A DNA stretch of 64,000 nucleotides. Origin: Sphaerisporangium rubeum. Lineage in GTDB: Bacteria; Actinomycetota; Actinomycetes; Streptosporangiales; Streptosporangiaceae. The stretch is from NCBI RefSeq assembly GCF_014207705.1, contig NZ_JACHIU010000001.1:4394501-4458500 (forward strand). The letters run 5' to 3'. Below the pieces are notes generated by a model. The model saw nothing but the letters and a program-made list of their open reading frames with translations. It was not told where the DNA came from and did no database searches. Shown piece after piece: positions 1 through 64,000 of this stretch. Position 1 is the first letter of the stretch, and the number at the start of each line of letters is the position of its first letter. The position numbers and the translations under genes were made by a program.

Positions 1-344
1 CGCCGGCCGCTGACCACGCGTTCGAACGACCGGTCGTGCTCGCCTCCCGACGGCGACACCAGGACGTCCAGGTCGGCGCTCGCGGCGGCGTCGATGACGC
101 TGGCCACGAAGCCGAGCTGCACGTCGGTGAGGCGCTGGCTCGCCGGGGGGATGACCAGGCCGATGGTGTGCGTGCGGCCTTCCTTGAGCGCCTTGGCGGC
201 GGCGTTCGGACGGTAGCCGAGCTCGTCGATGACGGCCTGGATGCGCCTGCGGGTCTCCTCCGACACCGCGCGTTTGCCGCTGAGCGCGTACGACACCGTG
301 CTGCGCGCGACACCCGACCGCCTGGCGATCTCACCGATGCTCAC
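1..344 (-). CDS. LacI-family transcriptional repressor, N-terminal part (gene runs off the window)
   Basis: Only the first ~114 residues are visible. They begin with a LacI-type helix-turn-helix (MSIGEIARRSGVARSTVSYAL, residues 1-20) and continue through the hinge helix (NAAAKALKEGRT) into the start of the periplasmic-binding-like sensor domain (HTIGLVIP). The GTG at 344 is chosen because a GAGGAG ribosome binding site lies 6 bases upstream; an in-frame GTG a few codons earlier has none. The gene is divergent from the sugar importer operon at 543, so it most likely represses that operon and itself. The inducer is probably the imported oligosaccharide or a product of the GH63-like enzyme; this is inference from position. 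The C-terminal sensor domain is outside the window. Confidence 0.93.
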   Translation of the reverse strand, partial: MSIGEIARRSGVARSTVSYALSGKRAVSEETRRRIQAVIDELGYRPNAAAKALKEGRTHTIGLVIPPASQRLTDVQLGFVASVIDAAASADLDVLVSPSGGEHDRSFERVVSGR

Positions 345-389
345 CTGGCGCTCCTCACCTGATTCGACCGACACGCACCAATCGTAGGT

Positions 390-398
390 CGAACCGAT
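390..398. promoter_or_regulatory. putative LacI operator half of a pair (CGAACCGAT)
   Basis: The 9-mer CGAACCGAT occurs here and again at 479-487, both between the divergent lacI-type gene and the importer operon. Each copy sits in an imperfect dyad centred on a CG step, as expected for LacI-family operators. Binding by the adjacent repressor is inferred. Confidence 0.45.
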
Positions 399-478
399 CG
401 CATGTGCGCACGGCCCATGCCGTACCTGGTCTTTGGCCTGTCCCATTGACGTCCGGCGAATGCGGTCCTATCTTCATG

Positions 479-490
479 CGAACCGATTCG
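479..490. promoter_or_regulatory. putative LacI operator (CGAACCGATTCG) upstream of the importer operon
   Basis: This 12-base near-palindrome has one mismatched pair and shares its first nine bases with 390-398. It lies 53 bases upstream of the binding-protein start codon, where a repressor could block transcription. Confidence 0.5.
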
Positions 491-542
491 ACATCATCGA
501 GTTGAAACAATCGCGTAACACGCGTTCGCGGAGGTCACGATC

Positions 543-1811
543 ATGGGAACAGCGGCACCTCGCCGGCATGTGACCGTTCTCGCCTTAACAGCCGCCGGGC
601 TGCTCGCCGCCGGCTGCGGCTCCTCCCCCGGCGACGGCGCCCCTGCGGCGACGGCGAGCCAGGGTGGCGGAGGCGGGACCTACACCATCTGGGATCCCTA
701 CCCGCAGCACGACAAGAGCTCCGACTGGGCCAAGCTGCTCGACACCTGCGGCGCGCAGGCGGGGGTGAAGATCGACCGCACCGGGTTCGACACCACCGAT
801 CTGACGAACAAGACACTGCTCGCCGCGCAGCAGGGCAACGCGCCTGACGTGCTCATCGTCGACAACCCCGTCGTCTCCACCATGGCCGAGGCCGGGGTGC
901 TGACCACGACGGAGGAGAACAAGCTCGACACCTCCGCCATCGCGCCGAACCTGCTGGCCGCCGGACAGAGCGGCGGCAAGACGTACGGCATCCCCATCGG
1001 CGCCAACACGCTGGCCCTGTACTACAACAAGGCGGTCCTGGACAAGGCGAAGGTCGACATCGCGTCGGTCAAGGACTGGGCCTCGCTGACCGAGGCGCTC
1101 GCCAAGGTCAAGGCGGCCGGCAAGAAGGGCATCACGTTCTCGGCGATCGGCACCGAGGAGGGGAGCTTCCAGTTCCTGCCGTGGTTCTGGGGATCGGGGG
1201 CCCAGCTCACCAAGCTGGACTCCCCCGAGGCGGTGTCCGCGGTCGCGCTGTGGACCGACTGGCTGAAGAAGGGGTACGCCCCCAACTCGGTCATCAACAA
1301 CACGCAGACCACGAGCTGGCAGGAGTTCGCCAGCGGCGACTTCGCCTTCGCCGAGAACGGCACCTGGCAGCTCGGCAACGCCAAGGACGCCGGCTTCGAG
1401 TACGGCATCATCCCCGTCCCCGCCAAGGACGGCGGCACCGCGCCGGCGCCGACCGGCGGCGAGTTCGTCAGCATCCCCGTGCAGAAGGACACCGCGCGCT
1501 ACGCCACGTCGCAGAAGCTCGTGAGCTGCCTGGCCAGCACGGACAACTCGCTCGCCACGACGACCGCGCTGTCCTACATCGCGCCGACCGAGCAGGTGCA
1601 GGCCAAGCAGGTCGAGCAGAACCCCGACCTGAAGGTGTGGGTGGAGGCGGTCAAGGCGGCCAAGGGCCGTACCAGTGACGACCTCGGCACCAAGTACCCG
1701 AAGATCTCCGAGCCGATGTGGGGGGCCGTGCAGGCCGCGCTCAGCGGTTCGAAGGACCCGCGGCAGGCGATGACCGACGCGCAGGCCGCGGCGGCGAGCG
1801 CGACGCAGTAG
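543..1811 (+). CDS. sugar ABC transporter substrate-binding lipoprotein (family 1, MalE-like)
   Basis: The 422-residue protein has a lipoprotein signal peptide with lipobox LAAGC (Cys25) and a Gly/Ser/Ala-rich tether, then a family 1 solute-binding fold (TYTIWDPYP, GNAPDVLIVDNP, YGIPIGANTLALYYNKAVLD). It should capture a sugar or short oligosaccharide outside the membrane and deliver it to the two permeases that follow. A GGAGG site precedes the ATG. The next gene starts 8 bases after the stop. No ATPase is encoded here, so a shared MsiK-type ATPase elsewhere is likely, as is usual in actinomycetes. Substrate cannot be read from the sequence; the GH63-like enzyme in the operon suggests an alpha-linked glucoside or mannoside. 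Confidence 0.93.
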   Translation: MGTAAPRRHVTVLALTAAGLLAAGCGSSPGDGAPAATASQGGGGGTYTIWDPYPQHDKSSDWAKLLDTCGAQAGVKIDRTGFDTTDLTNKTLLAAQQGNAPDVLIVDNPVVSTMAEAGVLTTTEENKLDTSAIAPNLLAAGQSGGKTYGIPIGANTLALYYNKAVLDKAKVDIASVKDWASLTEALAKVKAAGKKGITFSAIGTEEGSFQFLPWFWGSGAQLTKLDSPEAVSAVALWTDWLKKGYAPNSVINNTQTTSWQEFASGDFAFAENGTWQLGNAKDAGFEYGIIPVPAKDGGTAPAPTGGEFVSIPVQKDTARYATSQKLVSCLASTDNSLATTTALSYIAPTEQVQAKQVEQNPDLKVWVEAVKAAKGRTSDDLGTKYPKISEPMWGAVQAALSGSKDPRQAMTDAQAAAASATQ

Positions 1812-1819
1812 AGACCCGC

Positions 1820-2791
1820 ATGAGCCGAGTCGCACAAGCACCGGCCCGTCCCGCCACCGGCCCCGCCGGCCCGGCGGGACGGCGCCGGAGCGGGGGCCGC
1901 GGTGGGGCACGCCCCTGGTCCCCGCAGTGGGCCGCGTGGGGGTTCCTCCTCCCGATCGCCGTGTACCTGCTGGTGTTCTACGCGTTCCCGCTCTACCGCA
2001 ACGTCGAGCTGAGCCTGCGCGACTACACGGTGCGGTCCTTCGTCCAGGGGGACGCGCCGTTCACCGGGTTCGCCAACTACGCCAAGGTGCTCAAGGACGC
2101 GACGTTCGGGCCCGCGCTGTGGCACACGGTGGTCTTCACGGTGGTGTCGCTGGCCTTCCAGTTCGGCATCGGGCTGGCGCTGGCGATGTTCTTCCGCGGC
2201 CACTTCCGGCTGTCGGCGACGCTGCGCGCGTTGTTCCTCGTGCCGTGGCTGCTGCCGCTGATCGTGTCGTCCTCGACGTGGTCGTGGATGCTCAACAGCG
2301 ACTCCGGCATCGTCAACGCGGTGCTCGGGCTCTTCGGCGTGGATCCCGTCCACTGGCTGACCTCGCCGGACTGGTCGCTGTGGTCGGTGACCATCGCCAA
2401 CATCTGGATCGGGATCCCGTTCAACCTGGTGGTCCTGTACTCGGGGCTCCAGGCCATCGACCCGGCCGTCTACGAGGCCGCCGCACTGGACGGCGCCACC
2501 GGGTGGCAGCGGTTCTGGCGGGTGATCTTCCCGCTGCTGCGGCCGGTGTCGGCCATCACGCTGCTGCTCGGACTCGTCTACACCCTGAAGGTGTTCGACA
2601 TCATCTGGATCATGACCAAGGGAGGGCCGAGCGGTTCCTCCACGACGTTCGCCACCTGGTCCTACCGGCTCGGGTTCGGCAACCTGCTGCCGGCCTTCGG
2701 CCCCGGCGCCGCGGTCGGCAACCTGCTGATCGTGACGGCGCTGGTGTTCGGGCTGATCTACATCCGCGTCCAGCGAAGGCAGGGGCCGTGA
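1820..2791 (+). CDS. sugar ABC transporter permease (MalF-like)
   Basis: This 323-residue inner-membrane permease starts at the ATG at 1820, 8 bases after the binding-protein stop; a longer in-frame reading would overlap that gene. A basic, Pro/Gly/Ala-rich cytoplasmic N-terminus (about 45 residues) is followed by six hydrophobic segments. The EAA loop that docks the ATPase is visible as YEAAALDGATGWQRFWRVIF. Its stop codon overlaps the GTG start of the next permease (GTGA), which indicates translational coupling. It pairs with the next gene to form the transport channel. Confidence 0.93.
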   Translation: MSRVAQAPARPATGPAGPAGRRRSGGRGGARPWSPQWAAWGFLLPIAVYLLVFYAFPLYRNVELSLRDYTVRSFVQGDAPFTGFANYAKVLKDATFGPALWHTVVFTVVSLAFQFGIGLALAMFFRGHFRLSATLRALFLVPWLLPLIVSSSTWSWMLNSDSGIVNAVLGLFGVDPVHWLTSPDWSLWSVTIANIWIGIPFNLVVLYSGLQAIDPAVYEAAALDGATGWQRFWRVIFPLLRPVSAITLLLGLVYTLKVFDIIWIMTKGGPSGSSTTFATWSYRLGFGNLLPAFGPGAAVGNLLIVTALVFGLIYIRVQRRQGP

Positions 2792-3621
2792 GGAGCACCA
2801 GGACCGGCGCCGTGTACCGGTGGGGCAGGACCGCGGCGGGGCTGCTGCTCACCGGGCTCATGCTCTTCCCGGTCTACTGGATGGTCAACGTGTCCTTCAC
2901 CAAGGAGAAGGACATGCGCAAGAGCCCGCCGTCGTGGTTCCCCGTGGACGGCACCCTGGAGGGCTACCGCGCGGTGCTCGACCAGCAGCTGCCGTACCTC
3001 GGGGTCAGCATGGTCGTCGGGCTCGGCACGGTGGCGCTCACCCTGGTGGTCGCGGCGCCGGCGGCGTACTCGCTGGCCAAGCTGCGTCCGCGCGGCGGCG
3101 GCACGCTGGGCTTCCTGTTGCTGATCGCGCAGATGATCCCCGGGATCATCATGGCGATGGGGTTCTACGCCATCTTCCTGAGCACCGGGGTGCTCAACAC
3201 CGTCCCCGGGCTGATCGTGGCCGACTCGACGCTCGCCGTGCCGTTCGCCGTGCTGGTCCTCGCGACGTTCATGTCCGGCGTACCGGACGAGCTGCTGCAG
3301 GCGGCCAAGGTGGACGGCGCGGGTGCGGTGCGGACGTTCTGGTCGATCATGCTGCCGGTCAGCCGCAACTCGATCATCACGGTGTCGCTGTTCGCGTTCC
3401 TGTGGGCCTGGTCGGACTTCATCTTCGCCAGCACCCTCGACCAGGGAGGCGATCACCAGCCGATCACGCTCGGCATCTACCACTACATCGGAAACAACAA
3501 CCAGCAGTGGAACGCCATCATGGCCACCGCCGTGATCGCCTCCATCCCCGCCGCCGTCCTGCTGGTCATCGCCCAGCGGTACGTCGCGGCGGGAGTCACC
3601 GCGGGTGCGGTCAAGCACTGA
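2788..3621 (+). CDS. sugar ABC transporter permease (MalG-like)
   Basis: The 277-residue second permease has about six membrane segments and an EAA loop (LLQAAKVDGAGAVRTFWSIM). Its GTG start at 2788 overlaps the previous stop by 4 bases and follows an AGGGG-type site. The C-terminus (YVAAGVTAGAVK) is typical of MalG/CymG proteins. It forms the importer with the preceding permease and the lipoprotein. The longer open frame reaching back to 1927 is an out-of-frame reading of the previous gene and is not used. Confidence 0.93.
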   Translation: MRSTRTGAVYRWGRTAAGLLLTGLMLFPVYWMVNVSFTKEKDMRKSPPSWFPVDGTLEGYRAVLDQQLPYLGVSMVVGLGTVALTLVVAAPAAYSLAKLRPRGGGTLGFLLLIAQMIPGIIMAMGFYAIFLSTGVLNTVPGLIVADSTLAVPFAVLVLATFMSGVPDELLQAAKVDGAGAVRTFWSIMLPVSRNSIITVSLFAFLWAWSDFIFASTLDQGGDHQPITLGIYHYIGNNNQQWNAIMATAVIASIPAAVLLVIAQRYVAAGVTAGAVKH

Positions 3622-3655
3622 CCGGCCCGCATCCGACCGAAGGGATCCCCACCAC

Positions 3656-5374
3656 ATGACCGCAGGCCCGGTGTTCTCCCCGAGGGAGATCCCGTTCAGC
3701 TACCGCGGATCCTGGTTCTGCCTGTCCCCCGTGGTCGGTGAGAACGACTACGCCGACGACATCCATCTGGTGTCGCACCAGACCGGCATGCACCCGATCC
3801 TGCGGCTGATCCCCACGACGGGGGGCACGCGCGCCGAGACCGTCGTCACCGCCACGCCGCACACGCTGACCTGGGCCTGTGACGCCGGCCGCATCGACCT
3901 GGCGTACGAGGACACCGGCACGGTGCGCGTGCGCGGCGAGGGTCTCGGGCTGCGGCTGATCGCGGCGGACCCGGTGCTCACGCCGTTCAGCGGGCCGTAC
4001 TTCTACCGGGATCCCGGTGACGGCTCATGGGTGCTCACGGTGTACCAGACGGGCCGCCGCTACCGGGTCACGCTGCTGCGCGGCCGGATCGACGGGGAGC
4101 ACGGCGTGCAGGCGCTCGGGACCGCCGAGCGCGGCGTCGTGCTGCCGGACGGCGAGGAGTGGGAGGTCGCGGTCGAGGAGTACGAGACGGGCCGCGCGCC
4201 GTACACCGGCGGGACGGGGTTCGACGCGGTGGTCGCCGCCGCGCGCGCGGAGTTCGAACCGTTTCGCGACGCGGTGGCCCCGTGGCGCAGCGACCGGACG
4301 CCGGCCGCCGAGCTGGCCGCGTACGTCCTGTGGTCGGCCACCGTGCGGCCGGCCGGGTTCGTCACCCGGCCCGCCGTGCTGATGTCCAAGCACTGGATGG
4401 ACAAGGTGTGGAGCTGGGACCACTGCTTCAACGCGCTGGCCCTCGCCGGCGGGCTGCCTGAGCTGGCGTGGGACCAGTTCCGGCTGGTCTTCGACCACCA
4501 GGACCCCACCGGCGCGCTCCCCGACTCCATCACCCATTCGGAGATCCTCTACAACTTCGTCAAACCGCCGATCCACGGCTGGGCCCTGCGGCGGCTGCGG
4601 TCACCGCACGACGGCGAGACGGCCGAGGTGTACCGGCTGCTGGAGCGGTGGACCCTGTTCTGGCTCGGCATGCGGCGCGTCCCCGGCCGGCCGCTGGCGC
4701 ACTACCAGCACGGCAACGACAGCGGCTGGGACAACTCCACCATCTTCGACCCCGAACGGGTCGTGGAGACCGCCGACCTCGCCGCCTTCCTCGTCGTGCA
4801 GATGCGTGAGCTGGCGCGTCTCGCGGCCGGGCTGGCGATGCCGGACGCGGCCGCCATGTGGGGACGCGAGGCGGACGCCATGCGCGAGGCGCTGCTGACG
4901 GAGCTGTGGGACGGCGAGCGCTTCCTCGCCAGGAGCGCGCACACCGGCCGCACGTGGCACAGCGCGACCCTGCTGTCGCACATGCCGATCGTCCTCGGGG
5001 AGGAGCTGCCGGAACCCGTCGCGGCGGCGCTGGCCGACGGCATCAGCGCGCACCTGACCGAGTTCGGGCTGGCCACCGAGCTTCCCACGTCCGAGCACTA
5101 CCAGGACGACGGTTACTGGCGCGGCCCGGTCTGGGCTCCGTCGACCGTGCTCATCGAGGACGGGCTGCGCCGCGCCGGCCATACCGGCCTGGCGGACGAG
5201 ATCAGCGCTCGTTTCCGCGCGCTGTGCGAGAAGTCGGGGTTCGCGGAGAACTTCGACGCGCGCAGCGGCACCGGTCTGCGCGACCGCGCCTACACCTGGA
5301 CGGCCGCCGCCTACCTCATCCTCGCCGGCGCGCACGAACGCAACCGGGACCCGATGACCGCGGCTCTCACCTGA
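3656..5374 (+). CDS. GH63-like (MGH1-type) alpha-glycosidase, cytoplasmic
   Basis: The 572-residue protein has no signal peptide. A beta-rich N-terminal region (to about residue 200) is followed by an (alpha/alpha)6 barrel of the glucoamylase/GH63 type. Family hallmarks are WSWDHCFNALALAGG, HGNDSGWDNSTIFD (carries the likely acid residue) and YWRGPVWAPSTVLI near the C-terminus. Known relatives act on mannosylglycerate, kojibiose-type or other alpha-linked substrates, so the exact substrate is open. It is the last gene of the importer operon, 34 bases after the permease, so it probably hydrolyses the imported saccharide. The ATG at 3656 follows a GAAGGG site; the upstream in-frame ATG overlaps the permease. 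Confidence 0.8.
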   Translation: MTAGPVFSPREIPFSYRGSWFCLSPVVGENDYADDIHLVSHQTGMHPILRLIPTTGGTRAETVVTATPHTLTWACDAGRIDLAYEDTGTVRVRGEGLGLRLIAADPVLTPFSGPYFYRDPGDGSWVLTVYQTGRRYRVTLLRGRIDGEHGVQALGTAERGVVLPDGEEWEVAVEEYETGRAPYTGGTGFDAVVAAARAEFEPFRDAVAPWRSDRTPAAELAAYVLWSATVRPAGFVTRPAVLMSKHWMDKVWSWDHCFNALALAGGLPELAWDQFRLVFDHQDPTGALPDSITHSEILYNFVKPPIHGWALRRLRSPHDGETAEVYRLLERWTLFWLGMRRVPGRPLAHYQHGNDSGWDNSTIFDPERVVETADLAAFLVVQMRELARLAAGLAMPDAAAMWGREADAMREALLTELWDGERFLARSAHTGRTWHSATLLSHMPIVLGEELPEPVAAALADGISAHLTEFGLATELPTSEHYQDDGYWRGPVWAPSTVLIEDGLRRAGHTGLADEISARFRALCEKSGFAENFDARSGTGLRDRAYTWTAAAYLILAGAHERNRDPMTAALT

Positions 5375-5413
5375 CCCGGTGGCCCCTTCGCACATCGGGT
5401 GCTCCGTGGCGGT

Positions 5414-5422
5414 GAAAGTTTC
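5414..5422. promoter_or_regulatory. GAAA-G-TTTC box upstream of the GH54 gene
   Basis: This 9-base palindrome lies 243 bases upstream of the arabinofuranosidase start. The same GAAA-N-TTTC core recurs upstream of other glycosidase genes here (9126, 19791, 34570). I recall similar boxes in streptomycete xylanase promoters. Function is inferred. Confidence 0.35.
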
Positions 5423-5592
5423 GGGACGCGCGGCCGGCCCGCCGCGTCTCGTGCCGCCGTATCCGCAGACCGAGACGCTTCCCGGCGGCGCGGCGCGGAG
5501 CCATCGCCTGCGGCGTCATTGACGGCGCCTCCGGGGTCGTATTAGCTCCACCTCGCCTGCGATCGCCGCCGGGAGGTGAGCGACGAGTCGCT

Positions 5593-5608
5593 TTGTTAGC
5601 GCTAACAA
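5593..5608. promoter_or_regulatory. perfect 16-base palindromic LacI-type operator
   Basis: TTGTTAGC followed by its exact reverse complement GCTAACAA, with the central CG of LacI-family operators. It lies 57 bases upstream of the GH54 start. A degenerate copy lies inside the gene at 5835-5848, and related sites sit at 34402, 36608 and 38911. Confidence 0.75.
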
Positions 5609-5664
5609 TGCTGCCGTTCCGGCCCGTGCAGACGGAAATTCAACGTCAAGCAAAGGGAGCATCG

Positions 5665-7128
5665 ATGAGGAAGGCACATTCCCTCACCCGGGCAGGGGTG
5701 ATGATCGCCGCGGCGATCACGCTCGTCATGGCCGCGGCGGGGGTGACCGGCACACGTCTGGCGTCCGCCGCGGCAGCGGGGTGTCAGGTCACCTACACCG
5801 TCACCAACGAGTGGCCCGGTGGGTTCGGCACGAATGTTAGCGTTAAAAATCTGGGTGATCCGATCAACGGCTGGCGCCTCACGTGGTCGTTCAGAGCGGG
5901 CCAGACCATCACGCAGCTCTGGAACGGCACCCACACGCAGTCCGGGTCACAGGTGACGGTCACCAACGCCGCCTACAACGCGAGCATCCCCACCGCGGCG
6001 AGCATCAGCTTCGGGTTCAACGGCTCCTGGAACGGCACCAACCCGGCGCCGGACGACTTCGTGCTCAACGGCACCCCGTGCAACGGCGCCACCACGTCGC
6101 CGTCCCCCACGCCGCCCCCGACCCCGACGCTCAGCCCGACACCGACCGTCACTCCGACGCCGCCGCCGCCGACCAGCGGCCCCTGTGACATCTACGCCTC
6201 CGGCGGCACCCCGTGCGTCGCCGCGCACAGCACCACCCGCGCGTTGTACGGCGCCTACAACGGGCCGCTGTACCAGGTGCGGCGCTCCTCGGACAACACC
6301 ACGCGCGACATCGGCGTGCTGAGCCCCGGCGGGGTCGCCGACGCCGCGGCGCAGGACGCGTTCTGCGCCAACACCACCTGCCTGATCAGCGTCATCTACG
6401 ACCAGAGCGGCCGCGGCAACCGCCTCACGCAGGCGCCTCCCGGCGGCTTCCAGGGCCCGGCGGCCGGCGGGTACGACAACCTTGCCAACGCCACCGCCGC
6501 ACCGACCACGGTCGGCGGCCGCAAGGCGTACGGCGTGTTCGTGGCCCCGGGTGTCGGCTACCGCAACAACGCCACCAACGGCGTCGCGCGCGGCGACCAG
6601 CCCGAAGGCATGTACGCCATCTTCAACGGCCAGCACTACAACGGCGGCTGCTGCTTCGACTACGGCAACGCCGAGACCAACAGCCGTGACAACGGCAACG
6701 GCACCATGGAGGCCATCTACTTCGGCAACATCAAGGTCTGGGGCTACGGCGCGGGCAACGGACCCTGGATCATGGCCGACCTGGAGAACGGGCTGTTCTC
6801 CGGGGTGAACCAGAAGTACAACGCGGGTGACCCGACCATCAGCCACCGCTACCTGACGGCCATCGTCAAGGGTGAGCCGAACCACTGGGCCATCCGCGGC
6901 GGCAACGCGCAGTCGGGGAGCCTGTCCACCTTCTACAACGGGGTGCGGCCGAACGTGTCCGGCTACAACCCGATGAAGAAGGAAGGCGCCATCATCCTCG
7001 GCATCGGCGGTGACAACAGCCACGGCGCGCAAGGCACCTTCTACGAAGGCGTCATGACCTCCGGCTATCCCTCGGACGCCACCGAGAACGCCGTCCAGGC
7101 CAACATCGTGGCCGCCGGCTACCGCTGA
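5665..7128 (+). CDS. secreted GH54 alpha-L-arabinofuranosidase with N-terminal CBM2
   Basis: The 487-residue preprotein has a Sec signal peptide (to about residue 37), a CBM2 carbohydrate-binding module (about 39-140, GWRLTWSF, WNGTHTQSG), a Pro/Thr linker (143-170) and a GH54 catalytic domain (171-487) beginning GPCDIYASGGTPCVAAHS. The domain closely follows the fungal AbfB type (CCFDYGNAET, GAIILGIGGDNSHGAQGTFYEG). Glu374 (ADLENGLFSG) and Asp450 (GIGGDNS) are 76 residues apart, the spacing I recall for the fungal nucleophile and acid residue. It should release terminal arabinose from arabinoxylan or arabinan. The fungal C-terminal CBM42 is absent. The ATG at 5665 follows AAAGGGAG; the upstream in-frame ATG lies inside the operator region. 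Confidence 0.92.
   Translation: MRKAHSLTRAGVMIAAAITLVMAAAGVTGTRLASAAAAGCQVTYTVTNEWPGGFGTNVSVKNLGDPINGWRLTWSFRAGQTITQLWNGTHTQSGSQVTVTNAAYNASIPTAASISFGFNGSWNGTNPAPDDFVLNGTPCNGATTSPSPTPPPTPTLSPTPTVTPTPPPPTSGPCDIYASGGTPCVAAHSTTRALYGAYNGPLYQVRRSSDNTTRDIGVLSPGGVADAAAQDAFCANTTCLISVIYDQSGRGNRLTQAPPGGFQGPAAGGYDNLANATAAPTTVGGRKAYGVFVAPGVGYRNNATNGVARGDQPEGMYAIFNGQHYNGGCCFDYGNAETNSRDNGNGTMEAIYFGNIKVWGYGAGNGPWIMADLENGLFSGVNQKYNAGDPTISHRYLTAIVKGEPNHWAIRGGNAQSGSLSTFYNGVRPNVSGYNPMKKEGAIILGIGGDNSHGAQGTFYEGVMTSGYPSDATENAVQANIVAAGYR
5835..5848. promoter_or_regulatory. intragenic LacI-type operator-like site
   Basis: TGTTAGCGTTAAAA matches the consensus TGTTAGCGCTAACA at 12 of 14 positions. It lies in codons 57-62 of the GH54 gene, where six residues are encoded as AAT GTT AGC GTT AAA AAT. 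Five of these six codons end in A or T, very unusual for this genome. Confidence 0.5.
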
Positions 7129-7163
7129 TCCCCGCACACGGCGTCCGGCACGCGCGGGGCCAC

Positions 7164-7262
7164 CGACGGGCCCCCGACGGGCCCCCGACAGGCCCTCGAC
7201 AAGCCCCCGACGAGCCCTCGACGAGCCCTCGACGAGCCCTCGACGAGCCCCCGACGAGCACC
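7164..7262. repeat. nine tandem copies of an 11-base unit
   Basis: The unit CGACGAGCCCT (variants CGACGGG, CGACAGG, CGACAAG) repeats every 11 bases, at 7164, 7175, 7186, 7197, 7208, 7219, 7230, 7241 and 7252. It fills the gap between the GH54 and GH27 genes. The period is close to one helical turn. Confidence 0.85.
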
Positions 7263-7328
7263 GCACGTGCCGGACGCCACCGGTTTCCGCTGATCACACC
7301 ACCACGGCACAGGAGGTACGACAAACCG

Positions 7329-8966
7329 ATGCGTACGGTTCTGCGTTGGACGCTCGCGGCGGCGCTGGCCGCCGGCTCACTCGTGGGGGTCGGCGGCGCC
7401 ATGTCGCCGGCGACCGCCTTGGAGAACGGACTGGCCCGCACGCCGCAGATGGGCTGGAACGACTGGAACACCTTCGGCTGCAACATCAACGAGACGTTGA
7501 TCAAGCAGACCGCGGACGTCATGGTGTCCAGCGGCATGGCGGCGGCGGGCTACACCTACGTCAACATCGACGACTGCTGGTCGACCAAGAGCCGCAACTC
7601 CAGCGGCGACCTGGTGGCCGACCCGGCGAAGTTCCCGAGCGGCATGAAGGCCCTGGCGGACTACGTCCACGGCAAGGGGCTGAAGCTCGGCATCTACTCC
7701 TCGGCGGGGACGACGACCTGCGCGGGGTACCCGGCGAGCCTCGGCTACGAACAGCGTGACGCCGCGCTGTGGGCCTCCTGGGGGATCGACTACCTCAAGT
7801 ACGACAACTGCGGCGACCACCAGGGGAAGAACGGTCAGCAGCGGTACACCGCCATGCGTGACGCGCTGGCGGCCACCGGCCGGCGCATCCTGTACAGCCT
7901 GTGCAACTGGGGCCAGGAGAACGTGTGGACCTGGGGCATGCCGGTCGGCAACTCCTGGCGCAACACCGGGGACATCCAGGCCAACTGGGGCTCGATCACC
8001 GGCATCCTGGACCGGCAGGTCGGGCTGGAGTCGTACTCGGGACCCGGCGGCTGGAACGACCCCGACATGCTGGAGGTCGGCGTCGGCTCCCTGTCGGCGA
8101 CCGAGGGCCGCGCGCACTTCAGCCTGTGGGCCCTGCTGAACGCGCCGCTCATCGCCGGCAACGACATCCGGTCGATGAGCGCGGACACGCGGACGACCCT
8201 CACCAACACCGAGGTCATCGCGGTCAACCAGGACTGGGGTGGCAAGCAGGGTCACAAGATCAGTGACAGCGGCGACCTCGAGGTGTGGCGCAAGCCGATG
8301 GCCAACGGGTCGGTCGCGGTGGTGCTGCTGAACCGCGGCAGCGGCACGGCGACCGTCTCCACCACGGCCTCGGCGCTCGGCCTCGGCTCGGCGTCGTCGT
8401 TCTCGGTGCGCGACCTGTGGGCCCACTCGACCGGCTCGTCCTCCGGCTCGATCAGCGCGTCGGTCCCCGGACACGGGGCCGCCATGTACATCGTGAGCGG
8501 CGGCGGCACGCCGAACCCGACCCCCACGCCGACGCCGACCGTCACCCCCACGCCGACCCCGACCCCGACCCCGACGGCCGGCGCGGGTTCGATCAGGGGG
8601 GTCGGGTCGAACCGGTGCCTGGACGTCACCGGCTCGTCGCAGACCAACGGCGCGCAGGCGCAGATCTACGACTGCAACGGCCAGACCAGCCAGCGGTGGA
8701 CCTCGACCACCTCCGGTGAACTGCGGGTGTTCGGCAACAAGTGCCTGGACGTCAACAACAGAGGCACGGCCAACGGCACCACCGTCATCATCTGGGACTG
8801 CAACGGCCAGAACAACCAGCAGTGGCGGTTCAACTCCAACGGCACCATCACCGCGGTCGGCGCGAACAAGTGCCTGGACGTGCCGAACAACGCCACCGCC
8901 AACGGGACGAAGCTCGCCATCTGGGACTGCAACGGAGGCGCGAACCAGCGCTGGACGCGCGTCTGA
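7329..8966 (+). CDS. secreted GH27 alpha-galactosidase with C-terminal ricin-type (CBM13) module
   Basis: The 545-residue preprotein has a Sec signal peptide (to about residue 30), a GH27 (beta/alpha)8 barrel (about 32-305, GWNDWNTFGCN, NIDDCW), a beta-sandwich (to about 392), a Pro/Thr linker (394-417) and a ricin B-type lectin domain (420-545) with QxW repeats. Asp159 in YLKYDNC is the expected nucleophile and Asp215 in WRNTGDI the acid/base by family comparison. It should release alpha-linked galactose from galactomannan, xyloglucan side chains or oligosaccharides. An AGGAGG site precedes the ATG. The gene follows the 11-base repeat tract and is followed by two hairpins. A second GH27 with a different binding module is at 32709. 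Confidence 0.93.
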   Translation: MRTVLRWTLAAALAAGSLVGVGGAMSPATALENGLARTPQMGWNDWNTFGCNINETLIKQTADVMVSSGMAAAGYTYVNIDDCWSTKSRNSSGDLVADPAKFPSGMKALADYVHGKGLKLGIYSSAGTTTCAGYPASLGYEQRDAALWASWGIDYLKYDNCGDHQGKNGQQRYTAMRDALAATGRRILYSLCNWGQENVWTWGMPVGNSWRNTGDIQANWGSITGILDRQVGLESYSGPGGWNDPDMLEVGVGSLSATEGRAHFSLWALLNAPLIAGNDIRSMSADTRTTLTNTEVIAVNQDWGGKQGHKISDSGDLEVWRKPMANGSVAVVLLNRGSGTATVSTTASALGLGSASSFSVRDLWAHSTGSSSGSISASVPGHGAAMYIVSGGGTPNPTPTPTPTVTPTPTPTPTPTAGAGSIRGVGSNRCLDVTGSSQTNGAQAQIYDCNGQTSQRWTSTTSGELRVFGNKCLDVNNRGTANGTTVIIWDCNGQNNQQWRFNSNGTITAVGANKCLDVPNNATANGTKLAIWDCNGGANQRWTRV

Positions 8967-8973
8967 CAGAGCA

Positions 8974-9012
8974 CACCCTCGCCGGGGCGGCTGACCGGCC
9001 CCGGCGAGGGTG
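8974..9012 (+). terminator. 15-bp stem hairpin after the GH27 gene
   Basis: CACCCTCGCCGGGGC (8974-8988) pairs perfectly with 8998-9012 across a 9-base loop, directly downstream of the stop codon. There is no clear U-run. Confidence 0.75.
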
Positions 9013-9021
9013 CCCCTACCC

Positions 9022-9059
9022 GTGAAGGGGTGGAGTCCTCCGGGCCGCCACCCCTTCAC
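9022..9059 (+). terminator. second hairpin, 12-bp stem
   Basis: GTGAAGGGGTGG (9022-9033) pairs with 9048-9059. Together with the preceding hairpin it separates the alpha-galactosidase from the fucosidase promoter region. Confidence 0.55.
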
Positions 9060-9125
9060 AGTGTTCAGGAGGTCAGCCGACCGTGCAGGCGGCGCCGTTG
9101 AGGGCTTTCCGGCGGATCCACAGCA

Positions 9126-9136
9126 TGAAACTTTCA
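9126..9136. promoter_or_regulatory. TGAAA-C-TTTCA palindrome upstream of GH29
   Basis: This 11-base perfect palindrome is followed after 3 bases by a degenerate ACAT-N3-ATGT box (9140-9150). The same pairing of elements occurs at 19791-19819. Confidence 0.45.
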
Positions 9137-9196
9137 GATAGATCCTATGTTTTCATGGCTGCGAAAAGGCCCGATCCGCCTAATCTCCCGGACTGC

Positions 9197-9239
9197 TGGA
9201 CATACCATCGGAGCCGATTTACAAAGACATCCAATGTCT
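9197..9239 (+). promoter_or_regulatory. GH29 promoter with overlapping AGACAT-CCA-ATGTCT dyad
   Basis: TGGACA (9197-9202), a 17-base spacer and TACAAA (9220-9225) are followed immediately by the perfect dyad AGACAT-CCA-ATGTCT (9225-9239). The start codon is 64 bases further on. The same arrangement occurs upstream of the RbsB-type gene (32426-32384, minus strand) and as an orphan at 19911. A repressor bound to the dyad would block initiation; that is inference. Confidence 0.55.
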
Positions 9240-9302
9240 CTGTGCGAAGCTCTCTTCAGGTGAGCCGGTGGAGAGCTCCGCTCGTCCCCGAAAGGCACCC
9301 CC

Positions 9303-11285
9303 ATGTCTTCGTCCCCGTACCAGTTCACCCGTCGTGCGATGCTCGCAGGCACCGGAGGCATCGCGGCCGCGGGACTGCTCGGGATCCGCACCCCCGCGTG
9401 GGCCACCGAGGGCCCGCAGAGCTACACCGCGAGCTGGTCGTCGGTGGACCAGCACCCGCCGGCGGCCGAGTGGTTCCAGGACGCCAAGTTCGGCATCTAC
9501 TTCCACTGGGGCGTCTTCAGCGTTCCGGCGTTCGCCAACGAGTGGTACCCGCGCAACATGTACAACAACGGGTCGAACGAGAACAACCACCACAAGAGCG
9601 TCTACGGCGACCCGTCGGCGTGGCCGTACCACAACTTCATCAACGGGGCGAACAACCGGGCCGGTCAGTGGGTGCAGTTCGCGCCGAAGCTGAAGTCCGC
9701 CGGGGGGAACTTCGACCCGAACGAGTGGGCCCAGTTGTTCGCCGACGCCGGCGCGAAGTTCGCCGGCCCCGTGGCCGAGCACCACGACGGCTACTCGATG
9801 TGGAACAGCTCGGTGAACGAATGGAACTCCGTCGCCACCGGCCCCCGGCTCGACCTGCTGCGGCTGCACGCCGACGCCATCCGCGCCAAGGGTCTCAAGC
9901 TCCTGGCGGCGCTGCACCACGCCTACAACTTCACCGGTTTCTACCAGTGGGCCCCGTCGCAGTCGAGCACCAGCCTGCGCAAGCTCTACGGCCAGCTCGA
10001 CGTCAACGCCGAGAACCAGCTCTGGTACGACAAGCTCAGGGAGGTCGTCGACGGGTACCAGCCGGACGTCATCTGGCAGGACTTCAACCTCAGCCGCGTC
10101 CCGGAGAACCACCGGCTGAACTTCCTGGCGTACTACTACAACAAGGCCGTGTCGCTGAACAGGGACTTCGTCGCCACGTACAAGGACGGCTTCAACACCC
10201 GCGGCGAGGTCGTCGACTACGAGCGCGGCGGGCCGGCCGGCATCCAGACGCCGTACTGGCTGACCGACGACAGCATCTCCAGTTCGAGCTGGTGCTACAC
10301 CAACGGCATCGGCTACTACTCGCTGAACGCCATGCTGCACTCGCTGATCGACCGGGTCAGCAAGAACGGCAACATGCTGCTGAACATCGCCCCCATGGCG
10401 GACGGCACCATCCCCTCGGGTCAGCGCACCATCCTGCTCGGCATCGGCGACTACCTGAAGCGGTTCGGCGAGTCCATCTACTCCACCCGCGCGTGGGCCG
10501 TCTTCGGCGAAGGCCCCACCCAGATGGGTGGCGGCTCGTTCGTGACGCCGCGGGCCGGTACCAACCAGGACATCCGGTTCACCCGCAGCAAGGACAACCG
10601 CGTGCTGTACGCCACCGTGCTCGGGTGGCCCGGCGGCACCTTCCACATCCCCACCCTCGGCTCCAACCGGATCAACCTGAGCACTCTGGCGTCGGTGCAG
10701 CTCCTCGGCTCCACCGCCGGCCAGTACATCGACCTGCCGTCCCGCACGCAGGACGGCTCGGGCCTGCACATCACCACGCCAGGCACCAACCCGCCGTTCA
10801 GCGCACCGGCGTACGTGGTCAAGCTGACCTTCTCCGGCACCATCCCCTCGCTCGGCTCGGGCCCCACCCCGACCGGCTGGTCCAGGATCACCAACGCCGC
10901 GACCGGCCTGGTGCTGGACAGCGGCGGCAACGTCGCCTCCGGCTCCAACGTCAAGCAGTGGAACTACGACGGCAGCAACAACCTGCAGTGGCAGCTCGTC
11001 GACCTCGGCAGCGGCTGGTACCGCATCGTCAACCGCACCAACGGCATGGTGATCGACAGCTGGGGGAACACCTCCAACGGCGCACCGGCCCGGCAGGCGG
11101 CCTGGAGCGGCAGCAACAACCAGCAGTGGCGCCTCAACAGCGTCGGCAACGGCCGCTACCAGATCGTCAACCGCGGCACGGGAACCGCGCTGGACGGCAT
11201 GGGGAGCACCACCGCGGGCTCCACGGTCGCGATGTGGACCCCGAACAGCAACGCCAACAACCAGTGGACCGTCACGACCGTGTGA
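9303..11285 (+). CDS. secreted GH29 alpha-L-fucosidase with ricin-type C-terminal module
   Basis: The 660-residue protein has a Tat-like signal (TRRAML at 9-14 and a hydrophobic stretch ending PAWA). The GH29 barrel follows (about 40-390), with KFGIYFHWGVFSVPAFANEWYPRNM, EHHDGYSMW and VIWQDF, where Asp260 is the likely nucleophile. A beta-sandwich leads to a ricin-like lectin domain (about 520-660). The enzyme should release alpha-L-fucose outside the cell. It converges on the GH95 fucosidase at 11462, and 247 bases of its lectin domain (10904-11150) are identical to the lectin domain of that gene. Fucose released here fits the catabolic cluster at 20-28 kb. Confidence 0.9.
   Translation: MSSSPYQFTRRAMLAGTGGIAAAGLLGIRTPAWATEGPQSYTASWSSVDQHPPAAEWFQDAKFGIYFHWGVFSVPAFANEWYPRNMYNNGSNENNHHKSVYGDPSAWPYHNFINGANNRAGQWVQFAPKLKSAGGNFDPNEWAQLFADAGAKFAGPVAEHHDGYSMWNSSVNEWNSVATGPRLDLLRLHADAIRAKGLKLLAALHHAYNFTGFYQWAPSQSSTSLRKLYGQLDVNAENQLWYDKLREVVDGYQPDVIWQDFNLSRVPENHRLNFLAYYYNKAVSLNRDFVATYKDGFNTRGEVVDYERGGPAGIQTPYWLTDDSISSSSWCYTNGIGYYSLNAMLHSLIDRVSKNGNMLLNIAPMADGTIPSGQRTILLGIGDYLKRFGESIYSTRAWAVFGEGPTQMGGGSFVTPRAGTNQDIRFTRSKDNRVLYATVLGWPGGTFHIPTLGSNRINLSTLASVQLLGSTAGQYIDLPSRTQDGSGLHITTPGTNPPFSAPAYVVKLTFSGTIPSLGSGPTPTGWSRITNAATGLVLDSGGNVASGSNVKQWNYDGSNNLQWQLVDLGSGWYRIVNRTNGMVIDSWGNTSNGAPARQAAWSGSNNQQWRLNSVGNGRYQIVNRGTGTALDGMGSTTAGSTVAMWTPNSNANNQWTVTTV
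10904..11150 (+). repeat. 247-bp exact inverted repeat, left arm
   Basis: By line-by-line comparison this segment of the GH29 lectin domain is the exact reverse complement of 11597-11843 in the GH95 gene. Similarity continues on both sides with scattered differences. Confidence 0.9.
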
Positions 11286-11296
11286 CGTTCACGGGG

Positions 11297-11330
11297 TCAG
11301 GTGCCGGCGTCGCGCGACGCCGGCACCTGA
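11297..11330 (+). terminator. GC-rich hairpin between the two convergent fucosidases
   Basis: CAGGTGCCGGCGTCG (11298-11312) pairs with 11315-11329, and T11297 pairs with A11330, 12 bases after the GH29 stop. Confidence 0.75.
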
Positions 11331-11349
11331 CGGTGCCTGGACGTCCGTC

Positions 11350-11418
11350 CGCCGCGGAACAGGCGGACGCGCGGAGAGAACCCCGCCGCGGAGCAGGCGG
11401 ACGTGCGAAGAACCTCGC
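11350..11418. repeat. imperfect tandem repeat of about 35 bases
   Basis: CCGCCGCGGAACAGGCGGAC near 11350 recurs in near-identical form near 11384, each copy followed by a variant of GCGGAGAGAACC. It lies between the two terminator hairpins. Confidence 0.5.
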
Positions 11419-11445
11419 CGCGACCGGTGACCGGTCGCGGCGAGG
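11413..11445 (-). terminator. 15-bp stem terminator for the GH95 gene
   Basis: CCTCGCCGCGACCGG (11413-11427) pairs with 11431-11445 around TGA, followed on the minus strand by a T-rich stretch (TTCTTC). Confidence 0.75.
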
Positions 11446-11461
11446 TGCGTTTCTCAAGGGA

Positions 11462-14400
11462 TCAGACCGTGGTGATGGTCCACTGGTTGTTGGTGCTGTT
11501 GTTCGGGGTCCACATCCCGACGGTCGAGCCGGCGCTCGTGCTTCCCATGCCGTCGAGCGCGGTTCCCGTGCCGCGGTTGATGATCTGGTAGCGGTTGTTG
11601 CCGACGCTGTTGAGGCGCCACTGCTGGTTGTTGCTGCCGCTCCAGGCCGCCTGCCGGGCCGGTGCGCCGTTGGAGGTGTTCCCCCAGCTGTCGATCACCA
11701 TGCCGTTGGTGCGGTTGACGATGCGGTACCAGCCGCTGCCGAGGTCGACGAGCTGCCACTGCAGGTTGTTGCTGCCGTCGTAGTTCCACTGCTTGACGTT
11801 GGAGCCGGAGGCGACGTTGCCGCCGCTGTCCAGCACCAGGCCGCTGGTGGCGTTGGTGATCCGCGAGTACCCCGTGGGGGTGGTGCTCGCGGTGGTCACG
11901 CGCAGCGACGCGATGGCGTCGTTGTTGCCGGTGTTGCTCAGGTTGGCGTTGTCGGCGGTGAAGGTCCAGCTCGTGCCGGAGAAGTTGTCGCCTGCGAAGG
12001 CCGTCACCTGGTAGCCGCTGGTGACGCGCAGGGAGGAGATGGTTCGCAGGCCGATGCCGAGGGCCTGGAGCTGCGCGGCCGTGTAGTCCCCTGTCGGCAG
12101 GGACGCGCTGGCGCCGGCGTAGTTGGTGTCGGCGTAGACGGTGGCCACGCCGGTCGGGGGGTTGCCTCCCTGGCCGGTCGCGCGGTAAGTGCGGCCCGCG
12201 GCACCGGTCAGCCGGATGACGTCGGACTCGGGCTTGGTGACGGTGACCGCCTCGCCGGTCGAGGTGTCCACCACCTGGTAGGTGCCGGTGAACAGGCGGC
12301 TGCGCACGTTGACCGTGCCGTCGCGGTCGAACTTGACGAGGATCTCACTCGGCGAGCCGGAGCTCCAGGTGGTGTCCACGGTGTAGCCGCCGCGGCCCCG
12401 CAGGCCCTGGACCTTGCCGCTCGGCCACGCCGACGGCAGCGCCGGCAGCACGTGCAGCTCACCGTTGTGGCTCTGCAGCAGCATCTCGGCGATGCCGGAC
12501 GTCGCGCCGAAGTTGCCGTCGATCTGGAACGGCGGGTGAAGGTCGAACATGTTCGGCGCGAGCCTGGACGTGGTCACCAGCAGGCGGATGAGGGTGTGCG
12601 CGCGTGCGCCTTCCTCCATGCGGGCCCAGTAGTTGATCTTCCAGGCGAGCGACCATCCGGTGCCGTCGTCGCCGCGCAGCTCCAGCGTGCGGCGCGCGGC
12701 GGTGTACAGCGACGGGGTGCCGCGCTTGGTGATCTGGTTGCTCGGGTGCAGGCCGTACAGGTGGGAGATGTGCCGGTGGTTCGGCTCGGTCTCCACCCAG
12801 TCGTACAGCCACTCCATGATGTTGCCGCGCGAGCCGACCTTCATCGGGGGGAGCCGGTCCCTGGCGGCGAGCACTCTGGTGCGGAAGTCGGAGTCGACGC
12901 CGAGCACCTGGCTGGCCTGCGCGACACCGTTGAACAGGTCGCGGAGGATCTGGTTGTCCATCGTCGGGCCCGCGCACACGCTGACCCCCGAGTGGTGGGG
13001 CAGCTCAGGCGAGTTCGACGGGTTGGTGACGAGGTAGCCGAGGCTCGGCTCGTTCACCAGGGTGTCGAGGAAGAACTGCGCCGCACCCTTCATCGCCGGG
13101 TAGTACTGCTGCAGGAACGCCTGGTCCCCGGTGAACTGGTAGTGGTCCCATATCAGGGTGGACAGCCACGCGCCGCCGGTCTGCCACATGCCCCACAGCG
13201 CGCCGTCCACGACGGACGTGGCCCGCCAGCCGTCGGTGTTGTGGTGGGTGACCCAGCCGCCGGCGTTGTACTGGACGCGTGCCGTTCGCGCGCCGGTGAC
13301 CGTCAGGTCGTTGATCATCTTGAAGACCGGGTCGAAGCACTCCGACAGGTTCGTGGTGTCGGCCGGCCAGTAGTTCATCGGCAGGTTCGCGTTGATCGTG
13401 TACTTGGAGTCCCACGACGGGGCCAGCGAGTCGTTCCAGATGCCCTGCAGGTTGGCCGGCTGCGTCCCGGGCCGTGAGGAGGAGATCAGCAGGTATCTGC
13501 CGAACTGGAACAACAGCACCGAGAACTGCGGGTCGGTGGTGTTGTTGTGCTGCGCGATCCGCACGTCGGTCGGCTGGTCGGCCGCGGACGTGCGGCCGAG
13601 GTCCAGGCTCGTGCGGCCGAACAACGCCTGGTAGTCGGCCACGTGCCGGGCCCGCAGGTCGTCGTAGGTCCTGCCGAGCGCCGCGTTGAGATAGTTGCGC
13701 GCGATGCCCTGGTAGTCGCCGCCGACGTTGGTGTAGTTGACGTAGCTGGTGCCGATGGAGATCAGCAAGGTGACGCTGTTGGCGTTCCGCACCTGCAGTG
13801 TGCCGCCGGAGCTGCTGACGGTGCCGCCGTCGGCGACGGCCCTCGCCAGCGCGAGGAACCGCACCGAGCCCGTCTTGCCCTCGAAGTTGCCGGAGACGCC
13901 GTTCAGGCCCACCGACAGGTTGTCCGGGCTGGTGCGCGTCGTGCTCTGCGGGCTGTCGAACGTCGCGGAGAACGTGATGGAGCCGGTCCGGTCGGCGGTC
14001 AGGCGGATGGCGATGACCTGGTCGGGTGCGCTGGCGAACGTCTCACGCCGGTACCGCACGCCGTTCTGCAGGTACGTCGTCACCGTGGTCGCCGTGGTCA
14101 GGTCGAGCAGGCGGTTGTACTCCGACACCCCGCTCCCGCCGGCCCCGAAGGTGAGCCGGATGTTGCCGACGGTCTGGTAGGCGAGCTGCCCGGCGGGGCT
14201 GCCGAGCATGTTCTGGTCGATCAGGGTCTGCGCCTGGCTCCACTGGTTGTTGAAGACGGCCTGCCTGATCTGTGCCAGCGCTCCGGCGCCTCGGGTGTTG
14301 CTCTGGTCGTACGGCCCGCCGGCCCAGACGGTGTCCTCGTTGAGCTGCAGGCGCTCCACGTCGACGTTGCCGAACACCATGGCGCCGAGGCGGCCGTTGC

Positions 14401-14593
14401 CGATGGGAAGGGCCCGCAGCCAGTCGGTGCCGGCGCCTGCGTTGTACCAGAGCGCCAGGTCGTTGGCCGCCGCCACCTGCGCGGGAGGAGCGGAGGCGGC
14501 GTTCGCGGTGGCCGTCCACTGCAACGGCACCAGCGCCGCTCCGGCGCCGGCGGCGCCGAAGCGGAACAGCTGCCTACGCGAAAAGTCGGACAT
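11462..14593 (-). CDS. secreted GH95 alpha-L-fucosidase with beta/gamma-crystallin-like and ricin-type modules
   Basis: The 1043-residue protein has a Tat-type signal (FSRRQLFRFG, residues 4-13). GH95 spans about 35-800: LPIGNGRLGAMVFG, ANLPMNYWP (the Asn pair of the family), HRHISHLYGLHP and PFQIDGNFG (catalytic Asp by family comparison). A beta/gamma-crystallin-like segment follows (about 815-900, ATVYADTNYAGASASL and VTAFAGDNFSGTSWTF, the two Greek-key signatures), then a ricin-like lectin (about 905-1043). GH95 enzymes cut alpha-1,2-fucose, for example from xyloglucan side chains. The ATG at 14593 follows a GGGAG-type site and starts the Tat signal. It converges on the GH29 gene and shares a 247-bp identical lectin segment with it. 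Confidence 0.92.
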   Translation of the reverse strand: MSDFSRRQLFRFGAAGAGAALVPLQWTATANAASAPPAQVAAANDLALWYNAGAGTDWLRALPIGNGRLGAMVFGNVDVERLQLNEDTVWAGGPYDQSNTRGAGALAQIRQAVFNNQWSQAQTLIDQNMLGSPAGQLAYQTVGNIRLTFGAGGSGVSEYNRLLDLTTATTVTTYLQNGVRYRRETFASAPDQVIAIRLTADRTGSITFSATFDSPQSTTRTSPDNLSVGLNGVSGNFEGKTGSVRFLALARAVADGGTVSSSGGTLQVRNANSVTLLISIGTSYVNYTNVGGDYQGIARNYLNAALGRTYDDLRARHVADYQALFGRTSLDLGRTSAADQPTDVRIAQHNNTTDPQFSVLLFQFGRYLLISSSRPGTQPANLQGIWNDSLAPSWDSKYTINANLPMNYWPADTTNLSECFDPVFKMINDLTVTGARTARVQYNAGGWVTHHNTDGWRATSVVDGALWGMWQTGGAWLSTLIWDHYQFTGDQAFLQQYYPAMKGAAQFFLDTLVNEPSLGYLVTNPSNSPELPHHSGVSVCAGPTMDNQILRDLFNGVAQASQVLGVDSDFRTRVLAARDRLPPMKVGSRGNIMEWLYDWVETEPNHRHISHLYGLHPSNQITKRGTPSLYTAARRTLELRGDDGTGWSLAWKINYWARMEEGARAHTLIRLLVTTSRLAPNMFDLHPPFQIDGNFGATSGIAEMLLQSHNGELHVLPALPSAWPSGKVQGLRGRGGYTVDTTWSSGSPSEILVKFDRDGTVNVRSRLFTGTYQVVDTSTGEAVTVTKPESDVIRLTGAAGRTYRATGQGGNPPTGVATVYADTNYAGASASLPTGDYTAAQLQALGIGLRTISSLRVTSGYQVTAFAGDNFSGTSWTFTADNANLSNTGNNDAIASLRVTTASTTPTGYSRITNATSGLVLDSGGNVASGSNVKQWNYDGSNNLQWQLVDLGSGWYRIVNRTNGMVIDSWGNTSNGAPARQAAWSGSNNQQWRLNSVGNNRYQIINRGTGTALDGMGSTSAGSTVGMWTPNNSTNNQWTITTV
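11597..11843 (-). repeat. 247-bp exact inverted repeat, right arm
   Basis: Exact reverse complement of 10904-11150. It encodes the start and middle of the GH95 lectin domain. Confidence 0.9.
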
Positions 14594-14704
14594 AGAAGTT
14601 CTCCATCGCGGGAGGGGGTGCGGATGGGCTGACGTCCCGGCGGCCACGGCACGTGCCGCCGGGAGTCAGAGTCATGCGACTGGTGAACCGGTCACCGGGA
14701 CACG

Positions 14705-16477
14705 TCAGACACGCGTCCACTTCTGGTTGGTGCCGCCGTGGCAGGACCAGATGTGGAGCCTGGAGCCGTTGGCAGTGCCGGCTCCGCTGACGTCCAGGCA
14801 CTTGTTGGCGCCGACGGCGGTGATGCTGCCGTCGGAGTTGAAGCGCCACTTCTGGTTGTTCTGGCCGTTGCAGTCCCAGATGATGACCGCGCTGCCGTCG
14901 GCGGTGCCGCCGCCGTTCACGTCGAGGCACTTGTTGCCGTAGACCCGCAGCTCACTGGCGGCCGTGGAGGTCCAGCGCTGGCTGGTCTGGCCGTTGCAGT
15001 CCCAGATCACGATCTGCGCGCCGTTGGAGGTGGAGTTGTTGGTGGGCTGCAGGCACCGTCCCGATCCGACACCGCGGATCGCGGTGGTGGTCCCGGCCGT
15101 CGGGGTGGGGGTGGGAGTCGGGGTCGGCGTGGGGGTCGGGGTCGGGGTCGGCGTGGGGGTCGGGGTCGGGTTCGGGCCGCTGAACTCCTTGATGCGGATG
15201 TTGCGGTAGGAGACCTGGTCGGTGCCGCCGTGTTCCTGGATCCCGATGTAGCCCTGCTGCAGGGAGCGGACCGGGTCGGTGTTGGTGAAGTCGTTGATCT
15301 TGGAGCCGTTGAGGAACACCTGCAGGCGCTCACCCTCGACCAGCAACTCGAACGTGTTCCACTGACCGGGGGGGTTGAGCGCGGCGTCACGAGCGGCGAT
15401 GTCGGCGGACTTGAATCCGTAGACCGCGCCGGTGGTCTTGTCAGCGGAGTCGGTCGCGTCGATCTGGACCTCGTGGCCGGTGTCCAGCGCGGTCTGCGGG
15501 TTGGTGGTGGGGGGGAACCCGATGATGACACCGGAGTTGGAGTCACCGGTGATGCGGAAGTCCAGCTTGAGGGAGTACGAACCGAACTCCTTGGCGTTGT
15601 ACCACAGCATCCCCATGCCACCCTGCGAGGTCAGCGTGGCGTCGCTGTTGGTGAACGACCCCGGGCCGGTCTGGGTCCAGCCGTTGGTGGAGCCGTTGTA
15701 CAGGGTGGTGTAGCCGCTCTCGGGCCGGCAGTCGGCCTTGGCGGCCCCCGCGGCGTACCGGATGCCGCCGAGCAGCAAGGTGCGGAACGCGCTGTCGGAG
15801 TAGGACTGCTGGGTGTGGCCGAGGCCGGTGTAGAACGAGCGGCCCGCGGACTGCGGGTGACACCAGGTGATGGGGTGGTCGGAGCCCATGCCGCCGCCGC
15901 TGTAGCTGCTCTCGTCGAGGTTCTGCAGCACGCGGTTGGTGGAGCGCGGGTTGGTGCGGAAGTTGTACCACTCGTCGCTGCGCGACCAGGTCGCGCCGAG
16001 GTGCGAGGTGGCGGGGTGCGCGCGGTTCTCGGTGCGCACGGTGGCCGTCTGGATCGCGGGGTGGCTGTTGAACCACGCGCCGACCAGGGTGCCGTAGTAC
16101 GGCCAGTCGTACTCGGTGTCGGCCGCGGCGTGGATACCCATGTAGCCGCCGCCGCCGTCGACGAACGACTGGAACGCGCTCTGCTGAGTGCTGTTCAGCA
16201 CGTCACCGGTGGTGCTGAGGAAGATCACCGCCTTGTACTGCGAGAGATTGGAGGCGGTGAAGGCGTTGGAGTCCTCGGTGGCGTCGACGGTGAAGTCGTT
16301 GGCGTTGCCGAGGTCACGGATGGCCTGGATGCCGGTGGGGATGGAGTCGTGCCGGAACCCGGCGGTCTTGGAGAACACCAGCACCTTGAACGCCGCGGCC
16401 TGCGCCGGGACGACGGAGACGGCGGCGGTCAGCACGGCGGCGACGGCCGTCGCCACGAGACTGGATCGTCGGAACAT
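14705..16477 (-). CDS. secreted ThuA domain / 3-keto-disaccharide hydrolase (DUF1080) / ricin-type fusion
   Basis: The 590-residue protein has a Sec signal (to about residue 28), then a ThuA-like domain (30-250, KVLVFSKTAGFRHDSI, GGGGYMGIHAAAD, PITWCH). A DUF1080 domain follows (255-435, TLYNGSTNGWTQTG, SGVIIGFP, YIGIQEHGG), a class now linked to 3-keto-disaccharide hydrolysis. A long Pro/Thr linker (about 438-465) joins it to a ricin-type lectin (467-590). The family evidence supports a role in oxidised (3-keto) glycoside handling; the substrate is unknown. It lies 165 bases downstream of the GSDH-type gene in the same direction and shares near-identical lectin DNA with it. The ATG at 16477 follows AAAGGACC. 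Confidence 0.85.
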   Translation of the reverse strand: MFRRSSLVATAVAAVLTAAVSVVPAQAAAFKVLVFSKTAGFRHDSIPTGIQAIRDLGNANDFTVDATEDSNAFTASNLSQYKAVIFLSTTGDVLNSTQQSAFQSFVDGGGGYMGIHAAADTEYDWPYYGTLVGAWFNSHPAIQTATVRTENRAHPATSHLGATWSRSDEWYNFRTNPRSTNRVLQNLDESSYSGGGMGSDHPITWCHPQSAGRSFYTGLGHTQQSYSDSAFRTLLLGGIRYAAGAAKADCRPESGYTTLYNGSTNGWTQTGPGSFTNSDATLTSQGGMGMLWYNAKEFGSYSLKLDFRITGDSNSGVIIGFPPTTNPQTALDTGHEVQIDATDSADKTTGAVYGFKSADIAARDAALNPPGQWNTFELLVEGERLQVFLNGSKINDFTNTDPVRSLQQGYIGIQEHGGTDQVSYRNIRIKEFSGPNPTPTPTPTPTPTPTPTPTPTPTPTAGTTTAIRGVGSGRCLQPTNNSTSNGAQIVIWDCNGQTSQRWTSTAASELRVYGNKCLDVNGGGTADGSAVIIWDCNGQNNQKWRFNSDGSITAVGANKCLDVSGAGTANGSRLHIWSCHGGTNQKWTRV

Positions 16478-16498
16478 GGAGGTCCTTTCGCGATGCCA

Positions 16499-16527
16499 GG
16501 CACGGCCCCGCGGGTGGGGGCCGTGCC
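16499..16527 (-). terminator. hairpin upstream of the ThuA gene, 11-bp stem
   Basis: GGCACGGCCCC (16499-16509) pairs with 16517-16527 over a 7-base loop. It lies between the GSDH-type gene and the ThuA fusion. Confidence 0.5.
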
Positions 16528-16581
16528 GGGTGTCACATCCGTTGGTGATCGAGGTGCGGTCGAAACCGGATGGTGTGACGG

Positions 16582-16608
16582 CCCCCCGCAGGAACGACCT
16601 GCGGGGGG
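16582..16608 (-). terminator. strong hairpin after the GSDH-type gene, 11-bp stem
   Basis: CCCCCCGCAGG (16582-16592), loop AACGA, CCTGCGGGGGG (16598-16608). It lies 34 bases downstream of the minus-strand stop codon. The T-run is on the plus-strand side, so termination may be bidirectional. Confidence 0.7.
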
Positions 16609-16642
16609 TTTCCTGCCGGCGGTGCGCCTGCAGGGGGTGGTG

Positions 16643-19534
<2,892 letters not shown>

Positions 19535-19613
19535 TCAGGCAAGGCGCGCGCCGTCGCGCTGTTGCCGGAAAGAAGTGGAGTATCGACCGCGCCGACTCGG
19601 TCTCAGGGACCCG

Positions 19614-19641
19614 ATGTTAAGGGGACGTTTCCGAGTGTCAA
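19614..19641 (-). promoter_or_regulatory. sigma-70-type promoter for the GSDH-type gene
   Basis: On the minus strand TTGACA (19641-19636), a 16-base spacer and TAACAT (19619-19614) give a near-consensus promoter about 110 bases upstream of the start codon. Confidence 0.6.
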
Positions 19642-19787
19642 GGGCCGCCGATACCGGCCCGTCAGGCCGCGGATCGGGTCCGTCCCGGCCACGCGGAACA
19701 CCCTTCCCCGTACCAGGAGTTTCACCGCGGAACGTGGCTCGCGGGTGCCTGGCCGCCGGGAGAAGTGGTGGCGGCGCCGTGTGCCTG

Positions 19788-19804
19788 AGCTGAAAATTTC
19801 AGCT
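19788..19804. promoter_or_regulatory. 17-bp perfect palindrome AGCTGAAA-A-TTTCAGCT
   Basis: This is the longest copy of the TGAAA-N-TTTCA element. It is followed after 2 bases by GACAT-AGG-ATGTT (19807-19819). It lies about 150 bases upstream of the GSDH-type promoter. Confidence 0.55.
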
Positions 19805-19910
19805 GAGACATAGGATGTTAGCGCGTATCAAATCATCGGTACTTCCAGGGATCAAGGCGTGACACGGGCTTTCGGCTTGGTCGGCCAACTTGGGCTTCAC
19901 ACGCCGGCTC

Positions 19911-19952
19911 TGGACAACGAGCGGCTCAGGCCTTTAGAAAACATCCCATGTT
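19911..19952 (+). promoter_or_regulatory. orphan promoter-like element with AACAT-CCC-ATGTT dyad
   Basis: TGGACA (19911-19916), 18-base spacer, TAGAAA (19935-19940), then the dyad AACAT-CCC-ATGTT (19940-19952). It matches the GH29 and RbsB-type promoter elements but points at a region with no plus-strand gene, toward the 3' end of the fuconolactonase gene. Confidence 0.45.
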
Positions 19953-20030
19953 GATGTCCCCACTCCGGAGTCGCCTCTCGCCGTGAGAGAGGACCGGTCC
20001 GGTCGCGCACGTGCCGGTGACGCGCGGGCC

Positions 20031-20053
20031 GGCCGCGGCTGACAACCGCGGCC
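20031..20053. terminator. possible terminator hairpin, 8-bp stem
   Basis: GGCCGCGG (20031-20038), loop CTGACAA, CCGCGGCC (20046-20053). It could end the operon coming from 26 kb, or a short transcript from the orphan promoter at 19911. Confidence 0.35.
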
Positions 20054-20183
20054 GTTCCTCGCGCGCACATGCTCCCGTCCGCCCGTCCGGCGAGCCCGCC
20101 GCGGTGCCGTCGACGCCGACTTCGGCCCGCAGGCGGGTCGCCACTCGCCGGGGTACGGGCGGACGGGTCCCGGCTCGCCGTGG

Positions 20184-21035
20184 CTACACGTCCAGGTCGT
20201 AGACCCGTGCCGCGGTTCCCCCGAACACGGCGGCACGCTCCGCCGGTGTGAGGCCGGCCCGGTCGAGCAGCGCCGTCACCGTCTCCGACCACTGCGTGAG
20301 CGTGCCCCCGAGGAGACAGACCGGCCAGTCGGAGCCGAACATCAACCGGCCGGGGCCGAACGCCTCCAGCGCGACGCCGACATACGGCCACATGTCCTCG
20401 GTACTCCAGCCGGGGGACGCCTCCGTCATGAGACCGGACACCTTGGCCGTCACATTGGGCTCCGCGGCGAGCTCACGGATCAGGCCGGCCCACGGGTCGA
20501 GCTCTCCGGCCGCGATCGGCGGCTTGGCCAGGTGGTCGAGCACGAAGCCCAGGTGCGGCAGCGCGCGCACGGTCTCGATCGCCGCGGGCAACTGGTGCGG
20601 CAGGACGAGCAGGTCGTAGACGAGCCCGGCCTCGGCCACCCGCCGCAGGCCCTCGCGCACGTCGTCTCGCGCCAGCCACCGCGGGTCGGGCTCCCCCTGC
20701 ACCAGGTGGCGGATCCCGCGCAGCAGGCCGCCGCCGGGGCCGGCGGTGAGCGCGGCGAGCTCGTCGGCGAGGCCGGGACCGGTCAGGTCGGCCCAGCCCA
20801 CCACCGCGGCGACGGTGTCCGACCGCGCCGCCGCGTCGAGGAACTCGCGGGTCTCGTCCAGGTCGGGGAGGACCTGCACCAGGACGGAACGGTCGATCCC
20901 GGCCTTCGCCGTCTCGGCGGCGTGGTCGGCGACGGAGAAGTCACGGTTGATGAGCGCCATGTGCGGGGGTTCCAGCCATGCCTGCGGCCGCAGAGACAGG
21001 TCCCAGATGTGATGGTGCGCGTCGATTCGGGTCAC
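20184..21035 (-). CDS. amidohydrolase, probable L-fucono-1,5-lactonase
   Basis: The 283-residue cytoplasmic protein belongs to the COG3618 amidohydrolase_2 group. The N-terminal DAHHHIWDL carries the metal-binding His residues, and FVLDHLAKP and LMFGSDWPVCLL near the C-terminus complete the site. Characterised relatives open L-fucono-, L-rhamnono- or 4-sulfolactones; context with L-fuconate dehydratase favours L-fuconolactone to L-fuconate. It is the last gene of the 26145-20184 operon. Its GTG start at 21035 overlaps the LarC stop (GTGA), which excludes the longer reading through LarC. A rhamnonolactonase role is the main alternative. Confidence 0.82.
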   Translation of the reverse strand: MTRIDAHHHIWDLSLRPQAWLEPPHMALINRDFSVADHAAETAKAGIDRSVLVQVLPDLDETREFLDAAARSDTVAAVVGWADLTGPGLADELAALTAGPGGGLLRGIRHLVQGEPDPRWLARDDVREGLRRVAEAGLVYDLLVLPHQLPAAIETVRALPHLGFVLDHLAKPPIAAGELDPWAGLIRELAAEPNVTAKVSGLMTEASPGWSTEDMWPYVGVALEAFGPGRLMFGSDWPVCLLGGTLTQWSETVTALLDRAGLTPAERAAVFGGTAARVYDLDV

Positions 21036-22147
21036 AGTGCGTCCAGCGCCTCTCGTGCGAGTTGCCTCAGTGGCCTGCCGGTGGCCGCGGCCAGTCTCAC
21101 CAGGTCGTCGTGCTCGGGTTTGACCCCCCACGGGCCGTGCTTCATGCGCACGTCCTGGCCGTGCAGGCGCACGGTCTCGAAGTGACGCGGCAGCGCGACC
21201 TTGTCCACCACACCGCGCCGCAGTCCGAGGCTGCCGGTCTCGGCGAGCACGAGCTCCTCCAGGCGGCCCGCGAGTTCCGGCGGGGTGAGCACGTGCAGGA
21301 CGTGCGCGGGACGGGTCTTCTTCATGACGGCGGGGGTGACCCACGCGTCGGCGGCCCCGGCGGCGAGCGCGCGCTCGATCACGTGACCGAGGACCTCGCC
21401 GGTCACGTCGTCGAGGTTCGCCGACAGCACGACCTGCTGTGTGGTCTCGGCGGTGGGTTCCCCGAGCATGGCGACGACGACGTTGGGCCGGCCGGGGACC
21501 TCGCGCGTGCCGGCGCCGTACCCGGTGGCGCGCAGCGTCATCTCCGGCGCGGGGCCGTAGTCCGCGCCGGCGGCGCGCAGCAGCGCGGCCCCGGTCGGGG
21601 TGACGGCCTCCCCCGCCGCGCCGCCGCGCACGACGGCCCCCTGGAGCAGGGCCAGCGTGGCGGGGGCCGGTACGGGGAGCACGCCGTGGCGGGTGCGCAC
21701 CGTGCCGCCGCCGAGCGGAAGCGGCGCGCAGTGGACGCGCGTGACGCCGAGGTCGCGGAGCGCCGCCGCGCAGCCGACGATGTCGATCAGTGTGTCGTGG
21801 CCGCCGAGCTCGTGCAGGTGCACGCCGGCGGCGGGGACACCGTGCAGCCTGCCTTCGACCTCGGCGATCGCGGTGAGCGCCGCTTCGGCGACCGGCAGGC
21901 CGGCCCGGGCCGCCATCGCGATCAGCTCCGCCGCGGGACGCTCGGTGGCGTCGTCCTCGACCTCGACGCGGAAACGTACGGCGACCAGCGGCCCGGTGCG
22001 TACCTGCTCGGCCTCCACCCGCCACCCGGTCAGCCCCGTCAGTGCGACGGCGCGGCGTACGGCGTCGAGTGACGCGCCGGCGTCGAGCAGCGCGGCGAGC
22101 AGCATGTCCCCCGCGAGGCCGCCGAACGGGTTCAGGCTGAGGATCAT
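21032..22147 (-). CDS. larC: LarC, nickel insertion enzyme for the NPN cofactor
   Basis: The 371-residue protein is of the LarC (former DUF111) family: GLAGDMLLAALLDAGA at the N-terminus, VHLHELGGHDTLIDIVGCAAAL and HCAPLPLGGGTVRTRHG in the middle, and ANLDDVTGEVLGHV with KKTRPAHVLHVL in the C-terminal domain. LarC inserts nickel, with CTP, into the sulfur-loaded pyridinium precursor made by LarB and LarE. In some bacteria larC is split in two by a frameshift; here it is a single open frame. The start overlaps the LarB stop (ATGA) and its stop overlaps the lactonase start, so the three are probably translated together. Confidence 0.95.
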   Translation of the reverse strand: MILSLNPFGGLAGDMLLAALLDAGASLDAVRRAVALTGLTGWRVEAEQVRTGPLVAVRFRVEVEDDATERPAAELIAMAARAGLPVAEAALTAIAEVEGRLHGVPAAGVHLHELGGHDTLIDIVGCAAALRDLGVTRVHCAPLPLGGGTVRTRHGVLPVPAPATLALLQGAVVRGGAAGEAVTPTGAALLRAAGADYGPAPEMTLRATGYGAGTREVPGRPNVVVAMLGEPTAETTQQVVLSANLDDVTGEVLGHVIERALAAGAADAWVTPAVMKKTRPAHVLHVLTPPELAGRLEELVLAETGSLGLRRGVVDKVALPRHFETVRLHGQDVRMKHGPWGVKPEHDDLVRLAAATGRPLRQLAREALDAL

Positions 22148-22809
22148 CCCGGTCTCCTGGTCAGGCGGAAGGCGGCGAGCGCGGCGCCGAACCCCGAGTC
22201 GATGTTGACCACGGTGATCCCCGCCGCGCAGGAGGTGAGCATCGCCAGCAGGGCCGTGACGCCTTCGAGCGCCGCGCCGTACCCGGTGGAGGTCGGCACG
22301 GCGATCACCGGTGTCTCCACGAGCCCGCCGACGACGCTGGCGAGCGCTCCCTCCATGCCGGCGATCACGATCACGCTGTCGGCCGCGCGCAGGTCGGGGA
22401 CGGCGGCCAGCACGCGGTGCAGGCCCGCCACCCCGACGTCGCGCACCACCGTCGTGCGCAGCCCGAGCGCGGTGGCGACGGCGGCGGCCTCGGCGGCCAC
22501 CGGGCCGTCGGAGGTCCCCGCGGTGACCACGGCCACGGTGTGTCCCGCCGGAGCGGCCTCGCGCCAGGTGAGCAGGCGTGCGTCCGGGTCGTGCCGGCCA
22601 CCGGGGACGGCCGCGAGCACGTCGGCGGCCACGCCGGGTTCGACGCGTGTCACAAGGACCGGCCCGGTGTTCCTGCCGAGCAGCGTGGTGACGATGCCGG
22701 TGATCTCGTCCACCTGTTTGCCGGGCCCGTAGACGACCTCAGGCAGACCTTGGCGGGCCTCGCGGCCGAGGTCCACCCGCGCGTACCCGAGGTCGAGCGA
22801 CTCGCTCAT
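22144..22809 (-). CDS. larB: LarB, nicotinate adenine dinucleotide carboxylase/hydrolase
   Basis: The 221-residue protein is of the AIR-carboxylase-like LarB family. LarB carboxylates the pyridinium ring of nicotinic acid adenine dinucleotide and releases AMP, the first step of NPN synthesis. Visible hallmarks are VVTAGTSDGPVAAEAA, AGMEGALASVVGGL, VPTSTGYGA and MLTSCAAGITVVNIDSGFGAA, in which Cys194 matches the conserved cysteine of the family. The C-terminal half holds the catalytic fold; the N-terminal ~80 residues are the usual LarB-specific extension. It overlaps the upstream fucU-like gene and the downstream larC gene by 4 bases each. Confidence 0.95.
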   Translation of the reverse strand: MSESLDLGYARVDLGREARQGLPEVVYGPGKQVDEITGIVTTLLGRNTGPVLVTRVEPGVAADVLAAVPGGRHDPDARLLTWREAAPAGHTVAVVTAGTSDGPVAAEAAAVATALGLRTTVVRDVGVAGLHRVLAAVPDLRAADSVIVIAGMEGALASVVGGLVETPVIAVPTSTGYGAALEGVTALLAMLTSCAAGITVVNIDSGFGAALAAFRLTRRPG

Positions 22810-23228
22810 GCGGGGACGACGAAACCTATGGTCAGCAGCAGGTTGGCGTACAGCCGCTCGTCGCCGGTCGCCACCGCGAACGCCACGTCCGGCCCCTTCG
22901 CCGCCTCGTAGAAGGCCTGCCGTGGCAGCGGCTCGACCGGCAGGGCCGGGCCGAGCAGGTCGCGGTAACGGCCGAGGACACCGGGTTCACCGCCGTCGTC
23001 GGGACGCATGGAGTGCACCGCCTCCAGCGGCACGGCGTCCACGAGCACCTCCAGGACGTCGTCGACGCGGACCATGCCGGGACGCAGGTTCAGGTGGATC
23101 ACCGGCGCACCGGCGCGGACGTTGGTGGCGTGCGCGTAGTTGGCGTCGGCGAGAAGGACACGGGACCCGTGGCCGGTCGCCGCGAGCGCGCCGAGCAGCG
23201 GCGGGTGGAGAAGGGGATAGCGGAGCAC
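22806..23228 (-). CDS. fucU: RbsD/FucU-family mutarotase (probable L-fucose mutarotase)
   Basis: The 140-residue protein belongs to the RbsD/FucU fold: LRYPLLHPPLLGALAATGHGSRVLLADANYA at the N-terminus carries the conserved His and Asp residues. These enzymes interconvert alpha and beta anomers of L-fucose or D-ribose. Its place between larA and larB in an L-fucose operon favours L-fucose. It would supply the anomer used by a fucose dehydrogenase. The GTG start at 23228 lies 2 bases after the larA stop and is preceded by CAGGAG; the stop overlaps the larB start (ATGA). Confidence 0.82.
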   Translation of the reverse strand: MLRYPLLHPPLLGALAATGHGSRVLLADANYAHATNVRAGAPVIHLNLRPGMVRVDDVLEVLVDAVPLEAVHSMRPDDGGEPGVLGRYRDLLGPALPVEPLPRQAFYEAAKGPDVAFAVATGDERLYANLLLTIGFVVPA

Positions 23229-23230
23229 TG

Positions 23231-24487
23231 CTACTCCTGCGTGAGGTAGGGGACGGTCATGGGTCCCTCCGGCAGCACGCACACCCGGCCGGGGAGATCG
23301 GCGACGGTGGCGGCCACGTCGCCGGTGCGCTCCAGGTGTGCCGTGGCCAGCTCGGCGTCGCCGAGACCGGAGGTGTACATGATCACGCGGGCCGCGCGCT
23401 GGATACGGGCCTGGATCTGCACCTGCCACTGGTCGGGGACGGTCACCTCGCGGCGGGAGATCTCCTGGAACAGCGCCTCAGGCGAGGCGGCGGAGGTGAG
23501 GACCTCACGGTAGGAGCCGTGGTCGGGGAACCCGTCGCGGCACTCGGCGGCGCAGACGATGGTGCCGCCGGGTCTGACCACCTGCGCGGCGGCGCTCATG
23601 CCCTTGACCGACTGGTAGAGGTTCTGGTCGAGCGGGAAGCCCGCGTTGGTCGTCACCACCACGTCGAACGGCTCGGCGACCGGCCGCATCGCGGCCTGCC
23701 GGACGGCGGCGGTGGCCGCGGCGTGCATGGGGAGCAGGTCGCCGCCGAAGGCCCGAACGATGCGCTGCTCGCGGTTCAGCATGACGTCGAGCGCGAACGT
23801 GACGCCGGTGGCGGCGGCGATGGCGCGGACGTCGTCGTGCACGGGGTTGCCCTCGATGACACCCCAGGTGGCGCGCGGGTCGCCGATGCGGGCCGCGTCG
23901 TGCAGGGTGAGCACCGTCTCCAGCGCGGCGAGGCCCGGTGCGACGAGCTTCGGGCCGCCGGAGAAGCCGGCGAAGAAGTGCGGCTCCACGAAACCGGTGG
24001 TGATGCGCACGTCGGCGTCCAGCCACTCGCGGTTGAGCCATACCGGGACGTCCTTGCCGTGGCGGCCGGCCCAGCGCAGCGACGAGGTGTCGCGCGCGTC
24101 GTGGTTGACGATGCGCACGGCGTCCACGACCTGGTCGCCGAACATGGCGCGCAGCTCGGCGGGGGTGTTGCCGCGATGGGTGCCGGTGGCGACGAGGATC
24201 ACGACGTCGCCGAGGTCGATCACGCCGTCGAGCTCGTCGAGGATCGCCGGGATCATGAGGTGTCTCGGCTGCGGCCGGGTGCCGTCGCACGCGGAGACGG
24301 CGACCGTCTGGCCCGGCCGGACGCGCTCACGCAGCGGCGGGCCCGCCACGGGGTCGCGCAGCGCGCGCCGCAGCTCGGCGGCCTCGTCGGGTGCCGCCGG
24401 CCGGTCGGCCGGGGTGATCACGGTGGTCCGCTCGCCGGGAAGGTCCACGACAAGGCCGCCGGTGCCGTAGGCCAGGTCAACCCGCAC
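23231..24487 (-). CDS. larA: LarA-family nickel-pincer racemase/epimerase
   Basis: The 418-residue protein aligns with lactate racemase across its length. His104 (ATGTHR), His170 and Lys180 (EPHFFAGFSGGPK) and His196 (TLHDAAR) correspond, all with an offset of 4, to L. plantarum His108, His174, Lys184 and His200. These are the base pair, the covalent NPN lysine and the nickel ligand. The LarA superfamily also contains malate, phenyllactate, hydroxyglutarate and gluconate racemases/epimerases, so the substrate is uncertain. Here the pathway makes L-lactate and passes through L-fuconate; both are candidates. The GTG start at 24487 is 57 bases after the SDR stop. Confidence 0.92.
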   Translation of the reverse strand: MRVDLAYGTGGLVVDLPGERTTVITPADRPAAPDEAAELRRALRDPVAGPPLRERVRPGQTVAVSACDGTRPQPRHLMIPAILDELDGVIDLGDVVILVATGTHRGNTPAELRAMFGDQVVDAVRIVNHDARDTSSLRWAGRHGKDVPVWLNREWLDADVRITTGFVEPHFFAGFSGGPKLVAPGLAALETVLTLHDAARIGDPRATWGVIEGNPVHDDVRAIAAATGVTFALDVMLNREQRIVRAFGGDLLPMHAAATAAVRQAAMRPVAEPFDVVVTTNAGFPLDQNLYQSVKGMSAAAQVVRPGGTIVCAAECRDGFPDHGSYREVLTSAASPEALFQEISRREVTVPDQWQVQIQARIQRAARVIMYTSGLGDAELATAHLERTGDVAATVADLPGRVCVLPEGPMTVPYLTQE

Positions 24488-24544
24488 GACGTCGCTCCTC
24501 GCACGATGTCACAGTCGCCGACACTACCGCCGCCACGGGGACGG

Positions 24545-25300
24545 TCATGGCGCGGGGGGCCGCAGCCGCAGACCGGACATCCCGCCGTCCACCGGCAGCT
24601 CGATGCCGGCCGTGGAGCCGGCGGCGGGGCTCGCCAGGTAGGCCACGGCGCAGGCGACCTCGTGCGCGCTCACCAGCCGGCCGTGCGGCTGCCTGGCCCG
24701 CAGCGCGGCGCGCTCGCCGTCGGGGTCGGGGGCCGCGTCCAGCAGACGTCCCACCCAGGGGGTGTCGACGGTGCCGGGGGTGACGCAGTTGACGCGGATG
24801 CCCTCGCGGACGTGGTCGGCCGCCATCGCGCGGGTCAGCGCGAGCACCGCGCCTTTGGAGGCGGAGTACAGGGCTCGCTGCGGCAGGCCGGCGGTGGCGG
24901 CGATGGAGCAGGTGTTGACGACGGCGGCGCTCGGCGACCTGCGCAGGTACGGCAGCGCCGCTCTGGTCACGCGGACCACGCCGAACACGTTGACGTCGAA
25001 CACGTGGCGCCACTCGGCGTCGTCGTTGTCGGCGACCGTCCCCTGCGCGCCGATGCCGGCGTTGTTGACGAGCACGTCGATGCGGCCGTACCGCTCGGCG
25101 ACGGCCGTGACGGCGCGCCGCACGGAGTCGTCGTCGGTGACGTCGCACACGAACTCGGTGTCCTTGAGGTCGAGGACGGCCACCTCGGCGCCGCGCGCGG
25201 CCAGCTCACGCGCGACGGCCTGGCCGATGCCGGAGGCGCCGCCGGTGACGACGGCCACCAGGCCGCCGAACTCCCCCCGGCCGGCCGCCGGCTCGCTCAT
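24545..25300 (-). CDS. SDR dehydrogenase, probable 2-keto-3-deoxy-L-fuconate 4-dehydrogenase
   Basis: The 251-residue short-chain dehydrogenase has the NAD(P) site VTGGASGIG (residues 18-26), NNAGIG, the catalytic Ser (NTCSIAATAG), YSASK and the C-terminal PVDGGM. The SDR in non-phosphorylative fucose pathways oxidises 2-keto-3-deoxy-L-fuconate at C4 to the 2,4-diketo acid, which the neighbouring FAH-family enzyme cleaves. An L-fucose 1-dehydrogenase role cannot be excluded, because only one dehydrogenase is found in the cluster and the pathway needs two. The ATG overlaps the FAH gene stop by 4 bases. Confidence 0.82.
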   Translation of the reverse strand: MSEPAAGRGEFGGLVAVVTGGASGIGQAVARELAARGAEVAVLDLKDTEFVCDVTDDDSVRRAVTAVAERYGRIDVLVNNAGIGAQGTVADNDDAEWRHVFDVNVFGVVRVTRAALPYLRRSPSAAVVNTCSIAATAGLPQRALYSASKGAVLALTRAMAADHVREGIRVNCVTPGTVDTPWVGRLLDAAPDPDGERAALRARQPHGRLVSAHEVACAVAYLASPAAGSTAGIELPVDGGMSGLRLRPPAP

Positions 25301-26145
25301 GCCTGCCCCATCCGCTGGCGCTGGCGGCCGAGACCGTCGATCTCCACCTCGACGAGGTCACCCGCGCGCAGATACGCCTCGGGGCCGCGGCCGAGCGCGA
25401 CCCCCGCCGGGGTGCCGGTGTTCACCACGTCACCGGCCTCGAGGACCATGAACTGGCTGAGGTACCAGATCACGTGGTGCACGCCGAAGATCTGGTTCTT
25501 GGTGCTGCCGTTCTGGCGGAGCTCGCCGTTGACCCACAGCCGCAGGCCCAGTGCCTGCGGGTCACCGGTCTCCTCGGGGGTGACCAGCCAGGGGCCGAGC
25601 GGGTTGAATGTTTCACACGATTTGCCCTTGTCCCACTGGCCGCCGCGCTCGATCTGGAACTCGCGCTCCGACACGTCGTTGGCGACGGCGTATCCCGCGA
25701 TCACCTCGGCGGCGTCCGCCGGCGAGGCCAGGTAGCGCGCGGTGCGGCCGAGGACGACGGCCAGCTCGACCTCGTAGTCGGTCTTCACGCTGAGGCGCGG
25801 CACGAGGACCTCGTCGTCGGGACCGACCACGGTGTTCGGGGCCTTCATGAAGACCACGGGCTCCGCGGGTGGCGTGGCGCCGGTCTCCTCGGCGTGGTCG
25901 GAGTAGTTCAGGCCGATGCAGACGACCTTGCCTGGCCTGGCCACCGGCGCGCCGACCCGCTCGTACGGCCCCGCCTCCGGCAGCTCTCCCGCGGCCATCG
26001 CCGTCCGCACCCGCTCGACGCCGCCGCCTTCGAGGAACGCGCCGTCGATGTCCGCCGTCAGCGACGACAGATCGAGAACCCGGCCGTCCGGCCCCATCAC
26101 GCAGGGCCGCTCACGACCCGGCGGACCCACACGCATCAACTTCAC
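25297..26145 (-). CDS. FAH-family hydrolase, probable 2,4-diketo-3-deoxy-L-fuconate hydrolase
   Basis: The 282-residue protein belongs to the fumarylacetoacetate hydrolase family: CIGLNYSDHAEE, FMKAPNTVVGPDDEV, DYEVELAVVLG (metal ligands) and NDVSEREFQ are all present. In the fucose/rhamnose route it cleaves the 2,4-diketo-3-deoxy acid to pyruvate and L-lactate. It is the first gene of the 26145-20184 operon, and the SDR start overlaps its stop. It is divergent from the fuconate dehydratase with 169 bases between start codons. The pathway assignment rests on family plus context. Confidence 0.88.
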   Translation of the reverse strand: MKLMRVGPPGRERPCVMGPDGRVLDLSSLTADIDGAFLEGGGVERVRTAMAAGELPEAGPYERVGAPVARPGKVVCIGLNYSDHAEETGATPPAEPVVFMKAPNTVVGPDDEVLVPRLSVKTDYEVELAVVLGRTARYLASPADAAEVIAGYAVANDVSEREFQIERGGQWDKGKSCETFNPLGPWLVTPEETGDPQALGLRLWVNGELRQNGSTKNQIFGVHHVIWYLSQFMVLEAGDVVNTGTPAGVALGRGPEAYLRAGDLVEVEIDGLGRQRQRMGQA

Positions 26146-26230
26146 GGTCTGTGCCTTCTCCGCTGGTCGTCCACGGGCATATGTCGTGGCGAGCCTGTCA
26201 GATTCATCGGGTTAATGTAAAGCATTTGGC

Positions 26231-26241
26231 CGGAAATTCCG
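26231..26241. promoter_or_regulatory. CGGAA-A-TTCCG palindrome in the divergent fucose promoter region
   Basis: This 11-base perfect palindrome lies between the divergent FAH and fuconate dehydratase genes and just upstream of the plus-strand promoter at 26250. It is a candidate operator for the cluster; the regulator is not identified. Confidence 0.4.
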
Positions 26242-26249
26242 CTGCCGAC

Positions 26250-26278
26250 TTGACCTCTTTCGGACGTGACTCTACTGT
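26250..26278 (+). promoter_or_regulatory. sigma-70-type promoter for L-fuconate dehydratase
   Basis: TTGACC (26250-26255), 17-base spacer, TACTGT (26273-26278), 36 bases before the start codon at 26315. Confidence 0.55.
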
Positions 26279-26314
26279 TCGAATCATATTCATCGGACCA
26301 ATTGGAGCTCGCCC

Positions 26315-27607
26315 ATGCCGACGATCACCTCCGTGAACGTGATCGACATCAGGTTCCCGACCTCCGCGACGCTCGACGGGTCGGACGCGATGAACCCGGA
26401 CGGCGACTACTCGGCGGCGTACGTCGTGCTGGAGACCGACGAGCCGGACCTCGCCGGATACGGCCTGACGTTCACGATCGGCCGCGGCAACGACCTGTGC
26501 GTGGCCGCCGCCAGGCAGATCGGGCAACGGCTGACGGGCTGTGACGTGGACCAGGTGGCGGCCGGCCTCGGCGGGCTGTACCGCGACATCATGGCCGACA
26601 GCCAGATGCGCTGGCTCGGGCCGGAGAAAGGCGTGGTGCACCTGTCCGCCGCGGCCGTGCTGAACGCCGCGTGGGACCTCGCGGCGCGCCGGGCCGGCAA
26701 GCCGCTGTGGCGCCTGGTCGCCGACATGTCGCCTGAGGAACTGGTCGCCGCCTGCGACTTCCGCTACCTGTCCGACGCGCTGACCCCCGCCGAGGCCGTC
26801 GAGATGCTCACCGCGCTCGCCCCCACGCGCGAGGCCAGGATCGCCGAACTCGCCGAGCACGGGTACCCCGGCTACACCACCTCCCCCGGCTGGCTCGGCT
26901 ACGACGACGACAAGCTGCGCCGCCTGTGCCGTGAGGCCGTCGCCGACGGCTGGACCCACGTCAAGCTCAAGGTCGGCGCGCGGGTCGAGGACGATGTGCG
27001 GCGGCTGGCCATCGCGCGCGAGGAGCTCGGCGACCGCACGCTGATGATCGACGCCAACCAGGTGTGGGACGTGCCGCAGGCCATCGACTGGGTGAACCGG
27101 CTCGCCGCGTACGAGCCGCTGTGGATCGAGGAGCCGACCAGCCCCGACGACATCCTCGGCCACGCGGCCATTCGCAAGGCCGTCGCGCCGGTCGGCGTGG
27201 CCACCGGCGAGCACTGCCACAACCGCGTCATGTTCAAGCAGCTCCTGCAGGCGGGGGCCATCGACTACTGCCAGATCGACTCCTGCCGCCTGGCCTCGGT
27301 CAACGAGATCATCCCGGTGCTGCTGATGGCGGCCAAGTTCGGCGTGCCGGTGTGCCCGCACGGCGGCGGCGTCGGCCTGTGCGAGCTCGTGCAGCACATG
27401 GCGATCGTCGACTACGTCTGCGTGAGCGGCAGCCTCGAAGGCCGCGTGCTCGAATACGTCGACCATCTGCACGAGCACTTCACCGACCCCGTGCGGGTCG
27501 AGCGCGGCCGGTACCGGCTGCCTGAGCGGCCCGGCTACAGCGCGCGGATGCACCCGGAGTCCGTGGCCGGCTACCGCTACCCTGATGGCCACCGCTGGGG
27601 AGGCTGA
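26315..27607 (+). CDS. L-fuconate dehydratase (enolase superfamily)
   Basis: The 430-residue enzyme dehydrates L-fuconate to 2-keto-3-deoxy-L-fuconate. Lys217/Lys219 (KLKVG), Asp246 (MIDANQVWD), Glu272 ([10 protein letters not shown]), Glu299 (GEHCHN) and His349 (CPHGGGVGL) match the catalytic and Mg-binding set of the characterised Xanthomonas enzyme (Lys220, Asp248, Glu274, Glu301, His351) within two positions. The N-terminal capping domain includes [12 protein letters not shown], also typical of that enzyme. It starts a two-gene operon with larE, whose ATG is 1 base after the stop. The promoter at 26250 is close by. Confidence in this specific function is higher than for the neighbours. 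Confidence 0.94.
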
Positions 27608-27608
27608 C

Positions 27609-28520
27609 ATGGGTGTGGTCGACGACACGACCAGCGAGACCGGCGCGACCGGCGCGGCCGACACGGACGGCACGACCGTCCCGCGCCGGGACGGGCCGCA
27701 CGGTGACGCCGTGAGTGACGGCCTGGCGCGGCTGACGGCGCGGCTGCGTCGGCAGGACGCGCTGATCGTCGCCTACTCCGGCGGCGCCGACTCCGCGCTG
27801 CTCGCCTTCGCCGCCGCCAGGGTGCTCGGCGCGCGCGCGCTCGCGGTGACCGCGGTCTCCCCCAGCCTCGCCGCCGCCGAGCGGGCCGCGGCCCGCGCGT
27901 TCGCGCGGCGGCACGGCCTGGCCCACGTCGAGGTGTGCACCGACGAGGCCGACCGGCCGGAGTACGCCGCCAACGGCGCCGACCGCTGCTACCACTGCAA
28001 GTCGGCGCTGTTCGACGCGGTGGCGCCGCTGGCCGCGGCGATGGGTGCTCGGGTCGCGCTCGGCACCAACCTCGACGACCTCGGCGACCACCGGCCCGGC
28101 CAGCGGGCCGCGGCCGAGCGCGGCGCCGTCGCGCCGCTGGTGGAGGCCGGCCTGACCAAGGCCGCCGTGCGCGAGATCAGCGCGAAGCTCGGCCTGGAGA
28201 CCGCGGCCAAGCCCGCCGCGCCGTGCCTGGCCTCGCGGGTCGAGTACGGCGATCGGGTCACCCCCGAGGTCCTGCGCCGGGTCGAGGCCGCCGAGGCGGC
28301 GCTGCGCGCCATGGGCTTCCCCGTGTGCCGGGTGCGGGCCCACGCCGGCGGCACCCTCGCCAGGGTCGAGGTGCCGCGCGCGGAGATCCCCCGCGTCACC
28401 GAGCTGCGTGAGCGGGTCGACGCCGCGGTGCGCGGCGCCGGCTTCACGTTCTGCTCGCTCGACCTGTCGGGCTTCGCCTCCGGCCGCCTCAACGCGCTGC
28501 TGCCACTGCTTCCCTCGTAG
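27609..28520 (+). CDS. larE: LarE, ATP-dependent sacrificial sulfur transferase
   Basis: The 303-residue protein has a PP-loop (AYSGGADSALL, Ser57 to Ser62), NGADRCYHCKSALF, the LGTNLDDLGDHRPG segment and KPAAPCLASR. Cys206 in the last motif matches the sacrificial cysteine of lactobacillar LarE. LarE adenylates the carboxylated pyridinium and transfers sulfur to it, twice per cofactor. The first ~35 residues form an acidic/Gly/Thr extension not needed for the fold. The ATG at 27609 follows GGGGAGG with good spacing and sits 1 base after the dehydratase stop; an in-frame ATG at 27585 overlaps that gene. It completes the larABCE set here. Confidence 0.94.
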   Translation: MGVVDDTTSETGATGAADTDGTTVPRRDGPHGDAVSDGLARLTARLRRQDALIVAYSGGADSALLAFAAARVLGARALAVTAVSPSLAAAERAAARAFARRHGLAHVEVCTDEADRPEYAANGADRCYHCKSALFDAVAPLAAAMGARVALGTNLDDLGDHRPGQRAAAERGAVAPLVEAGLTKAAVREISAKLGLETAAKPAAPCLASRVEYGDRVTPEVLRRVEAAEAALRAMGFPVCRVRAHAGGTLARVEVPRAEIPRVTELRERVDAAVRGAGFTFCSLDLSGFASGRLNALLPLLPS

Positions 28521-28555
28521 CGGCGCGCGCCGAGGCGGCCGGCCCCCGGCACCGG

Positions 28556-29602
28556 TCATTCCTGTACCTTGCCGCCGGTGAGCCGTGAGATGGCGAGCGC
28601 GGTGAGGATGATCCCGCCGTTCAGGGCCTCGATCCACTGCGCCGGGACACCCGCGAGGGTGAGCACGTTCTGGATCATGTAGAGCAGCAGGATGCCGGTG
28701 AACGCGCCGAACACCGTGCCCTTGCCGCCGTTGAGGCTGACCCCGCCGATGACGGCGGCGGCGAACACCGTGAAGATCGCTCCACTCCCCTGGCCCGCGG
28801 CGACCGAGGCCAGCCGGCCCGACAGCAGCAGGCCGCCGAGCGCGGCGAGCAGGCTCGCCGTGATCAAGGTGATCCACAGGACCCGGCCGGTGCGGATGCC
28901 GGCCGCCTTGGCGGCGTCGATGTTGCCGCCGATGGCGTACAGCGAGCGGCCGAACCGCGTGTACCCGAGGACCACGACGCCTCCCGCGAACAGCAGCAGG
29001 CAGATCCAGATCGACGCCGGCACCCCGAGCCACAGGGTGGAGCCGAGGTAGGTCATGGACGGCGGGAGGTTGAAGAACGTCTGGCCGCCGGAGATGCCGG
29101 TGAGCAGGCCGCGCAGCACGATCAGCATGCCGAGCGTGACGATGAAGCCGTTGAGGCCGAAGCGGACGATGAACAGCGCGTTCACCACACCGGCGAGCGC
29201 GCCGACCGCGAGGGTGACCGGGATGGCCCACCCTCCGGGAAGCAGCCCGAGCCCGTGTCCCGCACCGACCGCGACCGTCATCCAGGCGGCCACCCCCGGC
29301 GCCAGCCCGAACGTCGACTCGAGCGACAGGTCCATCCTGCCGCCGACCAGCACGAGCGTCTGCGCCAGCACGAGCAGCGAGATCTCCGACATGGTCTGCA
29401 GGATGTTGATCACGTTGTCGCCCTGCAGGAAGATCGGGTTGACGATCTGCCCCACGATGGCGATCACGATGACCGCGGGGACCAGCGCGAAGTCGCGCAG
29501 CCGCGCCAGGCGGAGCCCGGGCCGGCGTTCCCCGGTGCCGTCCGGCGGCGGGGAGCCCGGCGGGGTGCCGGTCGTGGCGGGGGTGGCGGTGGTCTCAGGC
29601 AT
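28556..29602 (-). CDS. RbsC-type sugar ABC transporter permease
   Basis: The 348-residue membrane protein has a Pro/Thr-rich cytoplasmic N-terminus (about 35 residues) and eight to ten hydrophobic segments. It belongs to the branched-chain/ribose permease class: QTLVLVGGRMDLSLES, GRFGLN-type loop (VRFGLNGFIVTLGML) and AIGGNIDAAKAAGI are characteristic. It forms the channel of the monosaccharide importer encoded with the ATPase and binding protein upstream. Its ATG overlaps the ATPase stop by 8 bases. It converges on larE with 35 bases between. L-fucose or L-rhamnose is the probable cargo given the neighbouring pathway. Confidence 0.92.
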   Translation of the reverse strand: MPETTATPATTGTPPGSPPPDGTGERRPGLRLARLRDFALVPAVIVIAIVGQIVNPIFLQGDNVINILQTMSEISLLVLAQTLVLVGGRMDLSLESTFGLAPGVAAWMTVAVGAGHGLGLLPGGWAIPVTLAVGALAGVVNALFIVRFGLNGFIVTLGMLIVLRGLLTGISGGQTFFNLPPSMTYLGSTLWLGVPASIWICLLLFAGGVVVLGYTRFGRSLYAIGGNIDAAKAAGIRTGRVLWITLITASLLAALGGLLLSGRLASVAAGQGSGAIFTVFAAAVIGGVSLNGGKGTVFGAFTGILLLYMIQNVLTLAGVPAQWIEALNGGIILTALAISRLTGGKVQE

Positions 29603-31163
29603 CGAGGTCGACTCCTTCCATGGCGGCCACCATCTCGTGGTCGTGCCATCCGGCGGCCAGTTCCGCGACGACGCGTCCGTGGAACATCACGAGCACCCGG
29701 TCGCACAGGCGCAGATCGTCGAGTTCGTCGGAGGCGATCACGACGCCTGTCCCGTTCCCCGCGATCTGCTCGACCTTGCCGAGCAGGAACTCCTTGGACC
29801 GGACGTCGACCCCGGCGGTGGGGGTGATCAGCACGAGCAGGCGCGGGTCGTTGGCCAGCGCGCGGGCCATGACGACCTTCTGCTGGTTGCCGCCGGACAG
29901 GCCGGAGACCGGCAGGTCCGGGCCCGGTGTCTTGATCGCGAGGTTGGTGATCATCTCGCGGGCCAGGCCGTCCTTGCGCCGGCCGCTGACGAAGCCCGCG
30001 GGGCCGAGCCGCTCGGGGACGGTCATCGTGGCGTTGTCGGCGATCGACATGAACGGCACGAGGCCCTGGTGGTGGCGGTCACGCGGCACGAAACCCACTC
30101 CCGCCGCCAGCGACGCCGGCACGCTGCCGGGGTGCAGACGGTCGCCTGCCACCCGCACGGTCCCCGAGCGCGGGGCCCGCAGGCCCACGATGGTCTCGGC
30201 CACCTCGGTCTTGCCGCTCCCGCCGAGCCCGGCCAGCCCGACGATCTCCCCCGCGTGGACCCGCAGGTCCACCTCCTGGTAGGTGCCGTCATCGGACAGT
30301 CCCTCGGCCGACAGGACGACCGGCGCGTCCTGCCGGACCTGCGGCCGGTCGGTGTGCTGCCGCAGGCCCGCGGCCTCGCCGGTCATCGCGGCCACCAGGT
30401 CCGCCTGCGGCAGCTCCCCCACCGGCGCGGTGAGGATGTGCCTCGCGTCACGGAACACCGTGACCGTGTCGCAGATCTCGTAAATCTCCTGCAGATGGTG
30501 GGAGATGTACAGGAAGGTGACTCCCTGTTCGCGCATGACGCGCATCCGCTGGAACAGCCGGTTGATCGCCGCGCCGTCGAGCTGCGCGGTCGGCTCGTCC
30601 AGGATGATGAACCGCGCGCCGAACGACAGCGCTCGCGCGATCTCCACGAACTGCCGCTGCTCCACCCCGAGCTCACCGGCCGGCCGGCGGACGTCCACGT
30701 CCACCGACCACATCTCCAGCAGCTCGGCCGCCTTGCGCCACAGGCTCTTCCAGCCGATCAGCCCGAGCCCGTTGCGTTCGTGCCTGTTGAGGTACAGGTT
30801 CTCCGCGACGGTGAGCTCGGGGATGATCGTGGACTTCTGGTACACGCAGGCGACCCGCGCGCGCCAGGCGTCGCGGTCGGCGAGCCGTGGCGCGGGGGCT
30901 CCGGAGAAACGGACCTCACCGGCGTCCGGCGCCTGCAGCCCGGTGAGGATGGACACCAGGGTCGACTTGCCGGCGCCGTTGCGGCCCACGAGGGCATGAG
31001 CCTCGCCCGGGTTGATCGTGATGTGCGCCTGGTCCAGCGCCACCGTCTCGCCGTACCTCTTGCTTATGCGTTCCGCCTCCGCGACGGCGGGCCGGCCCGT
31101 GTGGGCCGGCTCGCCTCCGCGTGCGGGTGAAGGGCTCGCGGGCCCTCCCGCGAACTCGCCCAT
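29595..31163 (-). CDS. RbsA-type double ATPase of the sugar importer
   Basis: The 522-residue protein has two ABC domains in tandem. The first (about 25-245) has Walker A GRNGAGKST and Walker B FIILDEPTAQLD, with a weak signature (LGVEQRQF). The second (about 270-515) has GLGGSGKTE, signature LSGGNQQK, but LVLITPTAGVD where LxLDEPTxGVD is usual, so the Walker B Asp-Glu pair reads Ile-Thr. RbsA-type ATPases often have one weakened site; loss of both acids in the second domain is notable. The ATG at 31163 is the first start consistent with the binding-protein stop at 31175. It energises uptake with the RbsC-type permease. Confidence 0.92.
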   Translation of the reverse strand: MGEFAGGPASPSPARGGEPAHTGRPAVAEAERISKRYGETVALDQAHITINPGEAHALVGRNGAGKSTLVSILTGLQAPDAGEVRFSGAPAPRLADRDAWRARVACVYQKSTIIPELTVAENLYLNRHERNGLGLIGWKSLWRKAAELLEMWSVDVDVRRPAGELGVEQRQFVEIARALSFGARFIILDEPTAQLDGAAINRLFQRMRVMREQGVTFLYISHHLQEIYEICDTVTVFRDARHILTAPVGELPQADLVAAMTGEAAGLRQHTDRPQVRQDAPVVLSAEGLSDDGTYQEVDLRVHAGEIVGLAGLGGSGKTEVAETIVGLRAPRSGTVRVAGDRLHPGSVPASLAAGVGFVPRDRHHQGLVPFMSIADNATMTVPERLGPAGFVSGRRKDGLAREMITNLAIKTPGPDLPVSGLSGGNQQKVVMARALANDPRLLVLITPTAGVDVRSKEFLLGKVEQIAGNGTGVVIASDELDDLRLCDRVLVMFHGRVVAELAAGWHDHEMVAAMEGVDLDA

Positions 31164-31174
31164 GACAGGACCTC

Positions 31175-32257
31175 TCAGCTCAGGTTGTTGCCCCACAGCG
31201 ACTTGTCGTCGTACTTCACACTCGGGATGTCGCCGAACGTGCCGCCGTCGGAGGTGACGAGCGGCGCGGAGAGCTGGTCCTCGAGCAGCCCCTCGCGGAC
31301 CTGGATGATGGTGCTGTCGTGGTCGGTCTTGCCGGGCTGGAAGGTTTTGCCCTCCGCGGCGTCCTTGGCGTACGACAGGGCCCACTTGGCGTACAGGTCG
31401 GCGGGCTGGGAGACGGTGGCGTCGATGTTCCCGGCGGCGATCTCCTTGAGCTCCTGCGGGATGCCGTCGTTGGAGACGATGAAGACGTGCTTGGGGTCGT
31501 CCGGCGGCACCAGCAGGTCGCGCTGCTTGAGCACCTGGAGTGTGCCGGCCAGCGCGAAGCTCGACTGCATGTACACACCCTTGACGTCCGGGTTGGCGGT
31601 GAGGACCGTCGAGAGCTTCTGCGAGGCGATCGCGCCGTCCCACTTGGTGGCCTCGCCGAAGACCTTGATGCCGGCGTAGTTGGCCTTCATGCACTCGTTG
31701 AACGCCTCGGTGCGGTCCCGGCCGTTGATGGAGGCGAGGTCACCCTGCAGCATGACGACCTTGCCCTTGCCCTGGAGCTTCTCGCCGAGGAACCGGCAGG
31801 CCTTCTCGCCGTAGGCCCGGTTGTCGGCGCGCACGACCATGAAGGCGTTGCCGGTGTCGGGCCGGGTGTCCACCAGGACCGCGGGGATCTTCTTGGCCTC
31901 CAGCTGCTGGAGCGTGGGGGCCACGGCGGCGGTGTCCTGCGGGGCCATCACCACGCTGCGCACCCCCTGGCCCATGAAGGTCTGCACGTTGGCGGTCAGC
32001 TTGGCGATGTCGTTCTGCGAGTTGGTGGTCTTGAGCTCCACACCGAGTTCTTCCGCGCTCTTGGGCACGTAACTGATGTAGGAGTTCCAGAAGTCGGTGT
32101 CGGAACGCGGGTAGTCCACGCCGATGACCGGCTTCTCCGGCGCGCCTGACGCGCCGGTGCCGCCGCCTCCGCCTGCGCCGCCGCCCCCGCCGCAGGCCGC
32201 GACCAGACACCCCGATATGGCCAGGGCCGCGACGAGCGCGAACCGTCTGCGTTCCAT
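31175..32257 (-). CDS. RbsB-type sugar-binding lipoprotein
   Basis: The 360-residue lipoprotein has lipobox VAAC (Cys22) and a Gly-rich tether, then a periplasmic-binding fold (PVIGVDYPRSDTDFW, SVVMAPQDTAAVAPTL, VSNDGIPQELKEI). Class is ribose/fucose/rhamnose-like (Peripla_BP_4). It starts the three-gene importer operon (32257-28556). AAGGAGAG precedes the ATG. A promoter with the ACAT-N3-ATGT dyad lies at 32426-32384 and matches that of the GH29 fucosidase, which supports a fucose-linked role. Confidence 0.92.
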   Translation of the reverse strand: MERRRFALVAALAISGCLVAACGGGGGAGGGGGTGASGAPEKPVIGVDYPRSDTDFWNSYISYVPKSAEELGVELKTTNSQNDIAKLTANVQTFMGQGVRSVVMAPQDTAAVAPTLQQLEAKKIPAVLVDTRPDTGNAFMVVRADNRAYGEKACRFLGEKLQGKGKVVMLQGDLASINGRDRTEAFNECMKANYAGIKVFGEATKWDGAIASQKLSTVLTANPDVKGVYMQSSFALAGTLQVLKQRDLLVPPDDPKHVFIVSNDGIPQELKEIAAGNIDATVSQPADLYAKWALSYAKDAAEGKTFQPGKTDHDSTIIQVREGLLEDQLSAPLVTSDGGTFGDIPSVKYDDKSLWGNNLS

Positions 32258-32383
32258 CGTCTCTCCTTTTGAAGCACCACGGTTGCCGTGCCGTCGCTGA
32301 CCGCGCCGCACTCAGGCGGGCCCACTTCTCCCGGCGCGTGGAACTCCCGGAAGGATCGCCTTGGGGTCGCTCATCACCGACAG

Positions 32384-32426
32384 GACATGGGATGTCTTTC
32401 TATGACCTAACCCCGGCCGATGTCCA
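32384..32426 (-). promoter_or_regulatory. importer promoter with GACAT-GGG-ATGTC dyad
   Basis: On the minus strand TGGACA (32426-32421), 18-base spacer, TAGAAA (32402-32397), then GACATCCCATGTC (32396-32384), a dyad with 5-base arms. From TAGAAA to the end of the dyad, 17 of 19 bases match the GH29 promoter. Confidence 0.55.
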
Positions 32427-32672
32427 GACCCCTGTGGCAGAATCGCGAAAATGCTCCGCGATCTATGTCTTACCCCGGTCAGGCATCCGATGTATGCGGC
32501 TCTCACAAACGGAGAGCGGCGACGGAAAGGCCGCATGTCCAAGCCTCGCGGAGCGTCCTCCGACGCGCCTGAGCGGTCCCTGGAGGCCCGCGGGAGCGCA
32601 ACGGGGCAGGCACGGCGCCCCATGGCCGTGAGGGTCGCCATGCGGGGGCACCGTGCCTGCGCGTGACGCCGG

Positions 32673-32693
32673 CGTCGCGGGAGGGTCGCGACG
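32673..32693 (-). terminator. weak hairpin after the second GH27 gene
   Basis: CGTCGCG (32673-32679) pairs with 32687-32693 around GGAGGGT, 16 bases downstream of the minus-strand stop codon. Confidence 0.35.
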
Positions 32694-32708
32694 TGGCGCG
32701 CCTGACCG

Positions 32709-34316
32709 TTACGGGCTGGTGCAGGAGATGCCCGTCGGGGTGGCCGAGCCGTTGCCGTTGGCCGTGAAGCCGAACGTCGTCGATCCGCCGGCGGGGACCG
32801 AACCGTTGTACGCGGCGTTCTTCACCGAGATCGCGCCGCTGGTGCCGGTGTTCACGCCGTTCCACAGGCTGGTGATGCTCTGGCCGCTCGCCAGGGTCAT
32901 CCGCACGGTCCAGCCGTTGATCGCGCCGTTACCCGCGACCGTCACCTCGCTCTGGAAGCCCGAGCCCCAGCTGTTGATCATCCGGTACGTCGCCGTGCAT
33001 CCACCCGGGTCGGGGGTCGGCGTGGGGGTCGGCGTCGGTGTGGGGGTCGGCGTGGGGGTCGGGGTGGGGGTCGGCGAGGTTCCGCCGCTGACGCGGTACA
33101 CCACGGTGCCGTGCGCGGGGACGCTGGCGGAGATGGCGCCGGTGGTGGTGCTGAGGCCGTTGGTCCAGGCGTCGCGCAGGGTGAAGGCGTTGCCGGTCAG
33201 GCCGATGGCGGAGGCGGTGGTGCTGACGGTGGTGGTGGCGCCGCTCTGGTTGAACAGGGCCACCGCGACGTCGCCGTTGCTCAGGCGTTTGGCCAGGACG
33301 CGGCGGGTGCCGTCGTTGCTGATCTGGGTGGCCTGCAGGCCCAGGGTGTCCTGGTTGATGGCGATGAGGTTCTGGTTCTTCAGGATGGTCTGGGTCGCGG
33401 CGTTCATGTTGCGCAGGTCGTTGCCGGCGATCAGCGGTGAGGCCATGACGGCCCACAGCGCGAAGTGGCTGCGCATCTCGGTGTCGTTCATGCCACCGCG
33501 GCCGACCTCCATCATGTCGGGGTCGTTGAACGCGCCGGGCCTGGCGTAGGAGGCCAGCGGCACGGTGACGTTCACGATGTTCTGGATCCCCATCGGGTAC
33601 CCGTTGGTCTGGCCGGTGTCCCAGGCGTTGGTGATGTCCTCGGTGGTCCGCCAGATGTTGGCGATGTCCCCCCAGTTGCGCCGCGGCCCGGTCTTGTCGT
33701 GCACGCTGTTGGAATTGATGCTGTACAGGATCGGCCGGCCGGTCGCCGCCAGCGCGTCACGCATCTTGGCGAACGTGCGCACCTGATCGTCGATCGTGCC
33801 GCTGGGAGAGCACCAGTCGTACTTGAGGTAGTCCACCCCCCAGGCCGCGAACTGCCGCGCGTCCTGCGCCTCGTGCCCCTGCGCACCGGTCGCACCGGGG
33901 TAGGAGTTGAAGTACTGCGCACACGTCTTGTCCAGCGGCGCCTGATAGATCCCGAACTTCAGCCCCTTGCCGTGCAGGTAGTCCCCCAGCGCCTTCATCC
34001 CGCTGGGGAACCGCTGCGCGTTGGCCTGCAGATTCCCCGCCGAATCCCGCGTGGAGTTCATCCAGCAGTCGTCCACCACGACATACTCGTAACCCGCGTC
34101 CCGCATACCCGAACTGACCATCGCATCAGCCATCTGCTTGATCAGCGACTCACTGATGTTGCACCCGAAGGTGTTCCAGCTGTTCCAGCCCATCGGCGGC
34201 GTGCGCGCCACACCGTTCTCCAGCGCGCCTGCCTCGGGCTGGACGGCGAACAGGCCGCCGACGAGCACTCCGGTGGCGAGCGCGGCCGAGAAGGGGCGAT
34301 ATCCCACCTTTCGCAC
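32709..34316 (-). CDS. secreted GH27 alpha-galactosidase with C-terminal CBM2
   Basis: The 535-residue preprotein has a Sec signal (to about residue 31), a GH27 barrel (32-310, GWNSWNTFGCN, VVDDCWM, DYLKYDWCSPSG with the nucleophile Asp, WRTTEDITNAWD with the acid/base), a beta-sandwich (to about 408), a Pro/Thr linker (411-432) and CBM2 (435-535, INGWTVRMTLASGQSI). It should remove alpha-galactose from plant polysaccharide while held to cellulose or xylan. Unlike the GH27 at 7329 it uses CBM2 rather than a ricin module. A LacI-type operator lies at 34402, 86 bases upstream. The ATG at 34316 follows TAGGAGG. Confidence 0.92.
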   Translation of the reverse strand: MRKVGYRPFSAALATGVLVGGLFAVQPEAGALENGVARTPPMGWNSWNTFGCNISESLIKQMADAMVSSGMRDAGYEYVVVDDCWMNSTRDSAGNLQANAQRFPSGMKALGDYLHGKGLKFGIYQAPLDKTCAQYFNSYPGATGAQGHEAQDARQFAAWGVDYLKYDWCSPSGTIDDQVRTFAKMRDALAATGRPILYSINSNSVHDKTGPRRNWGDIANIWRTTEDITNAWDTGQTNGYPMGIQNIVNVTVPLASYARPGAFNDPDMMEVGRGGMNDTEMRSHFALWAVMASPLIAGNDLRNMNAATQTILKNQNLIAINQDTLGLQATQISNDGTRRVLAKRLSNGDVAVALFNQSGATTTVSTTASAIGLTGNAFTLRDAWTNGLSTTTGAISASVPAHGTVVYRVSGGTSPTPTPTPTPTPTPTPTPTPTPDPGGCTATYRMINSWGSGFQSEVTVAGNGAINGWTVRMTLASGQSITSLWNGVNTGTSGAISVKNAAYNGSVPAGGSTTFGFTANGNGSATPTGISCTSP

Positions 34317-34401
34317 AGTTTCCTCCTAGAGGTAAGCGGGAGAGCCTTATGCCCGGCGGTCGCTGACCGCACGACCCGGCCGCGAAGCATTCGAAAGTCA
34401 T

Positions 34402-34415
34402 TGTGAGCGCTAACA
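34402..34415. promoter_or_regulatory. LacI-type operator TGTGAGCGCTAACA
   Basis: Differs at one base from the perfect palindrome at 5593 and 38911; 86 bases upstream of the GH27 start. Confidence 0.65.
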
Positions 34416-34569
34416 CCATTACCACCGCGATAATCGTGCGGCCACGGCGGGGAATCGGTGACAGGCGGAGCAAATATGACCGGCGGTGATCCCGTCAAGG
34501 GCTCTTGTCACCGTCCAGGCGGTGGCGGGTCGCATGCCCGCAAAACGAGTCCGCGTTCCCCGGACGAGC

Positions 34570-34580
34570 TGAAATTTTCA
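34570..34580. promoter_or_regulatory. TGAAA-T-TTTCA palindrome
   Basis: Perfect 11-base palindrome, 254 bases upstream of the GH27 start; same element as 9126 and 19791. Confidence 0.4.
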
Positions 34581-34624
34581 CCCCGGCCGCGGCGCCGCCG
34601 CTCCGCGTGGAGCGCTTTACCGGT

Positions 34625-34657
34625 GCGGCGGCGGAGCCGTGGTGACTCCGCCGCCGC
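34625..34657 (-). terminator. 12-bp stem terminator of the GH43 gene
   Basis: GCGGCGGCGGAG (34625-34636) pairs with 34646-34657 across a 9-base loop, 39 bases downstream of the GH43 stop codon. Confidence 0.6.
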
Positions 34658-34695
34658 GTTTCGCCGGCCGTGCCGTCAGGCGGCCGCCGTCCTCG

Positions 34696-36498
34696 TCAGG
34701 TGGTGCAGGTGAGGGACGGCGTCGACGGTGAGCCGTTGGCGAGGAAGCCGAACGTCGTCGAGCCGGACGGCGGGAGCGATCCGTTGTACGACGCGTTGGC
34801 CACCGACACCGTGGAGCCGCTGGTGCTCAGCGTGCCGCTCCACACCTGGCTGATCGACTGGCCGCTCGCCAGGGTCCACCGGACCGTCCAGCCGCTGATC
34901 GCCGCGCTGCCGGCCGTCACCGTCACCTCACCCTGGAAGCCGCCGGACCAGGAGTTGGTCGTCCGGTAGGTCGCGCTGCACGCGCCGCCTGCCGTCGGGG
35001 TGGGGGTCGGAGTGGGGGTCGGTGTCGGCGTGGGGGTCGGTGTCGGTGTGGGGGTCGGCGTCGGCGTGGGGGTCGGCGTCGGGAACGGCGTCGGGTCGGT
35101 GCCGCCGGTGGGGGTGAATCGCCACCAGTCGAAGTTGAAGAGGTTGCCGGTGCCGCCGGTGAAGCGGAGGAACAGGTCGCGGGTGCCGGTGGCGCCGGTG
35201 ACGGGGCAGGTGACGGTGGTCCAGGTCTGCCAGCCGCCGGTGCCCGGGACGGTGCAGGTGCCGGCCAGGGTGCCGCTGGTGGAACCGAGGCGGACCTCGA
35301 TGCGTCCGCCGGCGGCGGCCGAGGCGACGCGTGCGGTGAAGGTGCTCGCGCCGTTGCCGAAACCGACTCCCTTGACCTTGACGTAGTCGCCGTTCTCGAT
35401 GAAGCCGACGTCGCGTCCGCCGTCGGCGGCGTTCTCGGTCTCCACCCCTTGGGACCAGGCCGCGGTCTCGGCCTCCTGCCGGACGTAGGGGTCCAGGGTG
35501 CCGATCTGCGGCGGTCCGTTGGTGGTCATGTTGATGGTGGGGATGGTGCCGTCGGCGTTGTAGCTGAACTTCTCCACCGCGACCGAGCGGGTGTAACCGC
35601 CACCGCCGGGCAATGCCCCGTTGTGGTAGAAGAAGTACGATCCGCCTTGGTAGTCGATGACGCCGGGGTGGTTGGTGAAGCTGGATCCTTGGGTCGGCAT
35701 GACGGTGCCGCGGTAGGTCCATGGGCCGGTGGGGCCGGTGGCGGTGGAGTAGGCGATGTGCTCGGAGCAGCACTTGGCGGCGTAGACGTTGTAGTAGAGG
35801 TTGCCGCGTTTGTAGACCCAGGGTCCCTCTTCGTACAGGGTCGGCCGGGAGGCGTTGCCGGTGCGGGTGCCGAAGCCGGCGGTGGTGAGGGGGATCTGGG
35901 TGGGGCTGCCGGAGTAGGAGATCATGTCGGTGTTGAGGCGGACGTACCACAGGTTGGGGTTGCCCCAGTACAGGTAGGCCTGGCCGTTGTCGTCGATGAA
36001 GACGCTGGGGTCGATCTCGCCGTTTCTGACCAGGGCCCGGCCGATGGCGTCGGTGAACGGCCCGGTGGGGCTGGTGGACACCCCGACGCCGATGGCCATC
36101 TGGCCGCTGGCGCGGTCCTTGACCGGGACGTACCAGTAGAACTTGCCGTTGCGGTAGACCGTCTGCCCGGCCCAGGCGTCCGCGCTGGCCCAGCTGAACG
36201 TGGACAGGCTCATCGGGGAGCCGTGGTCGGTCCAGTTCACCATGTCGGTGGTGGAGAACACCCGCCAGTCCCGCATCGTGAAGTACGTCGACCCGTCCTC
36301 GTCATGCCCGGTGTACAGATACAGCCGCCCGTTGTACACCAACGGCGCCGGATCGGCCGTGTAGATCGTCTGCACCAGCGGATTGTCCGCCCTGGCCGGC
36401 CCCGCATGAACCAGCACCACCACACACAACAAACCCACCACCCAAGCCACACCACGCCTGAGTCTGGCCCTGACCGGTAATGAGACCGCGGATTTCAT
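34696..36498 (-). CDS. secreted GH43 glycosidase with CBM6 and CBM2
   Basis: The 600-residue preprotein has a Sec signal (to about residue 37) and a GH43 five-bladed propeller (about 40-340): YTADPAPLVYNGRLYLYTGHDED carries the base Asp, EIDPSVFIDDNGQAYLYWG the middle Asp and PTLYEEGPWVYKRGNLYY the acid Glu. CBM6 (about 345-475), a long Pro/Thr linker (480-510) and CBM2 (about 512-600) follow. The family includes arabinofuranosidases and xylosidases; the activity within GH43 is not decidable here. The second of two adjacent ATGs (36498) has better spacing to GGGAG than the first (36501). The operator at 36608 suggests shared control with the GH27 and GH54 genes. Confidence 0.9.
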   Translation of the reverse strand: MKSAVSLPVRARLRRGVAWVVGLLCVVVLVHAGPARADNPLVQTIYTADPAPLVYNGRLYLYTGHDEDGSTYFTMRDWRVFSTTDMVNWTDHGSPMSLSTFSWASADAWAGQTVYRNGKFYWYVPVKDRASGQMAIGVGVSTSPTGPFTDAIGRALVRNGEIDPSVFIDDNGQAYLYWGNPNLWYVRLNTDMISYSGSPTQIPLTTAGFGTRTGNASRPTLYEEGPWVYKRGNLYYNVYAAKCCSEHIAYSTATGPTGPWTYRGTVMPTQGSSFTNHPGVIDYQGGSYFFYHNGALPGGGGYTRSVAVEKFSYNADGTIPTINMTTNGPPQIGTLDPYVRQEAETAAWSQGVETENAADGGRDVGFIENGDYVKVKGVGFGNGASTFTARVASAAAGGRIEVRLGSTSGTLAGTCTVPGTGGWQTWTTVTCPVTGATGTRDLFLRFTGGTGNLFNFDWWRFTPTGGTDPTPFPTPTPTPTPTPTPTPTPTPTPTPTPTPTPTAGGACSATYRTTNSWSGGFQGEVTVTAGSAAISGWTVRWTLASGQSISQVWSGTLSTSGSTVSVANASYNGSLPPSGSTTFGFLANGSPSTPSLTCTT

Positions 36499-36607
36499 CA
36501 TCGCTCCCTGATGTCGGTATTCACCGGTTCCCCCTCTCTGCGAGAGGGGATCCGGCTTCGCGCCGCAGGCGACGCGCGAGCTCGTCCACGGCACTTCACC
36601 GATATCG

Positions 36608-36621
36608 TGTGAGCGCTAACA
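36608..36621. promoter_or_regulatory. LacI-type operator TGTGAGCGCTAACA
   Basis: Identical to the 14-mer at 34402 and 110 bases upstream of the GH43 start. Confidence 0.65.
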
Positions 36622-36840
36622 TCACGGGATGTCAGACCGCGCCTGACCGTTGCCATGTCATGGCGAGAGGATTCCCGTTTCGCCGTACCGTGGACGCCGT
36701 CTCGCCGCGGAGCAAATCCCATATACGGCGACCGGTCAAGATGTCTGCCTTCTCCCCCACCGGCGGCGCGAGTGGCCGGAGAAGGCTCTGAGCTGGGAGC
36801 CGGAATGACGGCGCGCGCCGCCGCCTGACCGGCGGCGGAT

Positions 36841-36887
36841 GAAAATTTCGCCGGGACGGCAGGGGTCGTCCCTGTCGTCCCGGCGAA
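36841..36887 (-). terminator. strong intrinsic terminator of the xylanase gene
   Basis: An 18-bp stem with one G-T pair (36847-36864 with 36870-36887) and loop GTCGT is followed on the minus strand by an ATTTTC tract. It lies 10 bases after the stop codon. Confidence 0.88.
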
Positions 36888-36896
36888 GAATCTCAC

Positions 36897-38426
<1,530 letters not shown>

Positions 38427-38567
38427 TCAAGCGCGTGCGGAACACGCGCGACGGCGGACGTCCGGCGATCGCGTCTCAGCGGTGCTGCGCCGCGCACCGG
38501 CGTCGCGAGCTGCGGCTCCTGCCACGCACCACCACCGGAACCGGGGAGAGGAGCCGCTCGGGGACTC

Positions 38568-38596
38568 AGTCTGGAAATGTGTCTGAAACATGTCAA
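38568..38596 (-). promoter_or_regulatory. xylanase promoter
   Basis: On the minus strand TTGACA (38596-38591), 17-base spacer, CAGACT (38573-38568), about 170 bases from the start codon. An inverted repeat (GGAAATG/CATTTCC) brackets it. Confidence 0.5.
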
Positions 38597-38910
38597 GCAT
38601 TTCCCCGGCCGGTCCCCGCGGTCACGACGCGGGACGGGAGCGGCTCCGGTGGGGCGACCCTGGTGGTGGCGGCCTCCGACCGGCCCTGCCACCCGCCGGG
38701 AACGGCCGCGGCGACCTATGAATCTTTCACCACCGCACCGGCCGCATGCCGTCCGGAGGGACGTCCGTCACGCCAGATGAGGCCCGTCGCCACGGACGCG
38801 GGACCACGAGGACCGGACGCCATGACTTGACGGGACTCGTCCTGGTCGGATTGGCTCCGCGCACCACCGCCTCACCGTGGAACGAGAGGAGCAGCCGCCG
38901 GAATACTGTG

Positions 38911-38924
38911 TGTTAGCGCTAACA
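38911..38924. promoter_or_regulatory. perfect LacI-type operator TGTTAGCGCTAACA
   Basis: 14-base perfect palindrome, identical to the core at 5593. It is 515 bases upstream of the xylanase start and 46 bases beyond the GntR gene stop, an unusual distance from any promoter. Confidence 0.65.
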
Positions 38925-38969
38925 GCGCATTCCCTCCCCACAGCCGGCCCGGTACCGAGCGACCGGTGC

Positions 38970-39686
38970 TCAGCCCGTCCGCTCCGCCGGACCCGCGCCG
39001 GCGGCTGATCTGCCGAGGTTCTCCCTCAGCCAGATCTCCGTGGTGCGCACGTGCACGAGCGCCACCGCCTCGGCGAGCGAGGCGTCGCGTGCCGCGAGTG
39101 CCTGGTAGATGGCGGTGTGCTCGGCCACGGTACGGCCGGCCACGTCGTCCTCGACCAGGCCGCGCCACACCCGCGCGCGCAGCGTACGGCCCGTGATGCC
39201 GGACAGCAGCGCGAACAGCGACCTGTTGCCCGTGGCCTCGAACACGGCACGGTGGAAGGCGTCGTCGTGGTGGTTGAGCGCCTCGACGTCGTGCTGAACG
39301 CCGGCCATCGCCTGGAGGTGCCGCTCGACCACGGTGAGCTGCGCGGGAGTGATGCGCGTGGCCGCCAGCCCGGTCGCCACGGGCTCGAACAGGCGCCGTA
39401 CCTCCAGGATCTCCAGCAGGTCGTCCCCCCGCATCATCTCGACGGCGAGACCGACGCCTTCCAGCAGCAGCTCGGGTTTGAGACTGGTGACGAACGTGCC
39501 GTCACCCCTTCTCACCTCCAGCACGCGGGTGGTGACCAGGGAACGCACGGCCTCCCTGAGCAGATTGCGTGACAGGCCCAGCTCCACGGCGAGTTCCTGC
39601 TCCGGAGGCAGCCTGGCACCCGGCGCCAGCACCCCTTCCTTGATGAGCTGCCTGATGTGCTCGATCGCCTGCTCTGTCAACGACAT
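38970..39686 (-). CDS. FadR-subfamily (FCD) GntR transcriptional regulator
   Basis: The 238-residue protein has an N-terminal winged helix (residues 1-70: LAPGARLPPEQELAVELGLSRNLLREAVRSL) and an FCD effector domain (about 85-215) with the Asp/His metal-binding positions (DDAFHRAVFEATGNRSLF). FCD regulators typically respond to sugar acids or other carboxylates. A palindrome GGACGAA-TT-TTCGTCC touches its start codon, which suggests autoregulation. It lies downstream of the enolase-superfamily gene in the same direction, so it may control the 44189-39929 operon or the xylan genes. Confidence 0.88.
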   Translation of the reverse strand: MSLTEQAIEHIRQLIKEGVLAPGARLPPEQELAVELGLSRNLLREAVRSLVTTRVLEVRRGDGTFVTSLKPELLLEGVGLAVEMMRGDDLLEILEVRRLFEPVATGLAATRITPAQLTVVERHLQAMAGVQHDVEALNHHDDAFHRAVFEATGNRSLFALLSGITGRTLRARVWRGLVEDDVAGRTVAEHTAIYQALAARDASLAEAVALVHVRTTEIWLRENLGRSAAGAGPAERTG

Positions 39687-39702
39687 GGACGAATTTTCGT
39701 CC
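39687..39702. promoter_or_regulatory. palindrome GGACGAA-TT-TTCGTCC at the GntR start codon
   Basis: Seven-base arms and a 2-base centre lie immediately before the ATG at 39686, covering the place where a ribosome binding site would be. It is a probable autoregulatory operator. Confidence 0.5.
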
Positions 39703-39890
39703 CTCGGGACCGGAAACGACCAGCCGCACCGCTGCCTGCCACCCCCGGGGGGACGCGTGACACCGTCACGGAACAGGAGGCGAGGACCCGCGCCTCATGA
39801 CGTGACGCGGAAGGTGGCGTCCTGGCGGTCGGCGGCACCCGACGAGGAGCCGACCGGGTCGATGCGTAGGACATACCCCTGGTGACGGCG

Positions 39891-39919
39891 GCCCCCCGGG
39901 TGCGGCGGACCCGGGGGGC
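39891..39919 (-). terminator. 11-bp stem terminator after the enolase-superfamily gene
   Basis: GCCCCCCGGGT (39891-39901) pairs with 39909-39919 over a 7-base loop, 9 bases from the stop codon. Confidence 0.75.
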
Positions 39920-39928
39920 TCCGCCGGG

Positions 39929-41101
39929 TCACTGGCCGAGGCCGGCGAAGGCGTTGTGGTCGGCCACCGCGAGGAGCCGGCGGCCGGCCTGCTCGGGGCG
40001 GACGTTGGGGCCGCCGGGGGGCCGGGAGTTCGCCCGCGGAAGGGCCGTGATCACGGCCTCGTCGACGGTGACGCCGAGGCCGGGTGAGTTCCCGAGGACG
40101 AACTCGCCGTTCTCGACGTGCAGGTCGAGGGTCACGCCGAGGGGTGGCCGCAGGTCCTGCAGTTCGCTGGCCATGTGGTTCGGGACCGACGTCGCGGCGT
40201 GCAGCAGGCCGATGGGGGTGGTGCCGATGGGGCTGACCGGCAGGTCGTGCGCGTGCGCGAGCGCCGCCACCCGGAGGAAATGGGTGACCCCCCAGACCGC
40301 GGCGGTCTGGAGGATGTCGACGGCACCGGCGGCGACCAGTGGCCGGAACTGCTCAAGGCCGGTGAGGTTCTCCCCGCTGGCCACCGACGCGCGGACGCCG
40401 CGGCCGACGACGGCCAGGCCTTCGGCGTCCCACCGCCGGACCGGTTCCTCGATCCAGGTGAGATCGAGGGTGCGTTCGAGCTCGCCGACGTGCCTGACCG
40501 CCTGCTTGCGGGTCCACGACTCGTTGACGTCGAGCATCAGGCCCGGCCGTGCCCCGTGCGCGGCCTCGGTGAGGACGTCGCGCACCAGCGTCAGGCGGTG
40601 CCGGTCGCGCTCGATGTCGAGGCCGCCCTTGAGCTTGGCCGCGCGCAGGCCGTACCGCGCGTATTCCTGGTAGGCCGACACGAGCTCGTCGTCGGTCAGG
40701 CCGATGTCCAGGCCGGAGGCGTACGCGCGGACGGTGCGGTCGCGTCCGCCGAGCAGCCGCCACAGCGGTTCACCGGCGGCCTGCGCCTTGATGTCCCACA
40801 GTGCGGTGTCGAGCGCGCCGATGGTCCCGAACACGGCGCCGGCGTGACCGGCCTTGAACGTCTGCCGCAGCATCCGGTCGTACAGCGCCGTGACGCTCCG
40901 CGGGTCCTCGCCTTCGATGGCGGCGAACACCGCGTCGATCTCGACGCGCGGCCCGAAGCCGACGCCGGTGATCCCCTCGTCCGTGTCGACCATGACGATC
41001 GGGAAAGGGACGACGCCGTCGGACAACAATCCGTTGGCGTCGCCGACCGCGCGTCCCCAATGGTGCACGGTCGTGAGAGTGCGGTACCCCGTGATCCGCA
41101 T
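39929..41101 (-). CDS. enolase-superfamily (mandelate racemase-like) sugar-acid enzyme
   Basis: The 390-residue protein has the capping domain and (beta/alpha)7beta barrel of the MR group. Lys156/Lys158 (AAKLKGG), Asp191 (MLDVNESW), Glu218 (WIEEPV) and Glu244 (SGENL) provide the base and Mg ligands. Where MR or FucD-type enzymes carry the second catalytic His (for example CPHGG), this protein has VSPIGTTPIG with Ile292. It may use another residue, or run a different reaction. It is the last gene of the importer operon, 1 base after the MalG-type stop, so a sugar-acid dehydratase or epimerase role is likely. Substrate unknown. Confidence 0.85.
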   Translation of the reverse strand: MRITGYRTLTTVHHWGRAVGDANGLLSDGVVPFPIVMVDTDEGITGVGFGPRVEIDAVFAAIEGEDPRSVTALYDRMLRQTFKAGHAGAVFGTIGALDTALWDIKAQAAGEPLWRLLGGRDRTVRAYASGLDIGLTDDELVSAYQEYARYGLRAAKLKGGLDIERDRHRLTLVRDVLTEAAHGARPGLMLDVNESWTRKQAVRHVGELERTLDLTWIEEPVRRWDAEGLAVVGRGVRASVASGENLTGLEQFRPLVAAGAVDILQTAAVWGVTHFLRVAALAHAHDLPVSPIGTTPIGLLHAATSVPNHMASELQDLRPPLGVTLDLHVENGEFVLGNSPGLGVTVDEAVITALPRANSRPPGGPNVRPEQAGRRLLAVADHNAFAGLGQ

Positions 41102-41102
41102 G

Positions 41103-41930
41103 TCAGCCCTTCGTGGAACCGGCGGTGACACCGTCGGCGATCTGGCGCTGGAGAAACAGGTAGAGCAGCAGGACCGGTACGGCCGCGATCAGGACCCCCG
41201 AGGCGAACGTCGGGATGTCGTCGGAGTACTGCCCGCGGAGCGAGGTGACCCCGACCATCAGTGTGCGATGTCCGGCCGACGGCATCATCAGCAAGGCGAT
41301 GAGCACGTCGTTCCAGCAGAACAGCGCGTTGAGGATGCCGACCGACAGCAGCGCCGGCGTCCCCATCGGCAGCATGATCCGCCGGTAGACCCCGTACAAG
41401 GTGTTCCCGTCGATCCGGGCCGCGTCGACTATCTCCGCGGGGATGGTCCTGTAGTAGCTGGTCATCAGGAAGACCGTGAACGGGAGGAACTGCGCGACGT
41501 AGGCCAGGATCAGGCCCGGGTAGGTGTCGATGAGGCCGATGTCCGCCATGATCCTGGTGAGCGGCACCATGATCACCTGAAATGGGATGAACAACGCCGC
41601 CAGGATGCCGAGGAAGACCACCGAGGAACCGCGGAACCGCATCTGGCTGAGCGCGAACCCGGCCATCGAGCCGAGCAGCGACAACAGGACCACCGCGGCG
41701 GTCACCACGACGACCGAGTTGACGAAGTACGTCCCCATGCCGACGCTCGTCCAGGCCCCGACGATGTTGTCCAGGCTCGGCGACTCGGCGAGCGAGAACC
41801 GGTCGAGGATGTACTCGCGCCGGGTCTTCCCCGCGACGTTGGCCGTGAACAGCAGAGGGTAGATCGTCGCCAGCGCCAGCAGCGCCATGGGGACGGCCGC
41901 CACCCATTTGGCGAGTCGAGCGCGGGCCAT
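41103..41930 (-). CDS. sugar ABC transporter permease (MalG-like)
   Basis: The 275-residue permease has about six membrane segments and an EAA loop (IVDAARIDGNTLYGVYRRIMLP). The C-terminus QRQIADGVTAGSTKG is MalG-like. It overlaps the preceding permease gene by 1 base and is followed after 1 base by the enolase-superfamily gene. No ATPase gene is nearby, so a shared ATPase is expected. Confidence 0.92.
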   Translation of the reverse strand: MARARLAKWVAAVPMALLALATIYPLLFTANVAGKTRREYILDRFSLAESPSLDNIVGAWTSVGMGTYFVNSVVVVTAAVVLLSLLGSMAGFALSQMRFRGSSVVFLGILAALFIPFQVIMVPLTRIMADIGLIDTYPGLILAYVAQFLPFTVFLMTSYYRTIPAEIVDAARIDGNTLYGVYRRIMLPMGTPALLSVGILNALFCWNDVLIALLMMPSAGHRTLMVGVTSLRGQYSDDIPTFASGVLIAAVPVLLLYLFLQRQIADGVTAGSTKG

Positions 41931-42913
41931 CAGTTCTCCCTCCCGGCGCGGCGCAGCAGGCTGATCTGCAGGAGCCCCACCACGAGCATCACGAGGAACA
42001 GGATGGTCGACGCCGCCGAGGCGAGCGCCGGACGGTTCATCTGTCCCTGTTCGATCCAGATGTAGTACTCCGGCAGGTACGTGGAGCCTTCCGGGCCGCC
42101 GCTCGTCATGACGTACAACAGGCCGAACATGGAGGTGAGCATGCCGATCATCGTGGTCACGAAGACGAACTGGATGGTGCGCGACAGACCCGGGATGATC
42201 ACGTGCCAGATGATCTGGCGCAGCGTGGCGCCGTCGACCCTGGCCGCGTCCAGCAGCGAGGCGTTCAAGGTCGCGAACCCGGCGAGGAACACCACCAGCG
42301 CCATGCCGAACGTGGCCCAGATGTGCACCCCGACGACGGTGAACATGGCGACACGCGGGTCGCCGAGCCAGTCGACCGGGCCGAGGCCGACCGTGCCGAG
42401 GACCGCGTTGACCGGCCCGTCGAACGCGAGCAGCAGGTTGAAGATCGCGCCGACGATCACCGGCGAGAGCACCGCCGGGAAGAAGTAGACGCTGCGGTAC
42501 ACCCGGTGGCCGGGGACACGCAGGTAGATGAACGTCGCGAGCAGGCCCGGTATCGCCACCGCCACCGGAAGCAGCAGCACCAGCAGCCCGACGTTGCCGA
42601 GCGCGGTGCGGAACAGCGGATCCTGGAACAGGTGGATGTAGTTGTCCAGGCCGACCGTCGTCCCGTTGCGCTCCAGATCGCCGGTGAAGGAGTAGTTCAC
42701 ACCGAGGAGCAGGGGATACAGCCGCAGCCCCACGATGATCAGTACGGCCGGGGCGACCAGGACGTACGGCGTGAGGCGCTCGGATCGCGACGCGCGCGAG
42801 TCCTGCCGGCCGCGCCGGCCGGCGCCGCGACCGGCTCGCTGTCGTGCGGCACCGCCGCCGGTCCCCCCGGATCCTGCCGGGGCGACCAGCGACGGTGAAC
42901 CTCCGATCGGCAC
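41930..42913 (-). CDS. sugar ABC transporter permease (MalF-like)
   Basis: The 327-residue permease has a basic, Gly/Ala/Arg-rich cytoplasmic tail of about 45 residues, then six membrane segments (YVLVAPAVLIIVGLRLYPLL) and an EAA loop (LLDAARVDGATLRQIIWHVIIP). The GTG start at 42913 lies 4 bases after the binding-protein stop; a start further inside the tail is possible. It forms the channel with the MalG-type partner. Confidence 0.9.
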   Translation of the reverse strand: MPIGGSPSLVAPAGSGGTGGGAARQRAGRGAGRRGRQDSRASRSERLTPYVLVAPAVLIIVGLRLYPLLLGVNYSFTGDLERNGTTVGLDNYIHLFQDPLFRTALGNVGLLVLLLPVAVAIPGLLATFIYLRVPGHRVYRSVYFFPAVLSPVIVGAIFNLLLAFDGPVNAVLGTVGLGPVDWLGDPRVAMFTVVGVHIWATFGMALVVFLAGFATLNASLLDAARVDGATLRQIIWHVIIPGLSRTIQFVFVTTMIGMLTSMFGLLYVMTSGGPEGSTYLPEYYIWIEQGQMNRPALASAASTILFLVMLVVGLLQISLLRRAGREN

Positions 42914-42917
42914 GAGA

Positions 42918-44189
42918 TCAGCCGCCCGCTTTGTCCGACGCGGCCAGCTGCTTCATCGCGTCGTCGACGGTGACCGATCCGCTCAGGAGCTTCTGGGACA
43001 GCCGTCCCATCAGGTCCAGCGTCTGCGAGGACAGCGGGACGTGCAGCGCGGCCTTGCCGGACTTGAGGTCCGACACGATGCCGGCGACGGCCGGGCCACC
43101 GGACGACACGTCGATGGTGGTGTCGGAGGCGATCGCGCCGGCGCTGGTGTAGAAGGCGTTCAGCGCCTCGGTCGAGGTGAGCGACCGCACGAGGTCGGCC
43201 GCCGCCTGCGGGTCCTTGGCCGTCTTGGCGACCGCGTACCCGATGCCGCCGTCGTACGGCAGGACCGGGGTGGCTCCGGGGGTGGCCACCGGGGCCTTCA
43301 TGACGCCGAGCTTCTCCGGCGTGAGGAACTCGCTGAAGTCCTTCCAGTGGCCGACGTCCGAGATCAGCCCGATGATGTGCGCGGCCTTGCCGGCCTCGAA
43401 CACGCCGAACGCGTCGTTGAACATCGCGGTGGAGTTGGCGCCGGGGCTGTTCAGGCCCTTGTCACCGGTTTCCTTCCACAGCTGGAAGACCTTCTTCACT
43501 CCGGGGGAGTTCCAGTCGCGCTTGCCTGAGACCCACTGGTCGTACTCCTCAGGGGTGAGCACGCCGGAGCCCATGCCGGACAGCCAGAACTGGGGGCCGA
43601 TGCCTTCTTTGTTGCCGAGCGCGAAGCAGTCGGCCTTCGTCGCCTTCTTGATGGCCGCGCAACTGCTGAGCAGTTCGTCCCAGGTCTTCGGCGGGCTCTC
43701 GGGGTCGAGCCCGGCCTTCTCGTACAGCGCCTTGTTGTAGTAGATCGGGTGGCCCTGCACCGTCACCGGCGCCGCGTAGACCTTTCCGTCCTTGGAGAAG
43801 GCGTCCCAGCCCGCGAGCCGCTCCTTGTCCTGCGCCACGTACTGGTCCAGGGGGAGGAGCGAGTCGACGCGGTCGCTGAGCCGGCCGCCGCCGTTGAAGA
43901 GCATGACGTCGGGTCCGGTGCCGGACTGGATGGCCCCACCGAGCAGGGTGTAGTACTGCTCGTACGGCTGTGCCACGAACTCGACGGTGACATCAGGGTG
44001 CTTCTTGGCGAAGTCGGCCTTCGCCTTCTCGATGTAGGACGCCGCGGCCGGCTCACCGGACTTCCAGTCCCAGACCACCAGCTTGCCCTTCGCCTGCGCG
44101 GCGGGGGGTGCGCTCGGTGTGGCGCTGCCGCAGCCGGCCAAGGTCAGTCCCGCGATCAGGACCGCCGGCCACAGTATTCGCTGCTTCAT
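42918..44189 (-). CDS. sugar ABC transporter substrate-binding lipoprotein
   Basis: The 423-residue lipoprotein has lipobox LAGC (Cys20), then a family 1 binding fold (LVVWDWKSGEPAAASY, GTGPDVMLFNGGG, GHPIYYNKALYEKAGLDP). It starts a four-gene operon (44189-39929) with two permeases and an enolase-superfamily enzyme. Its promoter (44268-44240) overlaps a GntR-type operator next to the divergent regulator gene. The substrate may be a sugar acid or glycoside; this is not determined. Confidence 0.92.
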   Translation of the reverse strand: MKQRILWPAVLIAGLTLAGCGSATPSAPPAAQAKGKLVVWDWKSGEPAAASYIEKAKADFAKKHPDVTVEFVAQPYEQYYTLLGGAIQSGTGPDVMLFNGGGRLSDRVDSLLPLDQYVAQDKERLAGWDAFSKDGKVYAAPVTVQGHPIYYNKALYEKAGLDPESPPKTWDELLSSCAAIKKATKADCFALGNKEGIGPQFWLSGMGSGVLTPEEYDQWVSGKRDWNSPGVKKVFQLWKETGDKGLNSPGANSTAMFNDAFGVFEAGKAAHIIGLISDVGHWKDFSEFLTPEKLGVMKAPVATPGATPVLPYDGGIGYAVAKTAKDPQAAADLVRSLTSTEALNAFYTSAGAIASDTTIDVSSGGPAVAGIVSDLKSGKAALHVPLSSQTLDLMGRLSQKLLSGSVTVDDAMKQLAASDKAGG

Positions 44190-44239
44190 AGCTGTTCACT
44201 CTCCAGAGTGCGGCCGGCGACCCCGGCCGTTTGCGCGAA

Positions 44240-44268
44240 AACGTAACTCGTATGACGTCTTACGTCAA
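44240..44268 (-). promoter_or_regulatory. importer promoter overlapping a TGACGT-CTT-ACGTCA operator
   Basis: On the minus strand TTGACG (44268-44263), 17-base spacer, TACGTT (44245-44240). The dyad TGACGT-CTT-ACGTCA (44253-44267) covers the -35 and spacer and fits the FadR-type pattern of GT-N3-AC. The regulator encoded at 44323 is the obvious binder. Confidence 0.65.
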
Positions 44269-44322
44269 TACGGGTGACATATACTGAGCTGGCTTGTCCT
44301 CGTCGGGACATCCGGAGGAAAG

Positions 44323-45093
44323 ATGACGGCACCCCAGGAAACTCCACGAAGCGTCCCGGCGACGCCGGCGTGGGTGCGGCGACCGGCCACACTCGCGAAG
44401 GCGGTGACGGCGGAGCTCGTGGAGCGCATCGTCGGCGGAGTGTACCCGCCGGGGACGCCGCTTCCAGCGGAACCCGCGTTGTGCGAGGCCTTCTCCGTGA
44501 GCCGGACCGTCGTCCGCGAAGCCGTGAAGATCCTCCAGGAGAAGGGGCTGGTGCAGGTCCGCCAGGGTGCCGGCACCATGGTGACCTCTCCCACCATGTG
44601 GGACATGCTGGACGAGCTGGTCCTCGCGGCGAGCATCGCCGAGGACGAGAGCCTCGCCATCCTCGACGACCTCGTCGTCACCCGGCGCGCGCTGGAGTGC
44701 GACATGGCGTACGTCGCCGCGCGCGTCGCCGACACCGACACCGTCGAACGCCTGCGGACGCTCGTCGACCGCATGGACGAGCTCGTGGACGACCACGTCG
44801 CCTACGCGCCGTACGACCGGGCCTTCCACGACACGATCATGCAGGCGTCCGGCAACCGCATCGGCCGCGGCGTGGTGCGTGCCCTGGAGAGCCAGGTCCT
44901 CAACACCGCCAGGTACATGGGCAACCCCGAGCGCGAGATGTGCGTGGCGTCCAACCAGGGCCACCGCCGCATCTACGAGCGCGTCGCCGCGCACGACCCC
45001 GGCGGCGCCGCCGACGCCATGTTCGCACACATCACCGACGCCTGGCTCGTCCGCAGGAACGGTCCCGGCGACCCGCGGCACGTCCTGCGGTAG
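44323..45093 (+). CDS. FadR-subfamily (FCD) GntR transcriptional regulator
   Basis: The 256-residue protein has a winged helix (about 22-95: YPPGTPLPAEPALCEAFSVSRTVVREAVKIL) and an FCD domain (about 105-235) with YDRAFHDTIMQASGNR (Asp/His metal site). GGAGGAAAG precedes the ATG. It is divergent from the importer operon; the dyad at 44253-44267 lies between the two. It most likely represses the importer and itself until the imported carboxylate or its product is bound. Confidence 0.9.
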   Translation: MTAPQETPRSVPATPAWVRRPATLAKAVTAELVERIVGGVYPPGTPLPAEPALCEAFSVSRTVVREAVKILQEKGLVQVRQGAGTMVTSPTMWDMLDELVLAASIAEDESLAILDDLVVTRRALECDMAYVAARVADTDTVERLRTLVDRMDELVDDHVAYAPYDRAFHDTIMQASGNRIGRGVVRALESQVLNTARYMGNPEREMCVASNQGHRRIYERVAAHDPGGAADAMFAHITDAWLVRRNGPGDPRHVLR

Positions 45094-45145
45094 CCCGGGC
45101 CGTCCCGCACCGGCGGGGACAGCGAGGCGCAGGCGAGTAGGGCGT

Positions 45146-45186
45146 GCGCCGGGGACGCCGGCCGGCCGTGCCGGCAGCCCCGGCGC
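45146..45186. terminator. hairpin between convergent GntR and oxidoreductase genes
   Basis: GCGCCGGGG (45146-45154) pairs with 45178-45186; the enclosed sequence is itself GC-rich and self-complementary. It lies between the two converging genes (its right end is 5 bases from the oxidoreductase stop). Confidence 0.5.
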
Positions 45187-45190
45187 TCGG

Positions 45191-46285
45191 TCACGTCGCG
45201 GCGGTCGTGGCCGCGCCTGGCAGGCCGGTGACCGGCTCGGGTCGCCGGCAGGTGCTGGCGACGGTCACGGCCGTCGAGGTCGCCGCCGCGTGCAGCAGGG
45301 ACTCCATGACGTCGAGGACGTGGTACGCCAGGGCTCCGCTCGCGCGCGGCTCGTCGCCGGGTGGGGTGGTGGCGAAGTCGGCCAGGCCCACGCCGCGGCC
45401 CGCGTCGGGGTGACCCGCCGTCGCCGGGAGCGTCTCCCAGGGGTCGGCTCCCGGCCGGGCCAGCTGGACGGGACCGTCGAAGTGGTTGGGGTCGGGGACG
45501 ACGAGCGAGCCCTGTTCGCCGTGCACCTCGATCCTCGGGGAGGTGGTGGCCTCGCCGTCGAAGCTCATCACCAGCGTGGACATCACTCCGGACGCGTGGG
45601 TGAGCACGCCGGTGATGTGGGTGTCCACGGTCACGGGGATCTCCTCGCCGCTGCGGGGGCCCGAGGCGATGGTCCGCTTGGCGCGGGTGCGGCCGGCGGC
45701 GCCGATGACCGTCGTCACCGGGCCGAACAACGTGATCAGGCTGGTGATGTAATACGGCCCCATGTCCATCAGGGGGCCGCCGCCTGGCACGTAGTAGAAG
45801 TCCGGGTTGGGGTGCCAGCGTTCGTGACCCGGGGTGATCATGGTGGCGGTGGCGGCCACCGGCCTGCCGATGAGGCCGTCGTCGATGGCCTTGCGCGCCG
45901 TCTGGGTGCCGGTGCCGAGCACCGTGTCCGGCGCGCAGCCCACCCGTACGCCGGCGGCGGAGGCGGCGCGCAGCACCTCGGCGGCCTCCGCGGTGGTGGC
46001 GGCGAGGGGCTTCTCGCCGTAGACGTCCTTGCCGGCGGCGATGGCCCGCAGCGCGATCTCGGCGTGCGCGGCGGGGATGGTGAGGTTCAGCACGACGTCG
46101 ACGCCGGGGTGCGCGAGCAGTTCCTCGACGGTCAGCGCCTCGGTGCCGGGGTACCGCCCCGCCGCCTCCCTGGCGCGTTCGTGGTCGAGGTCGGCGACGG
46201 CGGCGAGGCGCAGTTCGGGGAGGCGTTCGATGGTCTGCGCGTACTGAGCGAAGATCACGCCGCAGCCGATGACGCCGACGTTCAC
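45191..46285 (-). CDS. Gfo/Idh/MocA-family oxidoreductase
   Basis: The 364-residue protein has an N-terminal Rossmann fold (NVGVIGCGVIFAQYAQ, GKDVYGEKPLA with the conserved EKP motif) and the C-terminal alpha/beta substrate domain (DMGPYYITSLITLFGPV). Family members oxidise or reduce sugars and cyclitols, often at C3. The GTG at 46285 overlaps the ThuA stop (GTGA), so the pair is co-translated, as for ThuA/ThuB-like pairs that handle 3-keto sugars. Longer readings through the ThuA gene are out of frame with it and are not used. Confidence 0.9.
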   Translation of the reverse strand: MNVGVIGCGVIFAQYAQTIERLPELRLAAVADLDHERAREAAGRYPGTEALTVEELLAHPGVDVVLNLTIPAAHAEIALRAIAAGKDVYGEKPLAATTAEAAEVLRAASAAGVRVGCAPDTVLGTGTQTARKAIDDGLIGRPVAATATMITPGHERWHPNPDFYYVPGGGPLMDMGPYYITSLITLFGPVTTVIGAAGRTRAKRTIASGPRSGEEIPVTVDTHITGVLTHASGVMSTLVMSFDGEATTSPRIEVHGEQGSLVVPDPNHFDGPVQLARPGADPWETLPATAGHPDAGRGVGLADFATTPPGDEPRASGALAYHVLDVMESLLHAAATSTAVTVASTCRRPEPVTGLPGAATTAAT

Positions 46286-46986
46286 CGGGAGGCCCACAGC
46301 ATTCCCCTCTCGATGACGGTGCGCACGTCGCTCTGGCGCAGGACGTCGAGGCTGTGGCCCGGGGTCGCGACGAAGACCTTCCCGCTGCCCCAGCGGCGGG
46401 TCCAGATCGCCGGTGAGGTGACCTCGCGGTGCCAGGGATCGAAGGGCCGGAGTTTCTGGGTGGTGGTGGCGAGCACGTCGTTGTACTCGTCGGTCAGCAC
46501 CCAGTACTGCTCGGTGACCAGGTCGAAGTCCGCGATGCCCTTGGTGACGGGGTGGTCGGCGGCCTCGGTGAGGATGTTCACGGTGTGGGGGACGAAGTTG
46601 TCGGTCTCCGAGCCCACGCATTCGGCGGGGTCCTTGCCGGGGTGGCAGGCGAACTGGCCGCCGACGAGGTGCAGGTAGTCGGAGGAGTTGCGGAAGGAGT
46701 CGGCGATGCCGCCGTGCCAGCCCGCCAGCCCCGTTCCCGCGCGGACGGCGGAGTCGAGGCCGCGCATTTCCTCCGGCTCGATCGTGCCCATGGTGTAGCA
46801 CTGCACGACGAGGTCCACCCCGGCCATGAACGCGGTGTCCGCGTACGGCGCGGGGGAGTCGGCCCGGTGCACCTCGAAGCCGCTCTCCTCAAGGAAAGGG
46901 ATGAAGAGCTCCGTGGCCTCCACCGGGACGTGTCCCTCCCAGCCACCCCTGACCACCAGAGCCGTGCGGGTGTGATCGCGTGTCAT
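46282..46986 (-). CDS. ThuA-like (trehalose utilisation type) cytoplasmic protein
   Basis: The 234-residue protein lacks a signal peptide. ThuA landmarks are LVVRGGWEGHVP, DLVVQCYTMG, GLAGWHGGIADSF and CHPGKDPAECVG. ThuA-like proteins share a glutamine-amidotransferase-like fold and act with Gfo/Idh partners on trehalose or other glycosides, probably through 3-keto intermediates. GGGGA precedes the ATG. It heads a two-gene operon with the oxidoreductase. A secreted ThuA domain occurs at 14705. Confidence 0.85.
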   Translation of the reverse strand: MTRDHTRTALVVRGGWEGHVPVEATELFIPFLEESGFEVHRADSPAPYADTAFMAGVDLVVQCYTMGTIEPEEMRGLDSAVRAGTGLAGWHGGIADSFRNSSDYLHLVGGQFACHPGKDPAECVGSETDNFVPHTVNILTEAADHPVTKGIADFDLVTEQYWVLTDEYNDVLATTTQKLRPFDPWHREVTSPAIWTRRWGSGKVFVATPGHSLDVLRQSDVRTVIERGMLWASR

Positions 46987-47059
46987 GGTCCCCCAATCGT
47001 CTTAGCGACAAACGCCTCCAATCTTCACATTTCACACCGACAGTCACCAGAGGGTGCGG

Positions 47060-48889
47060 TCAACGGCGTACGGTGTCCTGCGCGTCCTCCTCGGCGAGGA
47101 AGCCGCCGGACTGGTGGTGCCACAGGCGCGCGTACGGGCCCTCGGCCCTGAGCAGCTCGTGGTGGTCACCCTGCTCCACGATGCGGCCCTGGTCGAGCAC
47201 GACCAGGCGGTCCATGCGGACGACCGTGCTGAGCCGGTGCGCGACCACGATCGCGGTGCGGTCGCGCATCAGACGCCACAGGGCCTGCTGGACGAGGATC
47301 TCGCTCTCGGAGTCCAGCGCGCTCGTGGCCTCGTCCAGCAGGAGGATCGGCGCGTCCCGCAAGATGGCGCGTGCGAGCGCCACGCGCTGCCGCTGACCGC
47401 CGGAGAGTTTGACGCCGCGCTCCCCCACCAGCGTGTCGAAGCCGTCCGGAAGGTCGTCGGCGAACTCGGTGACGTGCGCCGCCTCGGCCGCCGCGCGGAT
47501 CTCGGCGCCGGTGGCGCCGGGCCGTGCGAACGCGATGTTGTCGCTGAGCGACCGGTGGAACATGGCCGGGTCCTGCGGGACGTAGGCGATCATGGCGCGC
47601 AGGTCGGCCTGGCTCAGCCGGCTGATGTCCTGGCCGCCGATCAGGATCCGGCCGCCTTCGACGTCCATGAAGCGCAGCAGCAGGCGCGTGAGCGTGGTCT
47701 TGCCGCCGCCGGACCGGCCCACCAGGCCGATCTTGGTGCCGGCCGGGATGTGCAGGTCCAGGCCGTCGAAGAGGCGCGAGTGACCGGCGTGCGCGAACGC
47801 CACCCGCTCGAACCTGACCTCCGCGTCGGCCGGCCGCAGCGGCATCGGGTCGTCGGGGTCGACCACGGCCGGCGGCGTGAGGAGGAGTTCGGTGAACTGC
47901 GCGGCCTCGGTGAGCACACTCTCCACGCGGCGGTAGACCTGGTTGAACTCGAACATGATGCCGACCGCGTTGGCGTAGTAGGCGAACGTCACCACGATCG
48001 CCTCCACGCCGAGACCGCCGCGCAGCGCGACGGCGAGCAGCAGGCCGGCGGTGCTGGTGACGACCGCCAGCGGCGCGACGACCGTGTCCACCCGCAGGTT
48101 GCCGTAGTCCCACGAACGCAGCGTCAGCCTGCGCTGCTCGGCGAGCCTCACCCGGTTCTCCGCGGCCTCGCGGCGCTCCGCGGCGAACGCGCGGACGGTG
48201 TCCATGTTGGCCAGCACGTCGGCGACGTGGCCGGACACCTGCACCTTGGCGGCCTCACGCAGGTTCACCAGTTGCTGACGGCGGCGGATGAGCGGCGCCA
48301 CGACGATCCCGGTGAAGGCGATGAGGCCGACGAGCACGACGACCAGCAGCGGGTGGTAACGCCAGAGCACCACCGAGGCGAACCCCAGCGGCAGGAACTT
48401 GGCGAAGATCGAGAACGTCAGCGTGTCCATGAAGTTCTCAAACGAGCCGGAGAAGCTGAGCACCCGTTTGGTCAGCGCGCCGGCGAAGTTGTCGTGGAAG
48501 AAGGCGGCGTCCTTGGCCAGCAGTTCCTCCATGCCGCGCGCGCCGAGATGCTCCATGCCGTAGGCGTCGGTCCGGTTGACGAAGTGCATGCCGATCCGCC
48601 ACATCACCTCGCCGGCGATCAGCAGCCCGCCGAAGCCGAGGACGTACGGCATCAGCACCCCGGCGGTGGCACCCGCGCCTTCCGACAGCCGTCCGACGAT
48701 CCCGGCCACCATCAGTGGCGCCAGATAATTCAGGCAGATGTTGCCGAGTGCCGGGCCCATCAGCGCCGGCACCGTGAACCGCCACAGGCGCCGTAGTTCC
48801 CCGTTGTAGTACCGCAGTGCCAGCAGAACCGCTGATTTGCGGACAGATGAATTGTTGTCTGAAGAATCGAGAAAACCGAGCACGACCAC
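47060..48889 (-). CDS. ABC exporter half-transporter (membrane domain plus ATPase)
   Basis: The protein (about 609 residues from this start) has a type IV exporter membrane domain with about six segments (to about residue 300) and an ATPase domain (about 355-590): Walker A GRSGGGKTT, Q-loop YVPQDPAMF, signature LSGGQRQRVALARAIL, Walker B ILLLDEATSALD and switch HRLST. It should work as a homodimer, since no partner gene is adjacent. Substrate unknown; lipids, peptides or drugs are family options. The GTG at 48889 or 48883 follows GAGAGG; an in-frame ATG at 48952 lacks a ribosome site. Confidence 0.88.
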   Translation of the reverse strand: MVVLGFLDSSDNNSSVRKSAVLLALRYYNGELRRLWRFTVPALMGPALGNICLNYLAPLMVAGIVGRLSEGAGATAGVLMPYVLGFGGLLIAGEVMWRIGMHFVNRTDAYGMEHLGARGMEELLAKDAAFFHDNFAGALTKRVLSFSGSFENFMDTLTFSIFAKFLPLGFASVVLWRYHPLLVVVLVGLIAFTGIVVAPLIRRRQQLVNLREAAKVQVSGHVADVLANMDTVRAFAAERREAAENRVRLAEQRRLTLRSWDYGNLRVDTVVAPLAVVTSTAGLLLAVALRGGLGVEAIVVTFAYYANAVGIMFEFNQVYRRVESVLTEAAQFTELLLTPPAVVDPDDPMPLRPADAEVRFERVAFAHAGHSRLFDGLDLHIPAGTKIGLVGRSGGGKTTLTRLLLRFMDVEGGRILIGGQDISRLSQADLRAMIAYVPQDPAMFHRSLSDNIAFARPGATGAEIRAAAEAAHVTEFADDLPDGFDTLVGERGVKLSGGQRQRVALARAILRDAPILLLDEATSALDSESEILVQQALWRLMRDRTAIVVAHRLSTVVRMDRLVVLDQGRIVEQGDHHELLRAEGPYARLWHHQSGGFLAEEDAQDTVRR

Positions 48890-49136
48890 CCGCCTCTCTG
48901 AGCCCACGGCCATGGCCATGGTGACCCAGCGTGGGGGGCGGGAGCGAACCATTTTCGCCGGGTTGCGCGGACAAACTTAGCGAAATCACACATATCTCGA
49001 CAGGCGATTATCCGTCCCGGAGGTGATCACGGTCCCCGGCGACCACCTCGAACGCACCTGGACCGTGCCGTTTCGAGCTGGGGTTCTCGGGCAGTCGGGG
49101 GGTGGTTAGGCAGCACGACTTGACCCGGAGGCAGAC

Positions 49137-49841
49137 ATGACCATCACTTGGGTGGCCGTTGTTGTTGCCGTGGTGGTGGCGATCGTCGCGGTCGGATACT
49201 TCGCCACGAGGCAGCAGCGCAGGCGGCGGTTGCAGGAGCGCTTCGGCCCGGAATACGAAAGGGCCGTCAAGGAACGGGAGAGCCGGCGCGAGGCCGAGCA
49301 GGACCTGCGCGAGCGGGAACAGCGCCATGCGCAGCTCGACATCAAGGACCTCGCACCCGAGACTCGCTCGATGTACGCGAAGAAGTGGACCGAGGTGCAG
49401 GAGCGCTTCGTGGACGCGCCGGGGTTCGCCGTCACGGAGGCCGATCACCTGGTCACGTCGGTGATGGCCGACCGCGGCTACCCGACGGAGGGCTTCGAGC
49501 AGCAGGTCGCCGACCTGTCGGTGGCCCACGGGGCGACGATGGACCACTACCGGACGGCGCACCAGATCAGCAGCCGCGCCGCGCGGCAGGAGGCGTCCAC
49601 CGAGGAACTGCGGCAGGCGATGGTGCACTACCGGGCCCTGTTCGAGGAACTGCTCGGCGCCGGCACCGGCCACGGCACCACCGGTCGCGAGCACATGAAC
49701 GGTGTCGCGGACCACGACCGTGGCGACGGCGCCGCGGACCGCGCCGCCGCACGGCCCGACGTGGCGGCCGAGCGCGCGCGTGAGCACACAGCGGCGACGT
49801 CCGACGCGCGTGACGCCGGTCGCGACGGGCAGAGGGGGTGA
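49137..49841 (+). CDS. membrane-anchored protein of unknown function
   Basis: Not recognised as a named family. The 234-residue protein has one N-terminal membrane segment (residues 5-21), a basic stop (RQQRRRRLQERFG), a charged helix (about 40-66) and a helical domain (about 78-175) starting KKWTEVQERFVDAPG. The tail is hydrophilic and low in complexity. The helical domain has a clear paralogue in the next gene (RQRWREVQASFVDDPRDAV). GGAGG precedes the ATG, and the stop overlaps the next start. The topology suggests a cytoplasmic domain tethered to the membrane. Proteins of this kind are common in actinomycetes near stress sigma loci. Confidence 0.85.
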   Translation: MTITWVAVVVAVVVAIVAVGYFATRQQRRRRLQERFGPEYERAVKERESRREAEQDLREREQRHAQLDIKDLAPETRSMYAKKWTEVQERFVDAPGFAVTEADHLVTSVMADRGYPTEGFEQQVADLSVAHGATMDHYRTAHQISSRAARQEASTEELRQAMVHYRALFEELLGAGTGHGTTGREHMNGVADHDRGDGAADRAAARPDVAAERAREHTAATSDARDAGRDGQRG

Positions 49842-50716
49842 CGGCGGTGGAGCCTTATCGCCGTGATCAGGCGGACGACGGTGACAGGGAGAGGAACTCC
49901 GGGGTGAAGGACAGAGACGAAGCAACGGCTTTCGGCCGTGAGAGCGACTTCGACCGGCTGGGGAACGACGGCGACGCGGCGAACCCGGTGACGGCCGAGG
50001 AGGACGGCCGGGTGCGCGAGGAGGCCGGCCGGGTGAACGACCCCGACGGCATCGGCCCCGACGGACGCGTGGACGACCCCGACGGCATCGGGCCGGACGG
50101 ACGCGTGGACGACGTGGACGGCATCGGCCCGGACGACAAGCCGGGCCAGGTCCACCGGCCCGGCCACGACAGCGACGTGCTGGTCGCGGGGACCACCGCG
50201 GGGACCGGCCTCGACGCCGACCCCGAGCACGGGCCCGGCGAGGCCGACGCCGCCGAGCGTGACCGGCCGGCCGACCTGGCCGATTACCCCGATCCGTCCG
50301 AACATCCCCGGCCCGGAGACCTGAGTGCTCCGGCGGCCGAGATCCCCGAGCCGGTGACGGCCGAGCCGGTGCTCGCCGGCCACGGGGACGTGCCGGACGT
50401 CGTGCCGCCGGCCTCCCCCGCCGGGACCGGCGACGGTGTGGACTTCCGGCAGCGGTGGCGCGAGGTGCAGGCGAGCTTCGTCGACGACCCGCGCGACGCC
50501 GTGCGCCAGGCCGACGAGCTCGTGGACGAGGTCTTCGACCGCGTCGTGAAGCGCAAGCAGGAGCTGACCGACCGCTGGAAGGACGCCGACCAGGGTGACA
50601 CCGAGCGCCTGCGCGTCACCCTGCGGGAGTACCGCTCCCTGCTCGACGATCTCGCCGAAATCGCCGACCACCCCGCCGGATCGGACTCCCGACCGGCCCG
50701 ACACCTCGCGAGGTAG
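49838..50716 (+). CDS. acidic repeat-containing protein of unknown function, paralogue of the preceding gene
   Basis: Not recognised. The 292-residue protein is very acidic in its first two thirds, with three copies of a 12-residue repeat DPDGIGPDGRVD (residues about 68-102; DNA 50039-50143). The last 90 residues form the helical domain RQRWREVQASFVDDPRDAVRQ to LREYRSLLDDL, which matches the previous gene. No membrane segment. The GTG at 49838 overlaps the previous stop; a GTG at 49847 has better spacing to GAGGGGG and may be the true start. Confidence 0.82.
   Translation: MTAVEPYRRDQADDGDRERNSGVKDRDEATAFGRESDFDRLGNDGDAANPVTAEEDGRVREEAGRVNDPDGIGPDGRVDDPDGIGPDGRVDDVDGIGPDDKPGQVHRPGHDSDVLVAGTTAGTGLDADPEHGPGEADAAERDRPADLADYPDPSEHPRPGDLSAPAAEIPEPVTAEPVLAGHGDVPDVVPPASPAGTGDGVDFRQRWREVQASFVDDPRDAVRQADELVDEVFDRVVKRKQELTDRWKDADQGDTERLRVTLREYRSLLDDLAEIADHPAGSDSRPARHLAR
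50039..50143 (+). repeat. 36-base tandem repeat, about three copies
   Basis: Units start at 50039, 50075 and 50111 and encode DPDGIGPDGRVD with small changes; the third is slightly shorter. Confidence 0.85.
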
Positions 50717-50718
50717 AC

Positions 50719-50910
50719 ATGCTGGCCATCGCCGCGGCGATCGTCTTCGGGATCGCCTTCCTGTTCGCTCTCATCGGGACGAGCATCGGGATCTCCACCA
50801 CCGCACTGCTGGCTCTCGGGCTGTGCCTCCTCGCACTGCACCAGGGCGGCATCGGCACCTCGTCGGTCGGCGGCGGCAACTGGCGCGGCTACCGCCGCGC
50901 TCGCCGGTGA
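50719..50910 (+). CDS. small membrane protein (63 residues)
   Basis: Two hydrophobic segments (about 3-22 and 27-41) are followed by a Gly/Arg tail (GGGNWRGYRRARR). The ATG is 2 bases after the previous stop, with GCGAGG upstream, so it belongs to the same operon as the two preceding genes. Function unknown. Confidence 0.75.
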   Translation: MLAIAAAIVFGIAFLFALIGTSIGISTTALLALGLCLLALHQGGIGTSSVGGGNWRGYRRARR

Positions 50911-50923
50911 CCCGCTGAGCCTG

Positions 50924-50958
50924 CCGCGCGGGCCCTTCCGGGCCTCGGGCCCGCGCGG
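50924..50958 (+). terminator. 12-bp stem hairpin after the small membrane protein gene
   Basis: CCGCGCGGGCCC (50924-50935) pairs with 50947-50958; the first of two hairpins in tandem. Confidence 0.65.
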
Positions 50959-50963
50959 TGAGA

Positions 50964-51001
50964 GAGAGGGCGCCGTCGCCCCCCGGCGACGGCGCCCTCT
51001 C
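50964..51001. terminator. 17-bp stem bidirectional terminator
   Basis: 50964-50980 pairs perfectly with 50985-51001 around CCCC, between the plus-strand operon ending at 50910 and the minus-strand gene ending at 51185. Confidence 0.8.
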
Positions 51002-51184
51002 ATGTTCTCCGAGTGTCAGGCACGGCCCGAGGACCGGGCCGTGAGAAGGCGGCCTCCAGGAGGTGACGAGGTGGGTGGCGCGGATCGCGGGGGACAGCGC
51101 GGGGGACAGCGCGGCGGACAGCGTCCAGCGGACACGACCTTCGGCGCGCGCCTCGACGGTTCTCCCCCGCCGCCACGGCGGAAG

Positions 51185-51628
51185 TCACAAAGGGAAGCGC
51201 ATGGTCAGATGGGTGCCGGTGCGGCCGGTGATGAGGGTCAGCTCCTTGGCCAGGCGGCGGGCCACCCACAGGCCCATGCCGCTGGTGGAGTAGTCGTGCG
51301 GCGCGGTCATGCCAGGGGTGTCGGTGATGATCCAGTGACCCTCGTCGTGGATCTGCACCACCAGGTCGCCCTCGTCGCACCAGACGCGCATACAGGCTTT
51401 GGACGTGCCGTGGGTCACGGCGTTGGTGGCCACCTCGTTGACGGCGACCAGGTAGTCGCCGACCGCGCTCTCCGGCATGCCGGCGCGGCGGGCCTGGAGT
51501 GCGGCGAAGTCACGGACGCCGGGGAGGTCCCCCACCCGGAACGTCATCTCGAAGACGGCGGTGCCGATGGGAGGGGTCGAGTCCCCGTCCGCGCGGATAC
51601 GGGGATGCGGGACCTGGTCCTCGTTCAC
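51185..51628 (-). CDS. RsbW-like anti-sigma / ATP-binding protein
   Basis: The 147-residue protein belongs to the HATPase_c_2 anti-sigma kinases. The N-box VNEVATNAVTHG, a VQIHDEG motif and GMGLWVARRL (G2-like) are clear. Such proteins bind a SigB-type factor and phosphorylate a STAS antagonist. The SigB-like gene starts about 1 kb upstream and a STAS gene follows, so the set may be one partner-switching module. The GTG at 51628 follows TTATCGGGTGA; no ideal site is visible. The minus strand continues to the sigma gene without an obvious joint operon, because a terminator (51818) lies between. Confidence 0.85.
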   Translation of the reverse strand: MNEDQVPHPRIRADGDSTPPIGTAVFEMTFRVGDLPGVRDFAALQARRAGMPESAVGDYLVAVNEVATNAVTHGTSKACMRVWCDEGDLVVQIHDEGHWIITDTPGMTAPHDYSTSGMGLWVARRLAKELTLITGRTGTHLTMRFPL

Positions 51629-51817
51629 CCGATAACCGCCTCCAAGAGCGATCAGACACGGCAGGGCGTGACCCCGATAGCGCCGCCCACGTACTTCGAT
51701 GAAGATACCCCCCCATACCAGGACGTCAGTGACGGTGCCCTGCGCGTTGCCCCTGCTCGCCGTTCTGTGCCCCGTATGCGGATGGTTATTCGGGCTCCCG
51801 ACGCCGTTCAGTGCCCT

Positions 51818-51853
51818 GGATCCGGCCGCCTAATCAAAAAGGCGGCCGGATCC
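51818..51853 (-). terminator. 13-bp stem terminator of the sigma factor gene
   Basis: GGATCCGGCCGCC (51818-51830) pairs with 51841-51853; the loop on the minus strand begins TTTTTGATTA. Confidence 0.85.
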
Positions 51854-51868
51854 GTGAGAACGATCTGG

Positions 51869-52648
51869 TTACGCGGTCACGAGCTGCGCGCGGAGCTGGT
51901 CGAGCACCTTGCGCAGGATCCGTGAGACGTGCATCTGCGAGATGCCGAACTCGGCCGCGATCTCGGCCTGGGTCAGGTTGCCGTAGAAACGCAGGAGCAG
52001 GATGTTGCGCTCCCGCTCGGGCAGCCCGTCGATGAGCGGCTTGACGGCCTCGCGGTCCACCAGGGTGCTGAGGTCGTCGTCCTCGTCGGGGATCACGTCG
52101 CCGAGCGCGGCGGCGTCGTCGTCGGCCCCCATCGGGGCGTCGAGCGACAGGGTGCTGTACGCGGCGGACGCGTCCATCGTGAGGAGCATGTCCTCCTCGG
52201 AGATCCCCATGCGCTTGGCGAGTTCGGCGACGGTCGGGAACCGGCCGAGCTCCTGGGTGAAGTCGGCGACGAGCCGGTTCAGCTCCGAACGCCGCTCCTG
52301 GTACAGCCGCGGCACCCGGACGGCCCAGGTGCGGTCGCGGAAGTGGCGCTTCACTTCACCCGTCATGGTGACCATGGCATAGCCTCTGAAGCTGTGCCCC
52401 AGTTCGGCGTCGAACCCGTTGATCGCCTTCATGAGCCCCACGTAGGCGGCCTGAAGCAGGTCCTCCATGGGCTCGCCCCTGTGCAGGTAGCGGCGGGCGA
52501 TCTCACGTGCCATGGGCAGGTGCATCTCGACGATCATCTCGCGCAGGCGAGCCTTGCGGTCCTCGGTGATGCCCGGCTCGGCGAGCTCACGCAGCAGGTC
52601 CTCGGCGGTGACGTCGGTCTGGGGGAAGATGCGGTCCTCGGCAGCCAT
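51869..52648 (-). CDS. SigB/SigF-family alternative sigma factor
   Basis: The 259-residue protein has regions 2 (AREIARRYLHRGEPMEDLLQAAYVGL), 3 (TVAELAKRMGISEEDML) and 4 (LPERERNILLLRFYGNLTQAEIAAEFGISQMHVSRILRKVLDQLR) of the SigB/F/G group used for stress and development in actinomycetes. The ATG at 52648 (MAAEDRIFPQ) follows GAGGAGAG; upstream in-frame starts are not supported. Nearby anti-sigma (51185), STAS (52843) and phosphatase (54130) genes suggest partner-switching control. Confidence 0.92.
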   Translation of the reverse strand: MAAEDRIFPQTDVTAEDLLRELAEPGITEDRKARLREMIVEMHLPMAREIARRYLHRGEPMEDLLQAAYVGLMKAINGFDAELGHSFRGYAMVTMTGEVKRHFRDRTWAVRVPRLYQERRSELNRLVADFTQELGRFPTVAELAKRMGISEEDMLLTMDASAAYSTLSLDAPMGADDDAAALGDVIPDEDDDLSTLVDREAVKPLIDGLPERERNILLLRFYGNLTQAEIAAEFGISQMHVSRILRKVLDQLRAQLVTA

Positions 52649-52842
52649 TGCTGCTCTCCTCTTATGCCCTGCGGCGAGGCGGGACCGGCCCTGTGCATGC
52701 AGAGCAGGCATCGCCTCGCGTACTACTGTCGAGACGAGGCCCTCTGCTGGACCTCGCATCCAGTATTGCCCGAAAATCAAGAGTATTGCTACCCCCCGGG
52801 CAACAGTAATGTTGCGATGGACCCCCGAAGAGGGGCGGCGCC

Positions 52843-53244
52843 ATGCGCCAGAGGGAAGCGGCGAGGAGGCACGTGGTGACCGTTCCAGACAGGGCAGGCG
52901 CGGCCCTGACCCTTGAGTCGAAGGTCACCGACGGGGTGCCCGTGGTCAGGGTGAGCGGCGTGCTCGACGCGACGACACGCACCCAGTTCATCGACGGCCT
53001 GGCCGAGATCACCGATGAGCACGGCCCCGACCTGGTGCTCGACCTGTCGGGTGTGACGTTCATGGACTCGCGGGCCCTCGGCCTGATCGTCCACCACTGG
53101 CAGCGCACCATGGCCGCCGAGGGCCACTTCGCGCTGGTCGGTGTGCAGTACTCGAACTCGCGGGTGATGTGGGTCACCGGTCTCGCGCAGCGGCTCCCGC
53201 TGTACGACACGCTGGAGCAGGCGCTGGCGGCCTTCCGGGCCTGA
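52843..53244 (+). CDS. STAS-domain anti-sigma factor antagonist
   Basis: The 133-residue protein has a single STAS domain (about 25-130): VVRVSGVLDATTRTQFIDGL and VLDLSGVTFMDSRALGLIV, in which Ser76 is the likely phosphorylation site. In the unphosphorylated form such proteins pull an RsbW-like kinase off its sigma factor. It is divergent from the sigma gene with an inverted repeat TTGCCCG/CGGGCAA (52766-52772, 52797-52803) between. GAGGGG precedes the ATG; a downstream GTG is possible. Confidence 0.88.
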   Translation: MRQREAARRHVVTVPDRAGAALTLESKVTDGVPVVRVSGVLDATTRTQFIDGLAEITDEHGPDLVLDLSGVTFMDSRALGLIVHHWQRTMAAEGHFALVGVQYSNSRVMWVTGLAQRLPLYDTLEQALAAFRA

Positions 53245-53266
53245 GGCCCGGCCCTCCGGGGCCGGC

Positions 53267-53998
53267 TCAGACCTCGGGGACGGCGCCGCCGTGCTTGCTC
53301 TGGTGCTCGGTGACCAGCAGCCGCGCGAGGTCGGCCACCTTGACCTGGTGATGCTGCGACAGGCGGCGCAGCTCGTCGAACGCCGCCTCGGCCGAACAGC
53401 CGCTCGCGTGCATGATGATGCCCTTGGCCTGGTCGATCACCGACCGGCCGGCCAGCGCCTCCTGGAGCTGAGCGGCGTCGGTGAGCACGTGGTCGTAGTC
53501 GGAGATGTTGGCGAGCGCCACCGTGAGATGCTCGGTGAGCAGCGCCGACAGCGGCCCCGCCGACCCCGGGGAGAACACGCCGGGCCGCACGGCGTACAGC
53601 CCGAGCAGCAGGATCGCGCCGTCGATGCGGACCGGCAGCGCCAGGGTGGACCGCACGCCGTGGCGCACCGCGGTGGCGGCGTAACGCGGCCAGCGGGTGT
53701 CGCGCAGCACGTCGTGCAGCAGCACGTCGCGTCCGGTCGCCAGCGCCTCGGCCGAGGGACCCTCGCCGAGGGCCTGCTCGTGGTCGACCAGCGCGATCAG
53801 GTCGCTGTGGGAGGCGGCCAGCATGAGCCGCTCCTCGCGCCGCAGCTCCACCGTGCCGCCGGCGCAGCCGGGGACCCCCACCGCGACGGCCGTGGTGATG
53901 CCTCTCAGGACGCTCTCGATCGAGGTTCCCTCGGTCACACGGCCGAGCGCCGCCAGATCGCGGGCGAGCGCCGGACTGAACATCGGCATCGTCTCCAT
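53267..53998 (-). CDS. GAF-ANTAR domain regulator
   Basis: The 243-residue protein has a GAF sensor domain (about 15-165) and a C-terminal ANTAR domain (about 175-235: GRSVIDQAKGIIMHASGCSAEAAFDELRRLSQ), which binds two-hairpin RNA to prevent termination. The GAF lacks Cys/His patterns that would show a haem or metal. The ATG at 53998 gives the length usual for the family; a GTG at 54037 would add 13 residues. It converges on the STAS gene and is divergent from the SpoIIE-like gene. RNA targets are not visible here. Confidence 0.88.
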   Translation of the reverse strand: METMPMFSPALARDLAALGRVTEGTSIESVLRGITTAVAVGVPGCAGGTVELRREERLMLAASHSDLIALVDHEQALGEGPSAEALATGRDVLLHDVLRDTRWPRYAATAVRHGVRSTLALPVRIDGAILLLGLYAVRPGVFSPGSAGPLSALLTEHLTVALANISDYDHVLTDAAQLQEALAGRSVIDQAKGIIMHASGCSAEAAFDELRRLSQHHQVKVADLARLLVTEHQSKHGGAVPEV

Positions 53999-54129
53999 GT
54001 GGGCCACCGCTTCCCTCGGAAGCCAGGTTAAGTCCACACGGCCGGTGCTTCGTCGCTTCGAGCCCGGCCGGTGGCGTACCGTCTAGCGGGGAGCCGCACC
54101 CCCCACAGACGCCGCACGAAGGACCCCAA

Positions 54130-56016
54130 GTGAGCGACCCGACCGATCTTCCGGCCCTGGAGCAGTCGCTGAGCGACCTCACCGACCGCATCGCGTCGCT
54201 GCGCGACGCGCGCGCGGCGTACCCGGACGACCCTGGTCCCACCGCCGACGCCGCGCTCGCCGAGCTCGAACTGGCCAGGGAGCTGCTGCAGTCCGCGCTC
54301 GGCGGGTCGCGCCGCCGGTCCGGCGGCAAGGACGGCGGCGCTGGCCGCGAGCTGAAGCTGCTGCGCACGCTGTACCGCGCGCTGCCGGTGCCGATCGCCG
54401 TCCTGGACTCGGCCGGCACGGTTCGGCGGGTCAACGCCGAGACCTCCCGTCTGCTCGGCAGCCCCGACGGCTACCTCACCGGACGCGCGTTCCCCCTGCT
54501 CGTGGACGTGTCGCGGCGGGCCGCGTTCCGCTCGCACCTGACCTCGGTGCTGCACACCGGCGAGGCGGCGGCGTTCCAGACCCGGCTGACCCACCAGGGC
54601 CGCGCGCACGACGTGCGGCTGGTGCTGACCCGGCTGCGCATGCCGGGTGAGCGGCAGGAGATGGTGGCCGCGATGGCGCTCCCCATCGAGGTCCGGGTGC
54701 CGGACTCGGCACGCGAGGAGGGCCACGAGCAGGGCCCTGAGGAGTCGGTGGTGATCGCGGCCGCACGCCGCAGAGAGCTGATGTCACAGCTCACCCGCCT
54801 GCTGCTGGACGAGGAAAGCCTCAGCGAGCCGGTCGCGCTGATCCGCGCGGGCCGCCTGCTGGCCTCGCAGACCGCCGACTGGGTGCTGGCCGACGTGGTG
54901 CGCGACGGCGTGGCGCGGCGGTCCCTGGTGATCGGCCCGACCAGCCAGCCCACCGGCCGCCTGGTGGCGTCGCTCGAACGCGTGGACCCCACGGCCGCGC
55001 CGCTGGTCGCCAGAGCGCTGACCGGCCAGGGCGGGGTGGTGCACGAGATGGTGGAGGACGAGTCCCTGCTCGGCGTGCTCCCCGACGGGTCCCCCGTGCT
55101 GACCGCCATGCGCGCCGGGTCGATGCTCAGCGTGCCGATCACGGCCGGGGACGAGACACAGGGGGCGATCACGCTGGTGCGGCTGCGCGACAGGCCGCCG
55201 TTCGGTCTGGCCGACCTCGCGCTGATGGAGGACGCCGGCGCGCACATCGGCCTCGCGCTGCGGGCCCAGCGGATCTTCCAGAGCCGGTCACAGGCCGCCG
55301 ACACCCTCAGGACCGGGGTGCTCCCCCGCACCGTGCCTGACCTGCCGGGGTACGAGACCGCGGCCGCCTACCACGAGGGAGCGGGGCCGCGTGCGGTCGG
55401 CGGCGAGTTCTACGACGTGTACCGCGTCAAGGACGGCTGGGGTTTCGCGGTCGGCGGCGTCGTCGGCCAGGGGGACGAGGCGGCGTCGGTGACCGCGATG
55501 ATCCGCGGCGGCCTGCGCGCGCTCGGCGCCGGCGAGAACGACCCCGGCGCGGTGGTGGCCCGGCTCAACGACGCGCTGGTGGCGCAGGACACCGGCATGT
55601 TCGTCATGGTGGCCGCCGGGTTCGTCCCGGCCAAGGGCCGTGCGGGCCGGGTGCGCCTGGCGTCGGCCGGCAACCACGCGCCTGCGGTGCTGCGCGGCGA
55701 CGGCGGCGTGCGGTTCACCGAGGGTGGCGGCATGCCGCTCGGCATCGAGACCGGCACCGAGTTCCCCGTGGAGGAGGTCGCGCTGGCGCAGGGGGAGACT
55801 TTGGTGCTGTACTCCGACGGGCTCGCCGGTTCGCGGGGCCGCGCCGGTCAGGCCGAGCTGCCGTACGGCGAGGGACGGCTCACCGACGTGCTCACGCGGT
55901 GCTCGGGCCAGGCCGCGGCGGCCGTGGTGAAGGCCGTCGACGACGACCACCTGGCGTTCTGCGGCGGCCAGGTGCTGGACGAGACGACGGTGTTCGCGCT
56001 GCGTAGGGTGCGCTGA
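54130..56016 (+). CDS. PAS-GAF-SpoIIE (PP2C-type) phosphatase, metal site altered
   Basis: The 628-residue protein has an N-terminal helical segment (1-75), a PAS domain (about 78-190), a GAF domain (about 225-385) and a SpoIIE/PP2C domain (about 400-628). The family motif GGDFYDV reads GGEFYDV, and the GDVxGxGxxAA motif reads GGVVGQGDEAA, so two metal-binding aspartates are changed to Glu and Gly. YSDGL and the C-terminal DETTVFALR remain. The GTG at 54130 follows a weak site. It is near STAS and anti-sigma genes, so it may dephosphorylate a STAS protein or act as a non-catalytic binder. Confidence 0.88.
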   Translation: MSDPTDLPALEQSLSDLTDRIASLRDARAAYPDDPGPTADAALAELELARELLQSALGGSRRRSGGKDGGAGRELKLLRTLYRALPVPIAVLDSAGTVRRVNAETSRLLGSPDGYLTGRAFPLLVDVSRRAAFRSHLTSVLHTGEAAAFQTRLTHQGRAHDVRLVLTRLRMPGERQEMVAAMALPIEVRVPDSAREEGHEQGPEESVVIAAARRRELMSQLTRLLLDEESLSEPVALIRAGRLLASQTADWVLADVVRDGVARRSLVIGPTSQPTGRLVASLERVDPTAAPLVARALTGQGGVVHEMVEDESLLGVLPDGSPVLTAMRAGSMLSVPITAGDETQGAITLVRLRDRPPFGLADLALMEDAGAHIGLALRAQRIFQSRSQAADTLRTGVLPRTVPDLPGYETAAAYHEGAGPRAVGGEFYDVYRVKDGWGFAVGGVVGQGDEAASVTAMIRGGLRALGAGENDPGAVVARLNDALVAQDTGMFVMVAAGFVPAKGRAGRVRLASAGNHAPAVLRGDGGVRFTEGGGMPLGIETGTEFPVEEVALAQGETLVLYSDGLAGSRGRAGQAELPYGEGRLTDVLTRCSGQAAAAVVKAVDDDHLAFCGGQVLDETTVFALRRVR

Positions 56017-56057
56017 CCCGGGTAGACGGATTCGGGAATTTTTTTTCCGCAAAGGGG

Positions 56058-56085
56058 TTTGCAGCGCTCGGTAGATCGGTACACT
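56058..56085 (+). promoter_or_regulatory. tentative promoter for the glycosyltransferase gene
   Basis: TTTGCA (56058-56063), 16-base spacer, TACACT (56080-56085), about 87 bases before the start codon, in an AT-richer stretch with a run of eight T at 56039-56046 just upstream. Confidence 0.35.
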
Positions 56086-56171
56086 GACTCACGTATTCTT
56101 TTCGTGCCTAAGACGCAGGCACACTCAGACTCACGTCGGCCCATGAGGCCTGATCCACCCTGAGGTGTGCC

Positions 56172-57362
56172 GTGAAGATCGCCATTGTCGCGCTGCACGA
56201 ACTTCCCTCCGACCTCCCGGCCATCGCCCGCGAGTTCCCCGGTGCCCACAAAGTCACCGTCTACACCCGCCGTGACGGCACCGACCGCAAGCCCCGTGTG
56301 AAGGCGTCGAGCAAGGTGACCGTCGAGTACGTCGCCGCCGGCCCCGCGCACCCCCTCGCCGAGCACGACCTGACCCCGCACATCGCCGAGTTCAGCGCGC
56401 ACCTGGCGGCGCGGTGGCGCAAGGACCGGCCGGATGTCGTGCACGCCTTCTCGTGGACCGGTGGTCTCGCCGCCGTCGCCGCCACCGAGGGTCTCGGCAT
56501 CCCGCTCGTGCAGAGCTTCCCGGCGCTCGGCAGCGCCGCGCGCCGCCGGCCGATCACCCGCACCGCCGCCGCCGACCGCGCCGCCGCGGCCCGCGTGCGG
56601 GTGGAGCGCGCGATCGGCCGCCGCGCCGACGCGGTGGTGGCGAGCTGCGCCGCCGAGGCCGCCGAGCTGATCAGGCTCGGCGTGCCGCGCGGCCACATCG
56701 TGGTCGTCCCGCACGGCGTGGACGTCGAGCGCTTCCGCCGGCAGGGCCCGGCCGCGCCGCACGGCGACAGCCCCCGGCTGCTGTTCGTCGGCTCGCTCGC
56801 CCCCGAAGGCGGCGCCGCCGTCGCGATCCGCGCGCTGGACGGCGTCCCCGGCGCCGAGCTGGTCGTCGCCGGTGACGGCACAGGCGAGGAGTACATCGAG
56901 CGGCTGCGCGTCCTCGCCAAGGAATGCGGTGTCGAGGACCGGGTCACGCTGCTCGCCTCGGTGCCGCCGGCGTCGCTGCCGAAGATGATGCGCGGCGCCG
57001 ACATCGTGCTGTCCCTGCCGGCCACCGCACCTGAGGGCAAGATCGCGCTGCAGGCCATGGCCTGCGGCGTCCCGGTCATCGCGACCGCGGTCGGCGCGCA
57101 CGCCGACTCGGTGGTGGACGGCGTCACCGGTCTGCTGGTCCGTCCCGGCGACCCGGCCCTGCTGGCTCTGCGCGCTCGCCGCCTGCTCGGCGACCTGACC
57201 CGCCGCACCGCCATGGGCTTCGCCGGCGCCGACCGGGCCAGGTCCCGGTACGCGCTGGAGCGCATCGCGCGCGAGCTGGTCCGGGTGTACGAGCACGCCA
57301 CCGGTCAGGCCCAGCCCATGGAGGCCCTGGACACCGAGGCCGAGGAGTCGGAAGCCGCCTGA
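56172..57362 (+). CDS. GT4-family glycosyltransferase
   Basis: The 396-residue protein has a GT-B fold. The N-terminal half ends near ADAVVASCAAEAAELIRLGVP, and the donor-binding half has VVPHGVDVERF, LLFVGSLAPEGG and the Glu-containing loop ATAPEGKIALQAMACGVPVIAT. It transfers a sugar from a nucleotide donor to an unknown acceptor (glycolipid, glycan or small molecule). It stands alone between a SpoIIE-like gene and sthA. The GTG start follows GAGGTG. Confidence 0.88.
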   Translation: MKIAIVALHELPSDLPAIAREFPGAHKVTVYTRRDGTDRKPRVKASSKVTVEYVAAGPAHPLAEHDLTPHIAEFSAHLAARWRKDRPDVVHAFSWTGGLAAVAATEGLGIPLVQSFPALGSAARRRPITRTAAADRAAAARVRVERAIGRRADAVVASCAAEAAELIRLGVPRGHIVVVPHGVDVERFRRQGPAAPHGDSPRLLFVGSLAPEGGAAVAIRALDGVPGAELVVAGDGTGEEYIERLRVLAKECGVEDRVTLLASVPPASLPKMMRGADIVLSLPATAPEGKIALQAMACGVPVIATAVGAHADSVVDGVTGLLVRPGDPALLALRARRLLGDLTRRTAMGFAGADRARSRYALERIARELVRVYEHATGQAQPMEALDTEAEESEAA

Positions 57363-57373
57363 TCCCCGCAGAC

Positions 57374-57413
57374 GACGGAAGGCCGCCGGGTCCGGGCCCG
57401 GCGGCCTTCCGTC
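57374..57413. terminator. 17-bp stem bidirectional terminator
   Basis: 57374-57390 pairs perfectly with 57397-57413 across TCCGGG, between the converging glycosyltransferase and sthA genes. Confidence 0.85.
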
Positions 57414-57480
57414 ATGCTGGGGCCGGTCTCGGCGGCCGGCTCAGGCGCCGGTCTCACGGGCCGGTTCTCGCAGGCCGGCC

Positions 57481-58884
57481 TCACTCCGCGAAGCGGGCCA
57501 TCCGGCGGATCTTGTTCATGGCGTCCAGCGCGGCCACCTTGTAGGACTCGGCGAGGGTCGGGTAGTTGAACACCGCGTCCACCAGGTAGTCCACCGTGCC
57601 GCCGCAGCCCATGACGGCCTGGCCGATGTGCAGCAGCTCGGTGGCGCCGGTGCCGAAGACGTGCACGCCGAGCAGCGCGCGGTCCTCGGGGGACACCAGC
57701 AGCTTCAGCATGCCGTAGGTGTCGCCGATGATCTGGCCGCGGGCCAGCTCGCGGTAGCGGGACACCCCGACCTCGAACGGGATGTGCGAGCCGGTCAGCT
57801 CGTCCTCGGTCTTCCCGATGAAGCTGATCTCCGGGATGGTGTAGATGCCGATGGGCTGCTGGTGCGACAGCGCCTTGATCGGCTCGCCGCAGGCGTGGTG
57901 GCCGGCGATGCGGCCCTGCTCCATCGAGGTGGCGGCCAGGGACGGGAAGCCGATGACGTCCCCCACGGCGTAGATGTGCGGCACCGCGGTGCGGTAGTTC
58001 TCGTCCACGCCGATCCGGCCGCGGTCGTCGGCGCCGAGCCCGGCCGCCTCCAGGCCGAGGCCGTCGGTCATGCCCTGGCGGCCCGCCGAGTACATGACGG
58101 TCTCCGCGGGGATCTTCTTGCCGCTCTCCAGCACGGTGACGCAGCCGCGGGCCCGCCGCTCCACCGCCGCGACGGTCTCGCCGAACCGGAACGTGACCGC
58201 GAGGTCCCGCAGGTGGTACTTGAGCGCCTCGACGACTTCGAGGTCGCAGAAGTCCAGCATGCGGTCGCGCCGCTCCACCACCGTGACCTTGGTGCCGAGC
58301 GCGGCGAACATGGAGGCGTACTCGATGCCGATGACCCCGGCGCCGACCACCACCATCGAGTCCGGCACGCGGTCCAGCCGCACCATGCCGTCGGAGTCGA
58401 TGACCGTGCGGTCGTCGAACTCGACGCTGGCGGGCCGGGCCGGCCGGGTGCCCGTCGCGATGATGATCTTGTCGGCGGTGACCTTGACCTCTTTGCCCTG
58501 GTCGTCCACCACCTCGATGGTGTGCGGGTCGAGGAACCGGCCGAGGCCCGGCAGCACGCTGACCCGGTTGCGTACGAGCTGGCTGCGGATGACGTCGACC
58601 TCTCGCCCCACCACGTGCGCGGTGCGGGTGGTGAGGTCGGCGATCGTGATCTCCTCCTTCAGCCGGTAGCTCTGGCCGTACATCTCACGCTGGTTGAGGC
58701 CGGTGAGGTACAGCACCGCCTCGCGCATCGTCTTGGAGGGGATGGTGCCGGTGTTGATGCACACTCCGCCGATCATGTCGCGTCGTTCGACCATCGCCAC
58801 GCGGCGTTCCAGTTTGGCGGCCGCGATGGCGGCTTTTTGACCCCCGGGCCCGGAGCCCAGTACAAGAACCTCGAAATCGGACAC
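57481..58884 (-). CDS. sthA: soluble NAD(P)+ transhydrogenase (Si-specific)
   Basis: The 467-residue flavoprotein has an FAD site ([13 protein letters not shown]), [24 protein letters not shown] at the disulfide position (one Cys only, as in transhydrogenases rather than lipoamide dehydrogenases), the NAD(P) site [15 protein letters not shown] and the C-terminal dimerisation domain ([17 protein letters not shown]). It balances NADPH and NADH. The GTG at 58884 ([10 protein letters not shown]) gives the usual family length; upstream readings include a low-complexity tail. Confidence 0.93.
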
Positions 58885-59055
58885 AACGCTAAGTGTGCGG
58901 CTAACGACGGAATACGGGAAGCTGTGCGATCGGCCGCAGGGTGAACAGCCCTTTTCCGGCCGATGTCCCAAAGCGGACGGGGGAATTGACCGGTGATGGA
59001 ACACCAAATGGTGATAACGCTGTGATCGAGGCGCATCGCTTGCTTACATGGGCCC

Positions 59056-60111
59056 ATGGCGTTTCGTACCGCACATCTGATCGTCGCGGCGGCGACGACG
59101 CTGAGCCTGTGTCCCACCCCCGGCGCCGACGGCCACGATCCGGTCCGTCCGGCCGGCCGGGGGCAGGCGCGTGAGGCGGCGCCGTCGTACCCGCCGCACG
59201 CGCCTCCTGTGTACGGCCGCCCCTGGGATCAGCCCCCGCCGCGGAGCCGAGAGACCGCGGGCCCCGACAGGCCGCCGCCTCCGGTAGGCGGCTGGGTGCC
59301 GGGCTCGCCGCCCCTGACCGGCGGCCCCACCCCCACGGCGTGGCCGGTCTCCCCCGCGCCGCGGCCACCGGCGTCCACCCCGCCCGCTCCCCCGCCGGCG
59401 TCCGCTCCCCCGTCCGGGAGCCCCGCGCCGCGTACCGACCCCAAGTGGGGTGACCCGATCTTCGTGGAGAACTTCGACGGCACCGCGATCGACCGGAGCC
59501 GCTGGGAGGTCTACCACTCCCCCGACGCCAAGGTGAACCCGCGCACCTCCCAGGCCACCACCGTGCACGACGGCACACTGCACATGATCGGCGGCTTCTA
59601 CGGCGGCAAGGACCTCTCCGGCGGCGTCGCCAACACGCTGAGCCAGACCTACGGCCGCTACGAGGTCCGCTTCCGCGGCGAGGCCGGCGCGGGGTACTCC
59701 CTGGTCGCGCTGCTGTGGGCCGCGAACGACGCCGACGGGTACGCCGAGGTCAACTTCGCGGAGGTCATCGACCCGACCCGGCAGACCAGCGGCCTGTTCG
59801 TCCACCGCGGCGAGGCCCCGCAGGCGCAGAGCCTGATGCGCGCCGACTTCACCAAGTGGCACACCGTGGCGGTCGACTGGCTGCCGGGACGGCTGACGTT
59901 CTGGCTGGACGGCCGCCAGGTGTGGGACTACACCGGGTCACTGGTCCCCGCGCAGCCCATGCAGCTCACCCTGCAGAACGACGTGGTGTGCAACGAGTGG
60001 TCGCCGTGCCGGAACGCCTCCACCCCGAAGACGGTGTCGATGTGGGTCGACTGGGTGCGGGTGTTCCGCGCTCCGAGCGGCACGGGCGGCGGCGGCGCGG
60101 CGCTGAGCTAG
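59056..60111 (+). CDS. secreted GH16-like protein with a Pro-rich linker and altered active site
   Basis: The 351-residue preprotein has a signal peptide (to about residue 25), a long Pro-rich stretch (about 35-135) and a concanavalin-like GH16 domain (about 140-345). The family core ExDxxE reads EVNFAEV (ExNxxE), so the central Asp is Asn. VENFDGTAIDRSRWEVY, YEVRFRGEAGAGYSLVALLW, HRGEAP and WHTVAVDWLPGRLTFWLDG match GH16-type proteins. Catalysis may be weak or lost; binding of beta-glucan or another polysaccharide is possible. It converges on the PucR-type gene, 10 bases apart. ATG at 59056. Confidence 0.82.
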   Translation: MAFRTAHLIVAAATTLSLCPTPGADGHDPVRPAGRGQAREAAPSYPPHAPPVYGRPWDQPPPRSRETAGPDRPPPPVGGWVPGSPPLTGGPTPTAWPVSPAPRPPASTPPAPPPASAPPSGSPAPRTDPKWGDPIFVENFDGTAIDRSRWEVYHSPDAKVNPRTSQATTVHDGTLHMIGGFYGGKDLSGGVANTLSQTYGRYEVRFRGEAGAGYSLVALLWAANDADGYAEVNFAEVIDPTRQTSGLFVHRGEAPQAQSLMRADFTKWHTVAVDWLPGRLTFWLDGRQVWDYTGSLVPAQPMQLTLQNDVVCNEWSPCRNASTPKTVSMWVDWVRVFRAPSGTGGGGAALS

Positions 60112-60121
60112 CCGGAGCGGG

Positions 60122-61198
60122 TCAGCCGAGCAGGGTGGCGGCCTTCAGCGCCAGGTGCAGCGTGAGCCGGTCCTCACCGCTCGCGAGGTCGAGGCCCGTG
60201 ACGCGGCCGGCCTTGGCGAGCCGGTAGTACAGGGTCTGCCGGTGCACGCCGAGCGCCTGCGCCGTCTCCCTGGCCCGGCCACCGTGGCCGAGGTACGCCT
60301 CGACGGTGCGGGCCAGCTCGGCGTCCAGCGGCGCGCCGGCGGCGGCGAGCTCGGTCAGCTCGGCGGGTGACAGGCGAACCAGCAGCCGGTACGCGCCGAG
60401 TGCCGTCCACTCGGCGACCGGCGCGAACGCCGGCACCCGCTGCGCGGCGCGCAACGCCAGCGTCGCCTCCCGCCAGCTGCGCCACACCTCGTTCCCGTCG
60501 TCGCGCGGCGCGCCGATCCCCGCCGCCGTGCCGTACATCGCGCGCACGGTCGCGGCGACCGCGCGGGCCTGCGGGGCCGGGGCCAACACCGCGGTGACCG
60601 GGTCACCGGGGTCGGCGAGCACACCGCGCGGCAGCGTCCACAGCGGCGCCACCCGGCCGTACGCGCTGCGCACCGCGATCGCCGCGACCGGCGGCGTGAG
60701 GTCGAGACCGGAGGCGGCCCGCACCTCGGGATCGGCCGACAGCAGGTCACGCAGCCGCTCACCGAGGTCCTGGCGGCTGCGCGCCTCCCTGGCCAGCGCC
60801 GCCGCCGCGCGCTCCACCATCGGCGCCGCCGGCGCCAGCCGCTCGTCGTCCAGGTCGCCGGAGTCGAGCAGCCACAGGTACCCGTACGTCACGCCACCGT
60901 GCCGCAGCGGCACGCAGACCCGGGCCAGCACCCCGAGCCCCCGGTCGGCCGGGATGCGCACCGGCCCGGTGGCGGCCGCGATGCCGTAGCCCTCGAAGTA
61001 GGCCCGCACCTCGTCCGACGCGCGCCGCCGCAGGATCGAGTCCCGCCGCACCGTGTCGATCTGCCCCTCGATGTCCCCGCTGTACGCCGCGTACGCGAGG
61101 AGCTGGAAGGCCCGGTCCTCCAGCGTGGCCGGCGCGCCGAGCACCCGCGCGACGTCCTCGACCAGTTCCTGCAAATCCACCGTTCCATTGTCATACAT
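60122..61198 (-). CDS. PucR-family regulator, probable proline catabolism regulator
   Basis: The 358-residue protein has an N-terminal sensory region and a C-terminal PucR-type helix-turn-helix (about 305-350: GGRARETAQALGVHRQTLYYRLAKAGRVTGLDL). Such regulators beside proline dehydrogenase genes in actinobacteria activate or repress put genes in response to proline. The ATG at 61198 lies inside a TCATACA-TC-TGTATGA dyad (61191-61206), with no good ribosome site, so the gene may be leaderless; a GTG at 61183 is an alternative. It is divergent from the dehydrogenase with about 76 bases between. Confidence 0.85.
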   Translation of the reverse strand: MYDNGTVDLQELVEDVARVLGAPATLEDRAFQLLAYAAYSGDIEGQIDTVRRDSILRRRASDEVRAYFEGYGIAAATGPVRIPADRGLGVLARVCVPLRHGGVTYGYLWLLDSGDLDDERLAPAAPMVERAAAALAREARSRQDLGERLRDLLSADPEVRAASGLDLTPPVAAIAVRSAYGRVAPLWTLPRGVLADPGDPVTAVLAPAPQARAVAATVRAMYGTAAGIGAPRDDGNEVWRSWREATLALRAAQRVPAFAPVAEWTALGAYRLLVRLSPAELTELAAAGAPLDAELARTVEAYLGHGGRARETAQALGVHRQTLYYRLAKAGRVTGLDLASGEDRLTLHLALKAATLLG

Positions 61199-61206
61199 CT
61201 GTATGA
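61191..61206. promoter_or_regulatory. dyad TCATACA-TC-TGTATGA overlapping the PucR-type start codon
   Basis: Seven-base perfect arms around TC cover the start codon of the regulator and lie 69 bases before the proline dehydrogenase start. It is a probable autoregulatory operator. Confidence 0.6.
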
Positions 61207-61274
61207 AGCGGGTAGCCGTCGGACGTGGCGTCTGTCGATGGATGCCGTTGAACTGCGGATTTAGGCTGGTGAGC

Positions 61275-62192
61275 ATGCTCGGTCAGGTACTTCTCGCGGC
61301 GTCGCGCAGCCCTCTGGCCCGCCGCGCGGTCTCCGGTTTCCCGGTGACCCGGCGGGTCGTGGACCGGTTCGTGGCCGGTGAGGACGCCGGGGACGCGCTC
61401 ACGGCCGTCCGGCGGCTCACCGGGGCCGGTCTCACGGTCACCCTGGACCACCTCGGCGAGGAGACCAGGGACGCCAGAGCCGCCGCCGAGGCGGTCAAGG
61501 CGTACATCTCCATGCTGGACGCGCTGCGGCCGCTCGGGCTCGGCACGCGCGCCGAGGTGTCGGTGAAGCTGTCGGCGGTCGGCCAGATGCTCGACCACGC
61601 GATGGCGCTCGACCACGCCGGGGAGATCTGCGCCGCCGCGCGGGACGCCGGCACCACCGTGACACTGGACATGGAGGACCACACCACCGTCGACTCCACG
61701 TTGTCGGTGCTGCGGTCCCTGCGCGCGGACTTCCCCGCCACCGGGGTGGCCGTGCAGGCGTGCCTGCGGCGCAGTGAGAGCGACCTGCGCGACCTCGCGC
61801 GTGAGGGGTCACGGGTGCGCCTGGTCAAGGGGGCCTACGCCGAGCCGGCGAGTGTGGCGTTCCGCCGCAGGCACGAGGTGGACCTCGCGTACGTCCGGTG
61901 TCTGCGCGTCCTCATGGAGGGCAAGGGCTACCCGATGGTCGCCACGCACGACGACCGGCTGATCGGCGTCGCCGAGATGCTCGCCGACGACAACGGCAGG
62001 GAACGTGGCTCCTTCGAGTTCCAGATGCTGTACGGCATCAGGACCGACAAGCAGGCCGAGCTGGCCCGCGGCGGCGCCACCGTCCGCGTGTACGTGCCGT
62101 ACGGCGACGACTGGTACGGCTACTTCATGCGCCGCCTCGCCGAGCGTCCCGCCAACGTCGCCTTCTTCCTGCGTTCCCTCCGCTCCAAGTGA
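61275..62192 (+). CDS. proline dehydrogenase (monofunctional)
   Basis: The 305-residue flavoenzyme has the PRODH barrel: VTLDHLGEETRD, EVSVKLSAVGQMLD, VTLDMEDHTTVDSTL, RVRLVKGAYAEPASVAF and FEFQMLYGIR. It oxidises L-proline to pyrroline-5-carboxylate. It is separate from the next dehydrogenase, unlike fused PutA of many Gram-negatives. The ATG at 61275 is used; a GTG 6 bases earlier is possible. The two catabolic genes are 29 bases apart and probably co-transcribed under the PucR-type regulator. Confidence 0.93.
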   Translation: MLGQVLLAASRSPLARRAVSGFPVTRRVVDRFVAGEDAGDALTAVRRLTGAGLTVTLDHLGEETRDARAAAEAVKAYISMLDALRPLGLGTRAEVSVKLSAVGQMLDHAMALDHAGEICAAARDAGTTVTLDMEDHTTVDSTLSVLRSLRADFPATGVAVQACLRRSESDLRDLAREGSRVRLVKGAYAEPASVAFRRRHEVDLAYVRCLRVLMEGKGYPMVATHDDRLIGVAEMLADDNGRERGSFEFQMLYGIRTDKQAELARGGATVRVYVPYGDDWYGYFMRRLAERPANVAFFLRSLRSK

Positions 62193-62221
62193 CGCCTGCT
62201 TCCGTTCAAGTGAGGTCTGCC

Positions 62222-63859
<1,638 letters not shown>

Positions 63860-63869
63860 GCCGTGAGCT

Positions 63870-64000
63870 CTAGTGGCCCCGGAAGGCCTCCTCCAGCCAC
63901 CAGGAGGGGTGGTCGGCGGTGACCTTGCCGTGGATCAGGAGGGGACGGTCGCGGGGGCCGTCCAGCCAGGTCGTCACGGGGGTGAGGTCGGCGGCGGAGG
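63870..64000 (-). CDS. C-terminal end of an unidentified protein (gene runs off the window)
   Basis: About 42 codons on the minus strand end at a TAG at 63872-63870 (tail ADHPSWWLEEAFRGH). The reading is open to the window edge, with GC-rich third positions typical of coding DNA. It converges on pruA, 10 bases away. Too little is visible to name it. Confidence 0.6.
   Translation of the reverse strand, partial: SAADLTPVTTWLDGPRDRPLLIHGKVTADHPSWWLEEAFRGH

Follow-up and report, generated by a model that had tools for sequence, protein, structure and literature searches.

Why should a bacterium keep a complete nickel-pincer (lar) gene set within a gene cluster for the breakdown of L-fucose? The question is raised by a locus of the actinomycete Sphaerisporangium rubeum, whose fucose catabolic cluster contains larA, larB, larC and larE; the window analysed here is a stretch of 64,000 nucleotides of its genome. 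An earlier reading of the same DNA without database searches (the sequence-only reading) had offered two roles for LarA, namely the conversion of fucose-derived L-lactate to D-lactate, or a reaction on L-fuconate or a related sugar acid that would admit a second sugar. The answer favoured here, with a probability of about 60%, is that the cluster would encode the non-phosphorylating route 3 pathway of L-fucose with one step added, in which L-lactate would be racemised by LarA.

Layout of the cluster

The genes for a FAH-family hydrolase, an SDR, LarA, FucU, LarB, LarC and a lactonase lie in one operon, which is divergent from a fucD-larE unit (Table 1). The gene content and coordinates proposed earlier for positions 20184-28520 were borne out, including a possible start of larE 1 base past the fucD stop. 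Five 4-base overlaps had also been claimed, of which four were found among the six junctions of the larA operon (FAH/SDR, FucU/LarB, LarB/LarC and LarC/lactonase); the SDR-LarA and LarA-FucU junctions are gaps of about 57 and 2 bases, respectively, with FucU starting at a GTG. The cluster is surrounded by plant-cell-wall hydrolases, including GH29 and GH95 fucosidase-family enzymes. The GH29 enzyme is a possible source of L-fucose, while the best PDB matches of the GH95 enzyme, which keeps both catalytic Asn residues and has Thr at a debated specificity position, are 7kmq (762 bits) and 4ufc (681 bits).

Table 1. Features of the S. rubeum fucose-lar region (window positions)
Feature	Position	Strand	Basis or remark
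Alpha-L-fucosidase, GH29, with ricin-type lectin domain	9303..11285	+	PF01120, 294 bits
Alpha-L-fucosidase or alpha-L-galactosidase, GH95	11462..14647	-	PF22124, 575 bits
L-fucono-1,5-lactonase-like amidohydrolase	20184..21035	-	Amidohydro_2, 168 bits; GTG start
larC, NPN nickel insertion	21032..22147	-	single ORF with both LarC1 and LarC2
larB, NPN biosynthesis	22144..22809	-	NF033503, 256 bits (cut-off 175)
RbsD/FucU-family mutarotase	22806..23228	-	PF05025, 91 bits
larA, lactate-racemase-type LarA, 418 aa	23231..24487	-	NF033504, residues, AF2 model
SDR, probable L-2-keto-3-deoxyfuconate 4-dehydrogenase (FucF)	24545..25300	-	best PDB match 4dqx
FAH-family hydrolase	25297..26145	-	best PDB match 8gsr, 247 bits
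Divergent promoter region fah/fucD	26146..26314	.	motif pair ATTCATCGG at 26202 and 26288
fucD, L-fuconate dehydratase	26315..27607	+	full-length similarity to X. campestris enzyme
larE, sulfur transferase	27609..28520	+	TIGR00268, 304 bits (cut-off 150)
Sugar ABC permease	28556..29602	-	BPD_transp_2
Sugar ABC ATPase (start uncertain)	29595..31160	-	two ABC domains, translation read by eye
Sugar ABC solute-binding protein (start uncertain)	31175..32311	-	translation read by eye
GntR/FCD regulator	38970..39686	-	PF07729/PF00392

Orthologues of the ABC permease, ATPase and solute-binding protein were each found at 27 of 80 larA loci (the best 80 of 292 relatives), the permease being counted if within 10 kb of larA and above identity thresholds of our own choosing. 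The GntR/FCD protein is a probable regulator of the fucose-lar genes: it is 66% identical to the GntR protein that heads a fah-AKR-lactonase-larABCE operon in a Streptomyces locus (L042), and its homologue adjoins the ABC genes at two further loci (L004 and L005) and is separated from them by one gene at another (L012).

The motif pair in the fah/fucD promoter region lies near both divergent starts and thus suggests that fucD-larE and the larA operon may be co-regulated. Specifically, the copy at 26288 is one mismatch away from AT[AT]CATCGG[AG]T, and an alignment of 13 fah-fucD intergenic regions allows the fucD-side copy to be recognised in all 13 and the one on the fah side in 12, a tally that counts both L012 and L125, apparently one genome with identical LarA. 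Of 27 exact matches in 1.96 Mb, 24 fall in intergenic regions of this type, and a further motif, ATACATCGGAT, stands at 32486, upstream of the solute-binding protein gene. Speaking against rarity, the 6 matches obtained in the window at 3 mismatches were reached by 7 of 100 shuffles. Separate regulation of larA, named earlier as an observation that would refute the link to fucose, is not what the DNA points to; scanning the region for sigma-70 sites and terminators gave nothing useful.

Enzymes of the fucose pathway

Every reaction between fuconolactone and L-lactate has a candidate enzyme by similarity. FucD matches the X. campestris L-fuconate dehydratase (2hne/1yey) with 607 bits over its full length, the next PDB matches being the close homologues 4ip4 and 4a35, after which scores drop to 124 bits. 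The SDR is most likely the L-2-keto-3-deoxyfuconate 4-dehydrogenase: its best match, 4dqx, has been placed beside the type 2 L-KDFDH (PMC11199699), and R142, T177 and R208 match R148, T183 and R214 of the H. huttiense enzyme in ungapped spacing, with one of the four ligand positions not aligning (L186, adjoining R185, where R192 is expected). The best match of the FAH hydrolase, 8gsr, is an L-2,4-diketo-3-deoxyrhamnonate hydrolase, and the score against the rhamnonate equivalog NF053535 is 319 bits, under the cut-off of 500. The KDF dehydrogenase and the diketo acid hydrolase of route 3 therefore both have putative counterparts here, by similarity only.

The assignments are looser upstream. 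The lactonase-like amidohydrolase reaches 185 bits against the FuconLaconase model (cut-off 400) and 135 bits to its best PDB match, 4dlf, and FucU only 35 bits against the L-fucose mutarotase equivalog (cut-off 141). No L-fucose 1-dehydrogenase was found in the cluster. In several sister clusters an aldo-keto reductase lies between the SDR and larA; the window yielded no homologue of it, and elsewhere the S. rubeum genome encodes a protein with 59% identity to it.

LarA and its cofactor genes

The protein, which gives the only Lar_N match in the whole genome, exceeds the cut-off of the NCBIfam lactate-racemase equivalog NF033504 (524 bits against 460). Scores fall far under the cut-offs of two malate racemase models (303 bits against 500 and 284 against 462) and of the LarAH10 model (240 against 540), so that the unrelated-substrate type envisaged as a counter-argument in the sequence-only reading is not indicated. 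The four NPN residues listed there (His104, His170, Lys180 and His196) were confirmed, and Asp68, Arg71 and Lys295 are in place too. More specifically, D68, H104, H170 and K295 correspond to the reference catalytic residues D72, H108, H174 and K298, and R71, K180 and H196 to the NPN ligands R75, K184 and H200.

F171, F172, W354 and Q355 place F, F, W and Q at reference positions 175, 176, 358 and 359, in line with the rule for lactate racemases (F, F, W, E/Q; PMC11770544), and among 20 positions compared with L. plantarum LarA the only differences are I220V, T359Q and A360V. The pocket is not of the GntE type, for which E, V, A and H are usual at the same four positions. The AF2 model (pLDDT 91.7) gives TM scores of 0.95 to the lactate racemases 9eid/9eia, 0.90-0.92 to 5huq and 0.67 to GntE 4nar, a structure without cofactor whose conformation may add to the difference. 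By family and pocket type, LarA probably acts as a lactate racemase on the L-lactate of the pathway.

The NPN biosynthesis set is complete, with LarB, LarC (LarC1 domain 162 bits, cut-off 90; LarC2 119 bits, cut-off 50) and LarE all over their NCBIfam equivalog cut-offs. A sacrificial-cysteine LarE was considered and rejected because the protein carries a CXXC-C motif (C127, C130, C206), which is tied to the Fe-S type (PMC9283937).

Recurrence of the pairing

Relatives were taken as the best 80 of 292 confirmed LarA matches, of which 21 were dropped from the well-flanked set for short flanks, and neighbours were called at identity thresholds chosen by us. Within this sample, 41 of the 59 well-flanked relatives carry at least one gene of the fucose pathway no more than 10 kb from larA, 39 of them together with at least two of larB, larC and larE. 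The other 18 have no fucose gene nearby, yet their pocket is almost the same. By the same thresholds, fah is missing within 10 kb at 5 of 33 fucD-bearing loci among these 80. The full pathway and larABCE occur together in Streptomyces L042, with the aldo-keto reductase, and in Amycolatopsis L040, without it.

Among 200 genomes of the order, FucD is present in all 27 that have this LarA (within 5 kb in 17) and in 74 of the 173 that do not; counted the other way, and against a tight link, 74 of 101 FucD genomes lack this LarA. FucD proteins at least 82% identical to that of the window occur in 25 genomes, 24 of which have this LarA. At phylum scale (296 genomes) there is no association, with LarA-like proteins in 52, FucD in 33 and both in 5 (expected 5.8), and the Fisher tests used ignore kinship. 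The expected co-occurrence with fucose genes thus holds in many genomes and fails across the phylum; a general law is rejected, and the pairing is a feature of a single LarA clade, in which it recurs in many genera of soil actinomycetes. Change counts on a tree reject the fucose-linked LarAs as a single clade: the 44 rows with at least two fucose genes need 18 changes (shuffled mean 33.5; quick tree with long branches flagged), a figure that is too high because L121, L122, L124 and L125, entered as unlinked, are linked. When only loci that are well flanked or carry any fucose gene are kept, 8 changes suffice.

Possible roles of LarA

The following scheme, including its individual reactions, the sugar it starts from and what becomes of D-lactate, is inferred from the gene content. 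Fucosidases would release free L-fucose, which the ABC transporter would import; oxidation would give fuconolactone and its hydrolysis L-fuconate, to be dehydrated by FucD and then oxidised by the SDR. The FAH hydrolase would cleave the product into pyruvate and L-lactate. LarB, LarE and LarC, from the larA operon and the fucD-larE unit, would supply the nickel-pincer cofactor to LarA, which would racemise L-lactate by hydride transfer, and D-lactate dehydrogenases would then take D-lactate, alongside LutABC. Of the two roles first proposed, the conversion of L-lactate to D-lactate is supported by the NF033504 match, the F,F,W,Q pocket and pathway genes expected to give pyruvate and L-lactate, with larA and the hydrolase predicted to yield the latter lying in one gene string. 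Against such reasoning, genome context was earlier uninformative for several LarA activities (PMC7583248).

The benefit of this step needs discussion. The S. rubeum genome contains LutA- and LutB-like genes, the latter at 427 bits just short of the LutB model cut-off of 444.8, together with an ORF in the position expected for lutC. In the order, 195 of 200 genomes give a TIGR00273 match, the 27 LarA genomes all among them, although only 38 of 200 exceed the cut-off. L-lactate can therefore probably be oxidised without a racemase, and the need for LarA is not obvious; the idea that it is required because L-lactate oxidation is missing is unsupported. The cluster itself revealed no dedicated D-lactate dehydrogenase.

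An alternative, which we consider unlikely, would account for this benefit, as L-glycerate rather than L-lactate would be the decisive substrate and would need racemising despite the LutAB-like genes, D-glycerate then passing to glycerate kinase. The fucose enzymes would also take L-galactose (6-hydroxy-fucose), the diketo acid of which would yield pyruvate and L-glycerate. L-galactose is a minor sugar, however, and the glycerate kinase family match (408 bits), itself in favour of this reading, lies about 200 kb outside the window. The Q at the T359 position, found in 79 of the best 80 of 292 relatives, is shared with LarAH43, an enzyme with a slight preference for glycerate over lactate, but is also usual in lactate racemases (PMC11770544). 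Similarly, the GH95 Thr is placed as in the L-galactosidase 4ufc but does not decide between L-galactose and L-fucose: it occurs in a fucose-specific enzyme and T395H has no effect on preference, so it was rejected as proof of L-galactose (PMC8245568). Tentatively, LarA might serve as a terminal C3-acid racemase, one enzyme set burning two six-carbon plant-wall sugars, L-fucose (by way of L-lactate) and L-galactose (by way of otherwise unusable L-glycerate). If true, this would give glycerate/lactate racemases a physiological role and actinomycetes an L-galactose catabolic route.

It is improbable that LarA provides D-lactate for purposes that have nothing to do with fucose (e.g. cell wall or redox), with the cluster as no more than a carbon source or chance home. 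The same LarA type does occur in Modestobacter, Kribbella, Actinoallomurus and Phytohabitans, where no fucose or larBCE genes were found within 10 kb, but well-flanked loci with fucose genes span 18 of 24 genus labels (16 with at least two genes) among the best 80 of 292 relatives, in two main gene orders, and gene string and promoter motif are held in common with the fucose genes. Very improbable, finally, is the epimerisation of L-fuconate or another sugar acid at C2: the shared operon, the residual turnover of L-talonate and other related acids by FucD (PMC13406643), the gluconate epimerases known in the superfamily (PMC7583248) and LarAH10, which epimerises gluconate without the typical pocket (PMC11770544), are outweighed by the bulky F,F,W in place of E,V,A, which is almost identical in LarAs away from fucose clusters and so favours lactate, by the fold, nearer to lactate racemases than to the cofactor-free 4nar, and by four lactate racemases that took only three- or four-carbon acids (PMC11770544).

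If racemisation of fucose-derived L-lactate is correct, nickel would be involved in the full use of fucose by these bacteria, and their clusters would be a source of natural lactate/glycerate racemases with their own cofactor genes. For the lactate racemases characterised in 2024, the question of physiological role was deferred to later studies in vivo (PMC11770544); a racemase that belongs to a defined sugar pathway, as in members of the Streptosporangiaceae, Streptomycetaceae and Pseudonocardiaceae, offers a concrete and testable one.

Comparison with known systems

A pairing of larA with a fucose cluster was not found described in the literature searched (the supplementary tables of PMC7583248 lay outside its scope), in agreement with the earlier statement that no described pathway is known to join both systems. 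The route 3 pathway of H. huttiense and X. campestris, which yields pyruvate and L-lactate, has a dehydratase, a KDF dehydrogenase and a diketo acid hydrolase with putative counterparts here, and a lactonase for which a candidate of the right family is present (PMC11199699), whereas the S. rubeum cluster adds larABCE and was found to hold no L-fucose 1-dehydrogenase. The lactate racemases of L. plantarum, T. thermosaccharolyticum (2yjg) and E. asparagiformis (LarAH43) share with S. rubeum LarA the fold, the catalytic and NPN residues, the F,F,W pocket and adjoining NPN genes; the latter differs in its actinomycete sugar-catabolic operon and in Q at T359 and V at A360, and the CXXC-C motif of its LarE is absent from L. 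plantarum LarE (PMC9283937). A LarA homologue beside sugar genes is not new, because the D-gluconate 2-epimerase GntE of T. maritima already stands in a sugar-acid gene context (PMC7583248). GntE, however, acts on a sugar acid and has E,V,A,H as its usual pocket, whereas the pocket of S. rubeum LarA is of the lactate type.

Cluster organization and pathway enzymes

In the most likely reading, which is assembled step by step from homology, L-fucose would be degraded to pyruvate and L-lactate, and this L-lactate would then be racemized by LarA using the nickel-pincer cofactor (NPN) made by the same transcription units. According to the available part of PMC11199699, the non-phosphorylating fucose pathway (route 3) does end in these two products. 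The window is part of a 7.5 Mb single-contig genome. Its host is most likely a Sphaerisporangium, since G481, a sampled genome of the same genus, shares an identical LarA with Sphaerisporangium sp. TRM90804. The 4-base overlaps of the tight operon described in the sequence-only reading are present at four of the six larA-operon junctions, the exceptions being a 2-base gap between LarA and FucU and one of about 57 bases between SDR and LarA; the 1-base spacing between fucD (L-fuconate dehydratase) and larE was confirmed. Among the fetched loci, mostly of LarA relatives (L-numbers), a second GntR/FCD regulator lies between fucD and larE in L004, L005, L012, L022, L124 and L125, and the window has no GntR gene there.

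Features of the fucose-lar cluster and its surroundings (window coordinates)
Feature	Position	Strand	Remark
FAH hydrolase (fah), SDR (sdr), larA, fucU/rbsD, larB, larC, lactonase	26145 down to 20184	minus
fucD then larE	26315-28520	plus	divergent from the FAH-lactonase string
larE	27609-28520
Sugar ABC transporter	32311-28556	minus	next after fucD-larE
Second sugar-acid module	38970-45093		two GntR/FCD regulators, enolase-superfamily dehydratase, ABC importer
GntR regulator	38970-39686
Enolase-superfamily dehydratase	39929-41131		of the second sugar-acid module
Secreted GSDH/PKD protein gene	16643-19501
Palindrome RACATCCNATGTY	9226, 19807, 19940, 32384		four exact copies
AT[AT]CATCGG[AG]T	32486		once, upstream of the ABC binding protein

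FucD aligns over its whole length with the X. campestris L-fuconate dehydratase (607 bits). The closest match of the FAH protein is 8gsr, an L-2,4-diketo-3-deoxyrhamnonate hydrolase, and that of the SDR, the putative KDF dehydrogenase, is 4dqx; three of four ligand positions of the SDR agree in an ungapped offset comparison. In the available part of PMC11199699, the diketo acid is common to the rhamnose and fucose routes and 4dqx is placed beside type 2 KDF dehydrogenases. The lactonase and mutarotase belong to families that fit the fucose pathway, with scores below the equivalog cut-offs. No L-fucose 1-dehydrogenase was found in the window's cluster; several sister clusters carry an aldo-keto reductase (AKR), and a 59% homologue is encoded at 6.46 Mb in the host genome. 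LarE has a CXXC-C motif (C127-x-x-C130 and C206), associated in the available part of PMC9283937 with [4Fe-4S] LarE, and not the single-cysteine sacrificial form.

Genes for plant-cell-wall hydrolases surround the cluster, with an arabinofuranosidase, an alpha-galactosidase, an alpha-L-fucosidase and GH95 on one flank, and an alpha-galactosidase, GH43, GH10 and then the second sugar-acid module on the other (GH54, GH27 and GH29 are labels that we presume from the Pfam names of these hydrolases). Because members of its family (54-83% identical) lie about 10 kb or less from larA in seven loci (L013, L014, L036, L067, L034, L057 and L121), the dehydratase of this module may feed the fucose-lar pathway. 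The tabulated GntR regulator is 66% identical to the one heading the fucose-lar operon of Streptomyces L042, and a homologue adjoins ABC genes in Microbispora L004 and Acrocarpospora L005.

Recurrence of the pairing

A single scan of 84,980 species genomes yielded 292 confirmed LarA relatives. The survey used the best 80 (70-93% identity), and neighbouring genes within 10 kb of larA were called by identity thresholds of our own setting. One or more of the genes fah, fucD, sdr and lactonase occurred in 52 of these best 80 of 292. Among the 59 of them with 8 kb on both sides, at least one fucose gene was found in 41, two in 34, three in 25 and all four in 17, and fucose linkage closely followed the presence of at least two of larB, larC and larE (39 both, 16 neither, 2 + 2 discordant). 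Two or more fucose genes occurred in 16 of the 24 genus labels (one being a family name). There are two main gene orders: that of the window, and another, with Streptomyces L042 as an example, in which GntR-fah-AKR-lactonase-larA-larB-larC-larE diverges from fucD-sdr and ABC genes.

Of 200 sampled genomes from the order, 27 carry this LarA (E up to 1e-60) and 101 carry FucD (E up to 1e-100). Co-occurrence with fuconate dehydratase, which the sequence-only reading had proposed to survey for larABCE, held for LarA at this level, with FucD in 27/27 LarA genomes vs 74/173 without LarA, but not in a phylum sample (n=296; LarA in 52, FucD in 33, both in 5), where 49 of the 52 LarA proteins are at most 48% identical to the window's; these statistics ignore kinship. 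FucD lay within 5 kb of LarA in 17 of the 27 genomes, at 12.6 kb in one, at 150 kb in one and on another contig in eight. Compared with the window protein, the FucD proteins of the order form two classes, one with an identity of 82% or more (25 genomes, of which 24 have LarA) and one at 57-70%. The sole genome with the former and without LarA is G460, whose locus (L123) carries a 90%-identical fucD, a regulator and a lactonase gene, and the 17 kb fetched contain no match to larABCE, fah or sdr; it is possibly a natural loss of these genes.

LarA and its substrate

LarA scores above the lactate-racemase cut-off. At 20 positions named in the available part of PMC7583248, compared over 103 rows, it equals L. 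plantarum LarA save for I220V, T359Q and A360V. F175, F176 and W358 are invariant in the best 80 of 292 relatives and Q359 is present in 79 of them; in the available part of PMC11770544, lactate racemases follow the rule F,F,W,E/Q and D-gluconate 2-epimerases (GntE) E,V,A,H. Between relatives with and without a nearby fucose-pathway gene, these 80 show nothing beyond isolated substitutions; the most consistent is A360I, found in five unlinked relatives (four Kribbella, one Pseudonocardia). No new pocket has therefore come with fucose linkage. Pockets call for caution, since LarAH10 lacks the typical epimerase pocket yet epimerizes gluconate (PMC11770544, available part).

An AF2 model of LarA (37 sequences, mean pLDDT 91.7) best matched the lactate racemases 9eid/9eia (TM 0.95) and 5huq (0.90-0.92), with 0.72-0.73 for malate racemase and 0.67 for GntE 4nar; such values give a coarse separation of the groups, to which domain opening in apo structures may contribute. 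In Kribbella L043, larA overlaps a GH127-family gene by 4 bases (8040-9992, 9989-11272), and L057 is similar, the family assignment coming from a Pfam check of L043; no larBCE match lies within 10 kb of the L043 larA. This neighbour, of the beta-L-arabinofuranosidase type, is another carbohydrate link of the window LarA's clade.

The benefit of a racemase is uncertain: the genome has LutA/LutB-like genes, and a majority of the order's FucD genomes (74/101) manage without LarA. An unlikely alternative would remove this difficulty: L-galactose, processed by the fucose enzymes, would give L-glycerate, and LarA would racemize that instead. The host genome has a glycerate kinase gene; LarAH43, with the same Q as the window's LarA, slightly prefers glycerate (PMC11770544, available part), and precedent for L-galactose comes from the title of a 1979 paper cited in the available part of PMC13406643. 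For the racemization of fucose-derived L-lactate, FAD-type GlcD/Dld-like genes of the host are candidates for the next step, as their products might take D-lactate.

Regulatory motifs

In an alignment of 13 fah-fucD intergenic regions, every region shows a ATTCATCGG-like copy by the fucD start, and 12 show a second by the fah start (absent in L124, imperfect in L007 and L016). An exact search for AT[AT]CATCGG[AG]T over 1.96 Mb of fetched loci and the window gave 27 matches, 24 of them in the fah-fucD-type divergent region, a count that speaks to position rather than genome-wide rarity because the loci were mostly picked for LarA. Exact pairs are spaced 86-88 bases apart, and all exact matches fall in Streptosporangiaceae-type loci, with none in Streptomyces-type ones. 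In the window, the second copy departs from the motif at one base. Acrocarpospora L005, without fah at the locus, has the pair in the fucD-larA interval. Within the window alone enrichment is weak, with six matches at up to three mismatches vs a shuffled mean of 2.8 (7/100 shuffles reach six).

The palindrome RACATCCNATGTY stands upstream of the alpha-L-fucosidase, the secreted GSDH/PKD protein gene (twice) and the ABC binding protein. Shuffled sequences searched with one mismatch permitted hold 0.43 copies on average, and 1/100 reaches four; the palindrome is a possible shared operator.

Relation to known pathways

As the sequence-only reading had held, no described pathway joining LarA and fucose catabolism was found among the papers listed from the literature searched, which was without supplements and most subscription journals. 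In the available part of PMC11851776, where lactate racemase and fucose are both mentioned, fucose appears as an additive for crystallisation and within the title of a reference. The pairing is unexpected and can be tested, with chemistry of a known kind and a need for the racemase that is unproven; it is a real, conserved addition to a known pathway, made by an enzyme of a known type and apparently undescribed before.
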